Part shown: positions 1-64,000 of the stretch, piece after piece
Numbering within the stretch: position 1 is the stretch's first letter
Layout of the letters: the number at the start of each line of letters is the position of its first letter
Assembly: GCA_032622095.1 (NCBI GenBank)
Contig: CP136061.1
Span: 167,901,107-167,965,106 of the forward strand
DNA from: Siphonodentalium dalli
Lineage: Eukaryota; Mollusca; Scaphopoda; Gadilida; Siphonodentaliidae
Direction of reading: 5' to 3'
Length of the DNA: 64,000 nt
The notes under the pieces: generated by a model
Database searches by the model: none
What the model saw: the letters and a program-made list of their open reading frames with translations, nothing else
What the model was told of the DNA's origin: nothing
Position numbers and translations under genes: made by a program

Positions 1-2757
1 ACCACCAGGCATGGGTTAAGAGTCCGTAAGATTTAATTTATCGAAATATCGAGGGCGGTCGGTCCTTTTCTGGCTACAGGGTGTCTGCGGGTTCTAATTA
101 TGCCATACATTAAGGTATGTGTGTTGTGAGTTTTGGTCACAGACCGTTTACTTGTGAGTTTAGTCAATATCCTCTCAAATTCGCCACCACCAGACATGGG
201 TTAAGAGTCCGTAAGATTTAATTTATCGAAATATCGAGGGCGGTCGGTCCTTTTATGGCTACACGGTGTATGCTGGTTCTAATGATGCCATACGTTAAGG
301 TATGGATATTGTCAGTTTTTGTCACAGAACGTTTACTTGTGAGATTAGTCAATATACTCTCAAATTCGCCACCACCATGCAGGCATGGGTTAAGGATCCG
401 TAAGATTTAATTTATCGAAATATCGTGGTCGGTCGGTCCTTTTCTGGCTACATGGTGTCTGCTGGTTCTAATGATGCCATATATTGAGGTATGGATGTTG
501 TCAGTTTTGGTCACAGACCGTTTACTTGTGAGTTTAGTCAATATCCTCTCAAATTCGCCACCACCAGGCATGGGTTAAGAGTCCGTAAGATTTAATTTAT
601 CGAAATATCGAGGGCGGTCGGTCATTTTCTGGTTACAGGGTGTCTGCTGGTTCTAATGATGGCATACATTAAGGTATGGATATTTTCAGTTTTGGTCACA
701 GACCGTTTACTTGTGAGTTTAGTCAATATCCTCTCAAATTCGCCACAACCAGGCATGGGTTAAGGATCCGTAAGATTTAATTTATCGAAATATAGAGGGC
801 GGTCGGTCCTTTTCTGGCTACAGGGTGTCTGCTGGTAATAATGATACCATACATTAAGGTATGGATATTGCAAGTGTTGGTCACAGACCGTTTACTTGTG
901 AGTTTAGTCAATATCCTCTCAAATTCGCCACCACCAGGCATGGGTTAAGGATCCGTAAGATTTAATTTATCGAAATATCGTGGGCGGTCGGTCCTTTTCT
1001 GGCTACATGGTGTCTGCTGGTTCTAATGATGCCATATATTGAGGTATGGATGTTGTCAGTTTTGGTCACAGACCGTTTACTTGTGAGTTTAGTCAATATC
1101 CTCTCAAATTCGCCACCACCAGGCATGGGTTAAGAGTCCGTAAGATTTAATTTATCGAAATATCGAGGGCGGTCGGTCATTTTCTGTTTACAGTGTGTCT
1201 GCTGGTTCTAATGATGGCATACATTAAGGTATGGATATTTTCAGTTTTGGTCACAGACCGTTTACTTGTGAGTTTAGTCAATATCCTCTCAAATTCGCCA
1301 CCACCAGGCATGGGTTAAGGATCCGTAAGATTTAATTTATCGAAATATCGAGGGCGGTCGGTCCTTTTCTGGCTACAGGGTGTCTGCTGGTAATAATGAT
1401 ACCATACATTAAGGTATGGATATTGCAAGTGTTGGTCACAGACCGTTTACTTGTGAGTTTAGTCAATATCCTCTCAAATTCGCCACCACCAGGCATGGGT
1501 TAAGGATTCGTAAGATTTAATTTTATAGAAATATCGAGGGCGGTCGGTCCTTTTCTGGCTACAGGGTGTCTGCTGGTTCTAATGATGCCATACGTTAAGG
1601 TATGGATATTGTCAGTTTTGGTCACAGACCGTTTACTTGTGAGATTAGTCAATATCCTCTCAAATTCGCCACCACCAGGCAAGGGTTAATAGTCCGTAAG
1701 ATTTAATTTTATAGAAATATCGAGGGCGGTCGGTCCTTCTCTGGCTACAGGGTGTCTGCTGGTAATAATGATACCATACATTAAGGTATGGATATTGCAA
1801 GTGTTGGTCACAGACCGTTTACTTGTGAGTTTAGTCAATATCCTCACAAATTCGCCACCACCAGGCATGGGTTAAGGATCCGTAAGATTTAATTTTATAG
1901 AAATATCGAGGGCGGTCGGTCCTTTTCTGGCTACAGGGTGTTTGCTGGTTCTAATAATGCCATACGTTAAGGTATGGATATTGTCAGTTTTGGTCACAGA
2001 CCGTTTACTTGTGAGATTAGTCAATATCCTCTCAAATTCGCCACCACCAGTCATGGGTTAAGAGTCCGTAAGATTTAATTTATCGAAATATCGAGGGCGG
2101 TCGGTCCTTTTCTGCCTACAGGGTGTCTGCTGGTTCTAATGATGCCATACATTAAGGTATGGATGGTGTGAGTTTTGGTCACAGACCGTTTACTTGTGAG
2201 TTTAGTCAATATCCTCTCAAATTCGCCAACACCAGGCATGGGTTAAGAGTCCGTAAGATTTAATTTATCGAAATATCGAGGGCGGTCGGTCCTTTTCTGC
2301 CTACATGGTGTCTGCTGGTTCTAATGGTGCCATATATTGAAGTATGGATGTTGTCAGTTTTTGTCACAGACCGTTTACTTGTGAGTTTAGTCAATATCCT
2401 CTCAAATTCGCCACCACCAGGCATGGGTTAAGAGTCCGTAAGATTTAATTTATCGAAATATCGAGGGCGGTCGGTCCTTTTCTGGCTACAGGGTGTCTGC
2501 GGGTTCTAATTATGCCATACATTAAGGTATGGGTGTTGTGAGTTTTGGTCACAGACCGTTTACTTGTGAGTTTAGTCAATATCCTCTCAAATTCGCCACC
2601 ACCAGACATGGGTTAAGAGTCCGTAAGATTTAATTTATCGAAATATCGAGGGCGGTCGGTCCTTTTATCGCTACACGGTGTATGCTGGTTCTAATGATGC
2701 CATACGTTAAGGTATGGATATTGTCAGTTTTTGTCACAGAACGTTTACTTGTGAGAT
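1..2757 (+). repeat. Higher-order satellite block, first copy (offset 2782)
   Basis: Base 1 onward matches base 2783 onward almost exactly for about 2.75 kb (15 monomers). Rare point differences include TTTTTGTCACAG versus TTTTGGTCACAG near 2355 and ATCG versus ATGG near 2668. The match is lost near 2758/5540, where the copies continue with different monomer types. Confidence 0.85.
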
Positions 2758-2782
2758 TAGTCAATATCCTCTCAAATTCGCC

Positions 2783-5700
2783 ACCACCAGGCATGGGTTA
2801 AGAGTCCGTAAGATTTAATTTATCGAAATATCGAGGGCGGTCGGTCCTTTTCTGGCTACAGGGTGTCTGCGGGTTCTAATTATGCCATACATTAAGGTAT
2901 GTGTGTTGTGAGTTTTGGTCACAGACCGTTTACTTGTGAGTTTAGTCAATATCCTCTCAAATTCGCCACCACCAGACATGGGTTAAGAGTCCGTAAGATT
3001 TAATTTATCGAAATATCGAGGGCGGTCGGTCCTTTTATGGCTACACGGTGTATGCTGGTTCTAATGATGCCATACGTTAAGGTATGGATATTGTCAGTTT
3101 TTGTCACAGAACGTTTACTTGTGAGATTAGTCAATATACTCTCAAATTCGCCACCACCATGCAGGCATGGGTTAAGGATCCGTAAGATTTAATTTATCGA
3201 AATATCGTGGTCGGTCGGTCCTTTTCTGGCTACATGGTGTCTGCTGGTTCTAATGATGCCATATATTGAGGTATGGATGTTGTCAGTTTTGGTCACAGAC
3301 CGTTTACTTGTGAGTTTAGTCAATATCCTCTCAAATTCGCCACCACCAGGCATGGGTTAAGAGTCCGTAAGATTTAATTTATCGAAATATCGAGGGCGGT
3401 CGGTCATTTTCTGGTTACAGGGTGTCTGCTGGTTCTAATGATGGCATACATTAAGGTATGGATATTTTCAGTTTTGGTCACAGACCGTTTACTTGTGAGT
3501 TTAGTCAATATCCTCTCAAATTCGCCACAACCAGGCATGGGTTAAGGATCCGTAAGATTTAATTTATCGAAATATAGAGGGCGGTCGGTCCTTTTCTGGC
3601 TACAGGGTGTCTGCTGGTAATAATGATACCATACATTAAGGTATGGATATTGCAAGTGTTGGTCACAGACCGTTTACTTGTGAGTTTAGTCAATATCCTC
3701 TCAAATTCGCCACCACCAGGCATGGGTTAAGGATCCGTAAGATTTAATTTATCGAAATATCGTGGGCGGTCGGTCCTTTTCTGGCTACATGGTGTCTGCT
3801 GGTTCTAATGATGCCATATATTGAGGTATGGATGTTGTCAGTTTTGGTCACAGACCGTTTACTTGTGAGTTTAGTCAATATCCTCTCAAATTCGCCACCA
3901 CCAGGCATGGGTTAAGAGTCCGTAAGATTTAATTTATCGAAATATCGAGGGCGGTCGGTCATTTTCTGTTTACAGTGTGTCTGCTGGTTCTAATGATGGC
4001 ATACATTAAGGTATGGATATTTTCAGTTTTGGTCACAGACCGTTTACTTGTGAGTTTAGTCAATATCCTCTCAAATTCGCCACCACCAGGCATGGGTTAA
4101 GGATCCGTAAGATTTAATTTATCGAAATATCGAGGGCGGTCGGTCCTTTTCTGGCTACAGGGTGTCTGCTGGTAATAATGATACCATACATTAAGGTATG
4201 GATATTGCAAGTGTTGGTCACAGACCGTTTACTTGTGAGTTTAGTCAATATCCTCTCAAATTCGCCACCACCAGGCATGGGTTAAGGATTCGTAAGATTT
4301 AATTTTATAGAAATATCGAGGGCGGTCGGTCCTTTTCTGGCTACAGGGTGTCTGCTGGTTCTAATGATGCCATACGTTAAGGTATGGATATTGTCAGTTT
4401 TGGTCACAGACCGTTTACTTGTGAGATTAGTCAATATCCTCTCAAATTCGCCACCACCAGGCAAGGGTTAATAGTCCGTAAGATTTAATTTTATAGAAAT
4501 ATCGAGGGCGGTCGGTCCTTCTCTGGCTACAGGGTGTCTGCTGGTAATAATGATACCATACATTAAGGTATGGATATTGCAAGTGTTGGTCACAGACCGT
4601 TTACTTGTGAGTTTAGTCAATATCCTCACAAATTCGCCACCACCAGGCATGGGTTAAGGATCCGTAAGATTTAATTTTATAGAAATATCGAGGGCGGTCG
4701 GTCCTTTTCTGGCTACAGGGTGTTTGCTGGTTCTAATAATGCCATACGTTAAGGTATGGATATTGTCAGTTTTGGTCACAGACCGTTTACTTGTGAGATT
4801 AGTCAATATCCTCTCAAATTCGCCACCACCAGTCATGGGTTAAGAGTCCGTAAGATTTAATTTATCGAAATATCGAGGGCGGTCGGTCCTTTTCTGCCTA
4901 CAGGGTGTCTGCTGGTTCTAATGATGCCATACATTAAGGTATGGATGGTGTGAGTTTTGGTCACAGACCGTTTACTTGTGAGTTTAGTCAATATCCTCTC
5001 AAATTCGCCAACACCAGGCATGGGTTAAGAGTCCGTAAGATTTAATTTATCGAAATATCGAGGGCGGTCGGTCCTTTTCTGCCTACATGGTGTCTGCTGG
5101 TTCTAATGGTGCCATATATTGAAGTATGGATGTTGTCAGTTTTGGTCACAGACCGTTTACTTGTGAGTTTAGTCAATATCCTCTCAAATTCGCCACCACC
5201 AGGCATGGGTTAAGATTCCGTAAGATTTAATTTATCGAAATATCGAGGGCGGTCGGTCCTTTTCTGGCTACAGGGTGTCTGCGGGTTCTAATTATGCCAT
5301 ACATTAAGGTATGGGTGTTGTGAGTTTTGGTCACAGACCGTTTACTTGTGAGTTTAGTCAATATCCTCTCAAATTCGCCACCACCAGACATGGGTTAAGA
5401 GTCCGTAAGATTTAATTTATCGAAATATCGAGGGCGGTCGGTCCTTTTATGGCTACACGGTGTATGCTGGTTCTAATGATGCCATACGTTAAGGTATGGA
5501 TATTGTCAGTTTTTGTCACAGAACGTTTACTTGTGAGATTAGTCAATATACTCTCAAATTCGCCACCACCATGCAGGCATGGGTTAAGGATCCGTAAGAT
5601 TTAATTTATCGAAATATCGTGGGCGGTCGGTCCTTTTCTGGCTACATGGTGTCTGCTGGTTCTAATGATGCCATATATTGAGGTATGGATGTTGTCAGTT

Positions 5701-6660
5701 TTGGTCACAGACCGTTTACTTGTGAGTTTAGTCAATATCCTCTCAAATTCGCCACCACCAGGCATGGGTTAAGAGTCCGTAAGATTTAATTTATCGAAAT
5801 ATCGAGGGCGGTCGGTCATTTTCTGGTTACAGGGTGTCTGCTGGTTCTAATGATGGCATACATTAAGGTATGGATATTTTCAGTTTTGGTCACAGACCGT
5901 TTACTTGTGAGTTTAGTCAATATCCTCTCAAATTCGCCACAACCAGGCATGGGTTAAGGATCCGTAAGATTTAATTTATCGAAATATCGAGGGCGGTCGG
6001 TCCTTTTCTGGCTACAGGGTGTCTGCTGGTAATAATGATACCATACATTAAGGTATGGATATTGCAAGTGTTGGTCACAGACCGTTTACTTCTGAGTTTA
6101 GTCAATATCCTCTCAAATTCGCCACCACCAGGCATGGGTTAAGGATCCGTAAGATTTAATTTTATAGAAATATCGAGGGCGGTCGGTCCTTTTCTGGCTA
6201 CAGGGTGTTTGCTGGTTCTAATAATGCCATACGTTAAGGTATGGATATTGTCAGTTTTGGTCACAGACCGTTTACTTGTGAGATTAGTCAATATCCTCTC
6301 AAATTCGCCACCACCAGTCATGGGTTAAGAGTCCGTAAGATTTAATTTATCGAAATATCGAGGGCGGTCGGTCCTTTTCTGCCTACAGGGTGTCTGCTGG
6401 TTCTAATGATGCCATACATTAAGGTATGGATGTTGTGAATTTTGGTCACAGACCGTTTACTTGTGAGTTTAGTCAATATCCTCTCAAATTCGCCAACACC
6501 AGGCATGGGTTAAGAGTCCGTAAGATTTAATTTATCGAAATATCGAGGGCGGTCGGTCCTTTTCTGCCTACATGGTGTCTGCTGGTTCTAATGGTGCCAT
6601 ATATTGAAGTATGGATGTTGTCAGTTTTGGTCACAGACCGTTTACTTGTGAGTTTAGTCA
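2783..6660 (+). repeat. Higher-order satellite block, copy A (offset 4447)
   Basis: This block of about 21 monomers reappears at 7230-11107. Diagnostic monomers keep their order, for example the 186-bp variants at 4282, 4468, 4654 and 6139 recur at 8729, 8915, 9101 and 10586, all shifted by exactly 4447 bp. Near-identity over kilobases indicates recent segmental duplication by unequal exchange, or an assembly repeat. Confidence 0.85.
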
Positions 6661-7229
6661 ATATCCTCTCAAATTCGCCAACACCAGGCATGGGTTAAGA
6701 GTCCGTAAGATTTAATTTATCGAAATATCGAGGGCGGTCGGTCCTTTTCTGCCTACATGGTGTCTGCTGGTTCTAATGGTGCCATATATTGAAGTATGGA
6801 TGTTGTCAGTTTTTGTCACAGACCGTTTACTTGTGAGTTTAGTCAATATCCTCTCAAATTCGCCACCACCAGGCATGGGTTAAGAGTCCGTAAGATTTAA
6901 TTTATCGAAATATCGAGGGCGGTCGGTCCTTTTCTGGCTACAGGGTGTCTGCGGGTTCTAATTATGCCATACATTAAGGTATGGGTGTTGTGAGTTTTGG
7001 TCACAGACCGTTTACTTGTGAGTTTAGTCAATATCCTCTCAAATTCGCCACCACCAGACATGGGTTAAGAGTCCGTAAGATTTAATTTATCGAAATATCG
7101 AGGGCGGTCGGTCCTTTTATCGCTACACGGTGTATGCTGGTTCTAATGATGCCATACGTTAAGGTATGGATATTGTCAGTTTTTGTCACAGAACGTTTAC
7201 TTGTGAGATTAGTCAATATCCTCTCAAAT

Positions 7230-7935
7230 TCGCCACACCAGGCAGGGTTAAGAGTCCGTAAGATTTAATTTATCGAAATATCGAGGGCGGTCGGTCCTTT
7301 TCTGGCTACAGGGTGTCTGCGGGTTCTAATTATGCCATACATTAAGGTATGTGTGTTGTGAGTTTTGGTCACAGACCGTTTACTTGTGAGTTTAGTCAAT
7401 ATCCTCTCAAATTCGCCACCACCAGACATGGGTTAAGAGTCCGTAAGATTTAATTTATCGAAATATCGAGGGCGGTCGGTCCTTTTATGGCTACACGGTG
7501 TATGCTGGTTCTAATGATGCCATACGTTAAGGTATGGATATTGTCAGTTTTTGTCACAGAACGTTACTTGTGAGATTAGTCAATATACTCTCAAATTCGC
7601 CACCACCATGCAGGCATGGGTTAGGATCCGTAAGATTTAATTTATCGAAATATCGTGTCGGTCGGTCCTTTTCTGGCTACATGGTGTCTGCTGGTTCTAA
7701 TGATGCCATATATTGAGGTATGGATGTTGTCAGTTTTGGTCACAGACCGTTTACTTGTGAGTTTAGTCAATATCAAATTCGCCACCACCAGGCATGGGTT
7801 AAGAGTCCGTAAGATTTAATTTATCGAAATATCGAGGGCGGTCGGTCATTTTCTGGTTACAGGGTGTCTGCTGGTTCTAAATGATGCGATACATTAAGGT
7901 ATGGATATTTTCAGTTTTATTTGGTCACAGACCGT
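7230..7935. other. Cluster of small indels in the satellite, possible assembly join
   Basis: Relative to the matching copy at 2783-3480 this stretch shows CCACACCAGGCAGGG (two bases lost), GAACGTTACTTG (one T lost), GGGTTAGGATCC (one A lost), TATCGTGTCGG (one base lost), CAATATCAAATTCG (CCTCT lost), CTAAATGATGCGATAC (one A gained plus substitutions) and CAGTTTTATTTGGTC (four gained). Neighbouring monomers have almost no private indels. The concentration of single-base indels at the start of a duplicated block is what poor consensus at a contig join would give; a real relic monomer cluster is the alternative. Confidence 0.6.
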
Positions 7936-10900
7936 TTACTTGTGAGTTTAGTCAATATCCTCTCAAATTCGCCACAACCAGGCATGGGTTAAGGATCCGT
8001 AAGATTTAATTTATCGAAATATAGAGGGCGGTCGGTCCTTTTCTGGCTACAGGGTGTCTGCTGGTAATAATGATACCATACATTAAGGTATGGATATTGC
8101 AAGTGTTGGTCACAGACCGTTTACTTGTGAGTTTAGTCAATATCCTCTCAAATTCGCCACCACCAGGCATGGGTTAAGGATCCGTAAGATTTAATTTATC
8201 GAAATATCGTGGGCGGTCGGTCCTTTTCTGGCTACATGGTGTCTGCTGGTTCTAATGATGCCATATATTGAGGTATGGATGTTGTCAGTTTTGGTCACAG
8301 ACCGTTTACTTGTGAGTTTAGTCAATATCCTCTCAAATTCGCCACCACCAGGCATGGGTTAAGAGTCCGTAAGATTTAATTTATCGAAATATCGAGGGCG
8401 GTCGGTCATTTTCTGTTTACAGTGTGTCTGCTGGTTCTAATGATGGCATACATTAAGGTATGGATATTTTCAGTTTTGGTCACAGACCGTTTACTTGTGA
8501 GTTTAGTCAATATCCTCTCAAATTCGCCACCACCAGGCATGGGTTAAGGATCCGTAAGATTTAATTTATCGAAATATCGAGGGCGGTCGGTCCTTTTCTG
8601 GCTACAGGGTGTCTGCTGGTAATAATGATACCATACATTAAGGTATGGATATTGCAAGTGTTGGTCACAGACCGTTTACTTGTGAGTTTAGTCAATATCC
8701 TCTCAAATTCGCCACCACCAGGCATGGGTTAAGGATTCGTAAGATTTAATTTTATAGAAATATCGAGGGCGGTCGGTCCTTTTCTGGCTACAGGGTGTCT
8801 GCTGGTTCTAATGATGCCATACGTTAAGGTATGGATATTGTCAGTTTTGGTCACAGACCGTTTACTTGTGAGATTAGTCAATATCCTCTCAAATTCGCCA
8901 CCACCAGGCAAGGGTTAATAGTCCGTAAGATTTAATTTTATAGAAATATCGAGGGCGGTCGGTCCTTCTCTGGCTACAGGGTGTCTGCTGGTAATAATGA
9001 TACCATACATTAAGGTATGGATATTGCAAGTGTTGGTCACAGACCGTTTACTTGTGAGTTTAGTCAATATCCTCACAAATTCGCCACCACCAGGCATGGG
9101 TTAAGGATCCGTAAGATTTAATTTTATAGAAATATCGAGGGCGGTCGGTCCTTTTCTGGCTACAGGGTGTTTGCTGGTTCTAATAATGCCATACGTTAAG
9201 GTATGGATATTGTCAGTTTTGGTCACAGACCGTTTACTTGTGAGATTAGTCAATATCCTCTCAAATTCGCCACCACCAGTCATGGGTTAAGAGTCCGTAA
9301 GATTTAATTTATCGAAATATCGAGGGCGGTCGGTCCTTTTCTGCCTACAGGGTGTCTGCTGGTTCTAATGATGCCATACATTAAGGTATGGATGGTGTGA
9401 GTTTTGGTCACAGACCGTTTACTTGTGAGTTTAGTCAATATCCTCTCAAATTCGCCAACACCAGGCATGGGTTAAGAGTCCGTAAGATTTAATTTATCGA
9501 AATATCGAGGGCGGTCGGTCCTTTTCTGCCTACATGGTGTCTGCTGGTTCTAATGGTGCCATATATTGAAGTATGGATGTTGTCAGTTTTGGTCACAGAC
9601 CGTTTACTTGTGAGTTTAGTCAATATCCTCTCAAATTCGCCACCACCAGGCATGGGTTAAGATTCCGTAAGATTTAATTTATCGAAATATCGAGGGCGGT
9701 CGGTCCTTTTCTGGCTACAGGGTGTCTGCGGGTTCTAATTATGCCATACATTAAGGTATGGGTGTTGTGAGTTTTGGTCACAGACCGTTTACTTGTGAGT
9801 TTAGTCAATATCCTCTCAAATTCGCCACCACCAGACATGGGTTAAGAGTCCGTAAGATTTAATTTATCGAAATATCGAGGGCGGTCGGTCCTTTTATGGC
9901 TACACGGTGTATGCTGGTTCTAATGATGCCATACGTTAAGGTATGGATATTGTCAGTTTTTGTCACAGAACGTTTACTTGTGAGATTAGTCAATATACTC
10001 TCAAATTCGCCACCACCATGCAGGCATGGGTTAAGGATCCGTAAGATTTAATTTATCGAAATATCGTGGGCGGTCGGTCCTTTTCTGGCTACATGGTGTC
10101 TGCTGGTTCTAATGATGCCATATATTGAGGTATGGATGTTGTCAGTTTTGGTCACAGACCGTTTACTTGTGAGTTTAGTCAATATCCTCTCAAATTCGCC
10201 ACCACCAGGCATGGGTTAAGAGTCCGTAAGATTTAATTTATCGAAATATCGAGGGCGGTCGGTCATTTTCTGGTTACAGGGTGTCTGCTGGTTCTAATGA
10301 TGGCATACATTAAGGTATGGATATTTTCAGTTTTGGTCACAGACCGTTTACTTGTGAGTTTAGTCAATATCCTCTCAAATTCGCCACAACCAGGCATGGG
10401 TTAAGGATCCGTAAGATTTAATTTATCGAAATATCGAGGGCGGTCGGTCCTTTTCTGGCTACAGGGTGTCTGCTGGTAATAATGATACCATACATTAAGG
10501 TATGGATATTGCAAGTGTTGGTCACAGACCGTTTACTTCTGAGTTTAGTCAATATCCTCTCAAATTCGCCACCACCAGGCATGGGTTAAGGATCCGTAAG
10601 ATTTAATTTTATAGAAATATCGAGGGCGGTCGGTCCTTTTCTGGCTACAGGGTGTTTGCTGGTTCTAATAATGCCATACGTTAAGGTATGGATATTGTCA
10701 GTTTTGGTCACAGACCGTTTACTTGTGAGATTAGTCAATATCCTCTCAAATTCGCCACCACCAGTCATGGGTTAAGAGTCCGTAAGATTTAATTTATCGA
10801 AATATCGAGGGCGGTCGGTCCTTTTCTGCCTACAGGGTGTCTGCTGGTTCTAATGATGCCATACATTAAGGTATGGATGTTGTGAATTTTGGTCACAGAC

Positions 10901-11107
10901 CGTTTACTTGTGAGTTTAGTCAATATCCTCTCAAATTCGCCAACACCAGGCATGGGTTAAGAGTCCGTAAGATTTAATTTATCGAAATATCGAGGGCGGT
11001 CGGTCCTTTTCTGCCTACATGGTGTCTGCTGGTTCTAATGGTGCCATATATTGAAGTATGGATGTTGTCAGTTTTGGTCACAGACCGTTTACTTGTGAGT
11101 TTAGTCA
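7230..11107 (+). repeat. Higher-order satellite block, copy B (offset 4447)
   Basis: This is the second copy of the block at 2783. Its first ~700 bases carry many small indels absent from copy A. From about 7935 to 11107 it is essentially identical to copy A. It ends near 11107, where the monomer order departs from copy A, which has an extra ACCAGG monomer with GCCTACATGG at about 6657-6840. Confidence 0.85.
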
Positions 11108-11109
11108 AT

Positions 11110-13338
11110 ATCCTCTCAAATTCGCCACCACCAGGCATGGGTTAAGAGTCCGTAAGATTTAATTTATCGAAATATCGAGGGCGGTCGGTGCTTTTCTGGC
11201 TACAGGGTGTCTGCGGGTTCTAATTATGCCATACATTAAGGTATGGGTGTTGTGAGTTTTGGTCACAGACCGTTTACTTGTGAGTTTAGTCAATATCCTC
11301 TCAAATTCGCCACCACCAGACATGGGTTAAGAGTCCGTAAGATTTAATTTATCGAAATATCGAGGGCGGTCGGTCCTTTTCTGGCTACACGGTGTATGAT
11401 GGTTCTAATGATGCCATACGTTAAGGTATGGATATTGTCAGTTTTTGTCACAGAACGTTTACTTGTGAGATTAGTCAATATACTCTCAAATTCGCCACCA
11501 CCATGCAGGCATGGGTTAAGGATCCGTAAGATTTAATTTATCGAAATATCGTGGGCGGTCGGTCCTTTTCTGGCTACATGGTGTCTGCTGGTTCTAATGA
11601 TGCCATATATTGAGGTATGGATGTTGTCAGTTTTGGTCACAGACCGTTTACTTGTAAGTTTAGTCAATATCCTCTCAAATTCGCCACCACCAGGCATGGG
11701 TTAAGAGTCCGTGAGATTTAATTTATCGAAATATCGAGGGCGGTCGGTCATTTTCTGGTTACAGGGTGTCTGCTGGTTCTAATGATGCCATACATTAAGG
11801 TATGGATATTTTCAGTTTTGGTCACAGACCGTTTACTTGTGAGTTTAGTCAATATCCTCTCAAATTCGCCACCACCAGGCATGGGTTAAGGATCCGTAAG
11901 ATTTAATTTATCGAAATATCGAGGGCGGTCGGTCCTTTTCTGGTTACAGGGTGTCTGCTGGTTCTAATGATGCCATACATTAAGGTATGGATATTTTCAG
12001 TTTTGGTCACAGACCGTTTACTTGTGAGTTTAGTCAATATCCTCTCAAATTCGCCACCACCAGGCATGGGTTAAGGATCCGTAAGATTTAATTTATCGAA
12101 ATATCGAGGGCGGTCGGTCCTTTTCTGGCTACACGGTGTATGCTGGTACTAATGATGCCATACGTTAAGGTATGGATATTGTCAGTTTTTGTGACAGAAC
12201 GTTTACTTGTGAGATTAGTCAATATACTCTCAAATTCGCCACCACCATGCAGAAATGGGTTAAGGATCCGTAAGATTTAATTTATCGAAATATCGTGGGC
12301 GGTCGGTCCTTTTCTGGCTACATGGTGTCTGCTGGTTCTAATGATGCCATATATTGAGGTATGGATGTTGTCAGTTTTGGTCACAGACCGTTTACTTGTG
12401 AGTTTAGTCAATATACTCTCAAATTCGCCACCACCAGGCATGGGTTATGGATCCGTAAGATTTAATTTATCGAAATATCGAGGGCGGTCGGTCCTTTTCT
12501 GGCTACAGGGTGTCTGCTGGTTCTAATGATGCCATACATTAAGGTATGGATATTGTCACTTTTGGTCACAGACCGTTTACTTGTGAGTTTAGTCAATATC
12601 CTCTCAAATTCGCCACCACCAGGCATGGGTTAAGGATCCGTAAGATTTAATTTATCGAAATATCGAGGGCGGTCGGTCCTTTTCTGGCTACAGGGTGTCT
12701 GCTGGTAATAATGATACCATACATTAAGGTATGGATATTGCAAGTGTTGGTCACAGACCGTTTACTTGTGAGTTTAGTCAATATCCTCTCAAATTCGCCA
12801 CCACCAGGCATGGGTTAAGGATCCGTAAGATTTAATTTTATAGAAATATCGAGGGCAGTCGGTCCTTTTCTGGCTACAGGGTGTTTGCTGGTTCTAATGA
12901 TGCTATACGTTAACGTATGGATATTGTCAGTTTTGGTCACAGACCGTTTACTTGTGAGATTAGTCAATATCCTCTCAAATTCGCCACCACCAGTCATGGG
13001 TTAAGAGTCCGTAAGATTTAATTTATCGAAATATCGAGGGCGGTCGGTCCTTTTCTGCCTACAGGGTGTCTGCTGGTTCTAATGATGACATACATTAAGG
13101 TATGGATGTTGTGAGTTTTGGTCACAGACCGTTTACTTGTGAGATTAGTCAATATCCTCTCAAATTCGCCACCACCAGGCATGGGTTAAGAGTCCGTAAG
13201 ATTTAATTTATCGAAATATCGAGGGCGGTCGGTCCTTTTCTGCCTACATGGTGTCTGCTGGTTCTAATGGTGCCATATATTGAAGTATGGATGTTGTCAG
13301 TTTTGGTCACAGACCGTTTACTTGTGAGTTTAGTCAAT
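11110..13338 (+). repeat. 12-monomer satellite block, first copy (offset 2229)
   Basis: Private markers such as GGTCGGTGCTTTTC (11190) and the CAGAAATGGG monomer recur 2229 bp later (13419 and onward). The 61-codon open frame at 12341 recurs at 14570, and the TGCTATACGTTAACG variant at 12900 recurs at 15129. The exact boundaries are approximate. Confidence 0.8.
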
Positions 13339-15567
13339 ATCCTCTCAAATTCGCCACCACCAGGCATGGGTTAAGAGTCCGTAAGATTTAATTTATCGAA
13401 ATATCGAGGGCGGTCGGTGCTTTTCTGGCTACAGGGTGTCTGCGGGTTCTAATTATGCCATACATTAAGGTATGGGTGTTGTGAGTTTTGGTCACAGACC
13501 GTTTACTTGTGAGTTTAGTCAATATCCTCTCAAATTCGCCACCACCAGACATGGGTTAAGAGTCCGTAAGATTTAATTTATCGAAATATCGAGGGCGGTC
13601 GGTCCATTTCTGGCTACACGGTGTATGATGGTTCTAATGATGCCATACGTTAAGGTATGGATATTGTCAGTTTTTGTCACAGAACGTTTACTTGTGAGAT
13701 TAGTCAATATACTCTCAAATTCGCCACCACCATGCAGGCATGGGTTAAGGATCCGTAAGATTTAATTTATCGAAATATCGTGGGCGGTCGGTCCTTTTCT
13801 GGCTACATGGTGTCTGCTGGTTCTAATGATGCCATATATTGAGGTATGGATGTTGTCAGTTTTGGTCACAGACCGTTTACTTGTAAGTTTAGTCAATATC
13901 CTCTCAAATTCGCCACCACCAGGCATGGGTTAAGAGTCCGTGAGATTTAATTTATCGAAATATCGAGGGCGGTCGGTCATTTTCTGGTTACAGGGTGTCT
14001 GCTGGTTCTAATGATGCCATACATTAAGGTATGGATATTTTCAGTTTTGGTCACAGACCGTTTACTTGTGAGTTTAGTCAATATCCTCTCAAATTCGCCA
14101 CCACCAGGCATGGGTTAAGGATCCGTAAGATTTAATTTATCGAAATATCGAGGGCGGTCGGTCCTTTTCTGGTTACAGGGTGTCTGCTGGTTCTAATGAT
14201 GCCATACATTAAGGTATGGATATTTTCAGTTTTGGTCACAGACCGTTTACTTGTGAGTTTAGTCAATATCCTCTCAAATTCGCCACCACCAGGCATGGGT
14301 TAAGGATCCGTAAGATTTAATTTATCGAAATATCGAGGGCGGTCGGTCCTTTTCTGGCTACACGGTGTATGCTGGTACTAATGATGCCATACGTTAAGGT
14401 ATGGATATTGTCAGTTTTTGTGACAGAACGTTTACTTGTGAGATTAGTCAATATACTCTCAAATTCGCCACCACCATGCAGAAATGGGTTAAGGATCCGT
14501 AAGATTTAATTTATCGAAATATCGTGGGCGGTCGGTCCTTTTCTGGCTACATGGTGTCTGCTGGTTCTAATGATGCCATATATTGAGGTATGGATGTTGT
14601 CAGTTTTGGTCACAGACCGTTTACTTGTGAGTTTAGTCAATATACTCTCAAATTCGCCACCACCAGGCATGGGTTATGGATCCGTAAGATTTAATTTATC
14701 GAAATATCGAGGGCGGTCGGTCCTTTTCTGGCTACAGGGTGTCTGCTGGTTCTAATGATGCCATACATTAAGGTATGGATATTGTCACTTTTGGTCACAG
14801 ACCGTTTACTTGTGAGTTTAGTCAATATCCTCTCAAATTCGCCACCACCAGGCATGGGTTAAGGATCCGTAAGATTTAATTTATCGAAATATCGAGGGCG
14901 GTCGGTCCTTTTCTGGCTACAGGGTGTCTGCTGGTAATAATGATACCATACATTAAGGTATGGATATTGCAAGTGTTGGTCACAGACCGTTTACTTGTGA
15001 GTTTAGTCAATATCCTCTCAAATTCGCCACCACCAGGCATGGGTTAAGGATCCGTAAGATTTAATTTTATAGAAATATCGAGGGCAGTCGGTCCTTTTCT
15101 GGCTACAGGGTGTTTGCTGGTTCTAATGATGCTATACGTTAACGTATGGATATTGTCAGTTTTGGTCACAGACCGTTTACTTGTGAGATTAGTCAATATC
15201 CTCTCAAATTCGCCACCACCAGTCATGGGTTAAGAGTCCGTAAGATTTAATTTATCGAAATATCGAGGGCGGTCGGTCCTTTTCTGCCTACAGGGTGTCT
15301 GCTGGTTCTAATGATGACATACATTAAGGTATGGATGTTGTGAGTTTTGGTCACAGACCGTTTACTTGTGAGATTAGTCAATATCCTCTCAAATTCGCCA
15401 CCACCAGGCATGGGTTAAGAGTCCGTAAGATTTAATTTATCGAAATATCGAGGGCGGTCGGTCCTTTTCTGCCTACATGGTGTCTGCTGGTTCTAATGGT
15501 GCCATATATTGAAGTATGGATGTTGTCAGTTTTGGTCACAGACCGTTTACTTGTGAGTTTAGTCAAT
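13339..15567 (+). repeat. 12-monomer satellite block, second copy (offset 2229)
   Basis: This is the tandem copy of the preceding block, with only isolated substitutions, for example GGTCCATTTC at 13601 instead of GGTCCTTTTC. The shared private variants place the duplication after the variants arose. Confidence 0.8.
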
Positions 15568-16617
15568 ATCCTCTCAAATTCGCCACCACCAGGCATGGGT
15601 TAAGAGTCCGTAAGATTTAATTCATCGAAATATCGAGGGCGGTCGATCCTTTTCTGGTTACAGGGTGTCTGCTGGTTCTAATGATGCCATACATTAAGGT
15701 ATGGATATTTTCAGTTTTGGTCACAGACCGTTTACTTGTGAGTTTAGTCAATATCCTCTCAAATTCGCCACCACCAGGCATGGGTTAAGGATCCGTAAGA
15801 TTTAATTTATCGAAATGTCGAGGGCGGTCGGTCCTTTTCTGGCTACACGGTGTATGCTGGTACTAATGATGCCATACGTTAAGGTATGGATATTGTCAGT
15901 TTTTGTGACAGAACGTTTACTTGTGAGATTAGTCAATATACTCTCAAATTCGCCACCACCATGCAGAAATGGGTTAAGGATCCGTAAGATTTAATTTATC
16001 GAAATATCGTGGGCGGTCGGTCCTTTTCTGGCTACATGGTGTCTGCTGGTTCTAATGATGCCATATATTGAGGTATGGATGTTGTCAGTTTTGGTCACAG
16101 ACCGTTTACTTGTGAGTTTAGTCAATATACTCTCAAATTCGCCACCACCAGGCATGGGTTATGGATCCGTAAGATTTAATTTATCGAAATATCGAGGGCG
16201 GTCGGTCCTTTTCTGGCTACAGGGTGTCTGCTGGTTCTAATGATGCCATACATTAAGGTATGGATATTGTCACTTTTGGTCACAGACCGTTTACTTGTGA
16301 GTTTAGTCAATATCCTCTCAAATTCGCCACCACCAGGCATGGGTTAAGGATCCGTAAGATTTAATTTTATAGAAATATCGAGGGCGGTCGGTCCTTTTCT
16401 GGCTACAGGGTGTCTGCTGGTTCTAATGATGCCATACATTAAGGTATGGATATTGCAAGTGTTGGTCACAGACCGTTTACTTGTGAGTTTAGTCAATATC
16501 CTCACAAATTCGCCACCACCAGGCATGGGTTAAGGATCCGTAAGATTTAATTTTATAGAAATATCGAGGGCGGTCGGTCCTTTTCTGGCTACAGGGTGTT
16601 TGCTGGTTCTAATGATG

Positions 16618-16635
16618 CCATACGTTAACGTATGG
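16618..16635. other. Perfect 18-bp palindrome in a satellite monomer
   Basis: CCATACGTTAACGTATGG is its own reverse complement. Copies occur also at 19403-19420 and 22743-22760, and a shorter form (ATACGTTAACGTAT) near 12903 and 15132. The usual monomer has an imperfect form with a 6-base centre, CCATACATTAAGGTATGG. Confidence 0.9.
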
Positions 16636-19600
16636 ATATTGTCAGTTTTGGTCACAGACCGTTTACTTGTGAGATTAGTCAATATCCTCTCAAATTCGCC
16701 ACCACCAGTCATGGGTTAAGAGTCCGTAAGATTTAATTTATCGAAATATCGAGGGCGGTCGGTCCTTTTCTGCCTACAGGGTATCTGCTGGTTCTAATGA
16801 TGACATACATTAAGGTATGGATGTTGTGAGTTTTGGTCACAGACCGTTTACTTGTGAGTTTAGTCAATATCCTCTCAAATTCGCCACCACCAGGCATGGG
16901 TTAAGAGTCCGTAAGATTTAATTTATCGAAATATCGAGGGCGGTCGGTCCTTTTCTGCCTACAGGGTGTCTGCGGGTTCTAATGATGCCATACATTAAGG
17001 TACGGGTGTTGTGAGTTTTGGTCACAGACCGTTTACTTGTGAGTTTAGTCAATATCCTCTCAAATTCGCCACCACCAGACATGGGTTAAGAGTCCGTAAG
17101 ATTTAATTTATCGAAATATCGAGGGCGGTCGGTCCTTTTCTGGCTACACGGTGTATGCTGGTTCTAATGGTGCCATACGTTAAGGTATGGATATTGTCAG
17201 TTTTTGTCACAGAACGTTTACTTGTGAGATTAGTCAATATACTCTCAAATTCGCCACCACCATGCAGGCGTGGGTTAAGGATCCGTAAGATTTAATTTAT
17301 CGAAATATCGTGGGCGGTCGGTCCTTTTCTGGCTACATGGTGTCCGCTGGTTCTAATGATGCCATATATTGAGGTATGGATGTTGTCAGTTTTGGTCACA
17401 GACCGTTTACTTGTGAGTTTAGTCAATATCCTCTCAAATTCGCCACCACCAGGCATGGGTTAAGAGTCCGTAAGATTTAATTTATCGAAATATCGAGGGC
17501 GGTCGGTCATTTTCTGGTTACAGGGTGTCTGCTGGTTCTAATGATGGCATACATTAAGGTATGGATATTTTCAGTTTTGGTCACAGACCGTTTACTTGTG
17601 AGTTTAGTCAATATCCTCTCAAATTCGCCACCACCAGTCATGGGTTAAGGATCCGTAAGATTTAATTTATCGAAATATCGAGGGCGGTCGGTCCTTTTCT
17701 GGCTACAGGGTGTCTGCTGGTTCTAATGATGCCATACATTAAGGTATGGATATTGTCACTTTTGGTCACAGACCGTTTACTTGTGAGTTTAGTCAATATC
17801 CTCTCAAATTCGCCACCACCAGGCATGGGTTAAGAGTCCGTAAGATTTAATTTATCGAAATATCGAGGGCGGTCGGTCCTTTTCTGCCTACATGGTGTCT
17901 GCTGGTTCTAATGGTGCCATATATTGAAGTATGGATGTTGTCAGTTTTGGTCACAGACCGTTTACTTGTGAGTTTAGTCAATATCCTCTCAAATTCGCCA
18001 CCACCAGGCATGGGTTAAGAGTCCGTAAGATTTAATTCATCGAAATATCGAGGGCGGTCTGTCCTTTTCTGGCTACAGGGTGTCTGCGGGTTCTAATGAT
18101 GCCATACATTAAGGTACGGGTGTTGTGAGATTTGGTCACAGACCGTTTACTTGTGAGTTTAGTCAATATCCTCTCAAATTCGCCACCACCAGACATGGGT
18201 TAAGAGTCCGTAAGATTTAATTTATCGAAATATCGAGGGCGGTCGGTCCTTTTCTGGCTACACGGTGTATGCTGGTTCTAATGGTGCCATACGTTAAGGT
18301 ATGGATATTGTCAGTTTTTGTCACAGAACGTTTACTTGTGAGATTAGTCAATATACTCTCAAATTCGCCACCACCATGCAGGCATGGGTTAAGGATCCGT
18401 AAGATTTAATTTATCGAAATATCGTGGGCGGTCGGTCCTTTTCTGGCTACATGGTGTCCGCTGGTTCTAATGATGCCATATATTGAGGTATGGATGTTGT
18501 CAGTTTTGGTCACAGACCGTTTACTTGTGAGTTTAGTCAATATCCTCTCAAATTCGCCACCACGTGGCATGGGTTAAGAGTCCGTAAGATTTAATTTATC
18601 GAAATATCGAGGGCGGTCGGTCATTTTCTGGTTACAGGGTGTCTGCTGGTTCTAATGATGGCATACATTAAGGTATGGATATTTTCAGTTTTGGTCACAG
18701 ACCGTTTACTTGTGAGTTTAGTCAATATCCTCTCAAATTCGCCACCACCAGGCATGGGTTAAGGATCCGTAAGATTTAATTTATCGAAATATCGAGGGCG
18801 GTCGGTCCTTTTCTGGCTACAGGGTGTCTGCTGGTTCTAATGATGCCATACATTAAGGTATGGATATTGTCACTTTTGGTCACAGACCGTTTACTTGTGA
18901 GTTTAGTCAATATCCTCTCAAATTCGCCACCACCAGGCATGGGTTAAGGATCCGTAAGATTTAATTTATCGAAATATCGAGGGCGGTCGGTCCTTTTCTG
19001 GCTACAGGGTGTCTGCTGGTAATAATGATACCATACATTAAGGTATGGATATTGCAAGTGTTGGTCACAGACCGTTTACTTGTGAGTTTAGTCAATATCC
19101 TCTCAAATTCGCCACCACCAGGCATGGGTTAAGGATCCGTAAGATTTAATTTTATAGAAATATCGAGGGCGGTCGGTCCTTTTCTGGCTACAGGGTGTCT
19201 GCTGGTTCTAATGATGCCATACATTAAGGTATGGATATTGCAAGTGTTGGTCACAGACCGTTTACTTGTGAGTTTAGTCAATATCCTCACAAATTCGCCA
19301 CCACCAGGCATGGGTTAAGGATCCGTAAGATTTAATTTTATAGAAATATCGAGGGCGGTCGGTCCTTTTCTGGCTACAGGGTGTTTGCTGGTTCTAATGA
19401 TGCCATACGTTAACGTATGGATATTGTCTGTTTTGGTCACAGACCGTTTACTTGTGAGATTAGTCAATATCCTCTCAAATTCGCCACCACCAGTCATGGG
19501 TTAAGAGTCCGTAAGATTTAATTTATCGAAATATCGAGGGCGGTCGGTCCTTTTCTGCCTACAGGGTGTCTGCTGGTTCTAATGATGACATACATTAAGG

Positions 19601-22600
19601 TATGGATGTTGTGAGTTTTGGTCACAGACCGTTTACTTGTGAGTTTAGTCAATATCCTCTCAAATTCGCCACCACCAGGCATGGGTTAAGAGTCCGTAAG
19701 ATTTAATTTATCGAAATATCGAGGGCGGTCGGTCCTTTTCTGCCTACATGGTGTCTGCTGGTTCTAATGGTGCCATATATTGAAGTATGGATGTTGTCAG
19801 TTTTGGTCACAGACCGTTTACTTGTGAGTTTAGTCAATATCCTCTCAAATTCGCCACCACCAGGCATGGGTTAAGAGTCCGTAAGATTTAATTCATCGAA
19901 ATATCGAGGGCGGTCGGTCCTTTTCTGGCTACAGGGTGTCTGCGGGTTCTAATGATGCCATACATTAAGGTACGGGTGTTGTGAGTTTTGGTCACAGACC
20001 GTTTACTTGTGAGTTTAGTCAATATCCTTTCAAATTCGCCACCACCAGACATGGGTTAAGAGTCCGTAAGATTTAATTTATCGAAATATCGAGGGCGGTC
20101 GGTCCTTTTCTGGCTACACGGTGTATGCTGGTTCTAATGGTGCCATACGTTAAGGTATGGATATTGTCAGTTTTTGTCACAGAACGTTTACTTGTGAGAT
20201 TAGTCAATATACTCTCAAATTCGCCACCACCATGCAGGCATGGGTTAAGGATCCGTAAGATTTAATTTATCGAAATATCGTGGGCGGTCGGTCCTTTTCT
20301 GGCTACATGGTGTCCGCTGGTTCTAATGATGCCATATATTGAGGTATGGATGTTGTCAGTTTTGGTCACAGACCGTTTACTTGTGAGTTTAGTCAATATC
20401 CTCTCAAATTCGCCACCACGTGGCATGGGTTAAGAGTCCGTAAGATTTAATTTATCGAAATATCGAGGGCGGTCGGTCATTTTCTGGTTACAGGGTGTCT
20501 GCTGGTTCTAATGATGGCATACATTAAGGTATGGATATTTTCAGTTTTGGTCACAGACCGTTTACTTGTGAGTTTAGTCAATATCCTCTCAAATTCGCCA
20601 CCACCAGGCATGGGTTAAGGATCCGTAAGATTTAATTTATCGAAATATCGAGGGCGGTCGGTCCTTTTCTGGCTACAGGGTGTCTGCTGGTTCTAATGAT
20701 GCCATACATTAAGGTATGGATATTGTCACTTTTGGTCACAGACCGTTTACTTGTGAGTTTAGTCAATATCCTCTCAAATTCGCCACCACCAGGCATGGGT
20801 TAAGGATCCGTAAGATTTAATTTATCGAAATATCGAGGGCGGTCGGTCCTTTTCTGGCTACAGGGTGTCTGCTGGTAATAATGATACCATACATTAAGGT
20901 ATGGATATTGCAAGTGTTGGTCACAGACCGTTTACTTGTGAGTTTAGTCAATATCCTCTCAAATTCGCCACCACCAGTCATGGGTTAAGAGTCCGTAAGA
21001 TTTAATTTATCGAAATATCGAGGGCGGTCGGTCCTTTTCTGCCTACAGGGTGTCTGCTGGTTCTAATGATGACATACATTAAGGTATGGATGTTGTGAGT
21101 TTTGGTCACAGACCGTTTACTTGTGAGTTTAGTCAATATCCTCTCAAATTCGCCACCACCAGGCATGGGTTAAGAGTCCGTAAGATTTAATTTATCGAAA
21201 TATCGAGGGCGGTCGGTCCTTTTCTGCCTACATGGTGTCTGCTGGTTCTAATGGTGCCATATATTGAAGTATGGATGTTGTCAGTTTTGGTCACAGACCG
21301 TTTACTTGTGAGTTTAGTCAATATCCTCTCAAATTCGCCACCACCAGGCATGGGTTAAGAGTCCGTAAGATTTAATTCATCGAAATATCGAGGGCGGTCG
21401 GTCCTTTTCTGGCTACAGGGTGTCTGCGGGTTCTAATGATGCCATACATTAAGGTACGGGTGTTGTGAGTTTTGGTCACAGACCGTTTACTTGTGAGTTT
21501 AGTCAATATCCTTTCAAATTCGCCACCACCAGACATGGGTTAAGAGTCCGTAAGATTTAATTTATCGAAATATCGAGGGCGGTCGGTCCTTTTCTGGCTA
21601 CACGGTGTATGCTGGTTCTAATGGTGCCATACGTTAAGGTATGGATATTGTCAGTTTTTGTCACAGAACGTTTACTTGTGAGATTAGTCAATATACTCTC
21701 AAATTCGCCACCACCATGCAGGCATGGGTTAAGGATCCGTAAGATTTAATTTATCGAAATATCGTGGGCGGTCGGTCCTTTTCTGGCTACATGGTGTCCG
21801 CTGGTTCTAATGATGCCATATATTGAGGTATGGATGTTGTCAGTTTTGGTTACAGACCGTTTACTTGTGAGTTTAGTCAATATCCTCTCAAATTCGCCAC
21901 CACCAGGCATGGGTTAAGAGTCCGTAAGATTTAATTTATCGAAATATCGAGGGCGGTCGGTCATTTTCTGGTTACAGGGTGTCTGCTGGTTCTAATGATG
22001 GCATACATTAAGGTATGGATATTTTCAGTTTTGGTCACAGACTGTTTACTTGTGAGTTTAGTCAATATCCTCTCAAATTCGCCACCACCAGGCATGGGTT
22101 AAGGATCCGTAAGATTTAATTTATCGAAATATCGAGGGCGGTCGGTCCTTTTCTGGCTACAGGGTGTCTGCTGGTTCTAATGATGCCATACATTAAGGTA
22201 TGGATATTGTCACTTTTGGTCACAGACCGTTTACTTGTGAGTTTAGTCAATATCCTCTCAAATTCGCCACCACCAGGCATGGGTTAAGGATCCGTAAGAT
22301 TTAATTTATCGAAATATCGAGGGCGGTCGGTCCTTTTCTGGCTACAGGGTGTCTGCTGGTAATAATGATACCATACATTAAGGTATGGATATTGCAAGTG
22401 TTGGTCACAGACCGTTTACTTGTGAGTTTAGTCAATATCCTCTCAAATTCGCCACCACCAGGCATGGGTTAAGGATCCGTAAGATTTAATTTTATAGAAA
22501 TATCGAGGGCGGTCGGTCCTTTTCTGGCTACAGGGTGTCTGCTGGTTCTAATGATGCCATACATTAAGGTATGGATATTGCAAGTGTTGGTCACAGACCG

Positions 22601-24324
22601 TTTACTTGTGAGTTTAGTCAATATCCTCACAAATTCGCCACCACCAGGCATGGGTTAAGGATCCGTAAGATTTAATTTTATAGAAATATCGAGGGCGGTC
22701 GGTCCTTTTCTGGCTACAGGGTGTTTGCTGGTTCTAATGATGCCATACGTTAACGTATGGATATTGTCTGTTTTGGTCACAGACCGTTTACTTGTGAGAT
22801 TAGTCAATATCCTCTCAAATTCGCCACCACCAGTCATGGGTTAAGAGTCCGTAAGATTTAATTTATCGAAATATCGAGGGCGGTCGGTCCTTTTCTGCCT
22901 ACAGGGTGTCTGCTGGTTCTAATGATGACATACATTAAGGTATGGATGTTGTGAGTTTTGGTCACAGACCGTTTACTTGTGAGTTTAGTCAATATCCTCT
23001 CAAATTCGCCACCACCAGGCATGGGTTAAGAGTCCGTAAGATTTAATTTATCGAAATATCGAGGGCGGTCGGTCCTTTTCTGCCTACATGGTGTCTGCTG
23101 GTTCTAATGGTGCCATATATTGAAGTATGGATGTTGTCAGTTTTGGTCACAGACCGTTTACTTGTGAGTTTAGTCAATATCCTCTCAAATTCGCCACCAC
23201 CAGGCATGGGTTAAGAGTCCGTAAGATTTAATTCATCGAAATATCGAGGGCGGTCGGTCCTTTTCTGGCTACAGGGTGTCTGCGGGTTCTAATGATGCCA
23301 TACATTAAGGTACGGGTGTTGTGAGTTTTGGTCACAGACCGTTTACTTGTGAGTTTAGTCAATATCCTTTCAAATTCGCCACCACCAGACATGGGTTAAG
23401 AGTCCGTAAGATTTAATTTATCGAAATATCGAGGGCGGTCGGTCCTTTTCTGGCTACACGGTGTATGCTGGTTCTAATGGTGCCATACGTTAAGGTATGG
23501 ATATTGTCAGTTTTTGTCACAGAACGTTTACTTGTGAGATTAGTCAATATACTCTCAAATTCGCCACCACCATGCAGGCATGGGTTAAGGATCCGTAAGA
23601 TTTAATTTATCGAAATATCGTGGGCGGTCGGTCCTTTTCTGGCTACATGGTGTCCGCTGGTTCTAATGATGCCATATATTGAGGTATGGATGTTGTCAGT
23701 TTTGGTCACAGACCGTTTACTTGTGAGTTTAGTCAATATCCTCTCAAATTCGCCACCACCAGGCATGGGTTAAGAGTCCGTAAGATTTAATTTATCGAAA
23801 TATCGAGGGCGGTCGGTCATTTTCTGGTTACAGGGTGTCTGCTGGTTCTAATGATGGCATACATTAAGGTATGGATATTTTCAGTTTTGGTCACAGACCG
23901 TTTACTTGTGAGTTTAGTCAATATCCTCTCAAATTCGCCACCACCAGGCATGGGTTAAGGATCCGTAAGATTTAATTTATCGAAATATCGAGGGCGGTCG
24001 GTCCTTTTCTGGCTACAGGGTGTCTGCTGGTTCTAATGATGCCATACATTAAGGTATGGATATTGTCACTTTTGGTCACAGACCGTTTACTTGTGAGTTT
24101 AGTCAATATCCTCTCAAATTCGCCACCACCAGGCATGGGTTAAGGATCCGTAAGATTTAATTTATCGAAATATCGAGGGCGGTCGGTCCTTTTCTGGCTA
24201 CAGGGTGTCTGCTGGTAATAATGATACCATACATTAAGGTATGGATATTGCAAGTGTTGGTCACAGACCGTTTACTTGTGAGTTTAGTCAATATCCTCTC
24301 AAATTCGCCACCACCAGGCATGGG

Positions 24325-25065
24325 TTAAGGATCCGTAAGATTTAATTTTATAGAAATATCGAGGGCGGTCGGTCCTTTTCTGGCTACAGGGTGTCTGCTG
24401 GTTCTAATGATGCCATACATTAAGGTATGGATATTGCAAGTGTTGGTCACAGACCGTTTACTTGTGAGTTTAGTCAATATCCTCACAAATTCGCCACCAC
24501 CAGGCATGGGTTAAGGATCCGTAAGATTTAATTTTATAGAAATATCGAGGGCGGTCGGTCCTTTTCTGGCTACAGGGTGTCTGCTGGTTCTAATGATGCC
24601 ATACGTTAAGGTATGGATATTGTCAGTTTTGGTCACAGACCGTTTACTTGTGAGATTAGTCAATATCCTCTCAAATTCGCCACCACCAGGCAAGGGTTAA
24701 TAGTCCGTAAGATTTAATTTTATAGAAATATCGAGGGCGGTCGGTCCTTCTCTGGCTACAGGGTGTCTGCTGGTAATAATGATACCATACATTAAGATAT
24801 GGATATTGCAAGTGTTGGTCACAGACCGTTTACTTGTGAGTTTAGTCAATATCCTCACAAATTCGCCACCACCAGGCATGGGTTAAGGATCCGTAAGATT
24901 TAATTTTATAGAAATATCGAGGGCGGTCGGTCCTTTTCTGGCTACAGGGTGTTTGCTGGTTCTAATGATGCCATACGTTAAGGTATGGATATTGTCAGTT
25001 TTGGTCACAGACCGTTTACTTGTGAGATTAGTCAATATCCTCTCAAATTCGCCACCACCAGTCAT
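24325..25065 (+). repeat. Run of four 186-bp variant satellite monomers
   Basis: Four consecutive monomers carry the extra T (TTTAATTTTATAGAAATATC), giving period 186. Runs of three occur at 1500-2054, 4282-4836, 8729-9283, 26368-26922 and 27667-28221. Because 186 is divisible by three, each yields the same minus-strand 60-codon frame. These are runs of a satellite subfamily, not a gene family. Confidence 0.9.
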
Positions 25066-28000
25066 GGGTTAAGAGTCCGTAAGATTTAATTTATCGAAAT
25101 ATCGAGGGCGGTCGGTCCTTTTCTGCCTACAGGGTGTCTGCTGGTTCTAATGATGCCATACATTAAGGTATGGATGTTGTGAGTTTTGGTCACAGACCGT
25201 TTACTTGTGAGTTTAGTCAATATCCTCTCAAATTCGCCACCACCAGGCATGGGTTAAGAGTCCGTAAGATTTAATTTATCGAAATATCGAGGGCGGTCGG
25301 TCCTTTTCTGCCTACATGGTGTCTGCTGGTTCTAATGGTGCCATATATTGAAGTATGGATGTTGTCAGTTTTGGTCACAGACCGTTTACTTGTGAGTTTA
25401 GTCAATATCCTCTCAAATTCGCCACCACCAGGCATGGGTTAAGAGTCCGTAAGATTTAATTTATCGAAATATCGAGGGCGGTCGGTCCTTTTCTGGCTAC
25501 AGGGTGTCTGCGGGTTCTAATTATGCCATACATTAAGGTATGGGTGTTGTGAGTTTTGGTCACAGACCGTTTACTTGTGAGTTTAGTCAATATCCTCTCA
25601 AATTCGCCACCACCAGACATGGGTTAAGAGTCCGTAAGATTTAATATATCGAAATATCGAGGGCGGTCGGTCCTTTTCTGGCTACACGGTGTATGCTGGT
25701 TCTAATGATGCCATACGTTAAGGTATGGATATTGTCAGTTTTTGTCCCAGAACGTTTACTTGTGAGATTAGTCAATATACTCTCAAATTCGCCACCACCA
25801 TGCAGGCATGGGTTAAGGATCCGTAAGATTTAATTTATCGAAATATCGTGGGCGGTCGGTCCTTTTCTGGCTACATGGTGTCTGCTGGTTCTAATGATGC
25901 CATATATTGAGGTATGGATGTTGTCAGTTTTGGTCACAGACCGTTTACTTGTGAGTTTAGTCAATATCCTCTCAAATTCGCCACCACCAGGCATGGGTTA
26001 AGAGTCCGTAAGATTTAATTTATCGAAATATCGAGGGCGGTCGGTCATTTTCTGGTTACAGGGTGTCTGCTGGTTCTAATGATGGCATACATTAAGGTAT
26101 GGATATTTTCAGTTTTGGTCACAGACCGTTTACTTGTGAGTTTAGTCAATATCCTCTCAAATTCGCCACCACCAGGCATGGGTTAAGGATCCGTAAGATT
26201 TAATTTATCGAAATATCGAGGGCGGTCGGTCCTTTTCTGGCTACAGGGTGTCTGCTGGTAATAATGATACCATACATTAAGGTATGGATATTGCAAGTGT
26301 TGGTCACAGACCGTTTACTTGTGAGTTTAGTCAATATCCTCTCAAATTCGCCACCACCAGGCATGGGTTAAGGATCCGTAAGATTTAATTTTATAGAAAT
26401 ATCGAGGGCGGTCGGTCCTTTTCTGGCTACAGGGTGTCTGCTGGTTCTAATGATGCCATACGTTAAGGTATGGATATTGTCAGTTTTGGTCACAGACCGT
26501 TTACTTGTGAGATTAGTCAATATCCTCTCAAATTCGCCACCACCAGGCAAGGGTTAATAGTCCGTAAGATTTAATTTTATAGAAATATCGAGGGCGGTCG
26601 GTCCTTCTCTGGCTACAGGGTGTCTGCTGGTAATAATGATACCATACATTAAGATATGGATATTGCAAGTGTTGGTCACAGACCGTTTACTTGTGAGTTT
26701 AGTCAATATCCTCACAAATTCGCCACCACCAGGCATGGGTTAAGGATCCGTAAGATTTAATTTTATAGAAATATCGAGGGCGGTCGGTCCTTTTCTGGCT
26801 ACAGGGTGTTTGCTGGTTCTAATGATGCCATACGTTAAGGTATGGATATTGTCAGTTTTGGTCACAGACCGTTTACTTGTGAGATTAGTCAATATCCTCT
26901 CAAATTCGCCACCACCAGTCATGGGTTAAGAGTCCGTAAGATTTAATTTATCGAAATATCGAGGGCGGTCGGTCCTTTTCTGCCTACAGGGTGTCTGCTG
27001 GTTCTAATGATGCCATACATTAAGGTATGGAAGTTGTGAGTTTTTGGTCACAGACCGTTTACTTGTGAGTTTAGTCAATATCCTCTCAAATTCGCCACCA
27101 CCAGGCATGGGTTAAGAGTCCGTAAGATTTAATTTATCGAAATATCGAGGGCGGTCGGTCCTTTTCTGGCTACAGGGTGTCTGCGGGTTCTAATTATGCC
27201 ATACATTAAGGTATGGGTGTTGTGAGTTTTGGTCACAGACCGTTTACTTGTGAGTTTAGTCAATATCCTCTCAAATTCGCCACCACCAGGCATGGGTTAA
27301 GAGTCCGTAAGATTTAATATATCGAAATATCGAGGGCGGTCGGTCATTTTCTGTTTACAGTGTGTCTGCTGGTTCTAATGATGGCATACATTAAGGTATG
27401 GATATTTTCAGTTTTGGTCACAGACCGTTTACTTGTGAGTTTAGTCAATATCCTCTCAAATTCGCCACCACCAGGCATGGGTTAAGGATCCGTAAGATTT
27501 AATTTATCGAAATATCGAGGGCGGTCGGTCCTTTTCTGGCTACAGGGTGTCTGCTGGTAATAATGATACCATACATTAAGGTATGGATATTGCAAGTGTT
27601 GGTCACAGACCGTTTACTTGTGAGTTTAGTCAATATCCTCTCAAATTCGCCACCACCAGGCATGGGTTAAGGATCCGTAAGATTTAATTTTATAGAAATA
27701 TCGAGGGCGGTCGGTACTTTTCTGGCTACAGGGTGTCTGCTGGTTCTAATGATGCCATACGTTAAGGTATGGATATTGTCAGTTTTGGTCACAGACCGTT
27801 TACTTGTGAGATTAGTCAATATCCTCTCAAATTCGCCACCACCAGGCAAGGGTTAATAGTCCGTAAGATTTAATTTTATAGAAATATCGAGGGCGGTCGG
27901 TCCTTCTCTGGCTACAGGGTGTCTGCTGGTAATAATGATACCATACATTAAGGTATGCATATTGCAAGTGTTGGTCACAGACCGTTTACTTGTGAGTTTA

Positions 28001-29897
28001 GTCAATATCCTCACAAATTCGCCACCACCAGGCATGGGTTAAGGATCCGTAAGATTTAATTTTATAGAAATATCGAGGGCGGTCGGTCCTTTTCTGGCTA
28101 CAGGGTGTTTGCTGGTTCTAATAATGCCATACGTTAAGGTATGGATATTGTCAGTTTTGGTCACAGACCGTTTACTTGTGAGATTAGTCAATATCCTCTC
28201 AAATTCGCCACCACCAGTCATGGGTTAAGAGTCCGTAAGATTTAATTTATCGAAATATCGAGGGCGGTCGGTCCTTTTCTGCCTACAGGGTGTCTGCTGG
28301 TTCTAATGATGCCATACATTAAGGTATGGATGGTGTGAGTTTTGGTCACAGACCGTTTACTTGTGAGTTTAGTCAATATCCTCTCAAATTCGCCAACACC
28401 AGGCATGGGTTAAGAGTCCGTAAGATTTAATTTATCGAAATATCGAGGGCGGTCGGTCCTTTTCTGCCTACATGGTGTCTGCTGGTTCTAATGGTGCCAT
28501 ATATTGAAGTATGGATGTTGTCAGTTTTGGTCACAGACCGTTTACTTGTGAGTTTAGTCAATATCCTCTCAAATTCGCCACCACCAGGCATGGGTTAAGA
28601 GTCCGTAAGATTTAATTTATCGAAATATCGAGGGCGGTCGGTCCTTTTCTGGCTACAGGGTGTCTGCGGGTTCTAATTATGCCATACATTAAGGTATGGG
28701 TGTTGTGAGTTTTGGTCACAGACCGTTTACTTGTGAGTTTAGTCAATATCCTCTCAAATTCGCCACCACCAGACATGGGTTAAGAGTCCGTAAGATTTAA
28801 TTTATCGAAATATCGAGGGCGGTCGGTCCTTTTATGGCTACACGGTGTATGCTGGTTCTAATGATGCCATACGTTAAGGTATGGATATTGTCAGTTTTTG
28901 TCACAGAACGTTTACTTGTGAGATTAGTCAATATACTCTCAAATTCGCCACCACCATGCAGGCATGGGTTAAGGATCCGTAAGATTTAATTTATCGAAAT
29001 ATCGTGGGCGGTCTGTCCTTTTCTGGCTACATGGTGTCTGCTGGTTCTAATGATGCCATATATTGAGGTATGGATGTTGTCAGTTTTGGTCACAGACCGT
29101 TTACTTGTGAGTTTAGTCAATATCCTCTCAAATTCGCCACCACCAGGCATGGGTTAAGAGTCCGTGAGATTTAATTTATCGAAATATCGAGGGCGGTCGG
29201 TCATTTTCTGGTTACAGGGTGTCTTCTGGTTCTAATGATGCCATACATTAAGGTATGGATCTTTTCAGTTTTGGTCACAGACCGTTTACTTGTGAGTTTA
29301 GTCAATATCCTCTCAAATTCGCCACCACCAGGCATGGGTTAAGGATCCGTAAGATTTAATTTATCGAAATATCGAGGGCGGTCGGTCCTTTTCTGGTTAC
29401 AGGGTGTCTGCTGGTTCTAATGATGCCATACATTAAGGTATGGATATTTTCAGTTTTGGTCACAGACCGTTTACTTGTGAGTTTAGTCAATATCCTCTCA
29501 AATTCGCCACCACCAGGCATGGGTTAAGGATCCGTAAGATTTAATTTATCGAAATATCGAGGGCGGTCGGTCCTTTTCTGCCTACAGGGTGTCTGCTGGT
29601 TCTAATGGTGACATATACTGAGGTATGGATGTTGTCAGTTTGGGTCACAGACCGTTTACTTGTGAGTTTAGTCAATATCCTCTCAAATTCGCCACCACCA
29701 GGCATGGGTTAAGGATCCGTAAGATTTTATTTATCGAAATATCGAGGGCGGTCGGTCATTTTCTGGTTACAGGGTGTCTTCTGGTTCTAATGATGCCATA
29801 CATTAAGGTATGGATATTGTCAGTTTTGGTCACAGACCGTTTACTTATGAGTTTAGTCAATATCCTCTCAAATTCGCCACCACCATGCAGGCATGGG

Positions 29898-30687
29898 TTA
29901 ACTCATTCAGTTCCAGGTTGCCTGAAGAAAACCGATAATTGCGTGTCAGGTTTCTTGTCAGCTTTGTGGTGTATTTTCTTTTCGTTTTGGCACGTGGAGC
30001 TGCTGCGTCAATGACATATGTTGGGTCATCGGAGGAAGCATGTGACAATTCCATCTAATAAAGTGCACCGAAGAGCCCATAACTACCAAATTTCAGTGAG
30101 ATATCTTATAACATGTAAGAGCAATCAGTTGACAGTTTTTTCTATAGTATATTTGCATTGCGATTTGGCGAACCTCGTTAGGTACAGACTTTGATTGACA
30201 TAAAGTGCAAGTTGCCCGAATCAGCGTTCCTCGGTCGTTTAGCGTCAATCCAAGTGTACAATGGACCAGGGCATGCATGACTTGACTGTAATCACCTTTT
30301 ACGCCGTCAAAATCGGTTTCCAATTAACAGATATGTACGCTGTATGCGCTGACCTCCAATGTTGAACCCTACAAGCCACGCCCACAAATCACATCAATTT
30401 TCACCACCTTTATTCAGACGGATCTAGCTCCTAAACGCCTCAATGTACGGGGCTGCCAGATACGACAGTTTATCGGAGAAATCCCCGGCTACACCACTAT
30501 GTACACGATTAATTTACGCGTATAAGCATACCCCCACCCATAACAGGTCCCAAATTATGACGTGTAGGTCGCAGTTTTTAAAACGGAAGCACCAGGATTG
30601 AAATCACTATCTTTTTCGCCCACCAGACCATGTGTTTAAATGAGATGGCGCGACGTGTTATCACGTCGCCGGCACTGAATGAGTTAA
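29898..30687. mobile_element. Non-autonomous TTAA-flanked DNA transposon (piggyBac-like) inserted in the satellite
   Basis: TTAA occurs at 29898-29901 and 30684-30687. Inside lie terminal inverted repeats CTCATTCAGTTCC (from 29902) and, reversed, CTCATTCAGTGCC (ending 30683), with 12 of 13 bases matching. The outer flanks are CATGGG and GAGTCTGTAAGATTTAATTTT, which together rebuild a satellite monomer with a single TTAA, so the insertion is exact. TTAA target duplication is the hallmark of the piggyBac superfamily. The 782-bp interior has only short ORFs, with no transposase motif recognised, so it must have been moved in trans. A subterminal hairpin lies near the right end. Confidence 0.85.
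30650..30669. other. Subterminal hairpin of the TTAA element
   Basis: GCGACGTG, then TTAT, then CACGTCGC: a perfect 8-bp G+C-rich stem with a 4-base loop, 14 bases inside the right end of the element. A transposase-binding or structural role is inference. Confidence 0.7.
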
Positions 30688-31080
30688 GAGTCTGTAAGAT
30701 TTAATTTTGTCGCCAGTCGGTTCTTTTCTCGTTACATAATGTCTGCTGGTTCTAATAATGCCATACACTATAAGGTCTGGATATTGTCCCTTTGGGTCAC
30801 AGTCCTTGTGATTTTAGTCAATATTTAATCTCAAATTCGGCACCATGCAGCAGGCATGGGTTAACAGTCCTGATATTTCGTTTTGTTGACTTATCGACGG
30901 CGGACTGTTCTTTTCTAGTAACTGGGTTGTTGCTGGTTCTCTGTATGCCATACATGTACATTAAAGTCGGAATGTTGTCATTATTGGTCACAGTCCGTCT
31001 ATATTTATTATTATTATTAATATTCTCTATAATTCGGTACTGACATAAATGCGTTAACAGCCATAAAGGTTTTAATTGAA
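30684..31080 (+). repeat. Strongly diverged satellite monomers at the array edge
   Basis: Three TTAA-anchored units are recognisable: about 30684-30860, 30861-31053 and a fragment from 31054 to about 31080. They keep GTCTGCTGGTTCTAATAATGCC, GGTCACAGTC, TTAGTCAATAT and GCAGGCATGGGTTAAC, but with many substitutions, a loss of TATCGAAATATCGAGGG in the first, and ATT expansion near 31005. They are in the same orientation as the main array and look like old copies no longer homogenised. Confidence 0.85.
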
Positions 31081-31160
31081 GTATATTGGATGCGTATTTA
31101 TACTAGCGAAAATCGGGACTTTGTACAGTATATATATACGTATGAAACGCCTATCGCGAA

Positions 31161-31195
31161 GTTCGCGATTCGCAGTTCGCGGTTCGCGGTTCGCG
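31161..31195 (+). repeat. Heptamer tandem GTTCGCG, five units
   Basis: Units GTTCGCG, ATTCGCA, GTTCGCG, GTTCGCG and GTTCGCG run without gaps, in a 135-bp junction (31081-31215) that otherwise shows no gene between the diverged 185-bp monomers and the 25-bp minisatellite. Confidence 0.85.
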
Positions 31196-32547
31196 CGTGG
31201 CTGACGAAATCTGCACCCCCCGCCACATACATATATAGGTATTCCCGCCACACACATATATAGGTCTCCCCGCCACATACATATCATATATAGGTCTCCC
31301 CGCCACACACATATATAGGTATCCCCGCCACATACATATATAGGTATCCCCGCCACACACATATATAGGTATCCTCACCACACACATATATAGGTATCCC
31401 CACCACAGACATCTATAGGTATCCCCACCACATACATATATAGGTATCCCCACCACATACATATATAGGTATCACCACCACATACATCTATAGGTATCAC
31501 CACCACACACATAAATAGGTATCCCCACCAAACACATATATAGGTATCTCCACCACATACATATATAGGTATCCCCACCACACACATATATAGGTATCCC
31601 CACCACATACATATATAGGTATCTCCACCACATACATATATAGGTATCCCCACCACAGACATATATAGGTATCCCCACCACATACATCTATAGGTATCCC
31701 CACCACATACATCTATATGTATCACCACCACATACATCTATAGGTATCACCACCACATACATCTATATGTATCCCCACCACATACATATATAGGTATCAC
31801 CACCACACACATATATAAGTCTCCCCGCCACATACATATATAGGCCTCTCAGCCACACACATATATAGGTATCCCCGCCACAATCATATATAGGTATCCC
31901 CGCCACACACATATATAGGTCTCCCCGCCACCTACATATATAGGTCTCCCCGCCGCACACATATATAGGTATCCCCGCCACATACATATATAGGTATCCC
32001 CGCCACACACATATATAGGTCTCCCCACCACACAAATATATAGGTATCCCCGCCACACACATATATAGGTATCCTGACCACACACATATATAGGTATCCC
32101 CGCCACAGACATCTATAGGTATCACCACCACAAACATAAATAGGTATCCCCATCACACACATATATAGGTATCACCACCACATACATATATAGGTAACCC
32201 CACCACACACATATATAGGTATCCCCACCACATACATCTATAGGTATCCCCACCATATACATATATAGGTATCACCACAACATACATCTATAGGTATCAC
32301 CCCCACATACATCTATATGTCTCCCCACCACATACATATATTGGTATCACCACCACATACATCTATAGGTATCACCACCACATACATATATAGGTATCCC
32401 CGCCACATATATATATAGGTATCCCCGCCACACACATATATAGGTATCCCCGCCACACACATATATAGGTATCCCCACCACACACATATATAGGTCTCCC
32501 CACCACACACATATATAGGTACCACCACCACACACATATAGGTATCC

Positions 32548-33334
32548 TCACCACATAAATATATAGGTATCCCCGCCACACACATATATAGGTCTCCCCA
32601 CCTCACACATATATAGGTCTCCCCGCCAAATACATATATAGGTATCCCCACCACATACATATATAGGTATCCCCACCACACACATATATAGGTATCCCCA
32701 CCACATACATATATAGGTATCGTCACCACAAACATATATAGGTATCCCCAACACATACATATATAGGTATCCCCACCACATACATCTATAGGTATCACTA
32801 CCACATACATCTATAGGTATCCCCACCACATACATATATAGGTATCACCAACACACACATATATAAGTCTCCCCACCACACACATATATAGGTATCCCCG
32901 CCACATACATCTATAGGTCTCCCCACCACATACATCTATAGGTATCACCACCACATGCATCTATAGGTATCACCACCACATACATATATAGGTATCCCCG
33001 CCACATACATCTATAGGTAACCCCGCCACACACATCTATATGTTTCCCCACCACATACATATATAGGTATCCCCACCACATACATATATAGGTATCCCCA
33101 CCACATACTTCTATAGGTCTCCCCGCCACATACATATATAGGTATCCCCACCACAAACATATATAGGTATCCCCGCAACATACATCTATAGGTCTCCCCG
33201 CCAAATACATATATAGGTATCCCACCACATACATATATAGGTATCCCCACCACATACATATATAGGTATCCCCACCACATACATCTATAGGTATCCCCAC
33301 CACATACATATATAGGTATCACCACCACATACAT
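32548..33334 (+). repeat. Minisatellite higher-order block, copy 1
   Basis: The unit order, including private variants CTCACCACAAACATATATAGG with CCCAACACATAC and the CACATGCATCTATAGG unit (near 32955), recurs about 2229 bp downstream. The offset drops to about 2205 after one unit is lost. Confidence 0.75.
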
Positions 33335-34773
33335 CTATAGGTATCACCACCACATACATCTATATCTATCCCCACCACATACATATATAGGTATCACCAC
33401 CACACACATATACAAGTCTCCCCACCACACACATATATAGGTATCCCCGCCACATACTTATATAGGTATCCCCGCCACACACATACATGTATATAGGTCT
33501 CCCCACCACACAAATATATAGGTATACACGTCAGACACATATATAGGTATCCTCACCACACACATATCTAGGTATCCCCGCCACAGACATCTATAGGTAT
33601 CCCCACCTCATACATATATAGGTATCCCCACCACATACATATATAGGTATCACCACCACATACATCTATAGGTATCACCACCACACACATATATAGGTCT
33701 CCCCGCCACATACATATATAGGTCTCCCAGCCACACACATATATAGGTATGCCCGCCACAATCATATATAGGTATCCCCGCCACACACATATATAGGTCT
33801 CCCCACCACATACATATATAGGTCTGCCCACCGCACACATATATAGGTATCCCCGCCGCAACATATATAGGTATCTACGCCACACACACATATTGGTCTC
33901 CCCACCACAAAAATATATAGGTATTATCGCCACACACATATATAGGTATCCTCACCACACACATATATAGGTATTCCCACCACATACATATTTATGTATC
34001 CCTACCACATACATATATAGGTATCCCCACCACATACATCTATAGGTATCACCACAACATACATCTATAGGTATCACCCCCACATACATATATAGGTATC
34101 ACCACCACATACATATATAGGTATCCCCACCACATACATCTATAGGTATCACCACAACATACATATATAGGTATCACCCCCACATACATATATATGTATC
34201 CCCACCACATACATATATAGGTATCACCACCACACACATATATAAGTCTCCCCACCACATACATATATAGGTATCACCACCACATACATATATAGGTATC
34301 CCCACCACATACATCTATAGGTATCACCACCACATACATATATAGGTATCCCCGCCACATACATCTATAGGTATCCCCGCCACACACATATATAGGTATC
34401 CCCACCACATATTTATATAGGTATACCCGCCACATACATCTATATGTCTCCACGCCACATACATATATAGGTATCACCACCACATACATCTATAGGAATC
34501 TCCACCACATACATCTTTAGGTCTCCCCGGCACATACATATATAGGTATCCCCACCACAAACATATATAGGTATCACCACCACATACATCTATAGGTATC
34601 ACCACCACATACATATATAGGTATCCCCGCCACATATATATATAGGTATCCCCGCCACACACATATATAGGTATCCCCGCCACATACATATATAGGTATC
34701 CTCACCACACACATATATAGGTATCCCCACCACACACATATATAGGTATCCCCACCACATACATCTATAGGTA

Positions 34774-35539
34774 TCACCACCACATACATATATAGGTATC
34801 CCCGCCACACACATATATAGGTCTCCCCACCACACACATATATAGGTCTCCCCGCCAAATACATATATAGGTATCCCCACCACATACATATATAGGTATC
34901 CCCACCACACACATATATAGGTATCCCCACCACATACATATATAGGTATCCTCACCACAAACATATATAGGTATCCCCAACACATACATATATAGGTATC
35001 CCCACCACATACATATATAGGTATCACCACCACATACATCTATAGGTATCCCCACCACATACATATATAGGTATCACCACCACACACATATATAAGTCTC
35101 CCCACCACACACATATATAGGTATCCCCGCCACATACATCTATAGGTCTCCCCACCACATACATATATAGGTATCACCACCACATGCATCTATAGGTATC
35201 ACCACCACATACATATATAGGTATCCCCGCCACATACATCTATAGGTAACCCCGCCACACACATCTATAGGTCTCCCCACCACATACATATATAGGTATC
35301 CCCACCACATACATATATAGGTATCCCCACCACATACATCTATAGGTCTCCCCGCCACATACATATATAGGTATCCCCACCACAAACATATATAGGTATC
35401 CCCGCAACATACATCTATAGGTCTCCCCGCCAAATACATATATAGGTATCCCCACCACATACATATATAGGTATCCCCACCACATACATATATAGGTATC
35501 CCCACCACATACATCTATAGGTATCCCCACCACATACAT
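34774..35539 (+). repeat. Minisatellite higher-order block, copy 2
   Basis: This matches 32548-33334. The rare CACATGCATC unit appears here near 35183, and again near 37155 and 43970, so parts of the block were copied at least four times within the array. Confidence 0.75.
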
Positions 35540-37529
35540 ATATAGGTATCACCACCACATACATCTATAGGTATCACCACCACATACATCTATATGTATC
35601 CCCACCACATACATATATAGGTATCACCACCACACACATATACAAGTCTCCCCACCACACACATATATAGGTATCCCCGCCACATACTTATGTAGGTATC
35701 CCCGCCACACACATATATAGGTCTCCCCACCACACAAATATATAGGTATACCCGTCACACACATATGTAGGTATCCTCACCACACACATATATAGGTATC
35801 CCCGCCACAGACATCTATAGGTATCCCCACCACATACATATATAGGTATCCCCACCACATACATATATAGGTATCACCACCACATACATCTATAGGTATC
35901 ACCACCACACACATATATAGGTCTCCCCGCCACATACATATATAGGTCTCCCAGCCACACACATATATAGGTATCCCCGCCACAATCATATATAGGTATC
36001 CCCGCCACACACATATATAGGTCTCCCCACCACATACATATATAGGTCTCCCCACCGCACACATATATAGGTATCCCCACCACATACATATATAGGTATC
36101 CCCGCCACACACATATATAGGTCTCCCCACCACACAAATATATAGGTATCCCCGCCACACACATATATAGGTATCCTCACCACACACATATATAGGTATC
36201 CCCGCCACAGACATCTATAGGTATCCCCAACACATACATACTTAGGTATCCCTACCACATACATATATAGGTATCACCACCACATACATCTATAGGTATC
36301 ACCACCACACACATAAATAGGTATCCCCACCACACACATATATAGGTATCACCACCACATACATCTATATGTATCCCCACCACATACATCTATAGGTATC
36401 ACCACAACATACATCTATAGGTATCACCCCCACATACATATATATGTATCCCCACCACATACATATATAGGTATCACCACACACATATATAAGTCTCCCC
36501 ACCACATACATATATAGGTATCACCACCACATACATCTATAGGTATCACCACCACATACATATATAGGTATCCCCGCCACATACATCTATATGTATCCCC
36601 GCCACACACATATATAGGTATCCCCACCACATATTTCTATTGGTAACCCCGCCACATACATCTATATGTCTCCCCGCCACATACATATATAGGTATCCCC
36701 ACCACATAAATATATAGGAATCTCCACCACATACATCTATTGGTCTCCCCGGCACATACATATATAGGTATCCCCACCACAAACATATATAGGTATCCCC
36801 GCCACATACATCTATAGGTCTCCCCGCCAAATACATATATAGGTATCCCCACCACATACATATATAGGTATCCCCACCACACACATATATAGGTATCCCC
36901 ACCACATACATATATAGGTATCCTCACCACACACATATATAGGTATCACCACCACATACATATATAGGTATCCCCACCACATACATCTATAGGTATCACC
37001 ACCACATACATCTATAGGTATCCCCACCACATACATATATAGGTATCACCACCACACACATATATAAGTCTCCCCACCACACACATATATAGGTATCCGC
37101 GCCACATACATCTATAGGTCTCCCCACCACATACATATATAGGTATCACCACCACATGCATCTATAGGTATCAACACCCCATACATTTATAGGTATCCCC
37201 GCCACATACATATATAGGTAACCCCGCCGCACACATATATAGGTATCCCCGCCACATACATCTATAGGTCTCCCCACCACATACATATATATGTATCCCC
37301 ATCACATACATATATAGGTATCCCCACCACATACATCTATAGGTCTCCCCGCCACATACATATATAGGTATCCCCACCACAAACATCTATAGGTCTCCCC
37401 GCAACATACATCTATAGGTCTCCCCGCCAAATACATATATAGGTATCCCCATCACATACATATATAGGTATCCCCGCCACACACATATATAGGTATCCCC
37501 ACCACATACATATATAGGTATCCTCACCA

Positions 37530-37750
37530 CACACATATATAGATATAGGTATCCCCACCACATACATATATAGGTATCCCCACCACACACATATATAGAT
37601 ATAGGTATCCCCACCACATACATATATAGGTATCCCCACCACACACATATATAGGTCTCCCCACCACCACACATATATAGGTCTCCCCTCCACATACATA
37701 TATAGGTATCCCCACCACACATATATAGGTCTCCCCTCCACATACATATA
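37530..37750 (+). repeat. Minisatellite sub-block with unusual unit lengths
   Basis: Two units contain an extra hexamer (ATATATAGATATAGG instead of ATATATAGG, near 37540 and 37596). They are followed by shortened units (CCACCACACATATATAGGTC) and by GGTCTCCCCTCCACATAC twice, 54 bp apart. Elsewhere the 25-bp period is nearly constant. Confidence 0.8.
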
Positions 37751-40700
37751 TAGGTATCCCCACCACATACATATATAGGTATCCCCGCCACACAAATATA
37801 TAGGTATCCCCACCACACACATATATAGGTATACTCGCCGCACACATATATAGGTATCACCACCACACATATATATAGGTATCCCCACCACATACATATA
37901 TAGGTATCCCCACCACATACATATATAGGTATCCCCACCACATACATATATAGGTATCCCCGCCACACTCATCTATAGGTCTCCCCGCCACATACATATA
38001 TAGGTATCCCCACCACAAACATATATAGGTATCCCCGCAACATACATCTATAGGTCTCCCCGCCAAATACATATAAAGTTATCCCCACCACATACATATA
38101 TAGATATCCCCACCACATACATATATAGGTATCACCACCACATACATCTATAGGTATCACCACCACACACATAAGTAGGTGTCCCCACCACACACATATA
38201 TAGGTATCACCACCACAGACATATATAGGTATCCCCACCACACACATATATAGGTATCCCCACCACATACATCTATAGGTATCCCCACCACATACATCTA
38301 TAGGTATCCCCACCACATACATCTATAGGTATCACCACCACATACATCTTTAGGTATCACCACCACATACATCTATATGTATACCCACCACATACATATA
38401 TAGGTATCACCACCACACACATATATAAGTCTCCCCACCACACACATATATAGGTATCCCCGAACATACTTATATAGGTATCCCCGCCACACACATATAT
38501 AGGTCTCCCCACCACACAAATATATAGGTATCCCCGCCACACACATATATAGGTATCCTCACCACACACATATATAGGTATCCCCGCCACAGACATCTAT
38601 AGGTATCCCCACCACATACATATATAGGTATCCCCACCACATACATATATAGGTATCACCACCACATACATCTATAGGTATCACCACCACACACATATTT
38701 AGGTCTCCCCGCAACATACATATATAGGTATTCCCGCCACAATCATATATAGGTATCCCCGCCACACACATATATAGGTCTCCCCGCCACATACATATAT
38801 AGGTCTCCCCGCCGCACACATATATAGGTATCCCCGCCACATACATATATAGGTCTCCCCGCCACACACATATATAGGTCTACCCACCACACAAATATAT
38901 AGGTATCCCCGCCACACACATATATAGGTATCCTCACCACACACATATATAGGTATCCCCGCCACAGACATCTATAGGTATCCCCACCACATACATATTT
39001 AGGTATCCCTACCACATACATATATAGGTATCACCACCACATACATCTATAGGTATCACCACCACACACATAAATAGGTATCACCACCACACACATATAT
39101 AGGTATCACCACCACATACATATATAGGTAACCCCACCACACACATATATAGTTATCCCCACCACATACATCTATAGGTATCCCCACCACATACATATAT
39201 AGGTATCACCACAACATACATCTATAGGTATCACCCCCACATACATCTATATGTATCCCCACCACATACATATATAGGTATCACCACCACACACATATAT
39301 AAGTCTCCCCACCTCACACATATATAGGTATCCCCGCAACACACATCTATAAGTCTCCCCACCACATACATATATAGGTATCACCACCACATACATCTAT
39401 AGGTATCACCACCACATACACATATAGGTATCCCCGCCACATACATCAATAGGTATCCCCGCCACACACATATATAGGTATCCCCACCACATACATATAT
39501 AGGTATCCCCACCACATACATCTATAGGTCTCCCCGCCACATACATATATAGGTATCCCCACCTCAAACATATATAGGTATCCCCGCAACTTACATCTAT
39601 AGGTCTCCCCGACAAATACATATATATGTATCCCCACCACATACATATATAGGTATCCCCACCACATACATATATAGGTATCACCACCACATACATCTAT
39701 ATGTATCCCCACCACATACATATATAGGTATCACCACCACACACATATATATGTCTCCCCACCACACACATATATATGTATCCCCGCCATATACTTATAT
39801 AGGTATCCCAGCCACACACATATATAGGTCTCCCACCACACAAATATATAGGTATCCCCGCCACTCACATATATAGGTATCCCCACCACATACATATATA
39901 GGTATCACCACCACATACATCTATAGGTATCACCACCACACACATATATAGGTCTCCCCGCCACATACATATATAGGTCTCCCAGCCACACACATATATA
40001 CGTATCCCCGCCACAATTATATATAGGTATCCCCGCCACACACATATATAGGTCTCCCCACCGCACACATATATAGGTATCCCCGCCACATACATATATA
40101 GGTATCCCCGCCACACACATATATAGGTCTCCCCACCACACAAATATATAGGTATCCCGCCACACACATATATAGGTATCCTCACCACACACATATATAG
40201 GTATCCCCGCCACAGACATCTATAGGTATCCCCAACACATACATATTTAGGTATCCCTACCACATACATATATAGGTATCACCACCACATACATCTATAG
40301 GTATCACCACCTCACACATAAATAGGTATCCCCAACACACACATATATAGGTATCACCACCACATACATCTATAGGTATCCCCACCACATACATCTATAG
40401 GTATCACCACAACATACATCTATAGGTATCACCCCCACATACATATATATGTATCCCCACCACATACATATATAGGTATCACCACCACACACATATATAA
40501 GTCTCCCCACCACATACATATTTAGGTATCCCTACCACATACATATATAGGTATCACCACCACATACATCTATAGGTATCACCACCACATACATAAATAG
40601 GTATCACCTCCACACACATATATAGGTATCACCACCACATACATATATAGGTATCACCACTACACACATAAATAGGTATCACCACCACACACATATATAG

Positions 40701-43700
40701 GTATCCCCACCACATACATCTATAGGTATCACCACAACATACATCTATAGGTATCACCCCCACATACATCTATATGTATCCCCACCACATACATATATAG
40801 GTATCACCACCACACACATATATAAGTCTCCCCACCACACACATATATAGGTATCACCACCACATACAAATATAGGTATCCCCACCACACACATATATAT
40901 GTATCCCCACCACATACATCTATATGTATCCCCACCACATACATCTATAGGTATCACCACCACATACTTCTATAGGTATCACCACCACATACATCTATAT
41001 GTATCCCCACCACATACATATATAGGTATCACCACCACACACATATATAAGTCTCCCCACCACACACATATATAGGTATCCCCGCCACATACTTATATAG
41101 GTATCCCTGCCACACACATATATAGGTCTCCCCACCACACAAATATATAGGTATCCCCGCCACACACATATATAGGTATCCTCACCACACACATATATAG
41201 GTATCCCCGCCACAGACATCTATAGGTATCCCCACCACATACATATTTAGGTATCCCTACCACATACATATATAGGTATCACCACCACATACATCTATAG
41301 GTATCACCACCACATACATATATAGGTATCACCACCACACACATATATAGGTATCACCACCACATACATATATAGTTATCACCACCACACACATAAATAG
41401 GTATCACCACCACACACATATATAGGTATCCCCACCACATACATCTATAGGTATCACCACAACATACATCTATAGGTATCACCCCCACATACATCTATAT
41501 GTATCCCCACCACATACATGTATAGGTATCACCACCACACACATATATAAGTCTCCCCACCACACACATATATAGGTATCCCCGCCACATACATCTATAA
41601 GTCTCCCCACCACATACATATATAGGTATCACCACCACACACATATATAAGTCTCCCCACCACACACATATATAGGTATCACCACCACACACATATAAGT
41701 CTCCCCACCACATACATATATAGGTATCCCCGCCACATACATCTATAAGTCTCCCCACCACACACATATATAAGTCTCCCCGCCACATACATCTATAAGT
41801 CTCCCCACCACATACATATATAGGTATCACCACCACATACCTCTATAGGTATCACCTCCACATACACATATAGGTATCCCCGCCACATACATCTATAGGT
41901 ATCCCCGCCACACACATATATAGGTATCCCCACCACATACATATATAGGTATCCCCACCACATACATCTATAGGTCTCCCCGCCACATACATATATAGGT
42001 ATCCCCTCACAAACATATATAGGTATCCCCGCAACATATATCTATAGGTCTCCCCGCCAAATACATATATAGGTATCCCCACCATATACATATATAGGTA
42101 TCCCCACCACATACATATATAGGTATCACCACCACATACATCTATAGGTATCACCACCACACACATAAATAGGTATCCCCAACACACACATATATAGGTA
42201 TCACCACCACATACATATATAGGTATCCCCACCACACACATATATAGGTATGCCCACCACATACATCTATAGGTATCCCCACCCCATACATCTATATGTA
42301 TCACCACCACATACTTCTATAGGTATCACCACCACATACATCTATATGTATCCCCACCACATACATATATAGGTATCACCACCACACACATATATAAGTC
42401 TCCCCACCACACACATATATAGGTATTCCCGCCACATACTTATATAGGTATCCCCGCCAGACACATATATAGGTCTCCCCACCACACAAATATATAGGTA
42501 TCCCCGCCACACACATATATAGGTATCCTCACCACACACATATATAGGTATCCCCGCCACAGAAATATATAGGTATCCCCACCACATACATATATAGGTA
42601 TCCCCACCACATACATATATAGGTATCACCACCACATACATCTATAGGTATCACCACCACACACATATATAGGTCTCCCCGCCACATACATATATATGTC
42701 TCCCAGCCACACACATATATAGGTATCCCCGCCACAATCATATATAGGTATCCCCGCCACACACATATATAGGTATCCCCGCCACATACATATATAGGTC
42801 TCCCCGCCGCACATATATATAGGTATCCCCGCCACATACATATATAGGTATCCCCGCCACACACATATATAGGTCTCCCCACCACACAAATATATAGGTA
42901 TCCCCGCCACACACATATATAGGTATCCTCACCACACACATATATAGGTATCCCCACCACATACATATTTAGGTATCACCACCACATACATCTATAGGTA
43001 TCACCACCACACACATAAATAGGTATTCCCACCACACACATATATAGGTATCACCACCACATCCATATATAGCTAACCCCACCACACACATATATAGGTA
43101 TCCCCACCACATACATATATAGGTATCCCCACCACATACATCTATAGGTATCACCACAACATACATATATATGTATCACCCCAACATACATCTATATGTA
43201 TCCCCACCACATACATATATAGGTATCACCACCACACACATATATAAGTCTCCCCACCACACACATATATAGGTATGCCCGCCACATACATCTATAAGTC
43301 TCCCCACCACATACATATATAGGTATCACCACCACATACATCTATATGTATCACCACCACATACATATATAGGTATCCCCGCCACATACATCTATAGGTA
43401 TCCCCGCCACACACATATATAGGTATCCCCACCACATAGTTCCATATGTATCCCCGCCACATACATCTATATGTCTCCCCGCCACATACATATATAGGTA
43501 TCCCCACCACATAAATATATATGTATCCCCACCACATACATCTATAGGTCTCCCCGGCACATACATATATAGGTATCCCCACCACAAACATATATAGGTA
43601 TCCTCGCCACATACATATATAGGTCTCCCCGCCAAATACATATATAGGTATCCCCACCACATACATATATAGGTATCCCCACCACACACATATATAGGTA

Positions 43701-44396
43701 TCCCCACCACATACATATACGGGTATCCTCACCACACACATATATAGGTATCCCCACCACATACATATATAGGTATCACCACCACATACATCTATAGGTA
43801 TCACCACCACATACATCTATAGGTATCCCCACCATATACATATATAGGTCTCACCACCACTCACATATATAAGTCTCCCCACCACACACATATATATGTA
43901 TCCCCGCCACATACATCTATAGGTCTCCCCACCACATACATATATAGGTATCACCACCACATGCATCTATAGGTATCACCACCACATACATATATAGGTA
44001 TCCCCGCCACATACATCTATAGGTAACCCCGCCACACACATCTATAGGTCTCCCCGCCACATACATATATAGGTATCCCCATCACATACATATATAGGTA
44101 TCCCCACCACATACATCTATAGGTCTCCCCGCCACATACATATATAGGTATCCCCACCACAAACATATATAGGTATCCCCGCAACATACATCTATAGGTC
44201 TCCCCGCCAAATACATATATAGGTATCCCCACCTCATACATATATAGGTATCCCCGCCACACACATATATAGGTATCCCCACCACATACATATACATGTA
44301 TAATTAAAACCGTGGGTATATAATATATGATCCTCTTTATGGATATTGTAGGAAGGTAAATTTAGCTAAAGCGGTGTGATATCTTGCAAGACAACA

Positions 44397-45125
44397 CATT
44401 TCGGTTTGCGCTATAACCGCTCAATGTTTTAAGGTGTTACACAACGTCTGATAAAAAGAGTTCTATCTGGAATATTCACACAATTTTTTCAGAGAACATG
44501 CATAGAGTAAACATAGTCCTATCGGACTATCGTAAAGTAGTTCCGTTTAATTCGGGATTAATTAACCCTCAGACTGCCGAAACTGCCGACAATAAATTCG
44601 CTTGTTTGTGTCCCCCGAAAATCAAACTTGCCTGTTTAGAGGTCCCATTTTCGTGGCTAATGGTGATAGAATCACAATTTTTCAGTCAAGTTCATGGATA
44701 AATTACATTACACTTAATCGGCTTATGTCCGCGGCCATAAACCTGCGTTTTGATAACAATTTATTTGAGACAAACTGTTGCGCGGGTATCAGTCGGCGCT
44801 TATCGGTTGAAGTTATTATGATCGTGCAGCCTGCACGTGCAACAAGTGTTCAAATACAACAGAAAAAAAAATACTATGTCAAATAAATAACGTGATCAAT
44901 GGACAGACACGTTTCATTTCCGTGGGACACGAAAAAGCGAATTTAATGTCGTCAGTGTCGGCAGTCTGAGGGTTTTAATTAATCTCCTTTACGATATCCC
45001 GATAGGACTATGTTTACTCTATGTTCTCTGAAAAAAAAATGGTGTGAATATTCCCGATAGAACTATTTTTATCAGACGTTTTGTAACACATTAAAACATT
45101 GAGCCGTTAGCGCAATTTTCTGAAA
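44397..45125. mobile_element. Large foldback element with ~200-bp inverted arms
   Basis: The left arm (44397 to about 44640) and right arm (about 44905 to 45125) are reverse complements with around 85-90% similarity by eye. Matching blocks include CATAGTCCTATCGG with CCGATAGGACTATG, AACGTCTGATAAAAA with TTTTTATCAGACGT, and CTCAGACTGCCG with CGGCAGTCTGAG. The central ~260 bp is unpaired. Short ORFs at 44498 and 44602 lie in the arms and centre, with no recognised domain. No clear target duplication was identified, so the superfamily is unknown. Confidence 0.8.
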
Positions 45126-46000
45126 TTTCGGACTATTTCGTCTATAAAAATACGATGAGCAACTGAAAATGTTTTTCAACATTCTGGAAGGGGTATATGT
45201 CCATGGTATATATGTTTAAAATTTCACGCATAAACTATGACAGATAACAAAGTTAGAATTAGTTTTATAGGCCCACCATAAATCCCCTATAATAAACGCA
45301 TGCCTCCGTAAGCACATGGCTTTGCTGTGGATACATTCGTTCCCAGCATGCATCATTCTCGCTATCTGTAAAATGTCTATGAACAATGGCTGCATGTGCC
45401 ATGCACTCTTAGCTTTGATCCGCATTTAGAAGCATTCTGGTGTGGCGAATGAGAAACCTGCAGTAATTTATAAGCCGTAGTTCATTGTAATAATTTGAAG
45501 AATTACTTGTCTTAACGGAATTCTGAGGCGGTCCATTCATGTAACCAATATATTTTATATTATGATTTATATTTATGACTAATAATACGATCTTGGTGGC
45601 GTTACCATTTCTGACTATGGTTTTCTTGTAACTCAGTGTGCTTCTATTCATTACCCTAAAAACCTGTGAAGTTTCCTGGAGTCTTTATTTATCCTAATGC
45701 ATTGTTTATTTAACATATTAACGAGGTGTGGGGGTCAATTTCCCATGTGAGGATTAGTAGTGTTGACAGGCGAAATGAAAACCATATTTAAAGTGATAGA
45801 ACTGTTATTTATATATGAAATTATTCTTGCCCAGAATAATCGGATTGCCATGGTGGCGCGCGCACCAGCAAACCCAGGCCTTCATCGTAAATCGGTGTTT
45901 AGATATTGCAAGCATTGGTCGAAGGGTCAAGGGTCAGAAAGACCAGAATGCATCATCGATCTAAAAATAATGCTGACGGACAGGCATTAATAATATAAAA
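45126..46000. other. Unique A+T-rich sequence, no gene recognised
   Basis: Only short random-looking ORFs (69-80 codons) occur here. There are no splice-consistent exons, no repeats beyond local A/T tracts, and no RNA gene visible. Confidence 0.5.
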
Positions 46001-46307
46001 ATGGCGGAACGTTTAAAAAATAGATTTGGAAGCGATCCGGTGGCTGTTAATTGTTCATGCGGGAATGTATGCGCGTGGAGGAAGTCGGCCATGCACGTCT
46101 CGTTCGTTGCGGACATCGTGTCCCTGTTTGGATGCGGGGACATTTTGCAGCAGAGGCTGCAAATGTGGAACAAGCAAAATGAGCTGTCAGTGTCAGAACC
46201 AGCCCAAGATTGGCAAGAAGAAAGTGTCGATTTTGTCGGCAGAACTTGTGTTGTCAAGTAGCGAAGACGATGCCGATGGTGAAGATGTCGTCGTGAAAAA
46301 AAAAGAG
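46001..46307 (+). pseudogene. Cysteine-rich small exon, probably frameshifted; family not identified
   Basis: ATG at 46001 has A at -3 and G at +4 and opens with MAERLKNRFGSDPVAVNCSC, then GNVC. After that point the cysteine pattern continues only in the next frame (read from about 46068): RPC-x8-CPCLDAGTFCSRGCKCG, then x5-CQCQN, followed by a lysine patch and an acidic run (SSSEDDADGED). That frame ends at GAG|GTAAAA (donor at 46308) in phase 0. The spacing C-x-C-G...C-P-C...A-G-x-F-C-S...C-K-C-G resembles small zinc-binding cysteine clusters found at the ends of many uncharacterised invertebrate and transposon-associated proteins. One surplus base near 46068-46074 would explain the split. 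It may be a decayed gene, a sequencing error or chance. If it is left unspliced the first frame stops at 46261. Confidence 0.4.
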
Positions 46308-46631
46308 GTAAAAAATTGTACCACTCTTCGCTATAAAATTGAAATTGATATCCACACAAATTCCAACAGGCAATATTAAAAAAAAAAATTTAGGCCTTAC
46401 TCTTGTCGTCTTGAAGTTGAAGGTCTCGTTACATGCAGGCCCAAATAATAGTAGGGGTGGATTTTTTTTTTCCCACATTGACTGAGTTTCCAAAAGTTAT
46501 TCTCAGATGGGCTAGTTACTATCAACGGAAAATCAAATATATAAGTTCTCTAATTGATTAACAGTATTTTATCTGCACAATACATGTAAGTCCATAATTT
46601 TGAGGCGAAGTTGATCGCAAGTGGGCAACTA

Positions 46632-46830
46632 TGGGAGGCCCTTTTCACATTTATTATTTATTTGCGCTTAAGCGCAAATCATTTGCGATTAAGCATAAAA
46701 CAATTTGCCCTTAAGCACAAAACAATTTGCCCTTAAGCACAAATCATTTGCACTAAAGCGCAAATATGTGTCTATCAATTTATTTGCTCTTAAAGCGCAA
46801 ATCATTTGCGGTTAAGCGCAAATACCTAGC
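46632..46830. repeat. Degenerate CTTAAG-palindrome array
   Basis: After GGGAGGCCCTTTTCACATTTATTATT come eight diverged copies of ATTTGCGCTTAAGCGCAAAT (for example TTTGCGATTAAGCATAAA, TTTGCCCTTAAGCACAAA and TTTGCACTAAAGCGCAAAT) with 21-25-bp spacing. The GGGAGGCC(C/G)TTTTCACATTTATT lead-in recurs at 57717 and is probably the end of the element family. Confidence 0.85.
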
Positions 46831-46941
46831 ACTCCCTTACTTCCCTCTGATTGTGAATGATTGAGTCCATCTCATAGTAAATTATGATGGGCCCATAGTA
46901 ATAGCCCCATACAGACTCGAAGTTGAAGAAAAAACATATAT

Positions 46942-47568
46942 CCATGTCAGCATCTCTGTCCCTGGTCAGTGGTGTCCCAGGAATTGGTGTCTCACTCCCA
47001 GAGCTCTAGTATATTTTATTAAAGGGATATATCCTGCACAGATATATACCATTTCCATGGCCATAAAAAGGGAATTAAGGGTTACTACTATCTAACTTAC
47101 CCATAAATTATTGGCATGACCTGGTGTATCAACTAGCAACACAAGAGGAGCATTGGGCTAATTTTAACCTGTTTTAATTAGCCTGAGTACTCAACAGTCA
47201 ACTGTGAGTGTGTGTTCAACAAGGATAATCCCTAATTACATATTAGCATCCATCTATCCAAAAAAATTATGTCTCCTTCCCAGAACTCTAGTAATTTTTT
47301 GTATGATGTTTTTTAATGTATTATTGCACAGATTTGGGCCCTTACTATGGTCATATACTATAGCATGCATGTGGTGTCACTGCATGAGGGCTTGCTTACC
47401 TCATATGGTTTACTTATTGACTTAAATCAGAGGAAATAACCCTATTTTCATATTATCAGCATCCCTGTCAAAAAAGATTGGTGTCTCATTCCTGGAGCTT
47501 TGGTGTCTCAGTCCTCGAGCTCTAGTTCTTTTTATTGCACAAATCTATAGTATTGCCATGGTCATATA
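46942..47568 (+). repeat. Three diverged copies of a ~115-bp repeat
   Basis: Segments 46942-47065, 47244-47356 and 47457-47568 share CAGCATC.CTGTC, GTGTCTC..TCCC.GAGCTCTAGT, TATTGCACAGAT and CCATGGTCATA. A fourth, closest to the first, is at 48318-48423. No coding potential is evident; this is an old dispersed or locally duplicated repeat. Confidence 0.75.
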
Positions 47569-47878
47569 GTTCCACCGAGGGCTTGCTTCCCTCATATGGT
47601 GTGCCTGTATACTCGAAAATTGAGGAAAAATCAAAGTCGCCCCGACTAATACAGAATAACTAATATATACTGAAGATATTATAATGCTATCACGAGTCGC
47701 TCCAACTAAAACAGAAGGTGATACTATTGCGAGTCAGCCATTTTGATAAAGAAGTTGGGCTAGCTCCCTACCCATCCAAACCAATGAAACCAAGAGGTGA
47801 TATGTCAATAGGAGTTAATGCTAAGTTATGGAGAAACCTATTTATTCACCAGGGGTGTTTAGTTACCTATAACCATGA

Positions 47879-48060
47879 ATTGCGCATAAGCGCAATGATT
47901 GCACTGAAGCGTAATTATTTGCGCTTAATCGCAATTAATTGCACTTAAGCACAATTGATTACGCTCAAGTGTTAAGTGCAATTGATTGTGCTTAAGCAGA
48001 AATTAATTATTAAATGTGAATTTGGCCTCCCATACACTTAAGCATAAATCAAATTCCAGA
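47879..48060. repeat. Second degenerate CTTAAG-palindrome array
   Basis: The run includes ATTGCGCATAAGCGCAAT, TTTGCGCTTAATCGCAATT and ATTGCACTTAAGCACAATT, and ends with AAATGTGAATTTGGCCTCCC, the reverse of the lead-in seen at 46635. It is therefore in inverted orientation to the copy at 46632 or forms the opposite end of one larger element. Confidence 0.75.
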
Positions 48061-48093
48061 TCTCAAAACTCCCCTGGGGCTGAAATGATGGGC

Positions 48094-48117
48094 GGGGGGG
48101 GGGGGGGGGGGGGGGGG
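48094..48117 (+). repeat. G24 homopolymer
   Basis: There are 24 consecutive G. Similar runs lie at 48654-48669 (16), 55350-55361 (12) and 58488-58503 (16), and C10 at 55547-55556. The lengths are likely inaccurate and polymorphic. Confidence 0.9.
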
Positions 48118-48430
48118 CTTTCATATTTATTATTTATTTGCAAATATTTGCACTTAAGCATAAATCATTTGCACTCAAGTACAAATATGCGTCTAACAAT
48201 TAAATACCAAACTTGCTCTCCCTTACTTCCCTCTGATTGTGACTGATTTGAGTCAATCTCATAGTATATTATCATGGGCCCAAAGTAGTAGCCCCATACA
48301 GACTCAATAGTTGAAGAAAATTTCTGTCCCTGGTGTCCTAATAAGTGCCTCACTCCCAGAGCTGTAGTATATTTTATTAAAGGGACATCTCCTGCACAGA
48401 TATATACCATTTCCATGGCCGTAAATAGGC
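48113..48430 (+). repeat. Dispersed repeat, copy related to 46640-47065
   Basis: TTATTATTTATTTGC, then diverged palindromes, then CTCCCTTACTTCCCTCTGATTGTGA, CATGGGCCCA, TAGCCCCATACAGACTC and finally CCATTTCCATGGCC repeat the order seen at 46650-47065. Together they define one repeat of roughly 400 bp whose 5' end is a palindrome array. Confidence 0.8.
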
Positions 48431-48972
48431 AATTAGGGCTTAAGCGTAAATAAATGATAAATGTGAAAATGCTTGAGAAATGAGGGTAAATAAAATATGC
48501 TTAAGTGTAGATCAATTATACATAAATGTAAATTAGTTATGCTTATACATAAATAATTACACTCCCATAGAGCTCCCCTCAAGCTGAAATTGATGCAACC
48601 ACATATATTGTCTGCATACCAGTAGAATCTTTCAATGGCAGATATTATATACCGGGGGGGGGGGGGGGGAGGGGTGTAATACGAAATTTACAGGAAGGTA
48701 TTTCGGGGTGGGTGACCCATGCAAATGTTTTACTTTGAGCACTTATTTGACATTTGTAACAGTTTAAAACACATTTTGAGTATTTATAACAACAAAAACA
48801 CCATATGTATGGTACTGGGACCTCATATGGACCTTAGTGCAGTGGAGATGACATTAATCTATGTCTTTTTGCATATGGGACGGTGGGGTGAAAAAATTCC
48901 TTCACCACACTATTACAAAAGAACCTTCCAGAAACGTAAAACTTAAATAAATAAACTTGTCTTGATGTCGCT

Positions 48973-50273
48973 AAGGCCTAAAAAAAAAAATACCTTTGTT
49001 TCCGCTAACGAGCTAAAAAAAATTAGGGTAGGTAGGTAGGCTTAACTTTTTTTTTTGTTAACTTTTTTTTTTCCAGTATCTTTATAAATAACTGAATAAT
49101 ATTCAATCTTACATATGCTTATTTACAGATATACTAGTCTATATACTAATATAGTCTTTGATAATCCTAATATTTCCCATATGGTCTGGCGACAACTGGA
49201 GTCAGTCCAGCACCACTGCACTGTTCACATATTGGAGTGACTGTCTTGTACCGATCTCTTAAGGATGGCTTCACAACACCACCTTCTCCTCCACATTCAG
49301 TGAAGGATCTAGGTATTTTTGGGGGACACCTGTTTTTGGGCAATGATATGCCGAAGGCATAACCTGAAGGCCTGAGCGAAGGAATGCTTGAGAAAGGTGA
49401 CCCCCTGATGATGGTGGGGGTTTTCCCCCTGGAAATGTTTTGAAAATCCATTGCATTTAGAGCTAATCTAAGGCTCTTTGAGTTAGTATTTTGAATTTTA
49501 CTGAGAGGCCAATTTGATCAAGTTTCTCAAGTATAACTTTGGAACTTTTTTATATATGTATGGATTGGAAATGCTTATAAGTTATTGTCAGATATCTTTT
49601 GGTTCAATGGATTATGCTTATCCTGCTTGAAATGAGACTTGCTATTATCACTCTAATTCATAAATAGGCTATTTTATAAAATTCAAGTGAGACACATACC
49701 GTACATAATATACTACATGTACATGTAGGACATGTAGTACAGAAATACTACATGTACATGTAGTACAGAAACAATGTACATGTATTAAGGTAGTAATGAC
49801 TATATATGGTACTAATCTCTATGTTAATTTTTCATTTGGTATTATGAGATCCCACTTGATAACCAGGTTGATTTGATCAAATTGTTAATGTTCCTGTGCT
49901 GTAATTGATTGAAATACTGAAGTCTGAACGCTGAATGATAACATACCGGTACCTGAACTCAAATTATTTGAAGTTTTCACAGATGAAAGCTAGATAAAGC
50001 CAAACATACTTTACAGTATGATTCCAACTGTTAAACTTAAAACTTTTTGTAAACTTAAATTTCTTATGTCAATATATATAAATATATAAATGTTTTGCAT
50101 CTTGTTATGATATGAATTGGGACCTAAATTTAAAAAAAAAAAAAAATTAATTAATTTTTTTTTTTTTTGGTCAAATTATTTTTGTGTGCAATGGCAATAA
50201 AAAGTTTAGGGTCGTGGGTTTAAAATAGGGTCGGTCGGGTTAGCGGAAACAGACATATTTTTTTTTAGGCCTA
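48973..50273. mobile_element. 1.3-kb element with ~38-bp terminal inverted repeats
   Basis: Left end GGCCTAAAAAAAAAAATACC, then TTTGTTTCCGCTAAC (48975-49010). The right end is the reverse complement, GTTAGCGGAAACAGACATAT followed by TTTTTTTTAGGCC (50239-50272). The interior is A+T-rich apart from a G+C-richer segment at 49167-49456 with a 94-codon minus-strand ORF of no recognised family, and has no transposase signature. The superfamily is undetermined. Confidence 0.65.
49703..49782. repeat. TACATGTA-rich palindromic microsatellite
   Basis: TACATGTACATGTAG and its inverse recur with TACAGAAA spacers (ACTACATGTACATGTAG, GTACAGAAA), making short overlapping palindromes within the larger inverted-repeat element. 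Confidence 0.8.
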
Positions 50274-51141
50274 ATGCATAGATCATTGTGTGAATGGAAA
50301 ATGAGCGAGCAACTGACATTAAATGTCACTATCAACGGATAGAAAGTATCTGACTATCAATGGGTAAAAAATATCTGTCATCAGTGCATCAAGCCAATCA
50401 GTGAATTATTTGCTTGTCTATCAACTAAGATGATCTCTGGCAAGACCTAAAGTACCCAAGTCTGATAGAGTGATGTGACTATGTTTATTTCCATCAAAAC
50501 AGCTTCTGAAACAGGTTAAACTGTTATTTGAACTAAATGAAATAGATCATTCCCAGTCATATGAGTAATATCAGTACAGCTTTATTCAGTTTTGAACCAA
50601 ATTTAGTGAAATTTGGGAGGTGGATGTAAACAAATTGGGAGTAAAAAACATATTGGTTTTGCAGGTTTGGTGGTGATGGGTCCCCGAAAATGCCAGATGC
50701 AAAAACAAATTCATTCCTTCCTGCAAATTTTTGACTACCCCCATCCCCCTGCTCCGCCTACAATCTTTGCATCAGCTTATACCATTATACCCGAGGTAAG
50801 ATAGCCGAAGAACCCAATCATGCTTCAGGATAAGCTAATTTATTGTGCTGCATAAATCATATATGCTAAGCATAGTCAGTTAATAAATGTTAACACATCC
50901 TCCAATAAAGGGGTTTCAGTTTTTAATTTTCAAACAATTGGAAAGATATAGGTACCAGTTGAAAAAAAATTCCACGGTATATGCAAAGTTAATGCACATT
51001 TACTGATATAAGCTAATTATGATAAAACAATTCAATTAAGCTTTAAGCATAAATATATTGCTCTGAAGTATCATTGTATTATGGTAAATCATAATTCAGT
51101 TACCCTTAACCACCATTGTTTGTTTTACCTCTCTCACATTG
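50274..51141. other. Unique sequence; one weak exon-like segment
   Basis: No gene is recognised. At 50665-50795 a segment lies between a plausible acceptor (TTGGTTTTGCAG) and a strong donor (CCCGAG|GTAAGA) and is open in one frame (41 codons with a proline-rich part), but it matches no family I know and has no partner exon. Otherwise the stretch is A+T-rich and non-coding. Confidence 0.35.
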
Positions 51142-51411
51142 GATAAAATGGTATGACATAAATGGTATCAGTGTGTGGAGCCTTCCCCTATTAGTTGACT
51201 CAAAGACTGAGATTACTATGTCAAAGGTTTCAACTTGAGCGGAATTCTGAAAGAGCATGTCTGAACTATGTGTGAGTGAATTGTGCTTCAGTCTAATTCA
51301 TGAGAATGGATTACTCTTATTAAGCGAACCATTATTTCGCTTAAGACAGCCAAGGGTATAATAAGTGACGGCATTGCCCACACTGATACCATTTATGTCA
51401 TACCATTTTAT
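51142..51411. mobile_element. 270-bp MITE with perfect 34-bp terminal inverted repeats
   Basis: The left end from 51142 reads GATAAAATGGTATGACATAA and continues ATGGTATCAGTGTG. The right end (to 51411) is its exact reverse complement, CACACTGATACCATTTATGT then CATACCATTTTAT. The perfect arms suggest recent mobility. The interior carries CTTAAG-type palindrome remnants (TTAAGCG and CGCTTAAG near 51319-51345). There are no ORFs. Confidence 0.8.
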
Positions 51412-52438
51412 CAGCTAATACTGGTAAATGTGAATTCGGGTCCCACATACTCTAGGAATACACACACCGCTGCACACTGTGGGTCAAATATAGACAATTT
51501 TGACAAAAATCAGCTCAAATAAGGTTGAAAACAGACATTTCTCTAAATATCAGTCATGTGACAAATGTTCAGGTTGCTACATGTACCAATTATTATTGTT
51601 GCAACACATGCCGAAATAAATTTATGAACTAAAAAGGTCTTAAATCAGTTTGAAAATAAGCATAAGTCTAGTAGATCTGAAATTTTGAAATGGCTGAAAC
51701 CCAAACATGGCTGATGAATCTTAAATACATGAAAATATCTAGGGTTATGTTAATTAGCCTTGATAATAGTGCAAGGTTACCTCTAAAGTGCACATAATTT
51801 ATCTGATCATTGTGCGAGTATAAACAAAAGTTTTACATTTTTCAACATATAATGAATTTCCCTTTCAAAATATAGTCCATATATCAATGTATATGGATTT
51901 CTATGTGTTTTTTCCCTTTCAAAATTCATGTGAACTCTATTATTCTGATTTATATGCAACTGTGCATGGATGCACTGGAAGCCCTTGTGGCAGATATTTT
52001 TGTATCTGTATTTCTGGCATGGGGGATGTCCTAGGCATTGATTGAACCATAATTTGTGTGAATAAATGGTTGCTATGGCTCCCTAATGTTCTCGTCTTGT
52101 GGGTAGAGTTTGAAAAATCTTAAAAAATGAGGTCCTGTGACCTGTCCCATCATGTATGGTCATAGAAGGTGCACTGGACCTAAATCATGAATATGTTAGA
52201 TTAACACAACTGATAGTTGTTTTAAATATTACTTCCTGGTCACAAATGCTTGAAACATATGTTTTGTGTCCATACTTTAAACCAGCAAGGACCATGACTG
52301 GTAAATATAATGTTTAATTAGGTGAATAGCTATTGGACTCACAGAGAGTGATAATTTGATGGATTTAACAAGTCACAGTATCAGTATAATAAGTTGTGAA
52401 CTTGTGAGGCAGATGTTGGGTTAAATTAGCCAAGTTAT
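51412..52438. other. Unique A+T-rich sequence, no gene recognised
   Basis: The AAATGTGAATTCGGGTCCCACAT end-like motif at 51426 resembles the lead-out of the CTTAAG repeats. Beyond that I see only short ORFs and no structure. Confidence 0.45.
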
Positions 52439-52548
52439 ACAGTAATGCCCTAAGTAATCGACCTCTTAACCAAAGCAGAAGTATGGGTAACATTTCAGGA
52501 TTTAGTCAGAAATGTGGCTTGTTGCCATTCATCAGAAAGCTCTCCCCG
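52439..52548 (+). repeat. Single-arm copy of a hairpin element
   Basis: ACAGTAATGCCCTAAGTAATCGACCTCTTAACCAAAGCAG and the following TATGGGTAACATTTCAGGATTT, then TTGTTGCCATTCATC.GAAAGCTCTCCC, match the hairpin at 54434-54600 with several substitutions. Here only one arm and the loop are present. Confidence 0.8.
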
Positions 52549-53018
52549 AGATTCACTACCTTTATACATTTCTATTTTCAGACTATATTAATGATGGAGA
52601 ACGAGAGATGTGGTTAACTCATCAGGACAAATCATTAGAATGTAATAATGTGAGTACCATAATGATAAGCATAAATGATTATTGTATTTTGCATGCAGAT
52701 CTTTAGTAACATCAACAATCAGCACTGACTGGTACAATGTACATGTAGCTGTATATGTAGCCATAAATCAATGACTTTTGGGATAAAAACATATTTCTAT
52801 ATAATCTACTTTTGTTGATATATTAAAGAGATTAAACTACTAACTAATACCAATATTAGTGATAATGACTTTTTTTGGTGAAAAAATTTGACTTTTTTAT
52901 ATTAATCCCAGAGACTACAATTATCTGCTGAAGTAAAAATATATGATGTGGTATATAGACTGTTTTTACTTTTGTCACATTCTCAGGGTCAAAGTATCCT
53001 GATTATAGAATATATTCT

Positions 53019-53320
53019 TCAGTCATATTTAAATTTGTGCAGTACATTGTACTATTTTTCGTTAGTGTGCATTTATTATTCACATGTGTATAGCTAAATC
53101 ATGGTTAGATATTTTAAGTTGAATTTCTTCTAAAATATAAACATATATATTCCAGACTGAAGGAATTTTTGTCAAGATGATCTTTAATATGCACAAGTAT
53201 TTTCAGCGATAATGAAGAACTGAAATTGTCATCATATACAAAAATATTTGTAAGTTTAGAAGTCGCTCAGAATTTAAAATAGAGCGAAACATAGTACTGC
53301 ACAAATTCAAATATGAGTAA
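53019..53320. mobile_element. ~300-bp inverted-repeat element (MITE-like)
   Basis: Left end TCATATTTAAATTTGTGCAG then TAC (53023-53045). Right end GTACTGCACAAATTCAAATATGA (53294-53316) is its reverse complement with one mismatch, and the similarity continues inward for ~15 bp (TACTATTTTTCG versus CGAAACATAGTA). Non-coding. Confidence 0.65.
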
Positions 53321-54430
53321 GGTACAACATGTATACAATTGATATACAGGGGATCCTAGTAGTTCAGTCAGTATTGGGCATGAATAAGGAATCAGAATTC
53401 CTAAATGAAAAGATGTGTACTAGTATTTAAATATCGTACATGTATATGGTACATGTATATTTATTCCAAAAATATATAGCATATTTAATTTGTTGTAGAC
53501 AATTATATCATCTCAGCCATAGAGCTTTCTCTTCCAGAATCATTCCGATAACCAAGATGGACACAGTTTAAATTGAAAAGCACAGTATGACATCATTTGA
53601 ACTAACAACCATTGCTTGATCTGCATGTTAATCAGGAATGAGATTTTCTTCATGGCATTGCTGAGAAAGTGCATCGAACATAGCAATATATCTTTTTCAA
53701 TATCATTGTCATTATTGTGTTACTTCACAAAACTGCTGGTAACATTGTAAGAATGTAATGATTGTACATGTGGCAATTCGCTAAATTCAAGTGTGTTTAA
53801 TGAACTGCAGTTGTGCAATTACTTGGAGTATTGTCCTTCCAGCCATATCTACATCTCTCTCTCCATTAGAACCTATAATAGAACGATAACAATATTTTAT
53901 GTTATAGAAACCAACATCACTATATAAAGGAGACTGGTGCTGCCTAACTCATGGAGTGTGTGACTCACTGGAATTGGCGTCAAGTTTTGGATAGCAGATC
54001 TTGAATGTTAGTAACCAGAAAAAGTGAATAGTTTCAGTCGAGGCCAACAAACAGTGCAAAAGACAATAACTTTCAGTTTAGTTTAATTGTTATTCTCATT
54101 AAAATTATAAAATAACAATTCTTGTAATATCAATCCACCAGCAATGTTATATATTAGTGAAGAATTGAATATGAGGTCACTCTCCCTCAGACAAAATTTG
54201 TTACAACAGACATTTTATGAAACTTGTTTTGATAACATGATTATATAAGTGCAGTTATCATCAAAACATGAAAGAAACATATATGCTGTCTCATATATTC
54301 ATCCCTAGATATTGAATCACATAAAATACATGTGCCACTGCCAAATAAATTGTGTTCTAAACATCGTAATATTTTTGTCCCACAATATATATTTCTAGTG
54401 ACGGAAATGTCTGTTGAGTGGTGCCTTTTA
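53321..54430. other. Unique A+T-rich sequence, no gene recognised
   Basis: It contains short TACATGTATA motifs (53438-53460) but no exon, RNA gene or larger repeat that I can support. Confidence 0.45.
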
Positions 54431-54433
54431 ACT

Positions 54434-54600
54434 TCTTAACCAAAGCAGAATTATGGGTAACTTTTCAGGATTTAGTCGGAAATATGGCTTGTTGCCATTC
54501 ATCGGAAAGCTCTCCCGAGAGCCATATTTCCGACTAAATCCTGAAAAGTTACCCATAATTCTGCTTTGGTTAAGAGGTCGATTACTGAGGGCATTACTGT
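54434..54600. repeat. Perfect ~55-bp-arm hairpin
   Basis: TCTTAACCAAAGCAGAATTA through GGAAATATGGCT (54434-54488) is followed by a ~30-base spacer (TGTTGCCATTCATCGGAAAG...) and then the exact reverse complement ending GGTTAAGA (to about 54576), then GGTCGATTACTGAGGGCATTACTGT. By eye the arms carry no mismatches. ORFs that run through it are by-products of the palindrome. Confidence 0.85.
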
Positions 54601-54601
54601 A

Positions 54602-57378
54602 TGTCTATTATTCATTTGGAGGGAATTCAGGATACACCAACAGATAGAAAATATCCTAAGGGAACTACTTGTCACTGAGTATTTAGTAAAGAACCTTTGA
54701 CAAGCTGAGCTGTAGATATAAACTACATCAGTTATAACAAAAAAATGTTTCAAATGTCCGCTCTCAGAATTCTAATGTACATGTATGTACCTGTCAATAT
54801 TCTAGTGGTGCAATCCTCAAACCATGCTGACACCCATCGGTCTCAATCATTCTTTCATTCCTTCTATTTATATTCTGTGCATGGACTGGGCTACGAGTGC
54901 ATGAACAACTGATCTGAAATATAAGAAAAGTCGATTTAATTTTTGGTTTAACATGAAACGGCATACATTTTTAAATACTTTTCTGTCAGAAAAGAATATC
55001 TATAACATCATTGGAATATTGAATAAAGAATGTGCATCATATAAGATGACATATGATATGGTGTGAGATGTGCTGCAATTGGTTTGGAATAAAAATTCAT
55101 TTTGTCCATTTTGAGTTTTTGACCATCAGCCATGATTTTGGCCGAATAACCAAAAAATGACTCGATCTCATCCATGACAAATTTCACAATGATCTGACAA
55201 AAGATGCGACCTGTAACCCTGGCCAAAGGATTTAGTCATGCAAAGAGTAAAATCCAAGATGGCTGCCAGCGGCCATGATTTTTGGCCGAACGACCCCACT
55301 AATGTAGCCGAATGACCCCAAAATTACTCATTCCCCATCTCCATGTCATGGGGGGGGGGGGATAAAAGGACCTGAGTATCCAATTACCACCTAGTAGCTA
55401 CATATGAGAAAAAATAAACTTATGATTTTATTGCTTATTATTGCTTTATATAGTCATGAAATGGTGAGAAATTAACTTTATTGAGTTGATTGTGTTGGTG
55501 TTTGGATGGATGGGTGCTACCCAAGTATGAGCAGGCTGATTATAATCCCCCCCCCCACTCACGCAGAAGCTACATCAGGGAAATTTCCAGGGCTGTTTTG
55601 ATAGCTGTTACAGGTATGGGTGCCCAAACTTGAGAAGCCCAAATGACCCCAAATTCCCAGTGGACAGTATTGAATCAACCTGAATTTTCAAGGCAATTCA
55701 ACAATAAGCGCTGTATTAAAAAATCTGCAGTTGCAATACAGCCTTCATTTGCATGTTGAATTTTTAAATCAGAAATATTATGTCCTATTTATAATATATG
55801 CGTCTGTATCTGTGTTGGTTCGGTGTAGAAGCCGTATTTTAAAGTTATATTTGGATACCGCTACATATCCTCTGCTGGAAACAGGTGTCCCCAAATTATC
55901 TCTGGATTCTTCCCTGAGCTACATTTGAGAATTTTTGGACTATATAAAGCAAAATAAGTGATAATCAGGACTTGGTATCTCCCCCAATCCCCAACTTAAT
56001 AAACTTTTTCTCGGATGAAGTATATAAAGCAAAATAAGCGATAGATGATGTTTTGGTCATATGCAGCTACTAGATGGGCGGCGGAGAAGATTCTCAGTCC
56101 TGGGTATCTCCCCAGAGTCCACCCCCTCATAAACCCAGACTCAACCAAATTTTTCTCAGACATAGTTAATTTCTTGCCATATCATCACTATATAAAGCAA
56201 AATATGTGATTGTGAGAGTAAAATAAGTGGAAAAATATTATGTGGGTGGGAGATACCAATGTTGGTAGAGGAAAATTGTTCCACTTGTAGTCCACAATTT
56301 CCTAACAGGTACACAGGATATATACCCATCCCTGTTAACTGCATATGTTCAGCAGTTCTTATGATATTGGTTGGGGTAATGCATATTTTGGGAGGAGATA
56401 TAACAAAACAAAAGACACCCATATGTAAGGCCAAGTGATAATCTGACAGATTTGATTTGATCTTAAAGTGCCTTAAGCGGAATTAATTTATTTGCTCTTT
56501 TAAAAGTAAAATTCATCTATTTGAGCTTGAGCATAAATCAGATTGTCTAGAAATAAAAAAAGAGTGAATTAGACTCTGAGAAAGGAATTACAAATAGGTG
56601 GACTAGTATATATTATTAAATACATGTATGATAGTCTCATGTCTTATTTACACTTAAGCGCAAATTATGTGCGCTTAATTGAGCTCAAATAAATGTTTTT
56701 TTACATAGAGCATAATTAAATGATTGGGTCTATGAACACCTTTCATGTATGGTACATATTCCAGATACAGATAATTTAAAGGTACGGTTGGCCTTGGCGG
56801 TGGGTATCCTGTGAAAATATTTCCACCCTTCGAAAACCGCCACAAAAATAAAGAACATCAAAATGTAGACAGACTTTGTCCATATACAAATAAGAAATAT
56901 CGCATAAACAGTATGTTATTGTCAAATGTTTGACCATTGTTATGTAAACAAAAGCATAAAAAGTTAGTTTTCTGGTGTTTGTTTATATTATGATGGTAAA
57001 CATAAAGAGCGTTCTTTGTTGGTGAATTCCTGATATGGAACTAATAAAGAGCGTTTATGCCATTTGTGCGTGTGATTAGCCAGTTCAAGAGTTGCATTAA
57101 TATTGTGCTGTCTTCTGTAACACAATCAGGCTCTTGCTTAGGTAAAATATTGTAGGTCTTTATGATAACATGCTGTTTACGTGATGGTCATGGTATATAT
57201 GAACGAAACTGTATGCGTTTTAATGTTTTTCTATTTACGGTGATTAGAACAAATATCAATATTTTCGACAACTAAGGCCTCACATGCCTTTAATAGCACT
57301 TTGAATGTTCAAATGATTTACACTGTTTACATAATTTGCACTTAAGTGCAAATGAACAGGTCATGGTGAACCAATGAT
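54602..57378. other. Non-coding sequence with scattered old repeats
   Basis: No gene is recognised. Visible structure includes GGCCATGATTTT.GGCCGAA twice (near 55131 and 55272) with nearby GACCCCA words. CTATATAAAGCAAAATA.G.GAT occurs near 55939, 56021 and 56189, and an inverted form near 55430. Isolated CTTAAG-type half palindromes lie at 56468-56530, 56650-56685 and 57336-57355. Several TATATAAAG words are part of that repeat rather than supported promoters. Confidence 0.5.
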
Positions 57379-57435
57379 CGACCTTTATTAGACTAATCGC
57401 TATAGAATAGACCGATTGGTCATTCATCATATGCA
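57379..57435 (+). repeat. Dispersed repeat fragment (GACC-TTTATTAGACT family)
   Basis: AATGATCGACCTTTATTAGACTAATCGC...AGACCGATTGGTC corresponds to the fragments at 58838-58921 and 59858-59950. Confidence 0.6.
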
Positions 57436-57569
57436 GGCATTGGGGATAAGTCGAGTCACTCTGAACTGTTCTATAGTGGTAATTATATTACATCCAATAC
57501 TTAAAAAGAGATAATTCTAATTTCTGTTGAAAGACACGGAATAATTATTTACTGAATATATTCAATATA

Positions 57570-57715
57570 AAGATAGACTGATCAGTTTTATACAGATCAA
57601 CCAGTGGTTCACCGAGACCTGCAGATGATTGTTGAGCTTCGGTACATTCAATGCGATTATTAATAAACATGCAGGTCTGGGTGAACCACCAATAGATCTT
57701 TATATAGACTAATCT
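57570..57715. repeat. Imperfect inverted repeat next to the palindrome array
   Basis: The left arm contains GTGGTTCACCGAGACCTGCA (57604-57622). The right arm has TGCAGGTCTGGGTGAACCAC (57670-57689), and both continue outward through AAAGAT.GACT..TC-type sequence. It belongs to the same AGACT/GATC repeat family as 57379. Confidence 0.7.
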
Positions 57716-57716
57716 A

Positions 57717-57852
57717 TGGGAGGCCGTTTTCACATTTATTCCCCAATTGCACTTAAGCGCAATTCATTTGCGCTTAAGCGCAAATACAATATTTGCGCTT
57801 AAGCGCAAATGAATTGCGCTTAAGCACAAATCATTTGCGCTTAAGCGCAAAT
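57717..57852. repeat. CTTAAG-palindrome array with GGGAGGCC lead-in
   Basis: GGGAGGCCGTTTTCACATTTATT precedes five palindromes starting at 57745, 57766, 57791, 57812 and 57833. Those at 57766, 57791 and 57833 are the perfect ATTTGCGCTTAAGCGCAAAT; the others have one to three changes. Spacings are 21, 25, 21 and 21 bp. Confidence 0.9.
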
Positions 57853-57959
57853 ATAAGTTGAGGCTATCACCCCCATATTATTTTTATGAAGGGCTAGTCC
57901 AAATTATTGTTTTCATTAGGAATCCATTTTCCCTCCTTATTTCATTTTCATTGTGGCAG

Positions 57960-58010
57960 CTGGGTGTACAATACCAGGAATGTGAATTTCATTTCTAATT
58001 CTAAATAATT
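57960..58010 (+). other. Probable 5' UTR part of the integrase-core gene exon
   Basis: A pyrimidine-rich tract and CAG acceptor (TTTTCATTGTGGCAG, AG at 57958-57959) precede the start codon by 51 bases, suggesting that an upstream non-coding exon is spliced here. The promoter was not identified. Confidence 0.45.
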
Positions 58011-58323
58011 ATGGATTCGGCTCAAATTAATCAAATTCTGACCACTATGAGCAGGATTGTCAGGAATTGCGAACGGTTTTTAATTTATGATGGAGGAAAC
58101 AGGACTGTTCTGTCAGCAAATGAAAGAGACTCATTAAAATCTGAATTGGATCAATGTATTCTCAATTTGGAGAGGATTAAACCTTCATTGAGGCAATCTC
58201 GATACGATGAGTTGAATGCCTCATTACAACTAGTTAAGACATTTTTTTCAAATGAAGCTGAACCAAGACATGAATCAAGAACAGAAGTTAGTTCTTTAAC
58301 GGAATCAGTTCCCAGAGGGAGAG
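58011..58323 (+). CDS. Integrase-core-domain-like protein, coding exon 1 (N-terminal region)
   Basis: The ATG at 58011 has A at -3 and G at +4. The exon encodes about 104 residues, beginning MDSAQINQILTTMSRIVRNC, predicted mostly helical, with a polar, serine-rich end (...TESVPRGRG). Short helical leaders of about this size stand before the GRP motif in the animal integrase-core family, but they are poorly conserved, so this exon is assigned mainly by its link to exon 2. The donor GAGAG|GTTAGT gives a phase-1 intron, and the first two bases of exon 2 complete a Gly codon, producing the typical R-G-R-P motif across the junction. If unspliced, the frame stops at 58328. The exon has clearly lower A+T bias than its surroundings. 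Confidence 0.65.
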
Positions 58324-58487
58324 GTTAGTATCAATTTATTTGAATCCTTTTTCAAATTTAGGACAGAAAAGTAATATTTTACTCACCGGATACCTCTTGT
58401 TTGTTGTTGGATTGTTTTAAAATAAAACAAGAATGTTGATTGAACACATCTACACACCCAGGGATGCTGCTTGAGGATCTCCTCATT

Positions 58488-58535
58488 GGGGGGGGGGGGG
58501 GGGTAATATAAATAATTTAACTGCACCCCCCCCCC
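58488..58535. repeat. G16 and C10 tracts facing each other
   Basis: G16 at 58488-58503 and C10 at 58526-58535 are separated by 22 A+T-rich bases, so a G:C hairpin could form in DNA or in the intron RNA. Confidence 0.85.
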
Positions 58536-58595
58536 TTGAAACATATCATACATCTCTGCTTTAAAATTTAGAAATTTGCATATCAATCTGTGTAC

Positions 58596-58810
58596 GTAAG
58601 GCTTTATTTGCGCTTAAGCGCAAATAGGTTATTTGCGCTTAAGCGCAAATAAATTATTTGCGCTTAAGCGCAAATAAATTATTTGCGCTTAAGCGCAAAT
58701 AAAGCCTTACACACACGTATGTAAGGCTTTATTTGCGCTTAAGCGCAAATAGGTTATTTGCGCTTAAGCGCAAATAAATTATTTGCGCTTAAGCGCAAAT
58801 AATTTCTTAC
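58596..58810. repeat. Perfect 25-bp phased palindrome array (seven copies)
   Basis: The identical ATTTGCGCTTAAGCGCAAAT starts at 58606, 58631, 58656, 58681, 58731, 58756 and 58781: every start differs by 25 bp or 50 bp. Two sub-blocks are bounded by the outer inverted sequence GTAAGGCTTT...AAAGCCTTAC, with ACACACGTAT between them. All seven cores are mutation-free, unlike those at 46-48 kb. It lies in intron 1. Confidence 0.95.
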
Positions 58811-58837
58811 ACACACATGTCTGGGTTAACTATCGAT

Positions 58838-58921
58838 AAATCTTTATGAGACCGATCAGTCTTCCTGGCACAGTGCTCACTTATGTATTAAAGAGAGGGA
58901 TCGAACTCTAAATTTCTTGAA
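58838..58921 (+). repeat. Dispersed repeat downstream of the palindrome array, copy 1
   Basis: ATCTTTATGAGACCGATCAGTCTTC, then CAGTGCTCACT, AGAGAGGGATCGAACTCTA and TTTCTTGAATA. The same words in the same order follow the second palindrome array at 59858-59950, so array and tail form one composite element. Confidence 0.8.
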
Positions 58922-59246
58922 TATTGAAATTTTGTTTGTTTGCAGATTTGTAAATGTTTATTAAATAATATCAGTAAATAATTATTCAGGGTCTTTCAAA
59001 AGAAATCAGAATTAATTTGTGACATATATCAAGCATGTGATATTTAGCAGGCTGTATAAGCTACTAAATTGTTCTTAATAAGAATAATGGTATCTTTTAG
59101 ATTGATACAAAGCACCAAACACCTCAGATAAGTAACATGTGTTCCCACAAATTAAACATATTTCCTGATAAGGCTGTATACAGTATAATTAAATTTATTT
59201 TCTAAAAAAAAATATAACTAAATTAGAGATGCATAATCTGAATTAA

Positions 59247-59573
59247 AGCTCCAAATATACTATTTCTTTGACTTCGGGGGCAAAAAATATTTTATTCGAG
59301 TCGAGGAACCCACCCGTCAAAACTCAGAGTGATCAAATATTAATTTTTGAAATTTTTTATTTCTCGAGATACCTACTTATTTGTGGCCTGGAAAATATTT
59401 GTCAAGGTGACGGTCTCGGACAAAATTGCAGATGAAGATGGATAACTCTAAAATAAAGTGGTACTATGGCCAAATTTTTTGATAATCAAGTGATAATATG
59501 GCCATATTTCATTCAACAACATGTTGATAATTAACATGTTTTGGGAAATTTTATACCACAGGATTGAGTACCT
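59247..59573. mobile_element. Foldback MITE, copy 1 (partial)
   Basis: Blocks CTTTGACTTCGGGGGCAAAA, TCGAGTCGAGGAACCCACC, TTCTCGAGAT, GATGGATAACTCTAAAAT and the right end GGATTGAGTACCT are shared with the 480-bp element at 61907-62386. The left terminal repeat is truncated or diverged (TTAAAGCTCC), and the right-hand internal arm is missing. Confidence 0.75.
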
Positions 59574-59649
59574 TTTAATAAAATCATATCATACATCTGT
59601 TTTATAATTTATCAATTTTCATGCTTACCAAAGCTGTCAATCTCTGTGT

Positions 59650-59850
59650 GTTAGGCTTTATTTGCGCTTAAGCGCAAATAGAAAGGAAATACTTTATTTG
59701 CGCTTAAGCGCAAATAGAAAGGAAATAGGTATTTGCGCTTAAGCGCAAATAGCTTATTTCATTTGTATGTAGGCCTAAGGCTTTATTTGCGCTTAAGCAC
59801 AAATAGAAATAAGTATTTGCGCTTAAGCGCAAATAAAGTCTTACATACAC
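59650..59850. repeat. Palindrome array, second copy
   Basis: Perfect ATTTGCGCTTAAGCGCAAAT at 59660, 59696, 59731 and 59815, and a one-base variant at 59785 (CGCTTAAGCACA). The flanks GTTAGGCTTT and AAAGTCTTACATACAC match the borders of the array at 58596. Spacing is looser here (30-36 bp) because of GAAAGGAAAT spacers. Confidence 0.9.
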
Positions 59851-59857
59851 AGGTCGT

Positions 59858-59950
59858 CAATCTTTATTAGACTGATTGTTCAAAAATAGACGATTGGTCT
59901 TCAACATACAGTGCTCACTGGTGTAAGAGAGGGAACTCTATTTTCTTGAA
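59858..59950 (+). repeat. Dispersed repeat downstream of the palindrome array, copy 2
   Basis: ATCTTTATTAGACTGATTG, GACGATTGGTCTTC, CAGTGCTCACT, AGAGAGGGAACTCTA and TTTTCTTGAATA match 58838-58921 in order. Confidence 0.8.
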
Positions 59951-59999
59951 TAAAATTGAGAACAAAAATTGGTTGAAAGATGGGGTATCTGGACGATGT

Positions 60000-60765
60000 C
60001 TGTCCGTTTTTCCATCTGTTCGTCCGGCCGTCCGTCTGGGTGCACATTTGAGCCTAAGGTGCACGTTGTCATGGAAGGAGCCGAAGACAAAAGAAAGTTT
60101 AACCCATCTAATTTCGAACTACTACCTAAAACCCATTATTCATGGGCAGTCTTAAGTGGTCAAACCTGTCAAAAACAACAAGGAAAGACCAAAGATATCG
60201 GCAGACTTCTGTCGATCTGTCCGGGCAGATATCTCAAACATTGGTTGTCAGATCTGAATGAAATTTTGAATGGTATAATGGATGGCATTACTATGAGGCC
60301 ATTCAATGGAGTGTTCAATCTTTTTTTTCGGGTTTTTTGTTCTAGAGTTACATGTAATACACAGTATTCATCTTTGTTTATCTGGAAATGTCTGTCCAAG
60401 CAGATATCTCAACCACTGGTTGACGGATATCAATGAAATTTGGTATGGATGTTCACTACTAAGGTGGCAATCAATTAATTGTTCAATCAATTCATTCATC
60501 TTATAGCCATCTAATATTTATTACACTCATTAAACAGGGGTGACAGTTTATATTAGACTAAGCTGCCCCCTCTCAATATATCACAATTTGTGATTGTTTA
60601 TCTTGTTGTTTCTATGTTTATATATGTATGTATATGTGTATATTGGAAATAAATTATCCTATCCCATCCTTCATTCATGTTTTCTTTTCTTGAGTTATTT
60701 ATCTTTGATCAGTATGAAAATATTGTTTTCTTTTTCCGTCAGATATCTCAACCATACTTTTTTGG
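60000..60765 (+). repeat. Degenerate tandem segments (CAGATATCTCAA family)
   Basis: A CTGTCCGT-rich start (60000-60040) is followed by CAGATATCTCAA at about 60225, 60400 and 60740, the first two with TGGTTG.C.GAT.T.AATGAAATTT tails. This is a common style of invertebrate non-coding repeat. ORFs across it (up to 155 codons at 59969-60436) have no recognised domain. Confidence 0.65.
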
Positions 60766-61394
60766 CTTGATTTTACCACTGCAGGTGCAACCTCTTGTTT
60801 ATAAGTTTTGTTACTGCATATTTTTGGGTATCCATGCACCCATTTGTATTTATTCAAATTGTTTTATTCATTATTTTAGGCTTTGAGGCAAAGAACTTTT
60901 GAAATTACCTGCAAATACGTGTAGCACAGCATTTCAGTATATCACAGTTATTTATTTCCATTTATTTTTTCATAGAGAAGATACTTACATAAATAGTATT
61001 GAGCTAATAGATATTCAGGGTTCTGACAAGTAGAAACACAGTAGTGACACAGTTTTATACTCATATCCCTTATAAAGGTCAAGTATGAGATTATTTGCAG
61101 AGCCATGGCGACAGGGAGGGGGTTTTGGGAGGTGTCTCAATTTGGTCAAAATATTCCACAGTTGGAAATTTCATAATGGACACAACATTGGTTGGAAATA
61201 TCACACCAACAATTTATTGAAAATTTTCTTGTAGTTTGATTTTCAAACAATTTATTGTTTTTGGACCAATATTTGCTTGTTTTCCTTCTTTTGGTAATAT
61301 TGGACTGAAATGGCCATCGAAAATTTTCCAACCTTGGTGGGGGGGGAGGGGTGTCAGGTTGTAAATTTCTAACACTGGGAAAGCTCATGGCCAG

Positions 61395-61730
61395 TCAAAA
61401 ACTGCTAGTTAATTTAAGAAAACAATATTATCCTACATTTGGTAAAAATTGTCACTGGAATTGTCATCAGTTAGAAATTTTCCAACCTAAGTCGGGTGTC
61501 AGGTTTGAAATTTCCAACTCTTGCAAGGCTTGAGGCCAGTCTAGATGCTAGGATTTTGTGATTTTCTTGTTCAGATTTCAAAATTTTCCTACACTGGCCG
61601 CTCCGATGTGTCCTAGTCTCTTCCCCGTGGCCCAATAAAAACTGCTAACGAGTTTAAGAAAACAATGTTTTACTACATTTGGTCAAAATTGTGGACTCAA
61701 ATGGTCACCAGTTGGAAAATTTCCAACCTA
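61395..61730 (+). repeat. Local duplication of a ~95-bp unit
   Basis: AAAAACTGCTA..., AGAAAACAAT, CTACATTTGGT.AAAATTGT and TTTCCAACCTA occur at 61395-61492 and again at 61636-61730 (offset ~241) with about 15% differences. TTGGAAA/TTTCCAA words continue upstream to 61150. Confidence 0.8.
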
Positions 61731-61817
61731 TGTGTATTATCACCGATCTCCTGTGCAGAGCTGATTTCATAGTATTTTATGACTATTGATTTTTTGTGTA
61801 ACCATTTTATACTTTAG

Positions 61818-61897
61818 GGAGACCAAAGATTGGTGTGTCAATCGCACAGATAAAGTTTCTGCAGGAGAAGAACTTCACAGCATCCCAAATTTCAAAG
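61818..61897 (+). CDS. Integrase-core-domain-like protein, coding exon 2 (GRP motif and first half of the HTH)
   Basis: The acceptor TTATACTTTAG (AG at 61816-61817) opens a phase-1 exon giving GRPKIGVSIAQIKFLQEKNF, then TASQISK. In the animal integrase-core family a GRP-x-(F/Y)-x-I segment, a leucine/phenylalanine helix and I-(A/S)-x-x-LG(V/C)S form a DNA-binding helix-turn-helix ahead of the catalytic core. Joining this exon to exon 3 after AAG at 61897 restores ISK-VLGCSRS with exactly the family spacing and matching phase 0. The next bases are GAAATA, not GT, so the expected donor is not canonical. The nearest GT (61909), inside a MITE, would add 11 bases, including an in-frame TAA at 61904. 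The exon is therefore orphaned unless GA is used. Confidence 0.75.
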
Positions 61898-63228
61898 GAA
61901 ATATAAAGGTACTCAATCCGATCAGAGGGTCCCCATCTCAACAGATTCCAACAACAACAATCCGATCAGAGGGTCCTATATTACTCTTTCTTTGGCTTTG
62001 GGGGTAAAAAATATTTGATTCGAGTCGAGGAACCCATCAAACAAAGCTCAGAGTTATTAGATATTGATTTTTGAAATTTGTTATTTTCTCGAGATGAGTA
62101 CTAATAATTGCCTTCAACTTCGTAATATGCTCGAGATGTATACACCAAAACACTATTCAACCAGACAAGGATGGATAACTCTAAAATCAAGAGGTAATAA
62201 TAACGCAATTTTGACTGTGATCTGGGCCAGAAAGTATTCCCGATAATGAAAAATAATAGATTTCTAAAATCGATATCTAAAAAATCTGAGCTTTGATGGG
62301 TGGCTTCCTCGACTCAAATCAAATATTTTTGACCCCCGAAGTCATTGAAATAGTAATTGAGAGGAGTTTTATCGGATTGAGTACCTTTAAGTTACAAGTG
62401 AAAACTAAAAAATTCAATTTCAAAAGATATTAAAATAACTACTGGTACATTGATCTAATCATATGTGCTCAATACCATTTTTTTTTTTTTTTAATTTGGT
62501 TCAAATATTGATTTTGTATTAAGGATAATATGAAATTTGATGGAAACAGAAAATTGACAAATTGAAAAATGGGGGACCTATTTTCTGTTCACCATAAAAA
62601 CTACATGTATTGGGCGATTGGAACTATAAACAGAGTTGAGACAAAACCTTAAAAACAACAATCCATGAGTCTGATGAATAAATTCAATATTAAATAAATT
62701 GTCTTTTTCAGAGAAGTTCTGAGTTATAGGAAAAGGCCACAAATGCAGGAGATGGCATCTAAGATGCTCACATCTGTGAATGGATCACCATGGAAATTTA
62801 AGGGGACCATATCATTTCCATTGACCCAAAATACCCTGCAAATGCAAGTTGGTTTAGGCTGGTCTAAAATTTTGTGTGGAATGTAATTCCACTTGTGTGG
62901 AATGTGATTCCTCACCTGAAAATGTCAGACAACAAAATTACAACATATTTCTAGTGGGCAGATTACATAAGTATTTCATGCTCAATTTCAACAATATTGT
63001 TGTCAGTGATTATACTCTGAACATCCCTCACAAATTAAGAATAATGTTTAAACCTATACTTTCAAATTTAATGGAGAAAATACATGCAGGAGTAAATGAT
63101 TTATTAGTTTTTTGTAGCAACTCTGTTATTTAATATTGTCAAGGACATAGATCATAATTTTAAATAGTTCCGGTCTTTATGGTCCCCATTGTATTTATTC
63201 ATAAAACCTTTTTCTCTTCTGTATAAAG
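61898..63228 (+). other. Intron 2 with GA rather than GT at its 5' end
   Basis: The 5' edge reads AAG|GAAATATAAAGG and the 3' edge TCTTCTGTATAAAG|GTTTTG. It contains the 480-bp MITE at 61907-62386 and about 840 bp of A+T-rich sequence without a convincing exon. The 85-codon ORF at 62876-63133 has no known domain. Confidence 0.55.
61907..62386. mobile_element. 480-bp foldback MITE at the exon 2 border
   Basis: Terminal repeats AGGTACTCAATCCGAT (61907-61922) and ATCGGATTGAGTACCT (62371-62386) are perfect reverse complements. Subterminal arms also pair: GGCTTTGGGGGTAAAAAATA with TATTTTTGACCCCCGAAGTC, and TCGAGTCGAGGAACCCATC with GATGGGTGGCTTCCTCGACTC. The right flank is TTAA and the left flank is ATAA, so a TTAA target duplication with one change is possible. 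GATCAGAGGGTCC occurs twice in the left arm. No coding capacity. A relative lies at 59247-59573. Confidence 0.85.
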
Positions 63229-63375
63229 GTTTTGGGCTGTAGCCGAAGTCATGTTTACAACACCCTTTATGCCAAAGGAGAAAAGCAGAGAGACAAATAT
63301 TCAAATATTTCAAACACAGATTTGGACCAGATTGTTACAACTTTACATGAGAAGCATCCAAATGCTGGAGTAAAG
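63229..63375 (+). CDS. Integrase-core-domain-like protein, coding exon 3
   Basis: Exactly 49 codons lie between the acceptor (TATAAAG, AG at 63227-63228) and the donor GTAAAG|GTAAGA (63376), phase 0 at both ends. The product begins VLGCSRSHVYNTLYAKGEKQ and later reads YSNISNTDLDQIV and LHEKHPNAGVK. LG(V/C)S-x-S-x-V-Y completes the helix-turn-helix; Y-S-(D/N)-I-S-(D/N)-x-(E/D)-LD-x-(I/L)-V followed by H/D-PN-x-G is the conserved linker that precedes the integrase catalytic core in these proteins. Spacing from the HTH serine to the Y-S-N-I-S motif agrees with family members I recall. The Asp/Asp/Glu core would be in exons beyond the window. Whether this is a domesticated host gene or a transposon-derived one cannot be told here. 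Confidence 0.8.
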
Positions 63376-64000
63376 GTAAGACTAACGATATTAAACTGAT
63401 GTGAAACAATCCGATAGGGTGATCAAATAGAAATGGAGAATAATCATGCTCAAAGTACCGGTCGTTATTTTTACAAATATTATATCCAAATTGACAACAC
63501 AATCCATCATTCTTATACATTAATTAATTGCAGTGACTGTCGATGGCAAAATCGTTTTTGTTAGTTGAGTGAGCATAGTTCAGACGATGTTTTCTGTGGA
63601 GTGGTATTGATTTGCTTCAAGTCACTACATTGTACATCCAGAGAGCTTTTGTTGTTTTTTTTTACTAGTATTACAAATTAAATTTTTGCAGTTTTTTAAT
63701 GAAAGAGCGAAGTGTTTTTAAGTGTATTATTGCAGTGATTATACATACAAAATACTTAGATATTATTATGATAATGCATGGGTCTCTGCTTGGCTTTTCA
63801 AATTTGTGGACATTGTCGCCTTATTGTGCCACTAGCATCAGCCTTAATTTCAACCCCTTCTATACTCAGTTGACGCTCCCACTCAGTATTAAAAGTCAGT
63901 GGAATGGTCTATTGTTCATTTTTAAGTATGTTCAGGTTATAAATAGAAGAACAGAAGGATTCATATTCATTGCTGGAAAATGTTCAGATAATAAGTTTAA
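63376..64000 (+). other. Start of intron 3, nothing further seen
   Basis: After the strong donor GTAAGACTAACG the sequence is A+T-rich to the window edge, with no exon that continues the integrase-core reading frame. Confidence 0.5.

Follow-up and report, generated by a model that had tools for sequence, protein, structure and literature searches.

The palindromic repeat studied here lies in a window of 64,000 nucleotides (C1:167901107-167965106; the window is the whole stretch of DNA that was analysed), and the genome searched comprises 2.2 Gb in 9 contigs. The first half of the window is filled by a satellite with a 185-bp unit, repeated in tandem about 161 times (1-29889, 92% matches). A 25-bp minisatellite, CCCCACCACATACATATATAGGTAT, is present in about 523 copies at 31218-44301, and its 25-bp period is seemingly unrelated to the palindrome grid described below. 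The features related to the repeat are as follows, with the short non-autonomous relatives of the transposon being called family A.

46630-48034, unstranded: non-autonomous relative (TATGGGAGGCCC..GGCCTCCCATA), a 1,405-bp pair of terminal inverted repeats with palindrome arrays at both ends and a target duplication that is no longer recognisable
48119-48460, unstranded: second non-autonomous relative, truncated (the decayed copies at 48.1 kb), with BLAST matches to 46725-47084 and to several family-A loci
57709-57714, plus strand: left target-site duplication CTAATC; the genome has a single match to the right end followed by CTAATC (GGCCTCCCATACTAATC), at C1:167977306-167977322
57715-64000, plus strand: IS3EU-like DNA transposon, left 6.3 kb of 18,496 bp (continuing to C1:167977316, outside the window), placed by the start of homology among copies and by the right end with its duplication
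57715-57740, plus strand: left terminal inverted repeat TATGGGAGGCCGTTTTCACATTTATT, common to 18 copies, with an inverted match at the far end of a copy on C9
57745-57852, unstranded: array 1, subterminal palindromes in 21/25-bp steps, the first unit exactly 30 bp from the tip
58011-58323, plus strand: predicted transposase exon 1, with an ATG start and the donor G|GTTAGT; identity among 18 copies is 98.8-100%
58596-58810, unstranded: array 2, blocks of 4 + 3 perfect palindromes with AGGTT/AAATT linkers and hairpin arms GTAAGGCTTT/AAAGCCTTAC, in predicted intron 1
59645-59852, unstranded: array 3, five palindromes (one with 1 mismatch) in 30-54-bp steps, in predicted intron 1
61818-61905, plus strand: candidate exon 2 (GRPKIGVSIAQIKFLQEKNFTASQISKEI, HTH-like), with an in-phase acceptor after exon 1; its 3' junction is tentative
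63229-63375, plus strand: candidate exon 3 (VLGCSRSHVYNTLYAKG..HPNAGVK, HTH-like, donor GTAAGA), an open frame with acceptor and donor

Array 2 contains seven exact copies of the 20-bp palindrome ATTTGCGCTTAAGCGCAAAT (P), starting at 58606, 58631, 58656, 58681, 58731, 58756 and 58781. These seven mutation-free copies, pointed out in the initial annotation, are real, and none is expected by chance. The window as a whole has 27 matches with up to 3 mismatches, compared with 0.00 expected from 100 shuffles. The strict 25-bp grid described for the copies is present in array 2, with one 50-bp step (58606-58800), but does not extend genome-wide, since the sampled non-autonomous copies are mostly spaced by 20/21, 30 and 36 bp. 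In the orientation of the window, the block scheme is GTAAGGCTTT-[P]-AGGTT-[P]-AAATT-[P]-AAAGCCTTAC, with ACACACGTAT-like spacers between the blocks. The inverted arms had been taken as the bounds of the whole array; GTAAGGCTTT (58596-58605) and AAAGCCTTAC (58701-58710) do enclose the first four copies, whereas the second block opens with GTAAGGCTTT and closes with a degenerate arm, AATTTCTTAC. Among the element copies, array 2 varies from 5 to 15 units and shows 100-bp block duplications. Its linkers are found in both orientations (AGGTT/AACCT, AAATT/AATTT and AAGTT/AACTT), as is the spacer. Beside the array, at 58485-58540, G/C homopolymer runs differ between copies and could affect the assembly there.

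The exact 20-mer occurs 4,027 times in the genome, and the same letters read backwards, used as a control pattern, do not occur. One match was found in 257 Gb of prokaryotic DNA, at a contig end and at about chance level, and none in viral contigs. A literature search, limited to papers, returned none with the palindrome core. Genome-wide spacing was counted with two fixed patterns. P-AGGTT-P is present at 68 places, 59 of which lie within big elements as delimited here, and several of the remaining places adjoin such elements. P-C-P, corresponding to a 21-bp step, is present at 161 widely scattered places. Because the first pattern is concentrated in the big elements and the second is dispersed, the 25-bp grid can be considered mainly the big element's own, and the palindrome a property of the whole group.

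The boundaries of the big element were obtained by comparing its copies. A DNA search with 58560-58870 gave many homologous places, often paired 16-24 kb apart. In 18 copies with unrelated flanks, the homology starts at about 57715 with TATGGGAGGCCGTTTTCACATTTATT, preceded by differing sequence. Since this start coincides with a family-A-like terminus, the left end of the element is placed there, 0.9 kb ahead of array 2. With a copy on C9 as a ruler (left end near 57611956, right end at 57593313), the right end was predicted as ..GGCCTCCCATA-CTAATC, about 18.6 kb downstream. A single match to the predicted 17-mer exists in the 2.2-Gb genome and lies roughly as far away as expected, and the element therefore spans C1:167958821-167977316. 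Its right end mirrors the left one in decayed form, including an inverted exon-1 remnant (167976407-167976703) and an array (167976015-167976198). Such an inverted remnant is present for 14 of the 23 copies with an intact exon 1. The shortest element spans measure 17.6-18.7 kb; those that exceed this range probably contain other insertions. Copies at C3:137697225-137776235 and C9:100229475-100274000 appear nested within other copies. Just left of the transposon, at 56776-57293, lies a repeat that takes the place of the part corresponding to 59248-60156 in one subfamily of big elements, which includes L027, L031 and L035; the repeat is flanked by single palindromes at 56646 and 57334.

The transposase gene is predicted to start with exon 1, of which a protein search found 23 intact full-length copies in the genome. 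In 21 of them, an integrase core (PF24764, rva_4) follows in the same orientation, 6.3-13.9 kb downstream, so that about 21 near-identical element copies pair the conserved exon with an integrase. For the copy in the window, the core is located at C1:167966437-167966961, 1.3 kb past the window edge. Between the two, candidate exons 2 and 3 are HTH-like, with exon 3 giving a weak Pfam match to HTH_23 (E = 0.2); a stop-free join of candidate exons 1-3 was not found in the window copy. No match to an alpha-kinase passenger gene, as carried by fungal IS3EU, was obtained inside the element. Other PF24764 integrases have no paired exon 1 (e.g., C6:47372274, C1:6235518 and C6:125798024), which suggests further related transposon families.

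Taken with the relatives described below, it is almost certain that the repeat noticed at the outset makes up array 2 within an element of 18,496 bp, which has matching ends flanked by a 6-bp target duplication and carries an integrase gene, and that a high-copy short relative has only the tip and the palindromes in common with the left 6.3 kb of this element. The array does not stand alone, but lies within a giant transposon and within the small relatives of that transposon. The early suggestion of a tandem-hairpin transposable element was thus right about the context, but the array is not an element in itself. It had also been considered that the palindrome might be a plain fragment of a catalogued transposon end with random spacing elsewhere; half of this holds, in that it is part of a transposon end and that its spacing varies elsewhere.

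IS3EU and GingerRoot elements are characterized by an integrase-type transposase, termini of the form TA..TA and target duplications that are usually 6 bp long (PMC10045372). They are expected to have no HHCC zinc motif upstream of the core. TA..TA termini are found at both ends of the element and of its relatives (TATGGGAGG..CCTCCCATA), and the duplications are 6 bp long (CTAATC in the element, seven others in the relatives). The PF24764 core, inside the element and in about 20 copies, is inferred to be the IS3EU transposase domain. The TATGG..CCATA termini also fit the TAYGG..CCRTA ends of fungal IS3EU (PMC12730594). The 6-bp duplications, the integrase-type core and the short non-autonomous relatives are further points of likeness to this group. 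The element can therefore be called IS3EU-like, and it resembles IS3EU/GingerRoot. It differs in its length of 18.5 kb, its mirror-image ends and its arrays of a perfect 20-bp palindrome, no such arrays being described in the IS3EU literature consulted (PMC10045372, PMC12730594).

Other superfamilies agree less well with these ends. In Tc1/mariner terms the TA would be target sequence, but here it belongs to the terminus and the 6-bp direct repeat lies outside it, so that this superfamily is rejected. Polinton/Maverick elements have AG..CT-type termini and encode a DNA polymerase B of their own; the TAT..ATA termini here differ, the 6-bp duplication being in common. Ginger1 and Ginger2, with TGT..ACA-type termini and 4-5-bp duplications, are rejected on both points. 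Membership of piggyBac is rejected, as there is no TTAA target duplication. Some Helitron/Helentron elements hold tandem-repeat cores, and the variable tandem arrays within an abundant non-autonomous element recall them, but they lack target duplications and cut-and-paste terminal inverted repeats, both of which are present here. In CACTA, hAT (Hermes), P and Sleeping Beauty transposons, several transposase sites, mostly non-palindromic, lie inboard of the terminal repeats. The multiple repeat sites inside the terminal repeats are a likeness, although those transposons belong to other superfamilies, with other target duplications and termini. Hermes is cited as a subterminal-repeat transposon (PMC10368747). 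The main explanation, a DNA transposon that is giant and young and carries subterminal repeats, is of an ordinary sort. The mirror ends, the arrays of perfect palindromes and their intronic position are the unusual details.

Judging by a sample, made of the first-listed 20-mer sites on C1, a non-autonomous relative of about 0.8 kb accounts for most of the 4,027 copies of the 20-mer in the genome. Nearly all sampled loci bear the terminal repeat TATGGGAGGCCCTTTTCACATTTATTATTTA, with palindromes just inside. Family-A terminal repeats number 1,840 + 1,784 genome-wide (up to 3 mismatches), and complete copies are mostly 0.5-1.3 kb long, with palindromes at both ends. Perfect 6-bp target duplications flank six independent complete copies (AAATTG, CATTGC, TATATG, GAGTTC, CAGTTG and TGTCTC), outside the TA termini; another, AAATAG, belongs to one insertion common to several loci. 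Compared with the left 6.3 kb of the big element, the sampled copies show a detectable likeness only at the tip and in the palindromes. In older copies, the palindrome units are decayed. The decayed copies noted at 46.6, 47.9 and 48.1 kb are explained by the non-autonomous relative and the fragment next to it, except that the copy at 46660 is perfect. Five loci (L055:3124, L056:8594, L057:3596, L058:3313 and L060:4018) have a family-A insertion next to an older, larger repeat whose tip is diverged (AATGGAARGCCTTTTTCACATGTATTA) and whose palindromes are imperfect; copies of this repeat have about 4 kb in common.

The position of the palindromes relative to the tip is fixed. The distance from the tip to the start of the first unit is exactly 30 bp in 18 of 18 autonomous left ends and in 25 of 31 family-A ends, although the bases right before the unit differ (CCCC versus ATTT). 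Imperfect palindromes in the 30-bp register are also seen in a more diverged element (AATGGAAGGCCTTTTTCACATGTATT.., L018) and in another family (L058:7465). Because only the tip and the palindromes are shared with the left 6.3 kb of the big element, the register is fixed and both ends of the relatives carry palindromes, we read the palindromes as functional sites. They would serve a giant cut-and-paste transposon, IS3EU/GingerRoot-like, as its subterminal and internal repeat sites, putatively bound by its transposase; we give this reading a probability of roughly 0.62. The fixed register and the two-fold symmetry point to a transposase dimer sitting beside the tip. The 20-bp site would probably be bound by a dimer of the element's own transposase, plausibly via the HTH-like part of the candidate exons ahead of the integrase core. 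In comparison, the piggyBac transposase uses a dimeric C-terminal domain to bind an internal repeat, a 19-bp palindrome at bp 17-33 of the transposon end (PMC7351741). Both systems have a palindromic repeat near the tip, dimer binding being demonstrated for piggyBac and deduced here from sequence. PiggyBac differs in its TTAA target, its transposase and its 19-bp palindromic repeat at each end in place of many-unit arrays (PMC7351741).

In such a model, the unit 30 bp from the tip would be among the end sequences recognised for cleavage. Further units may raise the local concentration of transposase and could help to join two distant element ends, and the ones in intron 1 may have a further role in regulating the transposase gene. 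Two observations count against a role of the internal units: arrays 2 and 3 are some 0.9 and 1.9 kb away from the tip, which is far for a transpososome, and the recent substitution rate of their palindromes is not below that of the flanking intron, giving no direct sign of purifying selection on single internal units. The weak HTH_23 match and the lack of a stop-free join between candidate exons 2 and 3 in the window copy likewise speak against the model. A binding array for a dimeric protein, one of the roles first proposed, is the best-supported putative role, given the fixed tip distance and the sharing between families.

The perfection of the copies had been attributed to recent amplification or to selection. 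Divergence from the majority is 0.37% in the array-2 palindromes against 0.9-1.5% in the adjacent intron, which hints at purifying selection. This hint vanished when singleton substitutions alone were counted, with 10/3,900 sites (0.26%) in palindromes and 29/9,503 (0.31%) in the intron (Fisher p = 0.73). Selection as the cause of the perfection is therefore not supported. Older variants common to several copies are rarer in the palindromes than in the intron, which fits replacement of units by turnover. Since the singleton rates do not differ and older family-A units are decayed, recency and turnover are enough to explain the perfect look. It is likely that rapid turnover keeps the array uniform, and that what is seen is a young array in a young host element. 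Unit number would shift fast through hairpin or strand-switching replication and unequal exchange, a process that could duplicate units and 100-bp blocks, flip linkers and keep the units alike.

This turnover might be all there is, the palindrome being amplified and homogenised as a passive by-product of hairpin-driven strand switching and unequal exchange, with idle internal arrays. The neutral-like singleton rate, the highly variable unit number, the block duplications and the flipped linkers all agree with this, and a stem-loop amplification model exists for the repeats of small transposons (reviewed in PMC8268682). Such a process would not be expected to keep a first unit at +30 across families despite different preceding bases, or to retain palindromes at both ends of a high-copy relative, and we consider it unlikely as the whole explanation.

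The intronic arrays allow two further readings. A regulator of the host or of the element might bind the sites and control the transposase gene, arrays 2 and 3 acting as intronic enhancer or silencer; they do come after a conserved exon and its splice donor, and the 5-15 sites per copy recall an operator cluster. The same palindromes occur in relatives with no visible gene, which makes this quite improbable. Transcription of intron 1 could alternatively yield long perfect hairpins, and the resulting dsRNA would feed small-RNA silencing or RNA editing. The predicted fold of 58590-58815 has an energy of -152.8 kcal/mol (z = -23), each block forming one long hairpin, and some hairpin arms are changed on both sides (GGC/GCC versus GGG/CCC). 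But any palindrome array folds in this way, and the arms may have changed only once, with the change then passed on as the block was copied. Compensatory changes between half-sites, which the initial annotation proposed to look for, are unconvincing: the excess lies mainly at one position in old copies, is confounded by shared descent, and few non-canonical perfect palindromes exist. The topology would allow a structured intron RNA in the case of arrays 2 and 3, but the near-tip arrays come before exon 1 and palindromes are found in relatives without visible genes, so that as a main role it is very improbable.

Returning to the transposase-site reading, a broader proposal can be made, although only tentatively. 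IS3EU-like transposons might carry perfect-palindrome dimer sites, locked at 30 bp from the tip, in arrays that recur deep within the element and in intron 1 of the transposase gene, and use them both as a platform for synapsis and as an autoregulatory operator; the arrays would evolve by hairpin-driven turnover. If true, this would represent a self-renewing, tunable end architecture, undescribed for the IS3EU-type superfamily. In any case, a repeat that was unexplained can now be assigned to a giant DNA transposon that was active recently and has many near-identical copies, from a superfamily whose mechanism is little known. The tip-to-palindrome register provides a directly testable model of transposase binding, and the near-identical copies record the growth, flipping and uniformity of palindromic arrays on a short time scale.
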